Of a DNA stretch of 64,000 nt, positions 1-64,000 are shown piece after piece (position 1 is the first letter of the stretch; every line of letters begins with the position of its first letter). The notes beneath the pieces are model-generated. The model worked only from the letters and a program-made list of their open reading frames with translations. It was not told the DNA's origin and did not search any database. Position numbers and translations under genes: made by a program. Source of the DNA: Dastarcus helophoroides (taxonomy: Eukaryota > Arthropoda > Insecta > Coleoptera > Bothrideridae). The stretch lies in NCBI GenBank assembly GCA_028583605.1, contig CM053328.1:1-64000 (forward strand). The letters are read 5' to 3'.

Positions 1-28
1 AACATTTATTAGATTCGAAGTTTGGAAA

Positions 29-69
29 CCAAATACCGGTTTCGATCTTGTTAGATCTCGTCAGTTTGG
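29..69 (-). ncRNA. Type I hammerhead ribozyme
   Basis: On the minus strand: stem I 5' CCAAA (69-65), CUGACGA (64-58), stem II GAUCU/AGAUC with loop AACA, GAAA (43-40), stem III ACCGGU (self-complementary), cleavage base A34, stem I 3' UUUGG. An outer helix UUGG/CCAA beyond an internal loop extends stem I, as in natural type I hammerheads. All core positions match CUGANGA...GAAA...UH. Confidence 0.8.
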
Positions 70-411
70 TATATCCAACTCGAATGCTAATAAATGTTCC
101 GACATGTAAGTACTAAAACAATCACAGGCGTCGAGCGAGTGACTCTTTAGTACTACCACCTATTGGTCCATAGAGAAACTATGGCCATCGCCAACAATGT
201 CGTATGCAAAAAGAATGCAACCTAGACTACAAATTCATGCAGCCCTCCAGGCGGCGTGTATAGTGGTGAATCATAGGTAGCTGAACTACCAACAGTTGAA
301 ACACTGCCACCTAGCGAAGCGGTTGCTCTCTAGGAAAAATTTCCCAGAAGACAAGATTACTAATGCACAGACCAATAGGTTTGAACATTTATTAGATTCG
401 AAGTTTGGAAA

Positions 412-452
412 CCAAAGACCGGTTTCGATCTTGTTAGATCTCGTCAGTTTGG
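412..452 (-). ncRNA. Type I hammerhead ribozyme
   Basis: Second hammerhead of the same element. It has the same core and stem II as the one at 29-69, but the cleavage base is C417 (GUC-type site) instead of A. Stem I CCAAA/UUUGG is intact. Confidence 0.8.
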
Positions 453-465
453 TATATCCATATAT

Positions 466-2060
466 GAATTTCTAGTCTTAAGGCGGTCTGGTACTCGTAA
501 AACGTCGAAATTCTTCGCTTGCCATTTTACAAACTACGTCAATACTATGGCTTAGAATTCCATGAAAATTGGCAATGATGTTTAAAAATGTTGGGGAAAT
601 TCGGGCTTTGGAAGCAGATTTTTTCTAATATTCCAGCAAATGGGCATACAATTTGTTCCTTTTTTTGTTTACTTTCGGAAGCTAATATCTCGGAAACTAA
701 AGCGAACTTGGAAAAAGTACTTCCAGAGGACGAATTCGACATCCTTGCTTTATAAGTTCTCCAAATTTGAAAACAAAAGGTTGAAAAATAAAGGCACCAT
801 TTGTAAAATGGGAGAGCACTGTTGGCGTAAAAATTTGCGCTTGTATTTCAGTTGCCATCACTCGGGTGAGGTAGGGTGCGGAGACGGACGTATCACGATC
901 GAGAGAAATTATTGCCCCTTCCCAAATACATCATCAACGAACGAAGTACGTTCGGGTTCCCAGCTCATATTTCTTTATCTAAGCGCCGTAGATGTAATAA
1001 TAATAATAAACAAAACGAAAACATTTGTTGGAAACAGTAAAATGGTTTATAAATGTTTGCAGCTCATGAATATGTAGTAGTTAGTAGTTAGGTTGTTTTC
1101 AAAAGAAGTAGCATAAATGATTCTGATGAATCTTCAGGTAAAAAGAACACGTTTTGCATAAATGACCTTAGTATGTTCATCCCTTTAAAGCTGCCAAAAA
1201 AATATGAAAACCAAAAAGGGTACAATAGTCCAATTTTCCTATACTTTCTACTAATGCATATGGAATTTCTCAACAATTTTTAGAAATTTTTTGCTCCTTG
1301 AAGGAGGTTGAAAAAAGTATCCCCAAAGATATTGTTTGATAGCCCCTACGTAAATATTTCTTGTTACCAAGGTGTAAGTTGTAATTTAAGCGATAATAAA
1401 TTTATTTTTTTTATTAATACGAGATTAGTTTTAAAGCAAACAAGAGAGATAAAAGTTTTTAAATAAACCAGATTATCTGATGCGTATTTTTAAATATTCT
1501 CCTAAGGGTTACCTTAGGTAAATGACCATTTTACTAAGGTCATTTTTATACAAAAGTTATGATTTTAAATGTCAAAACTATCCTGTTAAACTTTACCCTA
1601 AACCTTTACCGATACCTAATAAAAGTATTACACTTGAAACTGATAATTCAGCTGCATTTATGGAAAAAATAGTAAATAAAAATGTTATAAAAACAATTTG
1701 AGTAGTTAGTTAAAAGTAAAATTTATTTTCAGTTAACATAGATACTCATAAATTTGGTTAGAGTTAGAAATTTGTAGATGCGGATGAGAATCTTCTAGTT
1801 TAATCAAACTGTACGACTCTTGCTCAAACTACTTTGCTCCTTTTTGTCCAGTACTCACAATAAGTATTAGTCTCTTCATATTTCAGTTTCTAATAGTACC
1901 CATTACTGTACCAGGATGATATTAGGCGGATCCATTAAAATCTAGAAGTTTCTGAATGATATCAACAACATCGAGTGATATCTCCTCCCCTTTATCTGGA
2001 AATCAGATCCTGGAAAAAAAAATTTACGGGTGACCCTCAGGTGAAAAGTGTATAAAATTG
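466..2060. other. Unassigned intergenic DNA
   Basis: AT-rich sequence with a less AT-rich patch at 840-960. Open frames at 640-1077 (+) and 1088-1276 (-) show no recognisable domain and look incidental. No repeat family shared with the rest of the window was seen. Confidence 0.4.
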
Positions 2061-2075
2061 CTCCTTTTCACGTCA

Positions 2076-2235
2076 TATGAGTTTCACTTCTGGAATGATT
2101 CATATCACAGTGAGTTACCGTGTTATTCTCTTTAAAATTTTAGATTTTTATGCCACAGTCTCTGTAGATAGATTTCGCCTCTGGTATGATTGAAATGCTG
2201 AGTGTTGTACTGAGCTGTTCTGTGCTGTTCATATC
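2076..2235. repeat. Diverged pair of 105-bp-type units
   Basis: Two degraded matches to the unit repeated at 32465-32690 and 36825-37105: GTTTCACTTCTGG...TGAGTTACCGTG at 2079-2125 and TTTCGCCTCTGGTATG at 2171-2186. They lie just downstream of the broken transposase gene. Confidence 0.5.
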
Positions 2236-2434
2236 CTTTTTTGTGTCACTTTTACTTGGGAGACTTTCTCTCTTTGAAAGGTTCAAATTGATTTTTTTCC
2301 TGTTCCTAAGGAATGGCATTTGAAATGTCAAACACTTTTGTAATTCCTTGATTCGGTCTAATTCCAAAAGCACATATACGTATCTTTTATTGACCTTGCG
2401 CGCGGACGATTTTTTTCGATTAATATAGTAATTT

Positions 2435-5352
2435 CTAATCAAAATCATTATCATCTTCCTTTGACCCTCTAATTGGCAAATTCCTGGAAACGCGATAGTC
2501 AACTATTTCCGGTAGAAAATATTCGAAATAGAAGCTTTCCAATTTGGGCAGCATATTTAAATTCCAGAAATCCCTATTTCTTATTATAATTTCTGCAGAC
2601 ATACCTTTTGTTGTCCAAATATACAAAAATTTCTATCGGTTATTTCCATCTGGCCTTGAACTTGATAATAATAATCATCGGTCTCTTTTAGAATTAATTG
2701 TCCATTTGGGCCAATTTTGCAAAAGTTAATTAATTTTTGCTGTACAACTTCTAATGGAATTACATTTTTGGCTACAAATGGACATTTAATTTCAATTATT
2801 CCACCATCCTTCATTATTCCGTCTGGAGATGCTCCTAAGAAAAAATAATCTTTATGAGCAAAGAGACCGCATTCTTTTATATCAAGTTTCATTATTGCAG
2901 CAACTTCCTGTAACGCAATTTTCTCATAGTCTTGTCCCCATTTAGTAGACTCATTGCCCGAAAATGAAGAATATAAAATATCTTTTACCATATTTGCCTT
3001 AAGACCTTTATTTATTTTACATATTCTGCCAAATTCTGAAGCAGTTATTCTCTTTCGCCTCTCACTAAACCATTTAATATTATTTTTCTGCCCAAGTGTC
3101 ATAAGATTTAAATTAACAGAAGATTCTTTTAGATTGTTTAGGAACTCGTTTTTTGCTGCATCATAGGATTCTTTGTCTAAATCATTTGTTATTTTTTTAA
3201 TCCCGTAATGAAAATCTGGACCCTTTGATTTTATTTTCTTTGTATATTTTAATGATTTTTTGCATGAAACATTTGCACGGCTTTTCGACATTTTTGTTTC
3301 AAACTTTTTAGCATATTTCCCAGGACTTCTATTGGTTATGGATTTGTTAATGTTGCTAATAAATTTAGATTTATTATTAAATGAAACTGCTGCTGCCTCA
3401 CATCTGGCCTCATAGGAATTTCTTTGGATGAAATTGCAACGCTTGCCACCAATAAATTTTGCGATTATGGAATTATACCTTTCTGCATAATTATTATTAA
3501 CATTATATACTAGACTGTTTACATGATTAATTAATTTGCCATTTATTAAATTATTAAAGTCTTCCCACAGTCCACACATTTTTAGATCTTCGATATAATT
3601 TATATCCTGTTCATGTTCTTCGCATCGTGTGCTTGTGTTATGGCAGTTCTGATGGTTACCAAATATGTGGTGTGGTAAATTCTTAAGATCTGTTGTAAGG
3701 GCTTTAACTTTTTCGCTATGAGAAATATCTTCATTGGCTCTCTTCTTTATAGCAGAACTTACAGCAACTTTTATTCTGGTTAAATTGTTTTTAAAACCTT
3801 GAAAAATTATATTTGGAACAATTCCCCTAGAAGTTTTCTTTTTGCTGGATAATGCTTTCAGTTGAATATTAAAATTTTTGCAGATATGATTTGCACATTC
3901 AATTTTTTCTATAGTTGTGTCAATACCACATGGGCGTATTTTTCGCAACCGGTTCTAAACACTGCTGCTTCCATCTCCTGAGATAAACAGTATTAGAAAA
4001 ATTTGCACTTGTATAAATAACATAAAACAAGAATAATTGAGTTTCAGTATCGAAGATTATCGAATAATAATTTATGAATAGTATAAAATTAATAAACTAA
4101 TATGCACCTATTATTCGAATGTACATTACATTATGCATTGGTAAACTTTGAAGCCATCTGCAATTATATCGGCTTCCATTGCATTAGCAGAACCTGACCA
4201 GTTTTTATAGCAAATATGGTTTGGGGCCGTGAAATTTTTATTTTCAACTCTAGTGCATATTATGCAAAATGCATTTCTGATTCCTATATATAATATTTTT
4301 CCCGTATAGAAACCAATTAGACAAGCCTAAAAATTGGTCCTTATTTATTTTAATAAAAAATCTAACATTCGACTTACGACTCCAGACAATGAACTATAAT
4401 TGCTCCTATAAGACCTTTTGGCCCAAGAACCATTGACAATGACCGTCAATTGAGGAATACCGTTTTTATTTACTTCCCCCCTACTTTTAGCTAATTTAAT
4501 TTCATCAGAAATAGCATTTTCCATTTCATCAATGGCTGTTTGTTTAATATGGTTGTACAAGTCTAACTGCAATTTAAAGTAAGTTTGCCTACACTCATAT
4601 TTGGTATATTCATTATTGCACATCGTTCTTCGATTTGTGAAAAACTTTGAGCTGTCCTTAAATTACCAAAAACCTAAAATAGTTACTCTTTAATAGGCAC
4701 ATAATATTGCAATTAAAACATACAGCTGCTCTATTAATGTCCATATTATCGTCATTTTTTGACTGCGACTTAATGACTTCTACACTATTACACATATTGC
4801 ATTTAAAAAGCAACTCAGAATAAAGCCCCCTACTTTTTTCCGTAACGAACTCCATGTTAGAAGAGTTGCAACTGAAATAAGTTGAATGTTGTCCAAATTT
4901 TTGCAATTGTGCTATGAGTAATTTTATGTTAAAAATTCGAGATCCTTCAACTTTATCTTCAGACATGGAACCTTGCAATTCTGTAAGATATGGCATTTCA
5001 ATATCAGAAACATCCGAGTAGCTACTGCAATAAAAATTGTTTGTATGACATCTATAATATTGTATATTTTAATATGTACCATCAACGGAAGTCATTGATA
5101 ACAAAGAACAGTCCGATTGATTTAAAATGTCCATATCTTTTAAACTTCCTTCAAATTTGTGTTTCTGATTGCTATCCAAGTTACTAAAATATGCCTTATT
5201 TTATTGCTTGTTTTACTAAATCTAAATTTTTTTGACTTTTGAAATCTAAAAAGATTTTTTTACCTTTCATTGCCATCTTGATAAGTTAACTGAGAAACAC
5301 TTTCTACAGAGCTTTTATCAATTTGATTTATGAAATAAACATCAAACACCAT
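2435..5352 (-). pseudogene. Decayed transposase gene with C-terminal YqaJ-type nuclease domain (Mutator-like transposase group)
   Basis: Multi-exon gene remnant. An N-terminal ATG is at 5352-5350; exons are 5352-5264, 5183-5080, 5024-4724, 4673-4378, 4326-4108 and 3977-2435. Introns are 50-130 bp with GT-AG borders (for example 4327-4377 and 4674-4723). The middle part matches the family annotated in insects as Mutator-like transposase: a GIPQLTVIVNGSW block, a C-x2-C pair (CIICTR), an H-x-C...NWSGSANAMEAD block, a GDGSSSV block and IECANHICKNF. The end is YqaJ/lambda-exonuclease-like (TASEFGRICK, LGASPDGIM then IEIKCPF, YYQVQGQM). It is broken: an in-frame TAG at 3955-3957 right after GDGSSSV, frameshifts near 4575-4585, near 4140-4155 and near 2612-2625, and an unresolved phase at the 5080/5024 junction. 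No terminal repeats were identified with confidence. Confidence 0.8.
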
Positions 5353-5508
5353 TTAGGCCAAACAAATGAATTATACCGGGTGTTACAGACACCCTATATT
5401 TTATTCTTTATTTATGAAGATAAATATTCAATATTGCCGCACTCAATATTTGTAAATGATATCTCTATTGCTGTCAGTTTCTCAAAAATGATACCAACTT
5501 CCTGGACG

Positions 5509-6535
5509 TAGCGTGAGGGGGGGCAAAGGAGGCCATGGCCCCGGGCGTCACATATATGGGGTGTCAATTTTTTTATATTTAATTTAACAACTTCAACTTT
5601 AACCTCCAGATTTTATTTAGTTAAGTTTTCTTCTCTTTGATTCTTATTGTTATGTTATCAATCAACATTTTTTCGCAAGTTTAAACTTTAAATAGAATTT
5701 TGACGGACAAGTTAAAAATTCAAGAAATTTTAATTTATAAAATTAGAAATCTTTCTCAATTTTTCGATTTTTCTCAAAATATTCAATGTAGATTTGAATT
5801 TTTTATTGTAGGTACTCTTAAAATTACAGAAAGAGTAAGAATTTTGAAAAAACAACTTTACAAAAATTATGAGTAATTTGACTCTATTTAATGACGTTTT
5901 TCAAAATTTCAATAATTTTTTTTACAAATTTTAAAATTCTGCTTTATAAATTTTAAATTTTCTGTTGCTATTTATTTCTTAATAATATATTTTTATAAAT
6001 TTGAAGGAAAAATGGAACTTTTCAGAATAAATTTAAAATTGCGAGAAAATAATTTAAATGTATTTTAAAAGTCCAAATTTCTAAATAAATTTCGAAATTT
6101 TGATTTCAAATTTTTAATAATTGGTAAATGTAAACTGGCAATTTCCGATTTTTAGCTTTATTTTTAAAATTTGAAGTTTCTTTAATGGAAAATAAACATT
6201 TTTATTTCTTTTCAAATTGTTGACATCGAATTAGACATTTTATAAATCTTTCTTCAAAATTCGATTTTAAAATTTTAATTTCGTTTCTTTCTATTATTTT
6301 GAGATTTCAAATTTCAAAGTTGAAAACTCATTTTGAAAAAAAGTCAAAATTTTGGATCTCCAATTTTGAGTAGAAAGTTAAAAAAGATCCAAAACTGTAG
6401 GCTTGAATTAAATTAAATCTGAAATATTTAAGTTATTCCTGGAAATTTTAGAATTTAATTTCGAAATTGTGAAACTAGTGAGGGGGCCAATTTAAGGTTT
6501 GCCCCGAGAGGTAAAAATCCATGCTACGCCATTGA
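5509..6535. mobile_element. Non-autonomous DNA element with CGTAGC-type ends (tentative)
   Basis: The left end reads GGACGTAGCGTGAGGGGGG. The right end is an imperfect inverted match (CATGCTACGCCATTG), with a G-run block (GAGGGGGCC...TTGCCCC) just inside it. The interior is AT-rich and non-coding. A similar end (GCACGTAGCCAGGATTTTC) occurs at 62069. A clear target duplication was not found. Confidence 0.4.
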
Positions 6536-7830
6536 CCAACTTTAATTTTTAAACATCATTACATTTTTGGCACCTGCACTGTTTTCCGAATACAAAGAAC
6601 ATAAAAATAAATGATTTTTAAAGTATTGACACATTGTTTGGATCTATTTTATTTTTAAATCTAAAGGGATATAATGATTCATTCTAATTAATCCCAATCA
6701 ACCACATTAACGCTACAAAAAATCAAATCAAGTCAACAATTTTTTTTATCATTTAATACAGTTAAGAAAAATGGTTTTTATGTCAAAACTTCATTTTGTT
6801 AGATAGTGCCATAATGGTGGTAGCAAAAATTTTGGTACCTGCAAAAAATACAATTAATAACGAATAGATTGTGTGTATTCCCTTTTCCTGAGTAATCAAT
6901 AAAACCGAAATTACAGCAGAAAGAAAACAACCTATTCAGAGAATCGGACTAATAATAATCTAGGTATGTGAAAAATTATTTTGTTTCTAGATTTTTGAAA
7001 TATTGAAAACAATAACTTGTATACGGATGTTTAGCTCTAAATTTCGACTCAAAGCAGCTCACACTGTTCATTTTTATATGAAATTGGTATACATTAGGCG
7101 CAATATTTTTTACCTTTTCAGAAAGTTATTTTTTCTCTTTTTTAGTGAACGTCGTCGACTTGAAAGATATAATTTTCTATTCACAAGTGGCTCCATTGTT
7201 CTAAATATAGGTTTACAACAAATATGAATACTATACTAAATAAACCGACCGCTGTCGGCGACAAGCAAGTTGGCTCAGAGAGTCTAAATGGATCGAATAT
7301 CACAAAAACGATAAATCAGCAACAGTTGCAAATTTATCAATGATTGAGAATTTGCATTCGGACGATGTTGAACAAACTTCTTAGCTAATTCCCCTTCGAG
7401 ACCCCTTCCGTCTCCAGTCTCCTTACCCCCCTTAACAGGACATTTAAATCCAAGACCAAAATCGTACAATTCGATTTACCAGAACCGCGCATTGTAAAAC
7501 TGGACTCGCTGCTCTCTTGCGTGGTAGTTATCGCACTGATATCTGTCTCATTCGCTCCAATGACTGTTCCTTTCCTTCTCTTTCACATTGACGAAATTTC
7601 GTACCAGTGGCACAAGTGCTGCCAACTGCAAGGACTAAACAAAATCTGATAGTACTCCATTTTCTTCGTGTTTACGATTCGGGGAATTCCCGTTTATTTC
7701 AGCTGTCAACTGTCGTCGGATTATGCTTTTAAATTAGAGCAGTCGTCATCATTTCTAAATCCCTGATCCTTTTAAGATATTAATGCAGCTTATTTATCAT
7801 GATTAATAGTTTGTTATCTTTGTGTTTAAA
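6536..7830. other. Unassigned DNA with one small open frame
   Basis: AT-rich to about 7220, then a less AT-rich stretch to about 7720. Apart from the small frame at 7224-7343 no gene, RNA or repeat is recognised. Confidence 0.35.
7224..7343 (+). CDS. Small open frame of 39 codons, unknown
   Basis: ATG to TGA encoding MNTILNKPTAVGDKQVGSES and a Gln/Asn-rich tail. The composition (balanced codons, less AT-rich than the flanks) looks more like coding sequence than its surroundings, and a GC-richer stretch follows to about 7640. No family is recognised. It could be a lost first exon or chance. Confidence 0.2.
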   Translation: MNTILNKPTAVGDKQVGSESLNGSNITKTINQQQLQIYQ

Positions 7831-7834
7831 AATT

Positions 7835-7912
7835 GAAGGACAAAACTTCTCCCCTGAAGCCAAGAAGGATTTTTTTGAAGGTACCCAAGGATCGGTACGT
7901 TGCACCAAAAAA
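7835..7912 (+). repeat. Relic of the foldback/hammerhead-like family
   Basis: Matches the family end (AAATTGAAGGACAAAACTTC, then CCTGAAGCCAAGAAGGAT) that is complete at 24485-24720. Internal arms are missing. Confidence 0.5.
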
Positions 7913-8069
7913 AATCTTTGTGTTAATTAATTTTGCTTAGTTTCCAATAAACAATTTTAAATCCAAATATATTTATTTATGACTTTGCATTTCTAGTCAA
8001 GCATTATCATTGAAATTCATAAGAGTGGGCAGGATTTACTTCAGGAAGGGGCAAGAATCATTTTCAAAA

Positions 8070-8245
8070 ATTGATCTCGTTATTTTGGTATATTCAACTG
8101 ATTCAACTGGTATGTTGGCAAATATTCCGACAAGTAAGTACTAAAGAATTCAGGGATGTCAAGAGTGTGACTTCTTAGACTACCGTCACCTATTGGTCTA
8201 TAGAGAAACTATTTGTAGTCTAGGTTGCATTCTACTTGCATAATT
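8070..8245. repeat. Diverged retrozyme-like fragment
   Basis: Shares GATCTCGT, GGTATATTCAAC, CCGACAAGTAAGTACTAAA, CACCTATTGGTCTATAGAG and TAGTCTAGGTTGCATTCT in the same order as the retrozyme-like copies. The hammerhead core is destroyed, so this is an older copy. Confidence 0.6.
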
Positions 8246-9189
8246 CTATGGTATCACAAATTTCATTATTAAACTCGTGGCTTATTCTGCTATAAATTTG
8301 GAAATGTGTCAATCTTTACTTGTTCGTCTTGTAATAATAAATATTTTATAAGTTTGGATAAATATGCAAGGCAGAAATTAAGTAAATATAGTAATTAAAT
8401 AGTCCTGCAAGTCTCGTATCATAAATCAATTAACGCACGTATTAAAGAAACATGATAATGTAACATACAAGTTTGCGAAATTAAAAAGTATTTTTCGGTA
8501 CTTTAATAGCATTACAGGATGATTATAAGTCCTTGCACCGCGGGAACCTTTGATTAGTTCACTGATGTATCAAAACCAGCTACAATTTGTCATTTCTCGA
8601 GTATAATCTTCCACTTACAGCAAATGAAAAGGTCCATAAATATCCATTGTAATTAACACCACATAAAATTAATATAAATTACTTCCAAACGTGCATAATA
8701 TATAAAATTTATTAGGTAACTCCCATAATAAAAAATTATTTTATATGGACGATAAATTATAATAAATGCATCCAGATTCACTCTAAAGAACATATAGTGG
8801 GCTCTAAAACCTAGAGCATTTTTACAAGCACTAAAAAATATACAAAGTGTTAGACTGCAGAATGCTAAAAATATTATAAGATAACTCGAGGCTAATAAAA
8901 AAAATTAGGCAGCCTTGAAATTAATTTTCAAAAAACAAAATCAGAAGTTTCAAAAAAATTGAAATTTTGAAAAAAATTTGAATTTAATTTTTACAAAAGT
9001 CGAAATATTGAAACACACTCAAAAATGCCAAAAAAAGTAAATTTTGAAAAAAAAAAATAAAAAATTTCCGAAAACTTTAGTGTTAAAAAAACTACGCAAT
9101 TTAAGAAATGTGAATTTTTAAAAATCAAGAAAAACAGAAAAATGTTCCACATTTTGAAAAATAGATGAATTTTCAAAAAATTTTGCGAT
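8246..9189. other. Unassigned AT-rich DNA grading into the minisatellite
   Basis: No gene or repeat is recognised to about 8930. From there A-rich sequence with scattered TCGAAATTTTGAAAAAA motifs leads into the ordered array at 9190. Confidence 0.4.
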
Positions 9190-10780
9190 TTTTAAAAAAG
9201 TTCGAAATTTTGAAATATTTCGAGAAGAAAGTCGAAATTTGAGAAAAAAGTCGAACTTTTGAGAAAAAAATCGAAATTTCGAGAAAAAAGTCGAAATTTT
9301 CAAAAAAAAAGTCGAAATTTGTTAGAAAAGTCGAAATTTCAAGACAAAAGTCGAAATTACGGGAAAAAAAGATCGATCTTTCGAGAAAAAAATCGAAATT
9401 TCAAGAAAAAACGTCGAATTTTGAGAAAAAAAACGTCGAATTTTAAGAAAAGAGTCGAAATTTCGAAAAAAAAGGTCGAAATTTTCAAAAAAAAAGTCGA
9501 AATTTGTTAAAAAAGTCGAAATTTCAAGACAAAAGTCGAAATTACGAGAAAAAAAGATCGATCTTTCGAGAAAAAATCGAAATTTCAAGAAAAAACGTCG
9601 AATTTTGAGAAAAAAACGTCGAATTTTAAGAAAAGAGTCGAAATTTCGAAAAAAAAGTCGAAATTTTCAACAAAAAAAGTCGAAATTTGAGAAAGAGTCG
9701 AAATTTCGAAAAAAAAGTCGAAATTTTGAGATTAAAATCGAAATTATGAGAAAAATGTCGAAATTTTGATATTAAGATCAAAATTTCGAAAAAAAAACTC
9801 GATATTTGAGAAAAAAAATTCGAAAACTGAGAAAAAAAGCGAAATTTCGAGAGAAAAATCGAAATTTTCAAAAAATAAGTCGAAGTTTGTGAGAAAAGTC
9901 GAAATTTCAAGACAAGTCGAAATTACGAGAAAAAAAGATCGATCTTTCGAGAAAAAATCGAAATTTCAAGAGAAAACGTCGAATTTTAAGAATAGAGTCG
10001 AAATTTCGAAAAAAAAAGTCGAAATTTTCAAAAAAAAGTCGAAATTTGAGAAAAAGAGCCGAAATTTCGAAAAAAAAGTCGAAATTTTGAGATAAAAATC
10101 GAAATTATGAGAAAAATGTCGAAATTTTAATATTAAGATCAAAATTTCGAAAAAAAAACTCGATATTTGAGAAAAAAAATTCGAAAATTGGGAAAAAAAG
10201 CGAAATTTCGAGAGAAAAGTCGAAATTGCAAAATATTTCGAGAAAAAGGGAAAAATTTGAGAAATGAGACGAAATTTCGAGTAAAAAGTTGAAAGTTCGA
10301 CAAAAAAACTCGAAATTTGAGAACAACGTCGAAATTTTGAGAAAAAAGGCGAAATTCCTAGATATTTCAAGAAAAAGCGTGAAATTTGAGAAATGAGACG
10401 AAATTTCGAGAAAAAAGTCGAAAGTTCGAGAAAAAACTCGAAATTGGAAAACAACGTCAAAATTTGGAGAAAAAAGTCGGCAGTTCGAGAAAAAAAGTCA
10501 AAATTTTCAGTTTAAAGTCGAAAAAAAAGTCGAAATCTGAGAAAAAAGTAGAAATTTCAAGAAAAAAGTAGAAATTTCGAGAAAAAAGTCGAAATTTTGA
10601 GTCTAAAGTACTATTTTCATATTAAGGTCTAAATTTCGAGAGAAAAAAGTTGATATTTGGAAAAAGAGTCGAAAATAAAGAAAAAAACAAACGAAATTTC
10701 GGGAAAAAAAATCAAACTTTTCGAATTAAGGTCGAAATTTCGAGAAAAATGTCAAAATTTCCAGGAAAAAGTCGATGTTT
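9190..10780. repeat. TCGAAATTTCGAG minisatellite, block 1
   Basis: Tandem units of about 19-21 bp with consensus GTCGAAATTTCGAGAAAAAA. Variants such as GTCGAAATTTTCAAAAAAA and GTCGAATTTTGAG are arranged in higher-order groups; for example a stretch with GATCGATCTTTCGAG recurs at about 9370, 9555 and 9940. The plus strand is purine-rich. All long open frames here, on both strands, are a consequence of the periodic stop-free unit and are not genes. Confidence 0.9.
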
Positions 10781-11134
10781 AGGATTCGAGTAATTGATAC
10801 GACGATTCGATCAATACTAATTTTATTAAAAGTAAAAACTTAAAAACTACGACAATTTAAAATGTGATGTTAAACAAGTTTTCAGTAATTAATGTTATAA
10901 TCATGTAACATGCATATGTGTACAAATGCATGGGTTGGCGGTCGCTGGTTTAACCGTTCTGTTGAGCCTTGCAATAATTTTCATAAACCTGATTAATGAG
11001 AATTTGTTAAATTTTAAACAATTACATGAAGAAATCAAAACAATTGAGGAATTTGGAAAATTCCTCTCAGGTTGAATGACACCTTACAAATAAAGATACA
11101 AATGATTTAAAATCTGTTTAATAGAAGATTAAAC
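10781..11134. other. Unique spacer inside the minisatellite
   Basis: About 350 bp of ordinary AT-rich DNA interrupts the array. No terminal repeats or gene were seen; it may be an old insertion. Confidence 0.4.
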
Positions 11135-12715
11135 AGTCGAAATTTCGAAATATTTCGAGAAGAAAGTCGAAATTTGAGAAAAAAAACTCGAACTTCCGGG
11201 AAAAAAATTGAAATTCTGCGAATTTTGAGAAGAGTCGAAATTTCGAGAAAAGAGTCGAAATTTTCAGAAAAAATGTCGAAATTTCGAAATATTTGGAGAA
11301 AAGGGACGAAATTTGAGAAACGAAACGAAATTTCGAGAAAAAAGTCGAAAGTTCGAGAAAAAAAACCCTAACTTCCGGGAAAAAAAAATCGAAATTCCGA
11401 GAAAAAAACGTCGAATTTTGGGAAGAGTCGAAACTTCAAGAAAAAAGTTGAAATTTTCAGAAAAAAAATCGAAATTTGAGAAAAATGTTGAAATTTCGAG
11501 AAAAAAAGTCGCACTTTCGAGAAAAATTCGAGATTTCGAGAAAAAACGTCGAATTTTGAGCAAAAACGTCGAATTTTGAGAAAAGTGTCAACCTTTCTAG
11601 AAAAAAGTCGAAATTTCGAGAAAAAAGTCGAAATTTTCATAAAAAAGGTCGAAATTCAATAGAGTCGAAATTTCTAGAAAAGAAATTTTGAGATTAAAGT
11701 CGAAATTTTGATATTAAGGTCAAAATTTCGAAAAAAAGTCGACATTTGAGAAAAAAAACGAAATTTCGAAATATTTCGAGAAAAAGGGCGAAATTTGAGA
11801 AATGAGACGAAATTTCGAGAAAAAGGCCGAAAGTTCGAGAAAAAAAACTCGAAACTTGAGAACAACGTCGAAATTTGGAGAAAAAAGTCGAAATATTTTG
11901 ACCAAAGGGGCGAAATTTGGGAAATGAAACGAAATTTCGAGAAAAAAGTCGAAAGTTCGAGAAAAAAACTCGAAATTTGAGAACAACGTCGAAATTTGGG
12001 GAAAAAAGTCGAAATATTTTGACCAAAGGGGCGAAATTTGAGAAATGGAACGAAATTTCGAGAAAAAAGTCGAAAGTTCGAGAAAAAAACTCGAAATTTG
12101 AGAACAACGTCGAAATTTGGAGAAAAAAGTCGAAAGTTCGAAATATTTTTAAAAAAAGGGTGAACTTTATGAAATAAGTCGAAATTTCGAGAAAAAAAGT
12201 CAACATTTTAAGTTGAAAGTCGAAAAAAAAGTCGAAATTTGAGAAAAAAATAGAAATTTCGAGAAAAAGGTACAAATTCTGAGAAAAAAGTCAAAACTTG
12301 TGAAATAAGTCGAAATTTCGAGAAAAAAGTCGAAATTTTGGGTCTAAAGTACTATTTCCATATTAAGGTCTAAATTTCGAGAGAAAAAAGTCGAAATTTG
12401 GAAAAAGGTCGATAATTGAGAAAAAAACAAACGAAATTTCGGGAAAAAAAGACAAACTTTTCGGAATAAGTTCGAAATTTCGAGAAAAATGACAAAATTT
12501 CCAGAAAAAGTCGAAATTTCGAAATATTTCGGGAAGAAGGTCGAAATTTGAGAAAAAAGTCGAACTTTCGAGAAAAAAAAATGAAATTTCGACAAAAAAC
12601 GTCGAATTTTGAGAAATATTTCGAGAAGAAAGTCGAAATTTGAGAAAAAAGTCGAACTTTCGAGAAAAAAAATTAAATTTCGATAAAAAACGTCGAATTT
12701 TCCAAATAAGTAAAA
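11135..12715. repeat. TCGAAATTTCGAG minisatellite, block 2
   Basis: Same unit as block 1 with a clear higher-order repeat of about 110-120 bp (GGGGCGAAATTTG, GAAATGA, ACGAAATTTCGAG, GTCGAAAGTTCGAG, CTCGAAATTTG, AACAACGTCGAAATTTGG) seen three times between 11780 and 12140. That indicates recent local amplification. Confidence 0.9.
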
Positions 12716-14035
12716 ATTTGGAAAAATAACCAAAAACATTAAAAAAATTTTGAGAGATGTAAAAATTTTTATAAAAAGATAAAATTTTCAAAAAAACAGT
12801 CGAGATCGCCTAAAAATTTCGTATAAATTTAAAAAATAAAAATATTGAAAAATGGCTTCATATGAAAGCTTCGCAATTTTCAAAATTTTGATTTTTTTGG
12901 AAATTTCGACTGTTTGGAGAATTTCCACTTTATTTAAAATTTCGACTTTTTTGACATTCATAGAAAGAAAAATTTTCCAAAAAAAACAGAATTATGAAAA
13001 AAATTGAAGTTTTGAAAAAAATTCGTTTCGGATTTTTAAAAAAAGTCGAAATATTGAACGTAGTCAAAAATGGCAAAAAAAAAGAAAATTTTGAAAAAAA
13101 TAAAAATTTTCCGAAAACTTCAGTCTTAAAAAAACTATGCAATTTAACAAATCTAAATTTTGAAAAACCAAAAATACAGGAAATGATGAACATTTTGAAA
13201 AATTTTCAAAAAATGTCACAATGTTTAAAAAAACCTAATGTTCCAAAAAAAGTAAAAGGTTGTTGGAAAAAAAGTAGAAATTTCAAAGACAAACTTTGAG
13301 AAATATCAAATATTTAATAAAAAGATAAAATTCAAAAAAAAACAGTCGAAATTCTCAAAATCAGAATATTGAAAAATGGCCAAAAAACTCAAATATTCGA
13401 AATAAGTCAAAATTTTCAAAGAATAAAGTAAAAACTGAATAAATGGGGGAATTTTTCAAAATATTCGAAGTTAAAAAAAATGTTTTAAAATTAATTTAAA
13501 AAACGTTTCAAATTTTCGAAAAAGTCAAATTTTCGAAAAAGTCAAAATTTTGAAAAATAGATAAAATAAAAAAAGGTCATAACTTGTAAAGGGCATTTTC
13601 AGAAAAAATTAATATTTTGAAAAAGGTGCAAAAATTTGAAAACAAAAGTCAACATTTTGAAAAATTTCGAAATTTGAATACATTTAAAATTTAAAAACGA
13701 ATGGAGGTTTTCAGAAAGAAGCAGCAAGTTTAAAAAAAAGTCGAAGAAAAGTTGGAAAAACCAATATTTGCTGAAAGAGTGAAATTTTTTTTAAAGTTTA
13801 ATTAAAAAATGAAATTTTGAAAAAACAGGATTTCTAAAGAAATTCGAAAAAAGTCGGAAATTGAAAAATCTATCGAAAATTTGAAAAAATGTCGAAATTA
13901 TCAATGAAGTTGAGATTGTAAAAAAAATCGAAATTTTCGTAAAAAATTTCAGTTTATGAAATTTTAAAATTTTCAAAAACAGATCGAAATTTTCGAAAAA
14001 ATCAAACCTTTGAACAATCGAAGTCGACAATTTAA
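12716..14035. repeat. Degenerate AT-rich fringe of the minisatellite
   Basis: A-rich plus strand with irregular TCGAAATTTTGAAAAA motifs and no fixed period. It resembles much of 23-32 kb and 62-63.8 kb, and the open frames are incidental. Confidence 0.6.
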
Positions 14036-14246
14036 GACAATAAAAATATTGTTTTATTCTTTTATTAAATATCTAATTTTGAAAGTCAAAAAGTCAAAAT
14101 TTTTGTTTGAACTAATAATTGGTAAAAGTTGAACTATCGTTAATTTAGCCCGACGCGCAAGTAATGAATTGCGTTCGGGTAAACTGAAATGTAAAAATGT
14201 AAAAAGGATAAAAAGAAACGCACCCATTCAAGTTGTAAGTTGTAGT

Positions 14247-15549
14247 CAGAGACTAAATAGACTGAACGTTTCAATGTTGTCTCATGCGTACAGTTGAAGC
14301 TAAAATCCGGGGAAGTTGGGAGGTGCATTCCACTACTCTTTGATATGGTCGGATTAAGTAAAATTTATAAATACGAAACTTGCCGCGTAACGGTTCTAAC
14401 GATTTAGATGAAACTTTAGAATTAGGGGCTTTTGGACCAACAGGATAATTTTTATAAGTGCTTTTTGGTAAAAGTTCAGGAGAACTATTTTCAAAGTCTG
14501 TTTTTTCAATACGCGACGCCTGTGTACAATATTGTTAAGCCGGTGCTGTAAACACGTCATGATTGCAGTGAAATGGCGACGCGCGCACGCCGATAATTGA
14601 ATATTTATATATTTTATTTTTACCTACCCAAAGAATGAAACTCTTCCTTTTTTTTTTTCCTTCACTAATGTGTTTACTGAAGTTTCAACAATGATCCACA
14701 ATACACTTCCCCATATTTATAGCCCATTTTCTTTAAAAAAAACCGATGTTATCTTCGCAAAGGTCTGTCAAATAATAAGAGGGCGTTGCGAGCAGTGTTG
14801 CCAACCCGAAAATATCTATTTCTGTCACGCCGAACAAAAACCTGCTGCCACTCTTGAATCTTTTATAAACAAAGTTGTTACACACACGTACGGCGGATCT
14901 TCTCCCTTGCGACACAACAATAGTTGTTTGATTAGCAACGGAAAGAAGTTCATTGTCAATCAAGTAAGACATTTGTTTGGATTTGCAGAATGAAACTAAC
15001 TGCTTAACAAAAATAAAATATATGTTGTGAAATGCCAAATCAATATTAGAACTATTTACCTTCTTTAGGTTGGCATTGCATTGTTCTATGTTTGCTAAAA
15101 ATGTCAAATGTCAATCAATAATAATTTTTAATAAAAGTCAGTCATGCAGTAAGAAGTTTCTCTATACAATATATTAAAAGAATCCAGCATCCTGCCTAAA
15201 AGCTATTCCACTAATCAAAATTAACAACAATATACAATTTATAGCTTAAGAGAAAAGAACTGCACTACGTTATTTGGGTTTATGTTGATTGTACAGGTAC
15301 TGAAATATTCAAATTAGATATACATGCATATTATGTCCGAATTAGAGATTTTAGCAAAATCCCGTTACAATCTTTCTAATTTAAAAAACCTTCCGGCTAC
15401 ATGCTACGAGCATCAAAATTCTGCTACGGTTGGCAACACTGGTTGCGAGCTAGATGGAGCTAGGCTTTCGCCAGGCTTTCAACTGGCTTCACTGCTTACC
15501 GTGTTAGGTTCAGTCTATTTAGTCTCTGGTTCAATCTATTTAGTCTCTG
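14247..15549. mobile_element. hAT-like non-autonomous element carrying a nested hAT-like element
   Basis: Terminal inverted repeats CAGAGACTAAATAG / CTATTTAGTCTCTG are flanked by a perfect 8-bp target duplication GTTGTAGT (14239-14246 and 15550-15557), the hAT hallmark. The right end is doubled (two copies of a 23-bp terminal segment). No transposase is encoded. It contains the second element at 14793-15441; without that insert it is about 646 bp. Its sister copy is at 37889-42284. Confidence 0.85.
14793..15441. mobile_element. Nested hAT-like element, copy 1
   Basis: Ends CAGTGTTGCCAA / TTGGCAACACTG, 649 bp, with perfect 8-bp duplication GTTGCGAG at 14785-14792 and 15442-15449. The sister host element at 37889-42284 shows the unoccupied site (minus-strand ATTGCGAG at 37975-37968). 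The only open frames are short and on both strands, so it is non-autonomous. Confidence 0.9.
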
Positions 15550-15557
15550 GTTGTAGT

Positions 15558-16220
15558 AATAAATCTGCATAAAGGTTTCAGCTAAGATAATCTCATTAAT
15601 GGGGCGCATTAGTAATTTCTAGGAGCCCATGACGAAGCCAGATACGATCCGTCCCCAAATTAGGAGTTTTACGAATTACTTTAACGAATGGGAAAAACCC
15701 CGTTCTTGGGAATCAATATCAGCCTCCCCCGAACTACAAAATTTGCGACAATGGGATAAGGGTAATGAGTAAATAATTATTGACATACAGTAAAATTTAC
15801 CTAATCCCATTGCCGTGACAAATCCAGTTCGATGCTTCTAAACAATTTTGAAAGTCTAGCATTGATATGATACATCGAATATCGAATAAATTTACCGATG
15901 TATCGAAACATATCGAGGTATTATTTTCGAAACATTGTGCTCTACACCAATTTTCATCGAAATCGGTTCAGTAATTGAGCCATAAAAAGCCAACAGAAGG
16001 GCAGACGAGCACATTTTGGCATTTACATTTAACATAGAGAAACTAAGAAAGAGTATGAACTACGTACGATTCTATGGATAGCGGACACCCCTCGCGGAAA
16101 ACGGAACTAATTACCATAAAAACAGAACACTGTAATGCCGGTAACACAGGAAACTGTATTATCGATAGTTTCCCACACTCTTTCAAATTAAATAAAAATT
16201 CCAAGTTAAATAGTTATTTA
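15558..16220. other. Unassigned DNA with a TATCGA-rich patch
   Basis: No gene seen. At 15865-15935 a run of ATCGAATATCGAATAA and CGATGTATCGAAACAT resembles patches at 25655-25745 and 32245-32335, so it is a dispersed repeat fragment. Confidence 0.4.
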
Positions 16221-16335
16221 TGATACAAGTGTTAAAAGTGACATTTTATTTTGTGAGTGGGGAGTATTGCGGAACGAGCGTAGCGAGTGGAGCAACCCCA
16301 CGAACAAAATAAAATCACTTTTAACAAGTGTATCA
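16221..16335. mobile_element. Small foldback element
   Basis: Imperfect palindrome. The left arm TGATACAAGTGTTAAAAGTG...ATTTTATTTTGTG...GTGGGG mirrors the right arm CCCCAC...CAAAATAAAAT...CACTTTTAACAAGTGTATCA. The centre has GAACGAGCGTAGCGAGTGG, a motif often seen in insect foldback repeats. It is non-coding. Confidence 0.7.
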
Positions 16336-16379
16336 TACAATATTTGTTGTAAAACTGTTAAATTAAAAAAGAAAATGCT

Positions 16380-17149
16380 GCCTCTAGGGTTGAATTTTCG
16401 ATTTATTGTTTACGTGTTGAATTACAAAATTGACAATTACATCTGAGAATCAAGTCAGGTGCTGGATAGAGTGTAACTAAGTAAAACAATTGTAAGTTGT
16501 TTAATGTTTATTAGTAACCACAATTGAACCTGTCCTAAAATATTGTAAATTTTATGGCTAATAAACATGAATTTTGAAGAAAAGTTTGGAAATTAAAGCA
16601 ATTTTATTATTCCACCAGATGTTGAAGAAACAGCAACTATATCAACTAAGATTTAATGCTCCAGAAATCGGGACAAAAATCTGATGGTATGAAATAAAGA
16701 ATCTAGCGGATAACTTCACTCAAAATATATTTTCTATTTACGTCGAAGGAAATTCTAAGTTTTGGAATCTCTCTATGATAAAAGCTAGTTTTCAAATCAA
16801 GAACAACTAGGATATAAGCAAGCAATTAAAACAAGCGTACAAGATTTTTTTGAATGAAGCTTCAGACGAAATATGTAGTAAAAAGTTGCGTCAAACTAAA
16901 AGCAACATCTGTCCTAGTTTTTGCATGGATTACTAGCATAAATATCTCTGCAATTACTTCTCAGGAAAACTAAAATAAGTAACCGTTCAGCTTGTAATGG
17001 TAATATTAATATTATAAATAAATAATTTATAACTATTTAAATATGTTTTAATGCTTGGAAACAATATTACACAATAATCAAGAACCAAAACCAAAAAAAA
17101 AATCTTTTTAATTTTTTCTGTACAGCTTTCTATTTAATATTGCATATTG
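16380..17149. other. Unassigned AT-rich DNA
   Basis: No intact frame, RNA gene or repeat recognised. Confidence 0.3.
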
Positions 17150-17157
17150 CTATATAT

Positions 17158-17352
17158 CAGTGTTTCCTAAATAGTGGGTCACAACCCGGCACCGGGCCAT
17201 AAAAATAAAATACCAGGTTGCAAAATTGTCCTCATACTCACAAATGATTAGTTCTTGTACATTAAAATGTAATTAAAACATCTTTTAGTGGATCGCGAAG
17301 GGAAAATATTAAAAACAACCGGGTCAGGGCAAACAAAGTTTGGGAAACGCTG
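17158..17352. mobile_element. hAT MITE, 195 bp
   Basis: Ends CAGTGTTTCCTAAA / TTTGGGAAACGCTG, flanked by an 8-bp duplication CTATATAT (17150-17157) / CTATATTT (17353-17360), 7 of 8 identical. The inner GTGGGTC...GACCC block is typical of arthropod hAT MITEs. Confidence 0.85.
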
Positions 17353-17365
17353 CTATATTTACTTT

Positions 17366-17475
17366 AACACTAGTGCGAAAAAACTTTATCGCACTAGTGT
17401 TAAAAGTATTTTTGACACGTATCTTTATAAGTCAATTTTTAGTTCACTTATCGGTGAACTAAAAATGTCACTTTT
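17366..17475. repeat. Two adjacent perfect hairpins
   Basis: AACACTAGTGCGA pairs with TCGCACTAGTGTT across a short loop. Then TTTTTAGTTCAC pairs with GTGAACTAAAAA across TTATCG. The flanking TTAAAAGT/ACTTTTAA suggests kinship with the foldback at 16221-16335. Confidence 0.65.
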
Positions 17476-18497
17476 AATGACAGTTTTACAAAAAAGATTT
17501 TACCACATTAATAATTGGCATTAATTACGCAACGTTTGCATAATTATTACCAATTACTGATGAGGAAAATCTTCCATACTTCAAAAACTAGGTTGATTAA
17601 TTACTTCAGTTTAAAAAAGTGTATTGAAATTTTTTAATTCTATCACACAAAGAGTATAAAATGCAAGATTCTAAACCTAATATAATTTAATTTTTATGTA
17701 TAAATTATAAGGGTTAAAATAAAAAATATATAGACTTTTATAGTTTTTATTTTCAAATATAAAGAATAATAATAGAACATTTTTCAATAGTTATAGTTCA
17801 ACACAACAGTTTTTAATGCGAGAAAAATATTATTTTTTTTCGCTGTCTTTTCTGCACCAGTAGTTTGGAAAATAAATTGTAGATATAATTAAATAAAAAA
17901 ATGTATGAAGTCAGATTCTAATGCATACCCTAATGGTCGTTTGTATGTCAGAATTTGACTTCTGCCACAAATTTATCAGCAATTTCCAAATATTTCAGCA
18001 ATTCATTCTTTTTTTAATTTAGAGACCAGGAAAAAGTAAAAAAAAAATGAAATTAATAAAGGAGTTCATACACACAAAAATATATCAGCACCGTTGACTT
18101 CTGAAACACATATAAAGTATTTTAATGTAAATAAAAAATAAAATGACAAACAATAGCACAAAGTTGTAAAAAATTAACATAATGTTTATAATAACTTGTA
18201 TGTACATACATTATTGTATAGTAAGTACATTTTTTAACTTTTGATATACCTTTCATGTGAAAACAACTGTGTAAATGTTTGTTGGACAGACATAAATCAT
18301 TTGAAGGTTTGATTTCCCTGCAATAATACATAAAAATACACAAAACATAAAAAAAGAATTCAAAAAAATAAACTTTAAAAACACAACATAAAAACTATAA
18401 AACAGAAAATAAATATAATATAAAATTAACAAAAACAAAACAGTTATCCTAAACTACAGAACAATAAATAATATAAAAAAACATAGTAATAAATTCG
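17476..18497. other. Unassigned AT-rich DNA downstream of the P-element remnant
   Basis: Very AT-rich. It may include the 3' non-coding part of the P-type element, but no terminal repeat could be matched. Confidence 0.35.
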
Positions 18498-21079
18498 TTA
18501 TTTATGTAAAAATTTCATTATTTTTTTGTTTCGTCTTACATCTCTTTTGTTCATTTTAAAGTCTTTAAAAAAATTTTTAACCATAGTTTTCATCATACTT
18601 GAAATAAGCAACTCTTTTATAAAATTCTTATGAACTGAACATAAATACCAATCAAAATTAACATTAGAAGATAAATACAACTGAAGCTTTTTATAAATAT
18701 CGAATTCATGACCATGATATTTCAAAGCTGTTAGTATTAAGTCATGTATGTGAGCAATATAAAAACACAATTGCTCAGATACATACTTAAGGCGTTTTTG
18801 ATCATCAAACTCTTTAAACAGGGTAAATAAGTAATGTTCTAAAATATTATCACTTAAAAGAGATTTGCTGCAGTCTTCGCAAGTGAAATCTAAAACTTTT
18901 TTGGTAAAAAAGCCCCCCACATATGTCAGCGCTTCCTTGTCAACAATAGCCAAATCCCGAGGAGGCAGAACTTGTATCAAGCACTTTTTCAGGTTATCAT
19001 TATCTTCTGAAAACATTTCAATTGGAGTGATAGATGGGGAAGTATCTGAGAGAAAATCAGTTAGATCTTCTAAAAGATCAAAGTCATCATCCTCGCAATT
19101 CTTTCCATAACTTCGTGGTATAATAAGCCCATTCAGAATACTAGTTTTAAGAGCACTAATAAACTGAAAAGGTGATGGATTTGTGTGTGCTCTTCCATGC
19201 TGTCTTATTATACTAAAAAGATTTTCAAGTGGATCTTGATTTAAATGTCGAGTTTGCAAGTACTGAAACCCTGCTTTTTCACAAATACTCCATACCATCA
19301 AAACTCCTTTAATCGTTTGAATCCAACCTGCTTTGCACCTTGGAGCCCTTGATGCAGATCCTGTTGTTCGATCTAAAAATTTCCAAAATTCAATTTTATT
19401 CAACATAGAATGCCAAAAAGTAACATGTTTACTCTTCTTACTCACACTATGCCTTAATTTCTTTCCTTCATTTCGAAAAGGTGTCGCGTTTAAAGAATCA
19501 AATAGTAAATCAATGTCTTTAACAAATTCTGCAGTGTGGGCAGCATTGGAAGAAATAATAGAATGCGATGCAAAAGCTTCCAGTGTAGCTGCCACTGTAT
19601 GACTCAAAGTTTTAGCTGCAATGGAAACTTTCATTTTTAAGTGTGAGTTAGGAAGATCCAAATATTCCCTTTTGATTTTATGTAACATTTGGAATCTACT
19701 TTTACTATCAATTTCATAACACTGAAGTATGTGGTCCCACTGGGCAACCTTACCATCCTCAAATTGAATGTTATAATTTTTTAAAGCATTTCTTGTATTT
19801 TTTAAAAGATGTGGGATATCATGCAGTATTACAATTTTTTGATGGTTTACCATAAAAAAAGTATCTGATTTGTCAGTATGACATTCCTCTATTTATTACT
19901 TAAAAGCAGCTGCATTTGTAGTTCCTTGATCTGATACACAACATACAACTTTAAGACCTATATTTTGTAATTCTTTAATAATTTCCTTTAAAATGACTTT
20001 TAAATGAGATGTTTTTATTTGATCTTTAGTAAAGTAATAGGCTAATGGTTGCTTCCATTTTTTCCTTAATCCTGAAATCATAAAAACTAAAGCATGGTTA
20101 GCCATTTCATTAAAACAACATAGCCAATTACTTTACCCAAGGTATGGTCATAATTTAAATCATATGATAAAGACATCTCATCGAACATTAAACAACAAAA
20201 TTTATCTAAGGATTTCATTTTCTTTACCCTTTGCTTCAATTTTTTAAAAACATGCTGATTAATTCCAGTATCAAAATTCAGATCGAAGAAGCGATTGCAG
20301 AGTAGAAATACTTGGTAATTTTAAACATCTTTGCAAAAATCTGTAGCTCCAGGGACCACATTTATAAAATGCTAACGCAAATGCTTTGTCTTGAGGAGAC
20401 CAACGTTGACCATGCAATTTTAAGAAACAATTTCTAAATTGAGATTTAATAAATTGAACACAATTACTTATACCTTGTTCAAGTTGTCTGAATAATTTTG
20501 TAGAAGATATAGAAGCTGCAGTTTGCAATTTATTTTTGGACTTTCTAATACGTCCTTTTAGGTTTAAAATTTGTTGTTTTTGAAATATCATACAGATATT
20601 TCTTACGAGGTGTCAATTGGTTGCTGCGAGTAACACCAATACTAGCCAACAAACCACCACTAGTAGAAGAAGCTACATTAATTGACGTATTGCAAGCTGG
20701 AGCTTCCTGGAAAGTTAATGAGTTATCAAAATTTAATTTTCTTTTTGCTGATACTATAACATCTGAAGATATATTCTCGTTAAGAGTAACATTATTTTCG
20801 GAAGCGCTCAAAGCTAAATTTGGAACAGCAAATTTATTTAATCTTATTTTTAATGTACTCGTAAAATCCTTTAATTGAAAGTGGTCCTCACAAATTCGTC
20901 TAAAATAACTATACTCAAAATTTGGAAAATGTTCTTTTATTTTATTTATCCAGGAGGAGCACAGATTTTCGCTTGATGGAAATTTAAAAAAAATGCTTAC
21001 CCTTTTGTTTATTTCCAAGTTCATATATATTGTAGCAATTTGGTATGCAACAAGCGTTAGTAGGCTTGAGGGATGCCAT
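18498..21079 (-). pseudogene. Decayed P-element-type transposase (THAP9-like)
   Basis: THAP start at ATG 21079 (MASLKPTNACCIPNC), with the C2CH pattern completed by ICEDHF and an AVPNL motif near its end. Next comes the N-terminal P-element region (QRWSPQDKAFALAFYKCGPW), then an RNase-H-like region with FDEMSLSYD (20170-20200), VVCCVSDQGTTNAAAF (about 19900-19950) and HDIPHLLKN (about 19810-19840). A 451-codon stretch carries the GTP-binding insert and C-terminal half (LNQDPLENLFSIIRQHGR). Lesions: an A8/T8 homopolymer at 20986-20993 shifts the THAP frame; further shifts lie near 20575-20592, 20272-20283 and about 20110; tandem TAA TAA stops are at 19893-19898. No P-type terminal repeats were located. 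The reading order is normal for the family, so this is decay in place and not a rearrangement. Confidence 0.88.
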
Positions 21080-21362
21080 TCTCACAATTTTTGATGTTAT
21101 TATTTAAACTTGTTAATTCAATTACCTAGAAACGCATTAAAAAATTAAATTCTACATTTAAAGTTATTTGAAATGGTCTTAAACAGATAATTTCAAACAA
21201 CAAATTCAGCTCAGTTAATGACTGATTTCACGTATTGTAAATACATGATTGATAATGAACTCATCATCATGGTTCTTTGGTAGTTTAACGCGGTTCCGAA
21301 ACTTTCGTTCCTTTGACCGCCGTCTTTTAGTGAACATTACTGTGTTGATAATTTTGTGAGCT

Positions 21363-21627
21363 GCGGAGACCGCCGATCGAAAGCTACTCAATTCACCTCC
21401 GATGGCAGGCGTCCGTGATCGACAGCAGTCGCTCTAAAGAAAGCTACTCGGTCCACCTTCTTTAGCGCGTGCTGTCGACCGCGCCCGTGTTGTTAGGTGC
21501 GCTAGCGAGAGATCATTTACCGGGCGAAAGCTACTCAATTCACCTTCGTCGATAAGCGACCCTCGGTTGCGTGTTGTCGCACCAAATGAAAGCTACTCAA
21601 TCCACCTTCATTGGTACGACTAACAAC
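21363..21627 (+). ncRNA. Cluster of four related hairpins with a shared 20-nt core (candidate structured RNA)
   Basis: Four copies of AAAGCTACTCAATYCACCTT (core positions 21380-21399, 21440-21459, 21527-21546, 21589-21608) lie in the same orientation. Each is enclosed by a short stem of different sequence: ATCG/CGAT, TAAAG/CTTTA, GGCG/CGTC, and AATG/CATT with ACC/GGT. Copy 2 also has an outer perfect 8-bp stem CGACAGCA/TGCTGTCG; copy 4 has GTCG/CGAC. The cluster is GC-rich and lies about 280 bp upstream of the P-type transposase start, so it may be part of that element. The family is unknown to me. Confidence 0.5.
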
Positions 21628-21639
21628 GGTGATTATCGT

Positions 21640-21867
21640 TTAGTTTCTGTTCATCTTTTGTAGAATCTGTCTGGGCCTTTTGTGCCTACTTTCCGTGGTA
21701 TCTTCGTAATCTGTTATTTCAGAGATCTGTAGATAATGAACTCGAGTTTTACTTCAGTTTTATATTGCTTATTAGTTACCTCAAATACGTTTTTAAACGT
21801 TAATTATCTTACGGGAACAAACAACCGGCGTCCATTTATAAAGTAAACAAAGGAATAACGAATCTGC
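21640..21867. other. Unassigned spacer
   Basis: No feature recognised between the hairpin cluster and the hAT-like copy. Confidence 0.3.
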
Positions 21868-21875
21868 GTCAATCG

Positions 21876-22579
21876 CAGTGTTGCCAATCCGAAAATATCA
21901 ATTTCTGTCACGCCGAACAAAAGATCCTGCTATTTGTCCGCCAAACCTGCTGCCCACCCTTGAATCTTTTATAAACAAAGTTGTTACACATATGGTACGC
22001 ACGGCGGATCTTCTCCCTTACGACACAACAATAGTTGTTTGATTACCATAGCAACGGAAAGAAGTTCATTGTTCATTATCAATCAAGGGAGACATTTATT
22101 TGTCTGGATTTGCAGAATGAAACTAACTGCTTAACAAAAATAAAATATATGTTGTGAAATGCCGAATCAATATTTGAACTATTTACTTTCTTTAGGTTGG
22201 CATTGCTCTATTCTATGTTTGCTAAAAATGTCAAATGTCAATTTTCAATAAAACAGTCAGTCATGCAGTAAGAAGTTTCTCTATATAATATATTAAAAGA
22301 ATCCAGCATCCTGCCTAAAAGTTATTCCACTAATCAAAATTAACAACAATATACAATTTATAGCTTAAGAGAAAAGAACTGCACTACGTTATTTGGGTTT
22401 ATGTTGATTGTACAGGTACTGAAATATTCAAATTAGATAAACATGCATATTATGTCCGAATTAGAGATTTTCGCAAAATCCCGCTACAATCTTATTAATT
22501 TAAAAAACCTTTCGACTACATGCTACTAGCATCTAAATTCTGCTACTGTAGCAGAATTCTGCTACGGTTGGCAACACTG
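21876..22579. mobile_element. hAT-like element, copy 2 (same family as 14793-15441)
   Basis: Same ends (CAGTGTTGCCAA / TTGGCAACACTG), 704 bp, perfect 8-bp duplication GTCAATCG at 21868-21875 and 22580-22587. It is very similar to copy 1 along its whole length, with small internal indels (for example AAGATCCTGCTATTTGTCCG is present only here). Confidence 0.9.
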
Positions 22580-22809
22580 GTCAATCGTGTTGCGTTGTAT
22601 TACAGAGGGAGTGAGAGCATCATACTATTAGTTCTAGTGTCATGAAGTGAGAGGGAATGCTATATTAGTTCATTCTTCCGCACATCGGGGCGCCACAAAC
22701 ACACTTCTTCTTTCTTCTATTTACTAAATGGTCTTTTCCTGTATAGTCTCTGGCTTCTGTCATATAAGATCGTAAGTAGAAGTATTAAAATAAGCTTGCA
22801 AAGAACACG

Positions 22810-23023
22810 ACCTTGCTTACACTGAAAATAAAGATATTGAAAATAGACAAAAAGCAAACAAAATTTTACAAGAGAAAGCTTGGCAGAGAGTTAGATCACA
22901 CGAGGCAAAGTTGGGAGAAAAGACAGCCGCTTTATTGGTAGCAGGAGCTATGAAAGCTAAACGTAAGCTGGGTTTGGGAATGAAGAATAGAAAGCAAGTT
23001 CCATTCCGCAAAGGTGTCGTGTT
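22810..23023 (+). pseudogene. Phospholipase-A2-like domain fragment (parvovirus VP1/Polinton-type PLA2 family)
   Basis: An open frame of about 70 codons. It opens after a possible acceptor (AATAAG) with ACKEHDLAYTENKD, carrying the HD..Y catalytic signature of the viral-type PLA2 domain. A helix with QKANKILQEKAWQRV and a block EKTAALLVAGAMKAK follow, typical of the copies found in insect genomes next to Polinton-like or other endogenous elements. The calcium-binding loop that should precede HD is missing (an in-frame TAA lies two codons before the Cys codon), and the 3' side runs into AT-rich repeat. It is a truncated fragment; its origin from a virus or a DNA transposon cannot be decided here. 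Confidence 0.55.
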
Positions 23024-23029
23024 ATTTAT

Positions 23030-24470
23030 TTATTTATTTATTTTAAATTTCCACTTCATTTCCCAAAAATTCAACTTTTTGCCAAAGATTGGTTTTCTAA
23101 GGGAAACTCTGTTTTCCTCAAAATGTTGACCCTTTACTTCTTATTTAAATTTTGGTAATATTTTTGTTTTATTTTTTGTTCATTATTTTTATAAAAGTTT
23201 GGCTTTTTCTGGAATTATTGACTTTCATCGCAAAATTATTTTTTCTTAATTCTTTTTTTTAATTAATTGTATCCTTGTAGTCAGATTTTCCAAATTTAAA
23301 TTTACCTCTTACAACTTTTTACTTAAAATATCAACTTTTTTAAAATTTCGATATTATTTGCTTAATTTTTCTCAAAATTTAGCTTTTTGGGAGTGTTCAC
23401 TTTTATGTAAAATTCGACGACTTGTGTCTCAAAATTTTGAATCTTTTCCTCGAAATTCGTCTTTTCCTCCAAGTTTTACCTTTTTTCAAAATTTGGTCAA
23501 AATTTTGTTAGATAGGGTAAATATTTAATTTTAATTGTAATTTTCTTTTCAAAACAACTTTATGCTTCTATAAATTCAATTTTTTCCTGGAAATTAATTT
23601 TATTCTTAAAGTTTTAAAATGTTTATTTATTCTCGAAATTCGTTTTTGTTTTTTCAACATTCGCGTCCATTTTTTTCTCAAAATGTGGCTTTCCATTGAA
23701 AAAATATTTTTTTCTGAAAATGTGACATTTTACCAAAAATAACAGCATTTTAAAATTTCTGCATTTCTTTTCTTGGTTATTTCAAAGTTTGAAATTTTTA
23801 GGAAAATTTTATGTAAAATCCGGCGATTTTTCTGTCTCTAAACTTGAATTTTTTCCCATTAATTCGTCGAAGTTTCACTTTTTTTTCTGGAAATTTGGTC
23901 GAAAATTTGTAAAATGAGGGAAACATTTAGTTTCAATTTCAATTTTTCTCTTTAAATTTAACCTTCCAAGTTTATGCAAATTCAGATTTTTGCTTGGAGA
24001 TTCCCCTTTTTATTTAAATTTCGACATTTTTTCGCCAATATTCATCTTGTTTTAATGTTCGCTCTCTTTACAAATTTAAAGTTATTTTAGTCTGAATTCT
24101 ACTTTTTTACGTTGGGCTTTTTCTCGAAATTTCAGTTTTCAAAATTGATCGTTTTTCAAAATTTCCTAAAATTCGACTTTTTCTCAAAAACTCACATTCT
24201 ATTAGAAAATCCAACTCTTTTTTGACTTCTGGTTCCATTTTTGTGAAATTTTGTTTTTTTCTAAAAATGTTTAATGTTATCTCAAAATTGAATATTTTTT
24301 GTTCCTCGCCATTTCGACTTTTTCCAATTTTTTTCGAAATTAGGTCGAAATTTGATTAAACAAGTTAAAAATATCAGGAAAAAGATTTCCTAAGAATTGT
24401 GGCGTTTTTCTTAAACTTTTAGGTTTATGTCAGAATTTAAATTAAAAAAATGAAAATTAGTAGCAAGAAA
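23030..24470. repeat. Pyrimidine-rich degenerate repeat tract
   Basis: The plus strand is dominated by TTTTTTC...AAATTTCGACTTTTT motifs, the complement of the purine-rich units at 9-14 kb. There is no fixed period and no gene. Confidence 0.6.
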
Positions 24471-24484
24471 TTAGTTTTTTTTAA

Positions 24485-24735
24485 AATTGGAATACAAAAC
24501 TTGTCCCCTGAGACCAAGAAAGATTAAAAACTCAACAAATGTTGCTCTAACGCGTTTCAATAGCCAAGCTATATCAGTATCTCTCTGAAGATGATAGCTT
24601 GGGTGTCGAGACGCGTTAGAACAACCTTTGTTGTGTTTTTTAATCTTTCTTGGTATCAGAGGATAAGTTTTGTATTTCAATTTTTGAAGATAATTAAGGA
24701 CCAGTTCGTTCCACCAAAATGTTTTTTTTTCTTCA
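24485..24735. mobile_element. Foldback element of the hammerhead-like family, near full length
   Basis: Arms: TTGGAATACAAAACTTGTCC, then TTGCTCTAACGCGTTTC on the left mirrored by GACGCGTTAGAACAAC and TTTTGTATTTCAA on the right, ending GAAGATAATTAAGGACCAG and TTCGTTCCACC. The centre has CTCTCTGAAGATGATAGCTT and GTGTCGAGACGCGTT: a hammerhead-like core with GAAA mutated to GAGA. Confidence 0.75.
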
Positions 24736-24739
24736 AGTT

Positions 24740-25855
24740 CATAGTTAACAAAAGGGGAGTTCATTAAAATAGTCATTTTAACAAAATTGAGAGCAATTTT
24801 TCTGTTTTTTAAAAAACTACATTATTTTATAACAAATGTTGGAAATGCTCTCCACCTGCGGGGATATAATTATCAATTCTTATTCGCATAGGGTTGTCCT
24901 TGATTACAGTTCAAAGTAGAAGGGATTTTATTGATATTCCAAGTAAGTATATATATATTTTATTTTTTAAAATCATTAACAGATTAACACCAACAAATTT
25001 TTAATTCTTTCACGTAATGAGCGATAAATGAAATTGCACACATTGACCAGAAATTAGAAAATATTTTAGTGTTGCCTATTTTTAAATTACATTTAAATTA
25101 CCCCAAAACTAAAGTTATTATCACCGTGAATTTGGCTTGAATACATAAATACTTTCACAAAAATACTTTGCTATAAATATAAAACTAAATGTCATCGGAA
25201 TTAAATTAAATATGAAGCTTATTTTATCAACGAGCATCGAGGTGATCCTTTGAGTTGTTCCAATAACTTAATTTATGAGCCATTAAAGTGTATCATTCGC
25301 GACGCTACTTTATTATTTTTTTTCTCAAATGTGATGTCTTCAGAAGCAAATCTAATCTTGGTGAAATATCAGTAAAAGAACAAATTGATTACTCTCAAAG
25401 ATTCCTACTGTAACATTCAAGATAAGGATCCAAAATGAAGAAAATGTAACTGTTTTAGTTAATCTGCTTGTTTGATAATATAAATAAATAAAAACATCAA
25501 ACTTTAGTCCAATGGTTGTCGTTTGATCAGGAACCTCGATAAAGAGGTTTATGACCAAATATTTGCATTTTGCAATGCTTCAACTTCGAGCTTGGGAGCT
25601 TGATGTGGAACTATTGCAAGGTATTTTGCCAAGGATGCACACGAAACGTCGATCTATCAAAAACATCGATGTTCGATATTTTTGTATCGATACTTTCGTT
25701 CCGATGTATCGACGGTGTCGATACATTTTTTCGATGTATCGATTGGTGAAATAAGTTAAAAAATCTTACTTTTTCGACGGTAGCAGCTAATATGTCACCC
25801 GATCCCATTCACTATTTCACAGCCGCTACTTTAATTTGTTTAAATAAATCGATTT
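24740..25855. other. Unassigned DNA with a TATCGA-rich patch
   Basis: No gene recognised. 25655-25745 contains several ATGTATCGA/TCGATGTATCGA words shared with 15865-15935 and 32245-32335. Confidence 0.35.
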
Positions 25856-27274
25856 TTAAAAGATCACTTTTTTTGAAATTTCCACCTCTAAACTTAGTCT
25901 TTTTGTAGAATTTCGACTTATTTCAAAGTTTCCACTTTTAAAATTTCGACTTTTTTCAAAGTTTCCATTTTTAAAATATCACTTTCTTTGAAATTTCCGC
26001 CTCTAAATTTAGTCTTTTTGTAGGATTTCGACTTTTTTCAAAATTTGGCCCATTTTACTTCAATGAAAATTACGATTTTTTTTACTGTTGTTCAACATAT
26101 TGAACAGTTAATCTTTTTTTGAAAAATTTGACTGTTTAAGCATTTTAATTTTTTAATTTAAAATTCCTGATATTTCCACTTCTCTGAAAAACTCAGAATG
26201 TCCAGTTTTTTTAACGAATTTTTCTATGATTCCGACTTCATTTCCAAATTTCGAATTTTTTTATCAAAATTTCAACTTTTTCAAAACTTTCGCCTTACAT
26301 TTTTTTTGTCAGGACAATATTTAACTATCCAAAATTTCGACTTCTTTCAAAATTTTACTTTTTTGAAAATTTCGACTTTTTTTCAAAGTTTCCATTTTTA
26401 AAATATCACTTTCTTTGAAATGTCCGCCTCTAAATTTAGTCTTTTTGTAGGATTTCGACTTTTTTCAAAATTTGGCCCATTTTACTTCAATGAAAATTAC
26501 GATTTTTTTTACTGTTATTCAACTTATTGAACAGTTAATCTTTTTTGAAAAATTTGACTGTTTAAGCATTTCAATTTTTTACTTTAAAATTCCTGATATT
26601 TCAACTTTTCTGAAAAACTCAGAATATCCAGTTTTTTTAGTGAATTTTTCTATGATTCCGACTTCATTTCCAAATTTCGAATTTTTTATCAAAATTTCAA
26701 CTATTTCAAAACTTTCGCCTTAATTTTTTTTTGTCAGGACAATATTTAATTATCCAAAATTTCGACTTCTTTCAAAATTTTACTTTTTTGAAAATTTCGA
26801 CTTTTCTGATATTTTCGACTATTTTTTTTAATCTTTCTCTTTCGAAAATTCTAGATTTTTTAAAAAGCCTGACAACGAAGGTTTTTTAAAACGTCCAAAA
26901 AAATTGTATTTTATTCAAAATTGCGACTGTATTTCACCATTTAAACGTTTTTCCAAAAATTTCGACTTCTTGTTAAAATTGCGTTTTTTAGGACTTTCGA
27001 CTTTCAAAATTTCGACTTTCTTAAATCTCTGTCTTTTCAAGAATGTTTTTTTTTTAATGTTGTCCATTAAAAATGTAGATTTTATTTTCCAAAGTTTTGA
27101 CACTTTTGAAAACCTCGACGAAACTTCGACGTTTTTTTAAATTTTCACTCCTAAAATTCCTACATCCTTAAAATTTAACCTCTTTTATATTTCGACTTTT
27201 CCAAAAATTTCCACCTTTTTTGAAAACTTGGGATTGTTATGAAAATTTCGACTTTATTCGATTAGAGTTATTTT

Positions 27275-27374
27275 TTTTGTTTGAAGGAACGGACTGATCC
27301 TTGGTTATCTTCAAAAATTGAAACACAGAACTTGTCCCCTTGGTTTCAGGGGACAAGTTCTGTGTTTCAATTTT
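27275..27374. mobile_element. Minimal foldback copy (100 bp) with 13-bp target duplication
   Basis: Contains GGAACGGACTGATCCTTGG, ATCTTCAAAAATTG and a tight hairpin (ACACAGAACTTGTCCCC / GGGGACAAGTTCTGTGT). It is flanked by perfect TTAGAGTTATTTT at 27262-27274 and 27375-27387. The hammerhead-like centre is absent. Confidence 0.8.
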
Positions 27375-27827
27375 TTAGAGTTATTTTGACATTTTGAAGT
27401 ATTTTGCGAAATTTCTAATTTTTTTTAATTCTTTTGCTGGTTTTAAAATTTTTAATTTGTTATATAAATTTCAACTTAATCAAAGAGTCGACTTTTTACA
27501 GCTTTTTTAAAAAAATGATGACTGGAAAATTTCGATGTTTTTTCAAAATTCCAATCTTTTTAAAAATATTTAATCAAACATTTTGATTCTTTAATTTTAA
27601 TTTAATTTAATTTAATTTTTAATTTTAACTAACCACAATTTTTCTCTTTCTCAACATTTCTACTCTTCATTTCTAGGTTTTTTGGAAGCTAAGAATTTTT
27701 TAACAATTTTCACTTTTCTTCAATATTTGGGCTCTTCAAAAATTTCGGATTTTTTTTTGAAAATTTGACTGACAATGTTTCACTTTTTTAAATCTACGCA
27801 TTTGTTCAACATTTTGTTTACCTGTTT

Positions 27828-28275
27828 TTTAAAATCGTGATTATTTTTCAAAATTTCAATTTTTCTAAAAGTTTTTTTGAAAATTTCTTTATTTTATCAA
27901 AATCTTTGAATTTTTTGAAAAGGTCGACTTTACATCTGCTTTTTAAAATCGTGATTATTTTTCAAAATTTCAATTTTTCTAAAAGTTTTTTTGAAAATTT
28001 CTTTATTTTATCAAAATCTTTGAATTTTTTGAAAAGGTCGACTTTACATCTGCTTTTTAAAATGGTGATTATTTTTCAAAATTTCAATTTTTCTAAAAGT
28101 TTTTTTGAAAATTTCTTTATTTTATCAAAATCTTTGAATTTTTTGAAAAGGTCGACTTTACATCTGCTTTTTAAAATCGTGATTATTTTTCAAAATTTCA
28201 ACTTTTCTCAAGGTTTTTTTTTAATTTCTTTATTTTATCAAAATCTTTGAATTTTTTGAAAAGGTCGACTTTTAA
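27828..28275. repeat. 117-bp tandem repeat, about 3.8 units
   Basis: Near-identical units containing CGTGATTATTTTTCAAAATT and AAAAGGTCGACTTTACATCT begin near 27828, 27945, 28062 and 28177. The last unit is truncated and diverged. The long frame through it is a repeat artefact. Confidence 0.9.
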
Positions 28276-29076
28276 CAGTATCTTTTAAAAATGCTGACAT
28301 TATTTTTCAAAAGTTTGATTTTTTAAATCCTAATTTTCGATGAAAATTACTAAAAATTTCGAAATTTTATTTTTCAAAATTTGGCTTCCAAAAATTTCTC
28401 ACTTCGCTTTTATATAAAAATATCGATTATTTTAAATCGACTTTTGTTAAAATTTTGGATTATTTTGCAAAAATTTCGTTCCATTTTAGTTTTTGATTTA
28501 CTTATTTTTTTTAAAGTCGATTTTTTTCAACATATTGACTTTTTTTGAAAATCTTAACTTTTTTTGAAAACTTCGACAGTTTTTTAAATTGAATTTCTAT
28601 TTGAGATTTGTGACTTTTTAACTTTTTTCTTAAAGTTTGAACTAACGAAAAATTCGAAATTTTTGATAATTTCGAATTTTTTCGGAATTTGCGCTTTTCA
28701 AAAATTTAGATTTTTAGGAAATTTCATTGAAAATTCTTCATTTTTTTAAATTTCGATATTTCTTCTTAGTTTCGAATATTTTTTAAATTTTAGACTATTT
28801 TTTAAAATTTAAACTTTTTTTTCGACAATTTGGCCCTTTTTTAAAATGTTAATTTTATTTAAATCCTCGAGTTTTTTGGAAGTTGTCGCTTTCTATGAAA
28901 ACTTGGAGAATTTTCAAAATTTTGACCTTTTTAGGAATTCTGACTAGAGAATTTCTACTTTCTTTATAATTTCGACCTTTTTTTTGAAATTTTTCAAAAT
29001 TTTTACTTTTTTTAAAGATTTGAAATGTTTATAAAAGATATATTTATATTTAAAATTTTAACATTTCAAATAATTA

Positions 29077-29278
29077 AAATACAAGTCTTGTCTCCTGAAA
29101 AGAAAGATTAAAAAACACAACAAAGGTTGCTCTAACGCGTTTCGACAGCGAAGATGATAGCTTGGCTGTCGAAACGCTTTAGAGCAACCTTTGTTGTGTT
29201 TAGTTTTTCTTGGTTTCAGGGGGACAAGATTTGTATTTCAATTTTTGAAGATAATCAAGGACCAGTCCACTCCACAAA
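29077..29278. mobile_element. Foldback element of the hammerhead-like family (inside duplication copy 1)
   Basis: Arms AAATACAAGTCTTGTC...TTGCTCTAACGCGTTTCGAC and GTCGAAACGCTTTAGAGCAA...ATTTGTATTTCAATTTTTG. The centre GCGAAGATGATAGCTTGGC lacks the CTG of the hammerhead core. Confidence 0.75.
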
Positions 29279-30215
29279 AAAAATCAAATAATTCTTAAGA
29301 AATCGACTTTTTTTGGAAAATTTTGGACTCTTTTAAATGGATCCTTTTTTAAAATGTTTACTTTTTTGAAAGTTTTTACTTTTTTGAAAGATTTTACTTT
29401 TTAAATTTTTGTTCTTTTTTTATCAGATTTTTTTTGAAAACTTCGACATTTTTATGTAATATTCTCAAGCGTCTATTTTAGAAAATTTTAAAAATAATGT
29501 TAGGTATTGAAAAAATTCCAAATTTTTGAAAAAGTTGACATTTTAGAGTCAAAACGTTCAAAAAAACTTAAATAAATCCGAATATTTTGATAAAATTAAA
29601 AATTTCAAAAATGGAGCAATTTTCATAAAAAGTAAAAATTTTCAAAAAATCATACTTTCAAAAATACGGGAGTTTTAGAAAATATTCGTATTTAATTTTT
29701 ACAAAAGTTGAATTATTGAAACAGTCAAAATAGGTGAAATTTTGAAAAAATAAAAATTTCCCGAAATATTGAGTCTTAAAAAAAGCATGCAATTTAAAAA
29801 ATCGAAGTTTTTAAAAAACAAAAAACAGAAAAATTTTCAACATTTTAAAAAATAGATGAATTTTCAGGAAAAAGTAGACATTTAAAAAAAATTTTGAGAA
29901 ATGTCGAAATCTCGACGTTTCTTCATAATTTCGAATAATTTTTAAATTTTACATTATTTTTTAAAATTTAAACTTTTTTTTGACAATTTGGCCCTTTTTT
30001 AAAATGCTAGTTTTATTTAAATCCTCTTTTTTGGAAGTTGTAACGTTCTATGAAAGCTTGGAGAATTTTCAAAATCTTGACCTTTTTAGAAATTTTGATT
30101 GGAATATTTTTTTCAATAAAATTTCGACTTTTTTTTGAAATTTTTGAAAATTTCTACGTTTTTTAAATATCTAGAATGTTTATAAAAGATATATTTATAT
30201 TAAAAACTTAAACAT

Positions 30216-30434
30216 TTTAAATAATTGAAACACAAATCTTGTCCCCTGAAACCAAGAAAGATTTAAAAAGATAAAAAAGGTTGCTCTAACGCTTTTCGAC
30301 AGCGAATATGATAGCTTGGCTGTCGAAAGGCGTTAGAGCAACCTTTGTTGTGTTTCTTAATCTTTCCTGGTTTCAGGGGACAAGATTTGTATTTCAATGT
30401 TTGAAGATAATCAAGGACCAGTCCGTTCGACAAA
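30216..30434. mobile_element. Foldback element of the hammerhead-like family (inside duplication copy 2)
   Basis: Paralogous to 29077-29278 by the 1.2-kb duplication. Arms are intact; the centre reads AGCGAATATGATAGCTTGGC, a further-decayed core. Confidence 0.75.
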
Positions 30435-30459
30435 AAAAATTTCAAACAATCCTTAAGAA

Positions 30460-30604
30460 TGTTTTTTTCAATTTAACATTTCTTCGGCCCAGTTTGGAAA
30501 TATTTAAATTTTTCTGGTTTAAATATTTCCAAACTGAGCCGAAGAAATGTTAAATAAATTGAAAAAAACATAATATTTCCGGTCAATAAGGGTCTACCAT
30601 GAAG
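30460..30604. mobile_element. Short copy of the TTTGGAAATATTTAAA foldback family, 12-bp target duplication
   Basis: 145 bp from TGTTTTTTTCAATTTAAC to ACCATGAAG. The inner palindrome is CAGTTTGGAAATATTTAAA / TTTAAATATTTCCAAACTG. It is flanked by perfect AATCCTTAAGAA (30448-30459, 30605-30616). The paralogous block at about 29290 lacks it, so it inserted after the 1.2-kb duplication. Confidence 0.85.
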
Positions 30605-31199
30605 AATCCTTAAGAAATTGACTTTTTTTTGAAAATTTTGATTTTTCTAAATGGATTTTTAAATGTTTACCTTTTTGAAAGTTTTTACTTTTTAAATTTT
30701 TGTTTTTTTTTTTATCAGATAATCTTTATAAAATTCGACTTTTTTATGTAATATTGTTTAAAACTTTTTAAAAATAATGCGAGGTATTGAAAAATTCCAA
30801 ATTTTTGGAAAAGTTGACATTTTAGATTCAAAATGTTAAAAAAAACTGAAATAAATCTGAATGTTTTGATAAAATAAAAAATTTTAAAAATCGGGAAATT
30901 TTTATAAAAAGTAAAAATTTTCAAAAAATCATATTTTCAAAATTACGGGAGTTTTAGAAAAAATTCGTATCTAATTCTAAAAAAAAGTCGAAATATTGAA
31001 ACAGTCAAAAATATCAAAATGGGTAAAATTCCGAAAAAAATAAAAATTTCCCGAAAAATTCAGAATTAAAACAAGCATGACATTTGAAAAATCCAAATTT
31101 TTAAAAAACAAAAATCAGAAAAATTTTCAACATTTTAAAAAATTTCGCAATTTTAAAAAAGCCCAATCTTCCAGAAAAAAAACAATTTCAAAAAAAAGT

Positions 31200-32240
31200 A
31201 GAAATTGTAAAGAAAAATGCTGAGAAATGTCGAAATCATAAAAAAAGTTAAAATTTTCAAAAAAAGCTGGTCGAAAGTGTAAACAAAATTGTATCAATTT
31301 AAAAAATCAAAATATTGAGAAATGGGGGAATTTTTAAAAATATTCGAAGTTATAAAAATGTTTCAAAAAAAATATTTTGGAAAAAGATTGTTTGAAAGTC
31401 AAATTTTGGAAAAATAGATAAATTTAAAAAAAAAAACTTTAAACTTCGCAAATAAGTGCAAAAATTTGAAAGTATGTCAAAATTTTGAAAAATTTCGAAA
31501 TGTTTGTACAAACATTTAAAATTTTTAAAAAAACAATTGTTTTAAAAAAGTACTCTTTAAAAAAATAGAAATTTTCCAAAAAATCGGTGAAAAAAGTCGA
31601 AAATTGAAAAAAACAATTAAAAACTTGAACAAATAATATCGAAATTATCAATAAAAAAAGTACTCCGTTTCAAAGAAGGTTTAAAAAAATAGAAATTTTC
31701 CAAAAAATCGGTGAAAAAAGTCAAAAATTGAAAAAAAACAATTAAAAACTTCAAATAATATCGAAATTATCAATAAAGTTAGGATTTTCAACAAATAAAA
31801 TTGAAATTTTAAAAAATTCAAAAAAGGTCAAAACTTTCGAAAAGATCTAACTCCTTAAATGTTGAAGTCGAAGTAAAAATTTTGGAAGACAATTGAAATC
31901 TGAGAAAAAGCGCAAATTCTGAAAAAAAGAAATCATAATTCTGGAATAAAATAGTCAAAATTTTAACTTTTTAAAAAACTCGACATTTTCGTCAAAACTT
32001 AATTCTTAAAAACTGGAATTTTAATAAATAGTTGCAATCTTTGAAGTTTAATTTAAAAAAACCGAACATTTAAACAGAAGTGGAAGTTTTTTATTAAAAG
32101 ATGTCGAATTTTGAAGTCAAAATTTTTAAAAAAGTCGAAAATTTGAATTAAGTAAAAATTTGTTTTAAAAAGAAGGAATTTTAAAACAGGAAAATTATGA
32201 GAGGTTCGTCTCGTTGGTCGAGAAGTGCTGGTATTGTATT
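31200..32240. repeat. AT-rich degenerate repeat tract
   Basis: Purine-rich plus strand with GAAAAATCGGTGAAAAAAGTC repeated at 31575 and 31705, a local duplication of about 130 bp. No gene. Confidence 0.55.
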
Positions 32241-32340
32241 TATATGATAGATCGAATATCGAATAAATTTGCCGATGTATCGAAACATGTCGATGTATCT
32301 TTTTCGATACATCAATTGAATACAGCATCGATGTTTTAAA
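32241..32340. repeat. TATCGA-rich dispersed fragment
   Basis: GATCGAATATCGAATAAATT and CGATGTATCGAAACATG closely match 15865-15935. Function unknown. Confidence 0.45.
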
Positions 32341-32461
32341 AATTTTGTGCATCCCTAAGTTATTGGCAAAATTGAGTGGAGGGCCAAATTGGAAAGTGGG
32401 TCGCCAAGGGCTTTGTGCCAAAACTGCAACCGTTCAAACTAGAACCAAAATCACTCTCCTG

Positions 32462-32905
32462 GAGAAGAGTTTCGCCTCTGGTATGGTGGACATACTGAGT
32501 TAGCGTGCTCTTTTCTCTAAACTTTCTTATTCTTTGTACCCAATTTTCAATTCAGAAGAGTTTCGCCTCTGGTATGGTGAACATACTGAGTTACCGTGCT
32601 CTTCTGTCTAAACTTTCTTATTCTTTGTACCAATTTTCAATTCAGAAGAGTTTCGCCTCTGGTATGGTGGACATACTGAGTTACCGTCCTCTGATGGTTT
32701 CAAATTGGTCTTTTCATTCTTTCATTTTTGCATATTGCCTTATATTTCTCTTTTTATTTCTTGTTTCTTTTCTTTATTGCTGAAAAAGCCCCTACGATGG
32801 TGGGCGAAACGTCGAACATTTTTAGTAGTTCTTTGACACGGTCCAATCCCGGAAGAAGTATATCCTGTACTAACTCTGGGCGTGGAAGCCTTCGTTGTCA
32901 CATTT
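32462..32905 (+). mobile_element. Retro-like repeat: 105-bp tandem units followed by a decayed hammerhead
   Basis: Three units containing AGAGTTTCGCCTCTGGTATG and ACTGAGTTACCGTGCTCTT (starts near 32465, 32552, 32644), then a T-rich linker, then CTGAAAAAGCCCCTACGATG GTGGGCGAAACGTCGAAC (32780-32817). A 3' part with GACACGGTCCAATCCCGG follows. Order and content match the copy at 36601-37109 on the other strand. The hammerhead core has G8 changed to A, so it is probably dead. Confidence 0.7.
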
Positions 32906-32999
32906 TCCAATATTGAGGCAAACCCTGCCAACAACTTACCAAAAAACCTTTCGACTGCTTTCAATAGTCTCTCAAGAAGTCCCAACTATTGTCAGCGTT

Positions 33000-33590
33000 G
33001 TAGCATTTGCCTGTTTAATATACCCGGTCAGCAATAAGTTCTCTTAAAGAACTCTTACAATCAATATTTTTTAGAGTCTGACATCGGGAAATATTGTCAG
33101 AAAGTTAACATAAAGATTTCTCATGCTGAAGACATCTATCAAAATTATCTTATAGGTATTAGATGTCTGTAATCTGACGGCTAAGACAAGTTATCTAAAT
33201 GTTAACATTTCTGTGGCTCTTAAAGTCATCGCTCTCATGATATCTTTAAGATATCTTTCTGATTTAGATGCTGAACTGGAAAAGACGGGCGACATCGATT
33301 GGACTACTGAAGTTCTAACATGGACACTTCAGAATCACCTCGAATAGCTCAATCTCACTATATTGAGAAATTATTTTTTCTAGTGCACTTTTTATATCAC
33401 AAGATTTTTTAAGCTTGAGTGCCTATGTAATCGACGGATCTGAAACCTTGTATACGACCCTAAGCTTTCAAATTTCATATCACCTAATATTCAGTAACAG
33501 TAAAAGAAGATAATCGTGACTTCCTACAATAAAACTAGTTTTGAAGATAAAACTAGTTTCTGAAGAATCGTAAATGGGTGTATCTGACGG
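33000..33590 (-). other. Probable 3' UTR and downstream flank of the qtc-like gene
   Basis: Non-repetitive AT-rich DNA immediately after the stop codon. No clear polyadenylation signal was identified; an ATTAAA (minus) lies near 33011-33016. Confidence 0.35.
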
Positions 33591-33788
33591 TTAGGTCAGT
33601 CTCGCTTTTTCGATGTTGCTAATTTCCGTGGGGCTGAAGCCGAGGATACTCTGGATAGCCCTGAGATGTCCGCTCGAATTTTCTTTGTCTGTTAGGAAGT
33701 AATACACCGCCGATTTCAAAAACTGCAAAGTAACTTCAGGATCTATTTTGTTTTTGTTCTTTGCTTCCATCAGCTGCCTGTACATTGC
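33591..33788 (-). CDS. qtc: qtc-like coding exon 7, GRIP domain and stop (residues 500-564)
   Basis: Starts [18 protein letters not shown] after acceptor ATTTCAG and ends NIEKARLT then TAA. Residues about 512-560 match a GRIP domain: helix [15 protein letters not shown], a linker with DKENSSGHL, then [13 protein letters not shown] ending in a short helix. GRIP domains dimerise and bind Arl1-like GTPases on trans-Golgi membranes. The tyrosine common in golgin GRIP domains at the start of the first helix appears to be phenylalanine here (LQFLKS), so classic Arl1 binding should not be assumed. The 3' UTR is not resolved because no AATAAA stands out on the minus strand in the next few hundred bases. 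Confidence 0.92.
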
Positions 33789-34805
33789 CTGAAATCGAAA
33801 AAAAAATCAGCACGACACATGAACTTATTTTGCCTACAAATGAACATTATACTGTTAAAAAAGTGCAATATTTCAGAACTAGAGAATGGTGCGTTTGTGA
33901 ACACATTTTTGCAGATATTAAGCAACAAGTCATGCTAAAATCAGCGCCGTATCTAGAGATTTTGATATGTGGAGTAATCGTGCCGGAATGGAAGGGGTAG
34001 TCTCGCATAGAAATAATTAGTAAAATTGCCCGGAAAATGCCTGTCTCGCATCCAGCGAGGTTTTGTGTTGCGGATGTATAGAAGTGGAGACAAATAGAAG
34101 TTTTGTTTGGTCATCAAAACCGAGAGTATAGGATCTTTTTTTTTTGGTTGCCCAAAAAGCATACGCATAACCAACGAGCCAAATACTCTCAATATATCAA
34201 AGATAATAATGACCCGTGGCGCATCGCCCTTTGCAAAAGTTGGGCGCCTTAGTTTGGAGTCAATTAGTTGCTCTTTAAGTAAATCAAAATAAAGTAACTG
34301 TAACTAGACACCCTTTCACCTTTCATATTAATTGAAAATAATCTACATAATTTAACATATTTGTGTAGGATGGCCAAGACTAGCAAGAACATCAAATTCT
34401 TAAGGAATGTACACTTCTTGTGCTTGTTATTTATTAAAATGATAGTGATGCCAATTGGATGCCAATTTTTATAAGCGCATGCGTTAATACTAATCATGCA
34501 ATTACTAAGAGGCTATACCCATGCCTGTTTAACTGAGTATCGGTTTTTTTTACCTTACGAGCACCGAGTACCCATAACGAAAGAGCCTCTTTTGCGCTAA
34601 GCAATGGTGAGTTGTTAGAAGTTGATGCATAGTCTAAATCCTAAAAATTAATCCAATCAGACGAACACAAACGCTCCAATCTAACGACGAAATTGATTAA
34701 TGCATATTTCTGCGACTAATGTCAACAAATATATGTACAATGAAAATAATCATTAGTGCACATTATTTGGTTGGTTCAAATGAAAGAAAAAATGACACTA
34801 CATAC

Positions 34806-34901
34806 TTTAATATTGTCTAATTCGTTTTTAGTAATTTGAAGTTCTTGCAACAGCTCTGGAACTGAAACTCTCGAGGGATTGGGTCTGCCTATATCCATGA
34901 C
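34806..34901 (-). CDS. qtc: qtc-like coding exon 6 (residues 468-499)
   Basis: A 96-bp exon bordered by acceptor ATTTTAG and donor GTATGT, both phase 0. It encodes [20 protein letters not shown] followed by [12 protein letters not shown], a short loop and then a helix leading into the GRIP exon. It is found only by splicing logic. It fits because it links exon 5 to exon 7 in frame and continues the Leu/Glu helical pattern. Confidence 0.85.
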
Positions 34902-34947
34902 CTAAAATATTGTTATGTCAAGTATGGAACCCATTTGTTTTAAGTAT

Positions 34948-35007
34948 AACCACAAGAATAAGGGACAGTGGAAGACAGAGAGGAATTTGTTTCTTATTCT
35001 TGTGGTT
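34948..35007. repeat. Perfect 15-bp hairpin in the 119-bp intron
   Basis: AACCACAAGAATAAG (34948-34962) pairs perfectly with CTTATTCTTGTGGTT (34993-35007). It occupies half of the intron between coding exons 5 and 6, starting 13 nt from the donor. Confidence 0.75.
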
Positions 35008-35020
35008 TAACATTCTTTAC

Positions 35021-35189
35021 CATATTTTCCGACTTTCCTTCGTCCACATACTGCTTATATTGTTGTATATAATGTTCCTTACTTTTATTTTCTTCATCTT
35101 CTAATTTTTTGCACGTCTCCTCGAGTTGTTGCTCCAGCTCCTTGATTCTTTCTCTTGCTGCCTCCATTTCAGGCACTAGCTGCCAGTAT
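35021..35189 (-). CDS. qtc: qtc-like coding exon 5 (residues 411-467), third coiled coil
   Basis: After a T-rich tract and TTTAG, the first base A completes Arg411. The frame then reads YWQLVPEMEAARERIKELE and continues as an Arg/Glu/Lys-rich helix with leucine heptads, ending DEGKSENM. The donor is GTAAAG (weaker than the other donors), phase 0. The short intron after it (34902-35020, 119 bp) contains a perfect 15-bp inverted repeat. Confidence 0.9.
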
Positions 35190-35371
35190 CTAAAAAAATA
35201 TTTTTTTTCAATAACAAGCTTCTTTCAAGTCAGCTGCTTTTTTGTACGCGCTAGAGACCCGCACGAGTAAGTAAAAATGTAATCGGATTTTAATCACCGA
35301 TTACTTTTCCGAAATATGTAATCGGGAAATTGGCATCGTTGGCATCGTGGCATCGTTGACATCGTGGCATC

Positions 35372-35403
35372 CGTTGATTGAATATATATGTATTCAATCA
35401 ACG
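35372..35403. mobile_element. 32-bp minimal element: fused termini of the 3.7-kb CGTTGATTGAATA element
   Basis: CGTTGATTGAATA, a 6-bp spacer, TATTCAATCAACG: exactly the two ends of the element at 38231-41977. It is flanked by a 7-bp direct repeat TGGCATC (35365-35371, 35404-35410), the same duplication length as the large copy. The local sequence is a TGGCATCG-type short tandem run, so part of the flank identity could be coincidental. Confidence 0.65.
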
Positions 35404-35507
35404 TGGCATCGTACCGAATATACTCAGCAATCGTGCACTTTATATTATCAGTTTCGTGTTGCATGTAACAAGTTGACGTTTTCGTATGCAAGTTCGAGTT
35501 GGATATA

Positions 35508-35548
35508 CCAAACTGACGAGATCTAACAAGATCGAAACCGGTATTTGG
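35508..35548 (+). ncRNA. Type I hammerhead ribozyme
   Basis: CCAAA, CUGACGA (35513-35519), stem II GAUCU/AGAUC, GAAA (35534-35537), stem III ACCGGU, cleavage base A35543, UUUGG. Outer UUGG/CCAA pairing past an internal loop is present. Confidence 0.82.
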
Positions 35549-35884
35549 TTTTCAAACTTCGAATCTAATAAATGTTCAAACCTATTGGTCTGTGCATTAT
35601 AGAATCCTTGTCTTCTGGGAACTCTCCTAGAGAGCAACCGCTTCGCTAGGGGGCAGTGTTTCAACTGTTGGTAGTTCAGCTACCTATGATTCACTATACA
35701 CGCCTGAAGGGCTGCATGAATTTGTAGTCTAGGTTGCATTCTTCTTGCATACGACATTGTTGGCGATGGCCATAGTTTCTCTATGGACCAATAGGTGGTA
35801 GTACTAAAAAGTCACTCGCTCGACGCCTGTGAATGTTTTAGTACTTACTTGTCGGAACATTTATTAGCATTCGAGTTGGATATA

Positions 35885-35925
35885 CCAAACTGACGAGATC
35901 TAACAAGATCGAAACCGGTATTTGG
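35885..35925 (+). ncRNA. Type I hammerhead ribozyme
   Basis: Identical core to 35508-35548: CUGACGA at 35890-35896, GAAA at 35911-35914, cleavage base A35920. Confidence 0.82.
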
Positions 35926-35985
35926 TTTCCAAACTTCGAATCTAATAAATGTCCAAACCTATTGGTCTGTGCATTAGAAGTTGAC

Positions 35986-36580
35986 CTTTGTCGAAAAAAG
36001 AGTCGAAGTTTAGAGAATCAAAAATGTTCCAAAAATAAGAGATTTTAAAAATTAGTTTACATTTAAAAAAATGTCAAAATTCAGAATAAATGAAATTTTC
36101 TATAATATTGAACGTTTGAAAAATAAGACAAATCAAAACAATTTCAAATTTTTAAAAGAAATCGAAATTTTAGAGTTGTATTTTTCAATAAACGATAACA
36201 TTTTGAAAAAATCAAGAAGTTAGGAAAAAGTCGAAATTTTTTTAAAAAAATTAAAATTTTTAAAACGTCGAATATTTTGAAATCAAAATTTTCTTTAAAA
36301 AAAATCGGAATTTCGAAAATTGTCAAGATATTCATAGAAAGTTAAAATCTCCAGAAAAAAAGTTAAGGGTTTCTCAAAAAATGTCAAAATTTTAACATTC
36401 TTCAAAAAATTCGAGTATTTTAAAAAATGACGAAATTTTCAACAAAATTATAAATTTTTGAGAAATATTTTGAGAAATAATCTAAAATTTCGGAGCCACA
36501 ATTATAAAAAATTGTCGGGATTTAAACAAATTAAAGAATTTTTAATCAACTTTTGAAAAAACCTAAATTTTTAAAAGGTC
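35986..36580. repeat. Purine-rich degenerate repeat tract
   Basis: GTCGAAATTTTAAAAA-type motifs; no gene. Confidence 0.5.
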
Positions 36581-36600
36581 ACTCTTAAGTAAAGTGACCT

Positions 36601-37109
36601 GAATATGATAACGAAGGCTTCCACGGTCAGTGCAGTCAGTACAGGATATACTTCTTCCGGGATTGGACCGTGTCAAAGAACTACTAAAAGTGTTCGACGT
36701 TTCGCCCACCATCGTAGGGGGCTTCTTCAGGAACAAAGAAAGAAAAATAGATGAAAAGAGGAATATGAGGGAATATGCAAAAAAGAAAAAGGTCAATTTC
36801 AAAACATCAAAACTCAGTATGGCCACCATACCAGAGGCGAAACTCTTCTGAATTGAAACTTGGTACAAAAGAAAGTTTAGGCAGAAGAGCACGGTAACTC
36901 AGTATGTCCACCATACCAGAGGCGAAACTCTTCTGAATTGAAACTTGGTACAAAAGAAAGTTTAGGCAGAAGAGCACGGTAACTCAGTATGTCCACCATA
37001 CCAGAGGCGAAACTCTTCTGAACTGAAACTTGTTACAAGATAAGAAAGTTTAAACAGAAGAGCACGGTAACTCAGTATGTCCACCATACCAGAGGCGAAA
37101 CTCTTCTGG
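36601..37109 (-). mobile_element. Retro-like repeat with 10-bp target duplication: three 105-bp units plus hammerhead
   Basis: Flanked by perfect AAAGTGACCT at 36591-36600 and 37110-37119. Read on the minus strand: three and a fraction tandem units (TTTCGCCTCTGGTATGG...), a T-rich linker, a hammerhead-like motif at 36734-36692, then GACACGGTCCAATCCCGG and the end. There is no coding region. The layout resembles the ribozyme-bearing terminal repeats of Penelope-like retroelements or a non-autonomous derivative; that link is inference. Confidence 0.75.
36692..36734 (-). ncRNA. Hammerhead-like ribozyme with minimal stem III
   Basis: Minus strand: stem I GUUC (36734-36731), CUGAAGA, one extra A, stem II GCCC/GGGC, GAAA, stem III reduced to ACGU, cleavage base C, stem I GAAC (36695-36692). 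The core matches CUGANGA...GAAA...UC. The unpaired A before stem II and the two-base stem III make activity as a monomer doubtful. Confidence 0.55.
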
Positions 37110-37119
37110 AAAGTGACCT

Positions 37120-37840
37120 ATTGAAAATTTAGGTTTTTTTCCAAAATGTCCACTTTTTTCCAAAATTGTGACCTTTTTTGATAATCTTGACCTTTAAAAT
37201 ATATAAAAAACTTCGATCATTTTTAAAAATTTTAATTTTTTGTAGATTTTTAGTTTTTAAAAAACTTTTTACTGTTATTTCAACATTTTAACTATTCAAA
37301 ACTTTGCAATTGTCCAAATATTAATTCCTAAAAATTTGGTATTTTCTTTTAAATTTCAACTTGTCTGATAATTCTGGCTTTTCTTCAATAGTCAGACTTC
37401 GACAATTTTGACTTTATTTGAGATTCAGTTTAATGGAAATTAACATTATTTTTCAAATTTTAAGTTTTTTTTTTTAATTTTGACATTTCATTATTCAAAT
37501 TGCGATTTTTAAAACAGTTCGTCTTTCCTGATAATTTTGTCTTTTTAAAAGTCACAATTTTGGAAAAAAGTGGACAATTTGAAAAAAAAGATGACAAAAT
37601 TGAAAATTTTGCAAAATAATCAGAAATTTCAAAAAAAGCCAGCACCTAAAAAAATGTGACGCTTTACAAAAATCGAAATTCTCAAACAATTAAACAAACA
37701 CTTAAACAAACAATTAAAATTTTGCAATATGATAAGCTTTGTACAGAAAGTTAAAATTACCAAAAAATGTTAAGATTTTCTAAAAAGTCAAAAGTGACAT
37801 TTTTCAATGAATTCAAGTATAGTGAACTCGCTCTTAAGCG
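37120..37840. repeat. AT-rich degenerate repeat tract
   Basis: Pyrimidine-rich to about 37550, then purine-rich, with partial mirror words (CAAAATTGTGACCTTTT / AAAAGTCACAATTTTGG) suggesting an old inverted duplication. Confidence 0.45.
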
Positions 37841-39015
37841 GGCACCTTTAGGAATGTCAAAATATGTCCGCGTATCGAAGGTGTCCGTCAGAGACTAAAT
37901 AGACTGAACTTAACACGGTAAGCAGTGAAGCCAGTTGAAAGCCTAGCGAAAGCCTAGCTCCATCTAGCTCGCAATGCCCTCTTATTATTTGTCAGACCTT
38001 TGCGAAGATAACATCGTTTTTTTTTTAAAGAAAATGGGCTGTAAATATGGGGAAGTGTGTTGTGGATCATTGTTGAAACCTCAGTGAACACATTAGTGAA
38101 GGAAAATCAAGAGTTTCATTCTTTGGGTGGGTAAAAATAAAATATATAAATATTCAATTATCGGCGTGCGCGCGTCGCCATTTCACTGCAATCATGACGT
38201 GTTTACAGCACTGGCTTAACAATATTGTACCGTTGATTGAATATAGTATAAAATTTAAAAAGTCGAAATTTCAGTCAATTTTTGGAAAAAGTTAAGATCT
38301 TCAAAAAAAGTTGACTTTTTTAAAAAGGTCGAAATTTTAGAAAAATTCGTGATTTTTAAAAAAGTCGAAATTTTGAATAGTTGAAAATTTCAAAGATGTC
38401 AAAATTTTGAAAAAAGTGGAAATTTTCATTTCATTTTCATAAAAAGTTAAATTTTCAAAAAAAATCAAAATGTTTAAAGAAAGTCTAAATTTTGAATAGT
38501 TGGAAAACAAATTTAAAAAAAAGGCAATTGCCAAGTTTTCCTAATTTAATTTTTTTGCAGCGCTTATGTTGTCAGTTAGCGTTAATTAGGATGAGTCATG
38601 ACTTTCTACACCAAAGATAAAATGGGACCAAAAAAATGTTTGATTTAATAATTATTATTGCAGTATTATGGTATAAGAGTTGTCTTTAATAATTAAAAAA
38701 AATAATACGCACAGCTTCTTTCTTAAACACAACTCAAGCCGGTTTGAAAACATATACATTCTGAAATTCCAAAAATTCTGTAAACAATAAAAAATAATTT
38801 CAAAAAAATAATGATTTTTATAAATAAATTAATTAAAGTCAACAAAGACTTTAAAAACGAATTTACATAAACTACAAATGTTAAGGAAAAAGTTGAGATT
38901 TCGAATTTAAATTAATTATATATCAATTAAATTCATTTACAAAAAGTTTATCAGAAAATATGCATACATAATCCTTTTCCACCAGTTTATTGTTGGATTT
39001 ATTTAATTTTATTTA

Positions 39016-39152
39016 AAATTTCTACGACGCAGTTTGGAAATATTTAAATTTTTATTAATCTTTGTTGACAATATTCGAAAACAGTTTTTGAATATTGTCA
39101 ACAAACATTAATAAAAATTTAAATATTTCCAAACTGGGTCGTAGAAATTTTA
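39016..39152. repeat. Foldback of the TTTGGAAATATTTAAA family, middle-sized copy
   Basis: Arms of about 68 bp (TTCTACGACGCAGTTTGGAA ... TTTGTTGACAATATTC) mirror each other almost perfectly around a 2-bp centre. The flank CCAATAAAAGTCCACCATGAAG (39182 onward, split here by reading) matches the family end seen at 30604 and 42999. Confidence 0.75.
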
Positions 39153-40019
39153 AATTAAATTAATAAACATAATGTTTCCGACCAATAAAAGTCCACCATG
39201 AAGAATAAACTTTTGGGGATGTTTAATTGAATTCAGTTAAAGACAAATACAACGATATATTTAGCCAATATTCTAGCTAATTCAAACAACAATTGTAATG
39301 CCAGACTTGCCATTTACCCACTCATAAAACAGGTTTTATTTTGCCTGGTGCTGGAGGCTGGAGTGACCCATTATTTAAGGGTTTCATTCATTGACACATT
39401 CTTAACAGAATAGACTCACATCTGAGAAATGTTGAATATTTCTTTAAAGTAATATAATAATAGGATAAGTACTATTTAATGTTGACCCTAGCAATTGGAT
39501 GCAAATAGGAGCTAGCTCATTGGAAATTCCCAAAGTAAACTAAGTGCTTCATTCCATGATTTTGATATTATGAACATATTGATAAGATTTATATGCAATC
39601 ACAATCACAACTGAAAGTGCAGACCGTTTTAATTTGCTTGGGACAGAACAGGAGTCAACTTATTTTCATCATATACAGGTTGAATCAAATTTGATTTCCA
39701 CTACAAGGATCTCGTAAACCATTGGAAATACAAGAAAGCCTAATGGGAAAAGTAGTACAGAATTTACTGTCTAACATTATTCCGCTGAGAAAACAATTGA
39801 ATTCCAATTCGTCTTGATTTTATTTAGAAAATATTTTATTTAATATGATTTAAATAAATTTCTGTTAAAATTGATTTGTTAAAAGCTCATTAAAGCAAAT
39901 ATATAATAAATACAATTTAATTTTGAATTTGTCACGAAATACAAGGAATATAACATTTAAATGTTGCTAAAAAAGTCAGGAATGTAATCAAAATTTCAGT
40001 AATTTCGTATTTTGCACTG

Positions 40020-41530
40020 TAACACTGATCAGAACAACAGCCCATCTATTGCGAATTAGTCGGTCGGTATCGGAATGCAATAATTAAAATAACGGGCATA
40101 ACCAGGTAAAATAGCAAGGGACAATTTGAGTTAAAGAGTAAAAAAGAAAAAATATAGAATGCTCACGACACGTTTCGAGTTGAAAAGTAAAAAATATCTC
40201 ACTCACGACTTTAATTAAATACCGAAATTTCCAATTTTTTTTTAAATTCGTTCGAAAATACAAAATTTCTGGAAAATCCTGATATCGTGATTAAAGCGGA
40301 AATATGAAGAGAAGAACAAATTTGTAAATTTACAATTCTAAATTTTAAGAAAAAGTGAGATTTTCCACTCGTTGGAATTACTAGAATAATAAACATTTTG
40401 TTAAAAAAAATGTCTCGAATTTTCCAATTTAAAGGTGAGTTATTGTCAAAAATTTTAAAAAAATAAAATTTTGAATCGAAGGAAAAAAGTATCAAGTTCA
40501 ACTTGAAATTTTGAAAAGTTTTTTTTATAAATTTATTTTTTTGCTTTAAATTTCAAAAATTAAATTTGCAATAATTGTTCTCTTTTTTCCCTAAAATGTT
40601 GACTTCAAATTGAAAATATTTAATTAATAACGAGTTATAAAATAAAATAATAAATCTCGCGATTTTTTATAAATTTAGAGTTATTTCTTAAAATTTTCTA
40701 TATTCGTTTAGTAGTTATTCTGATTTATTTTATGTTCTTATAAAGTTAAGGTTTTTCTTAACTTCGTCCCATACTGAATCTGTAAATTGCCAGGTAGGCG
40801 TGAGTGGAAAAATATGAATCAGTACAGCACCCCATCTGTTGCGAATTAGTCGGTCGGAATAGGAATGGAATGATTAGGATAACGGGTATAACCAGGTAAA
40901 ATATCAACGGACAATTTGAGTTAAAGAGTAAAAAATCAAAAATATAAAATGCTCACGACACGTTTCCAGTTGAAGAGTAAAAAATATAACGGTCACGACT
41001 TTAAATAAAAGTTCGTTCGAAAATACAAGATTTCTAGAAAAATCCGATTTCGTGATTAAAGTGGAAATATGAAGAGAAGAATAAACTTGTAAATTTACAA
41101 TTCGAAATGTTGAGAAAAAGTTATGATTTTAAAAATAAAAAGAGATTTTCCACACGTCTATAAAAAGTTGAAATTACTAGAATAATAAACATTTTGTTAA
41201 AAAAAGGTCTCGAATTTTCCAATTTAAACGGGAGTTATTGGGAACAATTTAAAAAAAAATAAAATTTTGAATCGAAGGAAAAAAAGTAGCAAGTTTAAGT
41301 TGAAATTTTGAAAACATTTTTGTAAATAAATTTAATTTTTTTACTTTAAATTCTAACTTTAAATTAGTAATTATTATTATTTCTCTTTTTCCTAAAATGT
41401 TGACTTCAAATTGAAAATATTCAATTAATAACGAGTTGTAAATTAGAAGGATAAATTTCACGGTTTTTTTTTTAAATTTGGAGTTATTTCTTAAAATTTA
41501 CTGCATTCGTTTAGTAATTTCTAATTTTTC
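40020..41530. repeat. Tandem direct duplication, period about 800 bp
   Basis: CCCATCTATTGCGAATTAG at 40041 recurs as CCCATCTGTTGCGAATTAG at about 40831. The following ACAATTTGAGTTAAAGAGTA, ATGCTCACGACACGTTTC, ATGAAGAGAAGAA and ACTTCAAATTGAAAATATT blocks repeat in order. Confidence 0.8.
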
Positions 41531-42299
41531 TAAAAATTTGAAAATTTTGAACAGTATATTTCAAGTTAAAGATGAGAATTTGGCTTAAAAATTCGAAGTT
41601 AATAAAATGTCTTAAACTCTATAAGAAAAAGGTGTTTTGTCAAAGTTTCATAATTTAAAAGTGTATTCATTGAAGTGAAACTTAAGAAACCTGGGTATAA
41701 AATTCAGTCCAATTGCCATCCCATCACGCGGCGACCTTGGACATATCAATAAGAGAAAATAATTATTGTTTGACTTTGGTGTAGATCTTGGATAAATGAC
41801 CAAAACCATAAAGAACTCTGTTTTCCCCTGCCAAAGTGTAATAGTTTTACTCAGAGGTTTTAGTATTGACCACTAGGTACCAGCACTTCCTTAACAACGT
41901 TTTGGAGTATGCATAGAGAAAAGTGGTGTACGCATTTTGTCATAAGGTATATATATCTAATATGTATTCAATCAACGATTGTACACAGGCGTCGCGTATT
42001 GAAAGAAAATTATTTTACTATTAAACCAAGATGTCTTTGAAAATAGTTCTCCTAAACTTTTACCAAAAAGCACTTATAAAAATTATCCTATTGGTCCAAA
42101 AGCCCCTAATTCTAAAGTTTCATCTAAATCGTTAGAACCGTTACGCGGCAAGTTTCGTATTTATAAATTTTACTTAATCCGACCATATCAAAGAGTAGTG
42201 GAATGCACCTCCCCACTTCCCCGGATTTTAGCTTCAACTGTACGCATGAGACAACATTGAAACGTTCAGTCTATTTAGTGTCTGGTGTCCGTTCATGAG

Positions 42300-42986
42300 A
42301 CATGGTAACCACAATTTGTTTGCTTACTTATTATTTCCGTTTTTTCAGATATCATACATCAGAAATGTCTTGGAACTTGGAATTTCTTTTTTTTTAATTT
42401 ATGTTCAAACGTGATTTAAAGTTGAAAGTCTACAGTTCGAAGAAAACTCGAAATTTCGACAGAGACGAAATTTCAAATTAATGCTCAACATTTTTAACGT
42501 TAAGAAATAAAGTTGTAAACTTTAAAATCAAAATTTTGAGAAAAGAGCAAAAATTGTGAAATTTCTAAAAACGTTTTCTTTTTTTTTTTGGTGGAATGGG
42601 TCCTTGGTTATCTTCACAAAAGTTCTGTATTTCAATTGTAAAAACATGTTAAAAAAGTGAAAATGTTAAAAAAAGCCCGACACAAGTTCAATCTGAAATT
42701 TTCAATTTTTTTCCTCAAAACTTCAAATCAAAGTTTTTATAAAACAATCAATATTACAAAATTACTATTGTTTTTTTATATATCTTAACATTTTTAAAAT
42801 TTTAAGTTAAATCTTGACATTTCTAATTATTTTCTTAGGTCGAGAATTTGTGATTAAAATACAAATCCAGAAAAAATGCTAAAGGACGATTATTAGAGTT
42901 TTCTAAAAAATGTTGGACTTTAAAGTTGAAATTTTACCCCAAAGTGAACATTAAAATATGACCTCTGGAAATTTCGATTTTAATTA
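42300..42986. other. AT-rich intronic DNA with a fragment of the foldback family
   Basis: Mostly AT-rich filler. 42588-42640 (GGTGGAATGGGTCCTTGG, ATCTTC, GTATTTCAATTG) is a terminal fragment of the hammerhead-like foldback family. Confidence 0.4.
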
Positions 42987-42998
42987 AAGCATCAATTC

Positions 42999-43608
42999 TT
43001 CATGGTAGACCCTTATTGACCGGAAATATTATGTTTTTTTCAATTTATTTAACATTTCTTCGGCCCAGTTTGGAAATATTTAAATTTTTATGGTTTGTTG
43101 ACAATTTTAAAAACAGTTTTTGAAATGCGACTACGTGATATTTAAATTTATTGAAAACGTCACTTCATAAAAATTAAAATTAAAATTTCCTTATTTTTCT
43201 TTTTTATATTTAAAAAAAAAATAAAAAAAAAAATTATTTTTAAGTATTTCTTCCCCATTGTTCCCTTTCCATGTTATGCACTGCTGACGAGCTCAAATGA
43301 GAGCGAAACATCGATGTCCAGTGCTACAACCTCTTATATGTATTTTTTTATATTTTCCTAATTTATCAAAAAAACAAAATTTTTATTTTTTCCATATCTA
43401 ATTTTTGGTCTACTATTTTTCATTATTCCTATTCTATGTAAAATAAACTAACCTTTTAATTTGTAAACTGTCATGAAGTGACGTTTTCAATAAATTTAAA
43501 TATCACGTAGTCGCATTTCAAAAACTGTTTTTAAAATTGTCAACAAACCATAAAAATTTAAATATTTCCAAACTGGGCCGAAGAAATGCTAAATAAATTG
43601 AAAAAAAC
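42999..43608 (+). mobile_element. Foldback retroelement-like repeat with an internal hammerhead, 12-bp target duplication
   Basis: 610 bp flanked by perfect AAAGCATCAATT at 42987-42998 and 43609-43620. It starts CTTCATGGTAGACCCTTATT. Arms of about 118 bp (about 43050-43168 and 43474-43590) contain CAGTTTGGAAATATTTAAA, TTTGTTGACAAT and GCGACTACGTGATATTT and mirror each other closely. The single-copy centre holds the hammerhead at 43278-43324. The long target duplication points to copying through RNA rather than cut-and-paste. Shorter derivatives are at 30460-30604 and 39016-39152. Confidence 0.85.
43278..43324 (+). ncRNA. Type I hammerhead ribozyme, complete core
   Basis: Stem I GCACUG (43278-43283) / CAGUGC (43319-43324), perfect 6 bp. 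CUGACGA at 43284-43290. Stem II GCUC/GAGC with loop AAAUGA. GAAA at 43305-43308. Stem III is the palindrome ACAUCGAUGU. Predicted cleavage after C43318. Every conserved position agrees with the hammerhead consensus CUGANGA...GAAA...UH. Confidence 0.85.
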
Positions 43609-43619
43609 AAAGCATCAAT

Positions 43620-44880
43620 TTTTAAATTGAAGCGAAAATTTTGGAATCTAAAATTAAACTTTCGAAATTTTTCTCGAAATTAGAGTTTAAGTTCCAATGT
43701 TGAGGACAAACTCGAAATTGTGGGAATTTTTTTAAATATATAAAACTTTTTTCAACATTATGACTTTTTCATCCGGAATTAGGATCTATTTATTCAAAAA
43801 TTTGATATTTTTATTTTAAATTGCGATTTCAAACTAAAATTTATAAAAAAATTCAAGATTTCAAGCTTTAACTTCAAACTGAAACCAAGAATTCAAACAT
43901 TGAGAGACACTCAAAATTTATAAAATAGAAATTCGAGTTTTGACACCGAAAGTTGAGAAAGTGGAAATATGTCTGAGCTGAAAAATTTTGTTTAAATACC
44001 GAATTTTTATAACATATTTTCGACATCAATTTTTTTATGAAAAATCAAACAATCAAGTTAATTTTCAAATTGTACATTAGTTTTTTTTTCATAGTTTTCA
44101 TTTTGATTAGAAATTAAGTTTTTTTTATTTTTAATTGTAATTTTCCTCTTTCGAGTTTCCAAATTTCTAAAAAAACTCGATTGTTTAAGATTCAAAGTTT
44201 CGACAACAAACACTCGAAATTTAGCTACAAAATAAAACTTTTTTTGATTCTTGTTCATTTATTTTAAAATAAAAAATGTGTAACTACTTTTTCATTCTTT
44301 AGGTGAAGTTTCGATGGAGACCTGGTTTACGTCGAAGATATCCTTCGACGAATTTACTGTTTCCTTTCAATATGTTTCACTGAAATATTCTTTGATGGAG
44401 AACTGGTTTACATTGAAGATATCCTTTGGCGAATTTACTTTTACCTTTCGATATGTTTCAGTAAAATATCCTTCGATGGAGAACTGGTTTACGTTGAAGA
44501 TATTCTTTGGCAAATTTACTTTTTCCTTTCGATATGTTTCACTGAAATATTCTTCGATGGAGAACTGGTTTACATTGAAGATATCGGAATTTTGAGAATC
44601 GAAATTTTTAGAATAATCGAATTTTGAGAAATGATGATACTTTGAAGAAATCAGTTTTGATAAAGGAAGGTCAAATTTTATAAAGAAATTCGCAACTTCA
44701 GGAAAAAAATACAAATTTTGTGAATAAAAACGCATTTTGAGAAAAAAAAATCGAAATTTTGAGAAAGTCGAAAGTCGACTTTTGAGCAAGTCGAGTTTTG
44801 AGAGAGTCGACTTTTGGGAAAAATCGAAATTTTCTCAAAAACTTTGAAGTATCAACTTTGATAACGAAAACCAAAGTCAA
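43620..44880. repeat. AT-rich tract with an 84-bp tandem repeat
   Basis: 44318-44590 holds three and a half units of about 84 bp (GATGGAGAACTGGTTTAC, TTGAAGATATCCTT, TTTCGATATGTTTCA), open on both strands by chance of the period. From 44596 to 44880 it matches the unit of the 55.7-58.9 kb array (GATAAAGGAAGGTCAAATTT, AAGTCGAAAGTCGACTTTTG). Confidence 0.7.
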
Positions 44881-44886
44881 GATTAA

Positions 44887-44955
44887 CTTCTTCATGGATT
44901 GGACTGTGTCAAAGAACTACTAATTGTTCTTCTAGTAGTTCTTTGACCCGGTTCC
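44887..44955. repeat. Small palindrome made from the 32.8/36.6-kb retro-like repeat
   Basis: GTGTCAAAGAACTACTA and TAGTAGTTCTTTGAC are inverted around a short centre. The same words flank the hammerhead in the repeats at 32462-32905 and 36601-37109. Confidence 0.65.
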
Positions 44956-45029
44956 TGTTCTTGTAGAATTCAGATTCCGTTTTAAAGTTAGATCAGTATT
45001 TTAATGAATAACTCCAATATACCTGTTAA

Positions 45030-46330
45030 AAAAATTGAAATACAAATCTTGTACCCTGAAACCAAAAAAACTTAAAAACACAACAGAGGTTGCTCTAACG
45101 CAACAGTATCTCTCTGAAGATGATAGCTTTGGTATCGAAACGCGTTAGAGCAACCCCCGTTCTGTTTTTTAATTTTTCTTGATTTCAGGAAACAAAATTT
45201 GTATTTCAAAAATAAATCAGTTAAATTAGATAAAATATGGGACCGAGACTGACTCATGTATTTAAACGAAAATATCTTCAACCCAAAAAACCTTTTATTG
45301 CTCAAAATTTAGACCTTTACTTCAAAATTTGGCTTTTTTTTCGCAATTTAGACTTTTTTAACTCTTTTCTTTTTTAATATCTATTTTGTTCCTAAAATTA
45401 GACTTTTACCCCAAACCTTCCTTTCTTCACAAAACTCGATAATTTCTAAAAATGTTTATTTTTTTCTAATTCGACTTACTGAAAGATTCAACTTATTTCT
45501 CAAAAATTCATCTTCTGCCCATTTTTTAATAAAGAAAAGTAAAAATTTGAAGTAATTGAAGATGTTAAGTAAATTTTTGAAGATTTGGACCTTTTTTCAA
45601 AGTTTTATTTTTTCGAAATTTAAATCTATTCTCAAATTTTACTTTTTTCCAAAACTATATTTTTTCGACTTTCTTCTAAATTACGGCTTTTTTCTAGAAC
45701 TTTCTACATTCTTTTTAAAATTCGTCGTTTTACTAAATTTCGATATTTTACCCAAACTTGACTTTTACTAAACGTTTAGACTTTTATTTATTTTCTGCAG
45801 ATTTGGACTTGTTAAGCAATTTTGGGTTTTTTTTTTCGAAATTTTGGCTCTTAAAATTCGACATTTTATTGCTTCTGCAAACTGCGATTATTTTTGATGA
45901 AATTTATCTACATATTTTCAGAATGTTTGACTTAATCTCAAAATTGAGAAGAAAGGAAGATTTGGGGTAAACGTCTAATTTTAGGAACAAAATAGATATT
46001 AAAAAAGAAGACTAATATAGAGAAGAGTTAAAAAAGTTAAACTTGCGAAAAAAAAAGTAAATTTTGAAGTAAAGCTCTAAATTTTGAGCAATAAAAGGAA
46101 TATATTTTCGTTTGACTACATGAGTCAGTCTCTGTCCCATATTTTGTCTGATTTATTAGATTTAATTTTGAAATAAAATTGAAATACAGAACTTGTCCCC
46201 TGAAACCAAGAAAGATTAAAAAACACAACAAGTTTGCCCTAACTCGTTTCGACAGCTAAGCTATCATCTTCAGCGGACAAGATTTGTATTTTAATTTTTG
46301 AAGACAACCAAGGACCAGTCCGTTCCCCCA
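45030..46330. repeat. Composite long inverted repeat, 1.3 kb, abutting qtc exon 4
   Basis: Outer parts are foldback-family copies (about 45030-45210 and 46172-46330). Inner arms of about 180 bp (45226-45405 and 45978-46160) mirror each other: ACTGACTCATGTATTTAAAC / GTTTGACTACATGAGTCAGT, TTTTATTGCTCAAAATTTAG / CTAAATTTTGAGCAATAAAA. About 570 bp of AT-rich DNA lies between. Transcribed within the qtc intron it could form long dsRNA. Confidence 0.75.
45110..45150 (+). ncRNA. Hammerhead-like motif in the foldback family
   Basis: Stem I CUCU/AGAG, CUGAAGA (45114-45120), an extra U, stem II GAUA/UAUC, GAAA (45137-45140), stem III ACGCGU, cleavage base U45146. All core positions are present, but stem I is only 4 bp and a base is bulged before stem II, so activity is uncertain. 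This is the best-preserved core of the family; the other copies are mutated. Confidence 0.45.
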
Positions 46331-46339
46331 AAAATATAC

Positions 46340-46557
46340 CTGTTATTAATGTCGCCTATTCTCTGCAACAGTTCCTCGACCTTATCGTTATGCTTCTGCT
46401 TCAATTGATACGACTCTTCTTCGTGAGTCCTTATAAGCTCCTGGAACCTTTTCTCGTATTCCATAATTAGTTTATCGTGTTCCGAGCAAGTGCTGCTGCA
46501 GCACTCAAAGGCGACATCCACACATTTATCAACGTATTCTTTCCTGGACTTGTAAGG
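46340..46557 (-). CDS. qtc: qtc-like coding exon 4 (residues 339-411), second coiled coil
   Basis: Starts PYKSRKEYVDKCVDVAFECC after acceptor GATTTTAG, phase 0. It then forms a long charged helix (EYEKRFQELIRTHEEE, LKQKHNDKVEELLQRI) typical of coiled coil. There is a cysteine cluster (FECCSSTCSEH) that might be structural, but no zinc-finger spacing is convincing. It ends with AG before donor GTATAT, phase 2. A hammerhead-type foldback repeat ends only about 10 bases into the following intron, so this donor sits against mobile DNA. The next intron is 11,150 bp (35190-46339). Confidence 0.9.
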
Positions 46558-46609
46558 CTAAAATCGACTTTTATAACGTATCACTCGGAATAAAACAAAG
46601 TAGGTATAC

Positions 46610-47021
46610 CGATCCTGAAACGTCTTCCAAAATTGCGGAATCCTTTGAGGTAACCGACGCGTTAAAGTCATCGAAATGACCAGAGTCTGTATAGGAACTG
46701 TTTAGATCAACGTGGTTTGGTATGGTAGCACAATCGGGGAAGTCCCGCACTGGTGATATTTCTTCGCTGGTGTTTTCCTTGACTGTGATAGCATCGCTCG
46801 AGTTGGATCTTTCTTCTGGTGAACTTAGAGCTGCCTTATACAGACGTAACTCGACCACTTCTTTGGTAAGTTTTAGTATATCGCTATCTTTACGTTCGAG
46901 TTCTTTTTGCGCCTCCTGCAGCAGTGTTTTCAATTTTTTGACCTGCCTATGCGCCCTTTGAGTCGGCGTTAGATAGTCTTCGCCTACGGCACCTGAATGC
47001 TGATTGCAATGAAATACGTAT
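46610..47021 (-). CDS. qtc: qtc-like coding exon 3 (residues 201-338), first coiled coil
   Basis: The first base A after acceptor TTTCCAG completes the Arg codon of exon 2. The frame then reads [20 protein letters not shown], followed by a strongly helical heptad-type stretch ([19 protein letters not shown] and on through [10 protein letters not shown], about residues 225-265), consistent with coiled coil. The second half (about residues 270-338) is acidic and Ser/Asp-rich. It ends at TCG before donor GTATAC, phase 0. The next intron is only 52 bp (46558-46609). The conserved look of DYLTPTQRA followed by the coiled coil is one reason for the qtc call. Confidence 0.9.
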
Positions 47022-47074
47022 CTGGAAAAATGTACGGAATTAAAGTGTTTTATGGAAGGTATCGAATGTATTGT

Positions 47075-47600
47075 TGAAGTAAGGATGTATTATCGAAGGT
47101 AAATGCATTATTGAAGGTGAACATATATTATCGAAGGTAAAAATGTATTATCGAAGGTAAATGTATTGTTACGGGTCGGTTCAAATTAATTATTTACACG
47201 TGAATTGAATAATACCCACTTTATTACCAAACTAAACTCGAAACACTACAACTGAATAATGAACTCACTTATTTATGTTAACTAGTAACTCGCTAATTAA
47301 CCTGACTGACTCTGACTAACACGAGGGAAAGCCGACCGCCTTATATAGTTTTGGCTCCCGGCTTCTACAAATATCCCGCAGATAAGGCTATCGTTTACCG
47401 AAATTTCTGGAACGTTTATCTGCAGTCTGCTTCGTTATCGCGGCCGCTTTCCCCTTAGCAAATCTTTCTAGAAAATTTTCTTACGTACTAAATTCTACAA
47501 TTTACATTTCGTTCCAGTAAATGTATTTTCCTTTGACTATATATTATCTAAGGTATTTTCGAAGGTAAAAATGTATTATCGAGGGTAAATATGTTTTAGG
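47075..47600. repeat. Short tandem array split by a 350-bp insert
   Basis: Units near TATTATCGAAGGTAAAAATG (about 18-21 bp) at 47075-47166 resume at 47527-47600, inside the 588-bp intron between coding exons 2 and 3. Confidence 0.7.
47167..47516. mobile_element. Possible solo LTR (350 bp)
   Basis: Begins TGTTACGGGTCGG and ends TTTCGTTCCA (TG...CA form). It contains CCTTATATAG and is less AT-rich than the flanks. GTAAATGTAT occurs at both borders (47157-47166, 47517-47526), but the flanking tandem array makes this a weak duplication. The alternative is a DNA element. Confidence 0.4.
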
Positions 47601-47609
47601 TATACCTAC

Positions 47610-47836
47610 CTCATGCTTCTACCAGAGAACGTGGTTCCATTTCGAGCTACGCTAGCATGATCACATGACGTTACGCTTAGGTTACTGGTAGTACTTAGTA
47701 AACTTTCATCGTCCCAGTCTTGGCAATGGTTAGATCTGTTAGTAACATGCGGCGATGTGGGAGGTGTCTTAGGGGATGAACCCACCGTATTTGGTGAGTG
47801 GAGGCTATTTATTTTAGTATTCGATAGAGACAGAGA
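47610..47836 (-). CDS. qtc: qtc-like coding exon 2 (residues 126-201)
   Basis: Begins after acceptor TTTGCAG and reads SLSLSNTKINSLHSPNT in phase 0 from exon 1. It is a low-complexity Ser/Thr/Pro/Asn segment (SPKTPPTSP, DDESLLSTTSNLS) with no recognised domain. It ends ...GRSM plus the two bases AG before a GTAGGT donor (phase 2), and the arginine codon is completed by the first base of exon 3. The preceding intron is 11,687 bp (47837-59523) and filled with tandem arrays; the following one (47022-47609) carries a split short tandem array. Confidence 0.88.
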
Positions 47837-48189
47837 CTGCAAACAAATATCTGTTATATGTTTGTTACAGCTCCTGAAATATGATTATTTTATGATTAGA
47901 AGGATTGGTGATGCTAAATTAAAGGTACGGAGGCTGCCCCCCACTGAAAAGTTATATAAACCAAGGTTATTTGCGTAATTAATTCACGTGCACTTAAATA
48001 TTGGTTCATGTAATATGAAAGACGCCTGTACTGCAAAATTAAATTAAAAAATTGGATTGCAAGTTCTAATCTAAAACTTTACACAATTTGCCAATGATTT
48101 TTTGGTGAAACGGACCGGTCCTTGGTTATCCTGATTGATTTTGCACAGACCAATAGGTTTGAACATTCATTAGATTCGAAGTTTGGAAA

Positions 48190-48230
48190 CCAAATACCTG
48201 TTTCGATCTTGTTAGATCTCGTCAGTTTGG
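48190..48230 (-). ncRNA. Type I hammerhead ribozyme, slightly mutated stem III
   Basis: Same core as the other retrozyme-like copies, but stem III reads ACAGGU instead of ACCGGU. CUGACGA, stem II, GAAA and stem I are intact. Confidence 0.72.
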
Positions 48231-48306
48231 TATATCAAACTCGAATGCTAATAAATGTTCCGACAAGTAAGTACTAAAACATTTATTAGCATTCGAGTTG
48301 GATATA

Positions 48307-48347
48307 CCAAACTGACGAGATCTAACAAGATCGAAACCGGTATTTGG
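48307..48347 (+). ncRNA. Type I hammerhead ribozyme
   Basis: CCAAA, CUGACGA (48312-48318), GAUCU/AGAUC, GAAA, ACCGGU, A, UUUGG: the consensus core of the family. Confidence 0.8.
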
Positions 48348-48989
48348 TTTCCAAACTTCGAATCTAATAAATGTTCAAACCTATTGGTCTGAGTATAGAA
48401 TCCTTGTCTTCTGGGAACTCTCCTAGAGAGCAACCGCTTCGCTAGGTGGCAGTGTTTCAACTGTTGGTAGTTCAGCTACCTATGATTCACTATACACGCC
48501 TGGAGGGCTGCATGAATTTGTAGTCTAGGTTGCATTCTTCTTGCATACTGATTGATTTTGATTAAATGATTTTTTATCAAAAGAATCTTAACTTTTATTA
48601 ACCAAAACCTCCACTTATTTCATATTTCAGGGGGCCTTATTTCGAATGAGGTGCTTCAAACGTCGGAAAAAAGTTATAATCTATGGCAGACATTTTTGGG
48701 AAATATGGGGATTACGCCAAAGGAGCCTAACCGATAGAGCTTTTGTACGATATCTTGCATTTTCATGGAGCAGAATAAATCCATTTTATCAACTCAAAAA
48801 TGATCCCCTTCATCACTTTTAGTGGAATTAATCAATTTCGTGGTAACCATCAATCAATCTGATCTTAAAAATGAATGACGAATCATACCTTGCCCAAAAT
48901 TAAGAGAATTCAATCTAATCTTGAAAATGAATGACGAATGCTTAAAATTAAGGCAATTCATTTTGCAGACTTATGTCAGAATTTCGGTG

Positions 48990-49545
48990 CAACAGACTGG
49001 TCCTTGGTTATCTTCAAAAATTGAAATAAAAATCTTGTCCCCTGACACGAAAAAATATTAGAAAACACAACAAAGGTCGCTCTAACGCGTTTCTATAGCG
49101 AATCTATCATTTTCAGGGGGATAAGTATCTGTCTGAAGATGACAGCTTGAGCTAAAGAGATATTATTTCTCTGAAAATGATGGCTTGGCTATCGAAACGC
49201 GTTAGAGCAACCTTTGTTGTGTTTTCTAATATTTCTTGGCTTCAGAGAGTTAATATCTTTCTAGCTCTAGGTCCCAGGCCCACAATAAACTTCTACAAGA
49301 GTTTGAACTTGGGAACTACATAGATCAGGGTATTCATAAAAGATCTCCTTAGGTCGAGGTGCGAAGTGGACGAAGAGAAACACGAAACGACCCATATATA
49401 ATCTAGCTCAAGCTAGCTGTCATCTTCAGAGAGAAACTCATCTCTCTGAAAATGATAGCTTGGCTACCGAAACGCGTTAGAGCAACCTTTTTTCTGTTTT
49501 TTAATCTTTCTTGGTTTCAGAGAACAAGATTTGTATTTCAATTTT
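48990..49545. repeat. Two or three foldback-family copies
   Basis: 48990-49250 and about 49375-49545 carry the arms TTGCTCTAACGCGTTTC / GAAACGCGTTAGAGCAAC and TCTCTGAAAATGATAGCTTG centres (core changed to CTGAAAA). Stray GATGACAGCTTGAGC segments indicate rearranged copies. Confidence 0.65.
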
Positions 49546-49579
49546 CGACTTAGGTCAGAATTAGTTCTAACGAAGTCAA

Positions 49580-50560
49580 AATTTTTAGATGAAAGTAGAA
49601 GTTTCTAAAAAAAAACTAAATTTTTAAAAAAAGCAAAATTTCTAATAAAAAATGCCAAATTTCTAAAAAGACTCGAAATTTTCATGTCAAAACTATCAAT
49701 AAAACTTATTTAATTTGAGATTCAGGCCGAAAATACAAAAATTACTCGAAATTCTTTAAAATCAATTCAAATTTCGAAATTTCAATACTAAGTAAATATT
49801 CTGAAAAAACCGAAATTCGTTAAATAAATTCGGGGTTTGACTCAAAAATTTTCATGTCAAAAATATCAAGAAAACTTATTAAATTTGAGATACGGGCCGG
49901 AAATACAAAAATTACTCGAAATTCTTCAAAATCAATCCAAATTGCCAAATTTCAAGCCCGAAGTAAATATTTTGAAAACCGAAATTCGTTAAATAAATTG
50001 GGGGCCTGACTTGAAATATTTACGTCGAAAATATCAAGAAAATTTGTTAAATTCGAAATACAGATAGAAAATGAAAAAATTACTCGAAATTCTTCAAAAT
50101 CAATCCAAATTGCCAAATTTCAAGTCCAAAGTAAATATTTTGAAAACCGGCATTCGTTAAATAAATTGGGGGTTCGACTTGAAATTTTCACCTCGAAAAT
50201 ATTAAGAAAACTTAATAAATTTGGGATATAGGCCGGAAATACAAAAATTACTCGAAATTCTTCAAAATCAATCCAAATTGCCAAATTTCAAGCTTAAAGT
50301 AAATATTTTGAAAACTCGAATTCGTTCAATAAATTGGGGGTTTGACTTGAAATTTTCATGTCAAAAAATATCAAGAAAACTTATTAAATTTGAGATACAG
50401 ACAGAAAATACAAAAATTATTTGAAATTCTTCAAAATCAATCCAAGTTTCAAGTCTAAAGTAAACATTTTGAAAAAACCGAAATTCGTACAATAAATTCG
50501 GGGTTTGAAACGAAATTTTGACTTTAAAGTTGAAATTTTCGAAAGATATACCATTTTCAG
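49580..50560. repeat. 168-172-bp tandem array, about six units
   Basis: ATTCGTTAAATAAATTGGGG recurs at about 49812, 49984, 50152, 50319 and 50483, with AAAATTACTCGAAATTCTT and AAATCAATCCAAATTGCC in each unit. It lies inside the qtc second intron. Confidence 0.88.
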
Positions 50561-50824
50561 GTGCAATGAACTGGAACCTTTCAAACAAAAATCAAACTTC
50601 GATACAAGACTGAAAAATAAAACTATTTAGTTTAAAAATTTTCGTTTGAAATCCAGACACATAATTTTAATAGAAAAGTGCAAATTTCGAGAAAAATTTT
50701 AAAGAATCAATAATCAAGTTTTAAATATTTTGAAAAATAGGGGCAAGTTTGCATTCAATTAAAAGAAAAACAGCAGCAACTTTGAGTTTGTGTTTGAAAT
50801 ATTGAGAAACGAAGTCAAAGCCTA

Positions 50825-51590
50825 GAACTTGGAGCTTTTTTCCAGTATCTCTCTAAAGATGGCAGCTTAACTATCGAAACGCGTTAGAGCAACCTTTGTT
50901 GAGTTTTTTAATCTTTTTTGGTTTCAGGGGACAAGATTTGTATTTCAATTTTCGACTTAGGTCAGGATTAGTCCTAACGAAGTCAAAATTTCTAGATGAA
51001 AGTAGAAGTTTCTAAAAAAACCCAAATTTCTAAAAAGAGCAAAATTTCTAAAAAAAAAAGCGAAATTTCTAAAAGGACTCGAAATTTTCAAGTCAAAAAT
51101 ATCAAGAAAACCTATTTAATTTGAGATACAAGCCGAAAATACAAAAATTACTCGAAATTCTTCAAAATCAATCCAAATTTCCAAATTTCAAGCCCAAAGT
51201 AAATATTTTGAAAACCGAAATTCGTTAAATAAATTGGGGGTTTGACTTGAAATTTTCATGTCAAAAAATATCAAGAAAACTTATTAAATTTGAGATACAG
51301 ACAGAAAATACAAAAATTATTTGAAATTCTTCAAAATCAATCCAAGTTTCAAGTCTAAAGTAAACATTTTGAAAAAACCGAAATTCGTACAATAAATTCG
51401 GGGTTTGAAACGAAATTTTGATTCTAAAGTTGACATTTTCGAAAGATATACAATTTTCTGGTGCAATAAAATGGAAAATTTCTCTGAAGATCTCTCTAAA
51501 GATGGTAGCTTGGCTATCGAACGGGTGAGAGCAACTTCTGTTGTGTTTTTTAATTTTTTTTGCTTTCAGGGGACAAGATTTGTATTTTTT
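50825..51590. repeat. Second copy of the foldback plus 168-bp array block
   Basis: 50830-50965 foldback end, then the GACTTAGGTCAGGATTAGTC leader and about two and a half 168-bp units, then another partial foldback (51480-51590). The order matches 49440-50560, so the whole block was duplicated and shortened. Confidence 0.75.
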
Positions 51591-51904
51591 AGAGCGCTTT
51601 ATATCAAAATTTTAGAAAACAGAATTAAAAATTGCAAGTTCAAATTGAGAATTTTGAAAAAGAAAGTAACATTTCTAAAAAAAGCCACAACTTATGTGGG
51701 ATTCTTAAAATTTGTAGTTTATATCAAATTTTCGACTTTAATCTGGAAATTTCGGTTTTGTACGAAGTTACAAAGTTTTTGTCAAAATATTAACTTTTGA
51801 AGGAAGATTTCGCCCCAATCCTAGAAGTGAATTAAAATTTTTAATTGAAATTCGAGATTTTAGTCATAAATTTGAGAGAAATACTAACATTTCGAGTTGA
51901 ACTC

Positions 51905-54900
51905 GATATTGTACGAACGTTTTTGTTAATAAATCATCTCTTTTCCAAATTTCAGTTATTTTTGTTTTAAATCATGAGCTTATAAAAAAATCTGACATTT
52001 TCAACATTAAAAATTTCAAACTGAAACTCGAAAAGAAAATATATTTATTTTTCGAGTTTCAGTTTGAAATTTTTAATGTTGAAAACGTCAGATTTTTTAT
52101 AAGCTCATGATTTAGAACAAAAATAACTGAAATTTGAAAAAGAGATGATTTATCATTCTCTTGTTCTCAAAATTTTCACTTTTCCATAAAAAAAATCGTG
52201 CAAGTTTCGAGAAAAAGGCAAATTTTCATATAAAAGTCAAAATTTTCAGAAAAAGACGAATTTTGAGCGAAATTTCGAAAAAAAAACGACTAATTTCGAA
52301 ATAAAAACTCGACTTCTTAGAAAGTAAAATTCGAAGCAAGGGAAATTTTAAAAGAAAAAGACAAATTTTGTGAAGAAAGACGAATTTTGAGAATCAAAAA
52401 TTTTAGTTAAACTCGAAATTTTACGAACGTTCTTGTTAATAAATCATCTCTTTTTAAAATTTCAGTTATTTTGGTCTAAATCATGAGCTTATGAAAAAAT
52501 CTGACATTTTCAACATTAAAAATTTCAAACTGAAACTCGAAAAGAAGATATATTTATTTTTTGAGTTTCAGTTTGAAATTTTTAATGTTGAAAAGGTCAG
52601 ATTTTTTATAAGCTCATGATTTAGAACAAAAATAACTGAAATTTGAAAAACAAATGATTTATCATTCTCTTCTTCTCAAAATTTCCACTTTTCCATTAAA
52701 AAATCGAGCAAGTTTCGAGGAAAAGGCAAATTTTAATATAAAAGTCGAAATTTTCAGAAAAAGACGAATTTTGAGCGAAATTTCGAAAAAGAAAAACGAC
52801 AAATTTCGAAACAAAAACTCGACTTTTTAGAAAGTAAAATTCGAAGCAAGGGAAATTTTAAAAGAAAAAGACAAATTTTGTGAAGAAAGACGAATTTTGA
52901 GAATCAAAAATTTTAGTTAAACTCGAAATTTTACGAACGTTCTTGTTAATAAATCATCTCTTTTTTAAATTTCAGTTATTTTTGTTCTAAATCATGAGCT
53001 TATAAAAAAATCTGACATTTTCAACATTAAAAATTTCAAACTGAAACTCGAAAAGAAGATATATTTATTTTCTGAGTTTCAGTTTGAAATTTTTAATGTT
53101 GAAAATGTCAGATTTTTTATAGGATCATAATTTAGAACAAAAATAACTGAAATTTGAAAAAGAGATGATTTATCATTCTCTTCTTCTCAAAATTTCACTT
53201 TTCCATCAAAAAATCGAGCAAGTTTCGAGGAAAAGGCAAATTTTAATATAAAAGTCGAAATTTTCAGAAAAAGACGAATTTTGAGCGAAATTTCGAAAAA
53301 GAAAAACGACAAATTTCGAAACAAAAACTCGACTTTTTAGAAAGTAAAATTCGAAGCAAGGGAAATTTTAAAAGAAAAAGACAAATTTTGTGAAGAAAGA
53401 CGAATTTTGAGAATCAAAAATTTTAGTTAAACTCGAAATTTTACGAACGTTCTTGTTAATAAATCATCTCTTTTTTAAATTTCAGTTATTTTGTTCTAAA
53501 TCATGAGCTTATGAAAAAATCTGACATTTTCAACATTAAAAATTTCAAACTGAAACTCGAAAAGAAAATATATCTATTTTTTGAGTTTCAGTTTGAAATT
53601 TTTAATGTTGAAAAGGTCAGATTTTTTATAGGATCATAATTTAGAACAAAAATAACTGAAATTTGAAAAAGAGATGATTTATCATTCTCTTCTTCTCAAA
53701 ATTTCCACTTTTCCATCAAAAAATCGAGCAAGTTTCGAGGAAAAGGCAAATTTTGACATAAAAGTCGAAATTTTCAGAAAAAGACGAATTTTGAGCGAAA
53801 TTTCGAAAAAGAAAAACGACAAATTTCGAAATAACAACTCGACTTTTTAGAAAGTAAAATTCGAAGCAAGGGAAATTTTAAAAGAAAAAGAAAAATTTTG
53901 TGAAGAAAGACGAATTTTGAGAATCAAAAATTTTAGTTAAACTCGAAATTTTACGAACGTTCTTGTTAATAAATCATCTCTTTTTAAAATTTCAGTTATT
54001 TTGGTCTAAATCATGAGCTTATGAAAAAATCTGACATTTTCAACATTAAAAATTTCAAACTGAAACTCGAAAAGAAAATATATCTATTTTTTGTTTCAGT
54101 GTGAAGTTTTGAATGTTGAAAATGTCAGATTTTTTATAAACTCATGATTAAGAACAAAAATAATTGAAATTTGAAAAAGAGATGATTTATCATTCTCTTC
54201 TGTTCAAAATTTCCACTTTTCCATCAAAAAATCGAGCATGTTTTGAGGAAAAGGCAAATTTTGATATAAAAGTCGAAATTTTCAGAAAAAGTCGAATTTT
54301 GGGCGAAATTTCGAAAAAAGAAAGCGACAAATTTCGAAATGAAAACTCGACATTTTTAGAAAGTAACATTTTAACGAACAAAGTTTATTTAGAAATAAAT
54401 TGGAAATTTCAAAAGAAAAAGACAAATTTTGTGAAGTAAGACGAATTTTGACAATCGAAATTTTTAGTTAAACTCGAAATATTACCAACATTTTTGTTAA
54501 CAGAGCATCTCTTTTTTAAATTTCAATTATTTTTGTTCGAAATCATGAGCTTATAAAAAATCTGACATTTTCAACATTAAAAATTTCAAACTGAAATTCG
54601 AAAAATAGATAATTAAATATTATTCTCAAAATGTCTACTTTTTCATCAAAAAATCGAACAAGTTTTGAGCAAAAGGCAAATTTTGATATAAAAGTCGAAA
54701 TTTTCAGAAAAAGTCGAATTTTGAGCGAAATTTCGAAAAAAGAAAGCGACAAATTTCGAAATGAAAACTCGACATTTTTAGAAAGTAACATTTTAACGAA
54801 CGAAGTTTATTTAGAAATAAATTGGAAATTTAAAAAAAAAAGACAAATTTTGTGAAGAATGACAATCGAAATTTTTAGTTAAACTCGAAATATTACCAAC

Positions 54901-55640
54901 ATTTTTGTTAACAGAGCATCTCTTTTTTAAATTTCAATTATTTTTGTTCGAAATCATGAGCTTATAAAAAATCTGACATTTTCAACATTAAAAATTTCAA
55001 ACTGAAATTCGAAAAATAGATAATTAAATATTATTCTCAAAATGTTTACTTTTTCATCAAAAAATCGAGCAAGTTTTGAGCAAAAGGCAAATTTTGATAT
55101 AAAAGTCGAAATTTTCAGAAAAAGTCGAGTTTTGGGCGAAATTTCGAAAAAAGAAAACGACAAATTTCGAAATGAAAACTCGACATTTTTAGAAAGTAAC
55201 ATTTTAACGAACAAAGTTTATTTAGAAATAAATTGGAAATTTTAAAAGAAAAAGACAAATTTTGTGAAGTAAGACGAATTTTGACAATCGAAATTTTTAG
55301 TTAAACTCGAAATATTACCAACATTTTGTTAACAAATCATCTCTTTTTTAAATTTCAATTATTTTTGTTCGAAATCATGAGCTTATAAAAAATCTGACAT
55401 TTTCAACATTAAAAATTTCAAACTGAAATTCGAAAAATAGATAATTAAATATTATTCTCAAAATTTCTACTTTTTTATCAAAAAATCGAGCAAGTTTTGA
55501 GGGAAAGACATATTTTGATATAAAAGTCGCAATTTTCAGAAAAAGTCGAATTTTGAGCGAAATTTCGAAAAAAGAAAACGACAAATTTCAAAATGAAAAC
55601 TCGACATCTTTAGAAAGTAACATTTTAACGAACGAAGTTT
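51905..55640. repeat. 510-bp tandem array whose units contain long hairpins
   Basis: GAACGTTCTTGTTAATAAAT recurs at about 51915 (variant), 52424, 52935, 53445 and 53955. Each of these units has a nearly perfect inverted repeat of about 125 bp (TCTAAATCATGAGCTTAT / ATAAGCTCATGATTTAGA, CTGACATTTTCAACATTAAA / TTTAATGTTGAAAATGTCAG). Three later units (about 54483, 54895, 55316) are about 415 bp and have lost one arm. No gene; short frames recur with the period. Confidence 0.9.
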
Positions 55641-55649
55641 ATTTAGAAA

Positions 55650-58600
55650 TAAATTGGAAATTTCAAAAGAAAAAGAGAAATTTCGTGAAGAAAGACGAAT
55701 TTTGAGAATCGAAATTTTTAGAAAAGCCGAATTTTGAGAAATCTGTTTTGATAAAGGAAGGTCAAATTTTATAAATGAATTCGCAATTTCAAAAGAAAAA
55801 TATAAATTTTTTGAAGAAAAACAAATTTTGAGAAAAAAGATCGAAAATTTGAGAAAGTCGAATTTTGAGAAAGTCGAATTTTGAGAAAGTCGACTTTTGA
55901 GAAAGTCGACTTTTGAGAAAAAGTAGAATTTTGAAAAATGCCAAATCTTGGGGAAGTCTGTTTTGATAAAAGAAGTCGAATTTTGGAAGGAAGTTAGCAA
56001 TTTCAAAAGAAAAAAACACATTTTGCGAAGAAAGACGAATTTTCAAAATCGAAATTTTTAGAATAATCGAATTTTGAGAAATGACGATACTTTGAAAAAA
56101 TCTGTTTTGATAAAGGAAGGTCAAATTTTATAAATGAACTCGCAATTTCAGAAGAAAAATACAAATTTTGTGAAGAAAAACGAATTTTGAGGAAAAAAAA
56201 TCGAAATTTTGAGAAAGTCGACTCTTGAGAAAGTCGACTTTTGAGACAACCTCGAATTTTGAAAAATGGCAATATCTTGAGGAAGTCTGTTTTGATAAAA
56301 GAAGTCGAATTTTAGAAATAAATTAGCAATTTCAGAAGAAAAATACAAATTTTGTGAAGAAAAACGATTTTTGAGAAAAAAAATCCAAATTTAGAGAAAG
56401 TCGAATTTTAAGAAAGTCGACTTTTGAGAAAAAGTCGAATTTTGAAAAATGGAAATATCTTGAGGAAGTCTGTTTTGATAAAAGAAGTCGAATTTTAGAA
56501 ATAAATTAGCAATTTCAAAAGAAAAAGACACATTTTGTGAAGAAAGACGAATTTTGAGAATCGAAATTTTTGGAATTAGTCGAATTTTGAGAAATGGCGA
56601 TACTTTGAAGAAATCTCTTTGATAAAGGAAGGTCAATTTTTATAAATAAGTTCGCAATTTCAGAAGAAAAATACAAAATTTGTGAAGAAAAACGAATTTT
56701 AAGAAAAAAGATCGAAATTTTGAGAAAGTCGAATTTTGAGAAAAAGTCGAAAATTGAGAACGATATTTCGAGAAAAGGGTCGAAATTTCGAGAAAAAAAG
56801 TCGAAATATTTAGAGAAAAAGGTCTAAATTTAAGAAAATCGAAAATTGCAAGAAAAAGTCGAAATTTCGAAATATTTCGAGAAAAATGTCGAAATTTGAG
56901 AAGAAAGTCGAAAATTGTAAAAAAACGAAATTTCGGGAAAAACGTCGAAATTTGAGAAAAAAAGTCGAAATTTTAAGAAAGAAGTTGAAATTTCGAAAAA
57001 AAAATCGTAATTTGAGAAAAAAGTCGAAATTTTGAGTTTAAAGTCGAAATTTCGCGAAAAAATCGAAATTTGCGAAAAAAGTCGAAATTTTGAGTTAAAA
57101 GTCGAAATGTTGAGTTTAAAGTCGAAATTTCTAGAAAAATGCCGAAATTTGAGAAATAAAAGTCGAAAATTGAGAACCATATTTCGAGAAAAAAGTCGAA
57201 ATTTCAAGAAAAAAAGTCGAAATTTGAGAAAAAAGTCGAAAATTGAGAAAAAAACGAAGTTTTAGGAAAAAGGTCGAAATTTCGAGAAAAAACTGAAATT
57301 TGAGAAAAAAGTCGAAATTTCGAGAAAAAGTCGAAATTTCAAGAAAAAAGTCGAAATTTGGGGAAAATTAAATTTTGAGGAAAAAGTTGAAATTTGAGAA
57401 AAAAGTCATAACTTGAGAAAAAAGTCGAAAATTATAAAAAAGTTGAAATTTCTATAAGTAACATTTTTTTTTTTAAATCGATTTACGCCTTTGTAACATT
57501 TCAACTTAAATTTCAATTTCGTCGAATTTTGAGAAAGTCGAATTTTAAGAAAGTCGACTTTTGAGAAAAAGTCGAATTTTGAAAAATGGAAATATCTTGA
57601 GAAAGTCTGTCTTGATAAAAGAAGTCGAATTTTAGAAATAAATTAGCAAATTCAAAAAAAAGACACATTTTATGAAGAAAGACGAATTTTGAGAATCGAA
57701 ATTTTTAGGATAAGTCGAATTTTGAGAAATGGCGATACTTTGAAAAGACCTGTTTTGATAAAGGAAGATCAAATTTTATTAATGAATTCGCAATTTGAGA
57801 AGAAAAATACAAATTTTGTGAAGAAAAATGAATTTTAAGAAAAAAGATCGAAATTTTGAGAAAGTCCAAATTTGAGAAAGTCGAATTTAGAAAAAGTCGA
57901 CTTTTGAGAAAACGTCGAGTTTTAAAAAATTTCGATCTTTTTTCTCAAAATTCATTTTTCTTTACAAAATTTGTATTTTTTAAGTCTGTTTTGATAAAAG
58001 AGGTCGAATTTTAGAAATAAATTAGCAACTTCAAAAGAAAAAAAACACATTTCGTGAAGAAAGACGAATTTTTGAGAATCGAAATTTTTTAGAATAAGTC
58101 GAATTTTGAGAAATGACGATACTTTGAAGCAATCTCTTTTGATAAAGGAAGGTCAAATTTTATAAAGAAATTCGCAATTTCAGAAGAAAATATAAATTTT
58201 GTGAATAAAACGCATTTGAGAAAAAAAATCGAAATTTTGAGAAAGTCGAAAGTCGACTTTTGAGAAAGTCGAGTTTTGAGAGAGTCGACTTTTATGGAAA
58301 AATCGAAATTTTCTCAAAAACTTTGAAGTATCAACTTAAACGTACAATTTTTGAGAAAGTCCAAATTTGAGAAAGTCGAATTTAGAAAAAGTCAACTTTT
58401 GAGAAACGTCGAATTTCTAAAAAATTTCATACTTTTCAAAATTTATTTTTCTTTACAAAATTTGTATTTTTTAAGTCTGTTTTGATAAAAGAGGTCGAAT
58501 TTTAGAAATAAATTAGCAATTTCAAAAGAAAAAGACACATTTTGTGAACAAAGTCGAATTTTGCGAATCGAAATTTTTAGAATAAGTCGAATTTTGAGAA

Positions 58601-58860
58601 ATGGCGATACTTTGAAGAAATCTCTTTCGATAAAGGAAGGTCAAATTTTATAAATAAATTCGCAATTTCAGGAAAAAAATACAAATTTTGTGAATAAAAA
58701 CGCATTTTGAGAAAAAAAATCGAAATTTTGAGAAAGTCGAAAGTCGACTTTTGAGAAAGTCGAGTTTTGAGAGAGTCGACTTTTAGGAAAAATCGAAATT
58801 TTCTCAAAAACTTTGAAGTATCAACTTTAACGTACAATTTTCAGAAAAAGCTTTCGAAAT
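55650..58860. repeat. AAGTCGACTTTTGAG tandem array, about 360-520-bp units, with minisatellite insert
   Basis: GATAAAGGAAGGTCAAATTT recurs at about 55750, 56110, 56625, 57757 (variant), 58142 and 58631, with AAGTCGAATTTTGAG and AAGTCGACTTTTGAG runs between. 56755-57440 is a block of the GTCGAAATTTCGAGAAAAAA minisatellite. A related piece lies at 44596-44880. Confidence 0.85.
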
Positions 58861-59517
58861 TTTCAAACATAAATGACAATTAAAAAAAATCAAAATTTAC
58901 AAAATCAAAATTTTTAATTGTGATTGAAGTCGATCTTTTAAACTAGGTCGAACCCGAAGAAACGTTTAAATTCCAACTTTGGAATACATTTAAGGGGAAA
59001 AAAAGTAAAATAATCCGAAACATTTTTGAAAAAATTGAAATAAAAAAAAATTGGAAGGAGAAACCAGATGCTTCATTGGTTTGGCACACAGGTGCGTCCC
59101 TGCTTTAAGCTTTGAAGCTTAAATGCGTTTAATGAAAAAAAAAGTAATGACGCTTCGAATTGCAATTTCGCATTAGCTAATTGCGGCTTTAATTAAATTC
59201 AATAACTTCGAATTAAGATTTGATAACAGAAACTAATCAAGGCAAATTGGTAGTGTTAGTGTCAAATTATTTATTAATGTAAACTTAAAAGGTCAAAGTA
59301 TACGGTTATATATTAACAGTAAAAAAAAACAGGTTAGCAAAACGTATCTGACCCACTTTTTTAATATAATTTGATTAGAAAAACCTCTGATTAAAACTAT
59401 TTATTAAATATTATTACCAAATCCACGTTTAACTAATACGACTGCCGTCTATATTTTTATAAATAAAAAAAAGCAACTAATAAGCTATCATTACATAAGA
59501 GGTTATAACTTACAAAT
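58861..59517. other. Intronic DNA next to qtc coding exon 1
   Basis: AT-rich, mostly non-repetitive. A less AT-rich patch at 59055-59130 has no recognisable feature. Confidence 0.35.
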
Positions 59518-59523
59518 ACTTAC

Positions 59524-59898
59524 CAAGCTTTTAGTTCTTGCTTTCCTAGGGCTGTTCGCCCCTTTGGGGCCCTCGTTCCCAAAACGATCCGTCTTTGCTA
59601 AATTTCGTTCCCGGTTCGTTCCGAAATCCCCTAAAATTTTCCTACTACTTCTGTCACTGAAAGAGTTTACCCTTCGCAAGAAACTACCCCTAGTTTCGGC
59701 GCCGCAGTTTTCTGCGAATACGGGGGTTGTTTTGTCGGCGTTCGAGGGCGCGACGGCGCTGGCGCTCGCAGGATTCTTTTCCCCTTTTAAACGTAAACTG
59801 TACGACTTTCTGATAGGGGATGGTGATGTCGGTGAAATCGGTATTTTCGATAGGGACCCTTTGAAAGATTCGTCGGATGAAAACATGGTTGCGCTCAT
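59524..59898 (-). CDS. qtc: qtc-like coding exon 1 (residues 1-125)
   Basis: Start ATG at 59898-59896 in a good context (GAAAAAATGAG), followed by MSATMFSSDESF. The segment is rich in Ser, Pro, Arg and Lys, with no predicted helix repeat. It holds short basic/serine stretches (RKSYSLRLKGEK, RRVNSFSDRSSRK) that look like phosphorylation or docking linkers, not a folded domain. The exon extends 30 nt upstream as 5' UTR to the acceptor at 59929-59930. It ends at TTG before a perfect GTAAGT donor (59523-59518), phase 0. GC content is clearly higher than in the surrounding intronic DNA. An open frame on the opposite strand (59564-59932) is a shadow of this exon. Confidence 0.85.
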
Positions 59899-61310
59899 TT
59901 TTTCCCCCTTCGGTTGTCGGTTATCGTTCTGAAAACAATGTTAAAATCTGTGACATTAGTTTCACTTATCAAGTGTTATGTTGTTTTCTAAAGCAAAAAC
60001 AATAACAATTTAAATGGAAACTGTATCATGTATTACAATGACTTTCACCGTAAGGCAACCTTGTGTTAAATATAAACTAATTATTACAGAGGATAATTTT
60101 GATTCAGGTGTAAAATAATATTGGTAGAAGTTAATAATAAATTATAGAAATGAGTCAGTTTTATACATGCTCTATTTTTCGCTCTGATAATTAGCAAAAG
60201 TACACTTCGAGACATCGCAAATTTCTCTAATATCAAAGTTAGAGAGGAATCGCAAAATAAATTATTTCTTGTGTATCAAGCTTCTCTAAAAATAAATCGC
60301 AAGTCTAAATGCCATTCTTAACAGATAACTCAGAGTTGAGTCAGTTAATTTTGCTTGTATTATGCAGGTGAGCGTTAAGGAGGGATATTTTGAAATTCAG
60401 CCTCTAAGAGGGTGAAATGATATATTAAATTTAACATGTGATGAATTCGTCTAGATAATACTCTCAACAAATAAAACAAATATACAATTTAAAGAAGTGA
60501 AAATTTCGAAAGGAGCTTCCAATTTATAGAAATAAATTTCCAGAAGAAGGTAGAAATTTAAAAACATTAAACTCACAAAATTAACGTCAAAATTTGTTCA
60601 AAAAGCGATACATTATTTATGGTTCCTTGTGTTTTCAATAATTAAACTCTCTCTATGTTTATATCCAGTATAAATTGTAAAACATTGATTATATATTTTC
60701 AAGCGTTATTTAGTTTTTACATCTACGTAATTTCCTGCTTGTGACATTAAGAAGGAAATCTAATTATTACAATTTGATTTGTTGTATCCTTCTAACAACC
60801 AGGTCGAGTTCTTTAAGTAGCAAGTACCGTAAGTTGAGTGTAATTCATGGCTTTATAACAATTTTTACATATATTTCCTGCAAGTAGCATTTACAGGTTT
60901 AATATACAAACACAATATAATACAACAAACATATGTTTTGTTTCGTATGGGAATGGGAAAGTTAGAACACCATTTAGTTGTAGTTACAAAATATCCGTTA
61001 GAAATCGAAAGTTACGCATTCGTTATCATTTAAAATATCTGTCAACTGCGTTCCTAGATTTCAAAAAAAAATACACTCCTGACAAATCTTTTGAAATTAT
61101 TTTGTACTAACACGTAACAGTAACTACTTACTTATTAAGTATTAATAAAACATATAAACGCTTGCCACATATGCACGATTGTTTTACCTTAATTACTTAA
61201 ATTACTAATCCAAAATAAAACCATACAACATAGATAACCACCTTATATCGAAGTCGACTGCTACTTTTTAATTATTGCAACTTTTTTGTTTCTCTCTTCC
61301 CTATACTTAC

Positions 61311-61460
61311 CGTTGGAAGGAATTTATTGCACTTTTATCATTCTATCCTCACAACACTACAACAAAACTCAAATATAAACAGCATTTTAATAATTAATTC
61401 ATGCTCCAATTGTCACATCGTTCTGACTGATAGCGCAAATTGTCAAGTGAATGGAATCTC
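61311..61460 (-). other. Probable non-coding first exon (5' UTR) of the qtc-like gene
   Basis: The exon carrying the start codon is preceded by a splice acceptor (TTTTCAG just before 59928), so an upstream exon is expected. The best donor above it is a consensus GTAAGT at 61310-61305 (minus), and the sequence just upstream is less AT-rich than its surroundings (GCGCGC near 61490). The 5' limit is a guess because no TATA box or initiator can be fixed. If correct, the first intron is 59929-61310 (1382 bp). Confidence 0.4.
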
Positions 61461-62060
61461 TACTCTTTCTGAAGTACCGCGCTATCGTTGCGCGCGTGTA
61501 ATCAGTAATTATTATAGCAGTACTCTCTACTACTACTTCTACTAGAGTAGTAGTTTATTTGGCTGCCTATGTTATCCACGAGTTATGTAATTAAAATAAA
61601 ATTACGGAAATCAGATAACTTTTATCGCTCATAGCGACTTCGCCGGGTTACATACACAGTGGGAGGCATAATCTTATCTAAATAATTGTAATGTAAATTG
61701 TATAATAATATCATATATCATAATAAGTATATGAATAATATAACAATAAAAGGAACGATATATTGAATGGCGGATTAAATGTTGACAGCGCCCCAGGCAA
61801 GTGTTTTGTCCACCAAACGATTATTAAGATGGATCGATTATCTGAATTATCTGATTTATCTGAATACATGAGATGATGGCGATATGCTGTATCGTTTTTG
61901 ATGCAGCTTCTGATTAATACCTCTAGTATAACCAATCGACAATCGAATGAAGACAATATTATAATGGAAAAAGAAAATATTATTGATGAAATTTCGTTTT
62001 GCATTGAAATTTTGACCACCAAACCACACAATAAGTAACATTGTTATTTATATTGTGACC
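61461..62060. other. Upstream region of the qtc-like gene
   Basis: CTACTACTACTTCTACTAG short repeat at 61525-61550, then unassigned AT-rich DNA. Promoter elements could not be fixed. Confidence 0.3.
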
Positions 62061-62065
62061 AAACC

Positions 62066-63830
62066 AGGCACGTAGCCAGGATTTTCATTCGGGGAGGGTC
62101 CAACTCCCCCCTTTTTTTTATCTTAGAGAATTAAACTTCTTCAATAATGAAAAATGTAAAGAAAAAGTTGAGTTAAATCAATAAACGTCTTGGTCTTTTA
62201 CTTAGTGCTCATTTTTTACTTTTGCGAAAAATTTCCAATCTTAACTTCGACATTTGAACTATAATTTGAAACTCAAGTTTGACTTCAGTCTCGATATTTA
62301 AATCTTTCAAATCTAGTCTATCTCGACATTTTGAAAAAAATTAGAGTTACCCAGTATTTTTTTCAAAATACGTGATTTTTGAACTTTTCAGAACAGCTTC
62401 AAATTTTAGATCAAAGACGAAATTAGGAATATTAGACATTAAAGATAAAATAAAAAAAATTCAATAGAAGCTTCCATTTTAATTTGTAATTTCGATTTTT
62501 GTCGAAACTTTAAATTTATTTTAAAAAGGAAAAGAGTGAATCTAAAAATCTTCAAGAAAAGTAGAAATTTGGACGAAAAATTAAAAGGATGAAAAAAGAA
62601 AAGAACTTTATCAAACAAAATCCAGAAGCTTCGAAGTTAAAGTCTATTTTTTTTAAAACTAAAAATGTTGAGTTTACCGAAATATTTAGAAAAAATTTAA
62701 ATATTGAGAAAAAACCGAAAATTTTCTGATGAATCGAAAATGTTGGGTTTAAATTAGATTTTTTTTTAAAGTAGAAATTTCGTGACTAGAATTAAAATTT
62801 AAAAAAATTAAAGCACACAATTTTTAGTGCAAAGCGAAAAATTTAGAAAAGAAATAATAAAACTGAAATTTTAAAATAAAGATCTTTAGAAAAAATTAAA
62901 ATTTTAAACAAAAAAATGCGAACATTATAAAAAATATTTCTGGTTAAACTGAAAATTTTAAGAAAAACGAAATTTATAAAATTATTTTTTTAGAAATTTT
63001 GATTTTAAAGTCGAAATGAAAAAATAAAAATGTTAATATTTCTAAATTATTTCAAAATGTCTTAAAAACATCAAAAGTTGGAATTTCAAATGAAAATTTC
63101 GTTTAAATAAAAGGAAAATTAAAAGTCCAAACTTGAATTGGCTTTAGTTAGTAGCTTTTGTTTAACAATTAACTAATTACCAGACTTCGAATTTACACAT
63201 TTTTAGAAACCTTATAAATTAACAAACGGCCTATTTTATGTAAAATTAATGAAAACACTTTTTTTTGGCCGATAGCGAAGCGTGTATCAAAGTAGCGGTT
63301 GGACTCGCGATTAATCTTCAATTTTATTCTCAAAGTGCCGAACATTTTTAAAATATTTTTTTTAATGTTTTACTTTTTTGTCGAGTTTCATCCAAACATT
63401 TTGCTAAAAATTTCTTTTTTTTTGCTGGAAGTTATTTCCTAAATTCTAAGTATTAAATTTATACTTTTTTATTATCTTCAAGAAAACTAAATTTATAAGC
63501 TAGTTTGTCTTGGGGAGATTTTTCCTTTATTTTTAAAATTTTACAAATTTTTTTTTCACAAAATTTCGAGTTCTTATTTTAAATGTTTACTTTTTCTCTT
63601 AAATTGTTGACATAAACTCAAAACTTCGTTTTTTTTCAAGAGATTTTAAAATTTTTTTTGAAGTTCTACTTTTTTTTGAGTGTTAACTGAAAAAACTAGA
63701 AACTTCGGTTTTTTCCGCGAATTTTTGACTAACATTTTCGGATTACTGTCACAATTTAAGGAACAATATGAAATATTTGAGTTTAAAAGTTCGGAAAATT
63801 CGATTTTGAAGTATTTTTAATTTGGATTAA
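62066..63830. repeat. AT-rich degenerate tract with a CGTAGCCAGG-type end
   Basis: 62066-62110 (GCACGTAGCCAGGATTTTC then a G/C-run block) looks like the end of a DNA element related to 5509-6535. The rest is purine-rich to about 63130 and pyrimidine-rich from about 63330, with no gene. Confidence 0.4.
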
Positions 63831-64000
63831 ATCCCCGACTACATGCCTATTGCCACCTCCTCGATAGTGCCGCCCGTATGCGTTGTATGCTCCTTACGCC
63901 CGCGACGGACGGATTACTAGAGGATGATTTATTTAATGCAGATTCGGTCCAGTCGTAAGTCCATGTAGAAATAATGCCAATCGATGCCAGGTGACATGTG
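63831..64000. other. GC-richer unassigned end of window
   Basis: About 170 bp clearly less AT-rich than the flank. No frame or repeat recognised; it may belong to a feature beyond the window. Confidence 0.3.

What the first reader, a model, noticed from the sequence alone, without database searches (positions are those of the whole stretch)
35478..35977. Insect retrozyme: direct hammerheads bracketing a 377-nt unit
Two identical type I hammerheads in the same orientation flank a non-coding middle, with a possible 8-bp target duplication. Seen: all core bases, stem II, stem III and stem I including an outer helix. Known: plant and animal retrozymes are small non-autonomous retroelements that produce self-cleaved circular RNAs of this size, and animal ones carry type I hammerheads and are thought to use Penelope-like machinery. 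Inferred: this family (also at 1-465 and 48144-48547) is such a retrozyme and its circle would be 377 nt.
Basis: partly seen in the sequence, partly recalled or inferred. Interest (0 to 1): 0.9.

Follow-up and report, generated by a model that had tools for sequence, protein, structure and literature searches.

The report
Insect retrozyme with Penelope-style insertion ends
A small non-coding jumping element carrying two self-cleaving ribozymes is real and repeated across this animal's genome, and the layout of its copies suggests they were written into the DNA from both sides of a cut, using a circular RNA as template and machinery like that of Penelope retrotransposons.

Summary
Two same-orientation hammerheads 377 nt apart bracket a non-coding unit, well beyond chance. 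The element is an animal (non-LTR) retrozyme, a known kind. Two corrections: stem III is one or two base pairs at most, and the target duplication is 12 bp with one mismatch, not 8.

The new part comes from the window's own genome (538.9 Mb). Of 41 copies parsed, 36 have a target duplication, mostly 12-13 bp. In 34 of the 36 the insert is a pair of head-to-head blocks whose outer ends are two fixed points of the unit, one of each: X near c206 and Y near c60. None is X/X or Y/Y. Blocks reach 2,060 nt and run across the self-cleavage point. Cut sites follow a palindrome, TTTRAY^N12^RTYAAA. A second hammerhead family (712-nt unit; window 42998-43608) follows the same rule with ends about 37 nt apart, like the "tail" of Penelope-like elements.

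Best reading: both target strands prime reverse transcription of a circular RNA at two internal sites, with Penelope-like machinery. The Penelope partner was not found because that genome search did not complete. No RNA data were available.

The parts
35470..35481 (.). left target duplication AAGTTGACGTTT (one mismatch to the right copy)
35482..35492 (-). short antisense block, outer end X (c211)
   Evidence: exact inverted copy of 35744-35754
35493..35976 (+). sense block, c327 round to c56; outer end Y
35495..35566 (+). first hammerhead, predicted cut after 35543
35544..35920 (+). 377-nt unit (c1-c377) that would form the circle
35872..35943 (+). second hammerhead, predicted cut after 35920
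35978..35989 (.). right target duplication AAGTTGACCTTT
48131..48142 (.). left target duplication of copy B, CTGATTGATTTT
48143..48283 (-). copy B, antisense block with hammerhead, outer end Y
48278..48547 (+). copy B, sense block with hammerhead, outer end X; overlaps the antisense block by 6 nt
48548..48559 (.). right target duplication of copy B
1..460 (-). copy C, two hammerheads, cut by the contig start
464..478 (+). copy C, inverted 15-nt piece (14 of 15), outer end near c187, not X
8073..8242 (.). copy D, decayed: antisense block then sense block ending at X; hammerhead core lost
42986..42997 (.). left target duplication of a family-2 insert, AAAGCATCAATT
42998..43608 (.). family-2 insert: antisense block (X2 end) to about 43185, then sense block (Y2 end)
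43269..43341 (+). hammerhead of family 2, 37.5 bits to Hammerhead_HH9
43609..43620 (.). right target duplication of the family-2 insert
30460..30604 (.). family-2 mini insert without hammerhead (Y2 left, X2 right), 12-bp duplication AATCCTTAAGAA on both sides
38998..39210 (.). old family-2 insert without hammerhead, 82-83% identity, block ends at Y2 and X2, no duplication found

Best explanation
The locus is an insertion of a non-autonomous animal retrozyme. Inferred cycle: tandem copies are transcribed, the hammerheads cut the RNA into 377-nt monomers, and a host ligase closes them into circles. An endonuclease with two symmetric half-sites makes a staggered cut with about 12-nt 3' overhangs at TTTRAY^N12^RTYAAA. 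Both 3' ends prime reverse transcription of the circle, one at internal site X (about c206), the other at site Y (about c60). Each cDNA runs round the circle, often more than once; the two cDNAs are joined head to head at a variable point, and filling the overhangs leaves the 12-13-bp duplication. The machinery is most likely a Penelope-like element (PLE). Shown here: anatomy, ends, duplications, target motif, block lengths. Inferred: transcription, self-cleavage, circularisation and the enzyme.
For: Ends: of 41 loci parsed, 36 have a duplication of 8 bp or more; of these 24 are Y-left/X-right, 10 X-left/Y-right, 2 'Y and other', 0 X/X, 0 Y/Y; duplication 12 bp in 20 and 13 bp in 8 of the 36. 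Random flank pairs reach a duplication score of 12 or more in 2 of 290. Template: 59 of 79 aligned blocks exceed one unit (longest 2,060 nt), they cross the self-cleavage point 142 times, and 1 of 79 block 5' ends lies within 3 nt of it. Target: pooled half-sites (n=72) read TTTRAY next to the cut, C at -1 p 3.3e-10, T at -5 p 1.0e-7; half-sites of family 2 (n=32) score well above background on that motif, z 5.1. Family 2, with no detectable likeness to family 1 beyond the hammerhead core: of 18 loci, 13 are classed automatically as one X2 plus one Y2, three more by eye, none X2/X2 or Y2/Y2. Hammerhead: 0 of 1,603 core letters differ from the majority and 132 of 132 complete cores are intact in the 39 genome loci. 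Sense and antisense blocks of one locus are more alike than across loci (0.97% v 1.16%; 7 of 2,000 permutations as low; 31 loci). PLE match: a purified PLE cuts and extends both strands, prefers ATT, and starts at two internal RNA sites whose spacing is the 30-40-bp tail (PMC11167929, parts 1-2 of 4 read); rotifer Penelope copies have head-to-head inverted pLTRs, a 31-bp tail on one of them and duplications of 8-10 bp (PMC3846280, passages).
Against: No PLE was found: 20 of the 29 ORFs listed were scanned and show no reverse transcriptase, and the genome search for GIY-YIG did not complete. X and Y of family 1 are about 147 nt apart, not 30-40. The strict one-X-one-Y rule goes beyond the published in vitro result, which saw no difference of start site between the strands. 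The copies are those ranked most similar to the query, so long and intact ones are over-represented. Five of 41 loci lack a duplication; L034 and L070 show one block only; copies C and D of the window each have an end at neither X nor Y. Family 2 fits the target motif less well than family 1 (mean score 0.40 v 1.52; background -1.40). The hammerhead as a whole is not unusually conserved (rank 66 of 377 windows). No RNA evidence.
Confidence: 0.72

Rival explanations
1. Same two-sided target-primed mechanism, but the template is an uncut linear multimer transcribed from a tandem array, not a circle.
For: Genomic blocks are tandem, so read-through transcripts are multimeric; cDNA 5' ends are scattered over the unit; in the PLE study hammerhead mutants were still inserted (PMC11167929).
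Against: 132 of 132 complete cores are intact, so multimers should be cut; loci hold blocks of up to 2,060 nt, over five units. None of this excludes the multimer.
Confidence: 0.2
2. A LINE, not a PLE, moves the retrozyme, and the inverted structure is twin priming (recalled from knowledge of L1).
For: Head-to-head inversions with a few bases of overlap at the junction occur in L1 twin priming (recalled); overlaps here average 4.2 nt against 0.7 by chance, though BLAST over-extension inflates this.
Against: 34 of 36 inserts with a duplication have two fixed ends, one of each; LINE inversions are a minority and have one fixed 3' end (recalled). Family 2 has a tail of PLE length.
Confidence: 0.12
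3. The units are deletion derivatives of a PLE of this genome (its pseudo-LTRs without the gene) rather than independent retrozymes. This concerns origin and can be true together with the best explanation.
For: Family 1 has a minimal stem III like PLE hammerheads as described in PMC7761336 (passages); the reduction idea is in print (PMC11722881, passages).
Against: Not tested: no PLE of this genome was seen. Two families with no likeness beyond the core would need two such origins.
Confidence: 0.2
4. Palindromic DNA transposons (MITE-like) that picked up hammerheads.
For: Inverted ends; the window copy 42998-43608 and two mini copies look like MITEs on their own.
Against: Variable number of tandem units per block, variable inversion point, ends that differ between the two sides.
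Confidence: 0.03
5. Assembly artefact (inverted duplications from chimeric reads).
For: Inverted duplications are a known artefact class (recalled).
Against: Flanking target duplications, a shared target motif, two different fixed ends and the same rule in two families.
Confidence: 0.01

Closest known systems
Metazoan non-LTR retrozymes (Cervera and de la Pena 2020, PMC7229834)
   Same: Type I hammerhead, short non-coding tandem repeats (377 nt is within 170-400), low GC, duplications longer than 4 bp, self-paired circle.
   Different: Two-block head-to-head inserts with fixed X and Y ends are not described there: 'inverted', 'opposite orientation' and 'twin' do not occur in its main text. Family 2 has a 712-nt unit, above the reported size.
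Penelope-like elements of the Penelope/Poseidon clade (PMC11167929, PMC3846280)
   Same: Head-to-head inverted ends, a tail on one side, both strands cut and extended, AT-rich target with ATT, hammerhead.
   Different: No reverse transcriptase or endonuclease gene in the unit; family 1 spacing is about 147 nt; strict one-X-one-Y use; duplications mostly 12-13 bp.
Amphibian hammerhead repeats (HHR_Amex1, described in PMC7229834)
   Same: Stem III of one pair with a palindromic tetraloop, so cleavage may need a dimer.
   Different: Unit length (330 and 350 bp in the axolotl) and host.
Plant LTR retrozymes (as described in PMC7229834 and PMC7761336)
   Same: Hammerheads in direct repeats around a non-coding middle.
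   Different: Type III hammerheads, 4-bp duplications, PBS and PPT, LTR machinery.

Membership tests
Metazoan non-LTR retrozyme | type I hammerheads in direct repeat around a short unit | tested here: met
Metazoan non-LTR retrozyme | no protein-coding gene | tested here: met
   no ORF listed over 35478-35977 (130 aa or more, 90 aa or more)
Metazoan non-LTR retrozyme | GC below 45-50% and unit of about 170-400 nt | tested here: met
   41.9% GC, 377 nt; family 2 at 712 nt does not meet the size
Metazoan non-LTR retrozyme | tandem copies from dimers to multimers at many loci | tested here: met
   111 matches at 40 loci, 1,627 first-look candidates of which 40 scored; blocks up to 2,060 nt
Metazoan non-LTR retrozyme | target duplications longer than 4 bp | tested here: met
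   36 of 41 loci with 8 bp or more, mostly 12-13
Metazoan non-LTR retrozyme | self-cleavage, and circular RNA in tissue | not testable with these tools
   no RNA data; only the predicted fold, z -7.2
Penelope-like element | own ORF with reverse transcriptase and GIY-YIG endonuclease | tested here: not met
   no ORF in the unit; it is not itself a PLE
Penelope-like element | head-to-head inverted ends with target duplication | tested here: met
Penelope-like element | 30-40-nt tail on one end, i.e. two internal start sites | tested here: inconclusive
   family 2: about 37 nt; family 1: same arrangement, about 147 nt
Penelope-like element | a PLE present in the same genome | not tested
   genome search for PF01541 did not complete

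The most novel reading that the evidence does not exclude
A circular RNA is held by a two-headed reverse transcriptase at two fixed internal sites; each strand of a palindromic target takes a different site, and both cDNAs run round the circle and meet head to head: two-strand, rolling-circle target-primed reverse transcription, used by two unlike hammerhead RNAs of one genome.
Probability: 0.5. Interest if true: 0.82.

Novelty: new variant of a known kind. Interest (0 to 1): 0.66.

Why it matters
What moves animal retrozymes, and whether the circle is the template, is open in print: PLEs are called a strong candidate (PMC7229834). The rule found here, one X end and one Y end per insertion in two families with a shared palindromic target, can be checked in any assembled genome and makes the question testable in vitro with a circular template and a purified PLE.

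Tried and rejected
Chance hammerheads: rejected. MITE reading of window 43032-43609: held, dropped when the genome showed a 712-nt tandem unit with one X2 and one Y2 end. Direct-repeat reading of the 48144 copy: wrong, it is inverted. Linear self-cleaved monomer as usual template: rejected, 1 of 79 block 5' ends lies at the cut point. Exact-pattern scans of viral and genome contigs with the hammerhead: 0 hits each. X and Y close together in the folded circle: suggestive only (graph distance 16, rank 25 of 377 pairs of equal spacing). PLE in the genome: asked, never answered.

Rows dropped before counts: window copies C (runs off the contig) and D (decayed) are outside the 41 loci. The permutation used the 31 genome loci with both blocks; conservation counts left out the window copies. 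Half-sites of family 2 come from 16 loci; L059 was parsed later and is not in them. Win39 has no duplication. Three family-2 ends (L062, L067, L073) and the X piece of L025 were judged by eye. The junction-overlap figures include values from -17 to 64.

Full report
1. Observation. The repeat at 35493-35599 / 35870-35976 is 107 nt, 98% identical, spaced 377. Each repeat holds a type I hammerhead: stem I 6 bp with internal loop and outer helix, stem II 5 bp; stem III is one A-U pair over CCGG, or two pairs around a 2-nt loop. Predicted cuts lie after 35543 and 35920. No Rfam match reaches its gathering score. The permissive scan gives Hammerhead_HH9 at 32.1-34.4 bits for these two and four more copies of this family, and 37.5 bits for a different hammerhead at 43269-43341. 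A strict descriptor finds all seven, and 1 of 2,000 shuffled windows has a hit; the thresholds were set after seeing the motif, and a looser descriptor hits 20 of 300 shuffled windows.

2. Corrections to the anatomy. The duplication is 12 bp with one mismatch (35470-35481, 35978-35989). Between it and the first repeat stand 11 nt that are the exact reverse complement of 35744-35754. The copy at 48143-48547 is an antisense block joined head to head to a sense block, with an exact 12-bp duplication. The copy at 1-460 is cut by the contig start (the window is contig C4 from base 1); beside it stands a 15-nt inverted piece (14 of 15) whose outer end is near c187, not X. The decayed copy at 8073-8242 has a sense block ending at X, but its other end is at c357, not Y.

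3. The genome. G000 has 538.9 Mb in 50 contigs. The search gave 1,627 first-look candidates, of which 40 were scored, with 111 matches. I fetched the 39 other loci and parsed them together with two window copies, 41 in all. The layout is: duplication, antisense block, inverted junction at a variable place, sense block, duplication. The outer end of one block is X (c200-211, commonest 206), that of the other Y (c51-62, commonest 60). Of 36 loci with a duplication 34 obey this (24 in one order, 10 in the other), none is X/X or Y/Y, and 2 have Y with an unscored second end: L025, which by eye has a 10-nt piece ending at X, and L034, which has an antisense block alone. The five without a duplication (L019, L023, L028, L029, L037) each keep one X or Y end. 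If each side chose X or Y independently, half of the inserts should be X/X or Y/Y.

4. The template. 59 of 79 aligned blocks are longer than one unit, the longest 2,060 nt. They cross the hammerhead cut point 142 times, and 1 of 79 block 5' ends falls within 3 nt of it. A linear self-cleaved monomer therefore cannot be the usual template; a circle, or an uncut multimer, can. All 132 complete hammerhead cores in the 39 genome loci are intact, with 0 of 1,603 core letters changed, although the search favoured intact copies and the hammerhead as a whole ranks 66 of 377 windows for conservation. The two blocks of one locus are a little more alike than blocks of different loci (0.97% v 1.16%, 7 of 2,000 permutations as low), as expected if one RNA species serves both. 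The unit taken as a circle folds well below shuffled sequence (z -7.2).

5. Target site. Pooling both sides of 36 sites gives a half-site TTTRAY next to the cut, that is TTTRAY^N12^RTYAAA (72 half-sites). This implies two symmetric cuts that leave 12-nt 3' overhangs, each of which can prime one cDNA.

6. A second family. The hammerhead at 43269-43341 first looked like part of a MITE. In the genome it belongs to a 712-nt tandem unit. With three window copies this makes 18 loci. 17 have a duplication; 13 of these are classed automatically as one X2 (c322-330) and one Y2 (c287-296); three more (L062, L067, L073) fit by eye; L070 has X2 only; none is X2/X2 or Y2/Y2. The old window copy at 38998-39210 has Y2 and X2 block ends but no duplication. 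X2 and Y2 are typically about 37 nt apart. Beyond the hammerhead core the two units show no detectable likeness (alignment score 27; the five best of 50 shuffles 24-28). Half-sites of this family match the motif of the first (z 5.1, n=32), less strongly than the first family does, which points to the same or a similar endonuclease.

7. Comparison with what is known. Metazoan retrozymes are described as short tandem repeats with type I hammerheads that give circular RNAs, and PLEs are named as a strong candidate for moving them (PMC7229834, parts 1-4 of 6 read). A purified PLE cuts and extends both strands, prefers AT-rich DNA with ATT, and starts reverse transcription at two internal sites whose spacing is the 30-40-bp tail (PMC11167929, parts 1-2 of 4 read); it saw no difference of start site between strands, and 'retrozyme' and 'circular' do not occur in its text. 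Rotifer Penelope copies are head to head, with a 31-bp tail on one of the inverted ends and duplications of 8, 9 or 10 bp (PMC3846280, passages). Family 2 reproduces this pattern including the tail length. Family 1 reproduces it with about 147 nt between the sites, which lie near each other in the predicted fold (suggestive only). I saw no description of this footprint for retrozymes in the listings or in the parts and passages read; these were title and abstract listings apart from the papers named. Eight held papers use the terms animal, metazoan or non-LTR retrozyme. The PLE hammerhead papers of 2014 and 2017 and the 2021 PLE survey are not held, so they may hold more.

8. Limits. The partner PLE was not seen: 20 of 29 listed window ORFs were scanned and show none, and the genome search for PF01541 did not complete. 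No RNA was examined. The sample is the best-scoring copies.

Noticed in passing
window 32451-37116: The retrozyme sits between inverted arms (32463-32904 and 36602-37019, 86%) built on an 85-91-bp tandem repeat; probably nested in a larger inverted-repeat element.
   Followed up: partly
window 2587-5068 (-): YqaJ-like recombinase domain with pieces of a Mutator-like transposase in the same and neighbouring frames.
   Followed up: no
window 18501-21081 (-): P-element-type transposase with THAP domain; the best-scoring named relatives are beetles at 38-44% identity.
   Followed up: partly
window 9217-12702 and 54204-58841: Long degenerate arrays of a roughly 20-bp repeat and longer periods built on it.
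   Followed up: no
window 27306-27382 and 29115-29199: Near-perfect palindromes that match microRNA families below their gathering scores; probably small palindromic repeats.
   Followed up: no
window 35330-35412: Short tandem TGGCATCG repeat with a 16-bp hairpin just upstream of the retrozyme.
   Followed up: no
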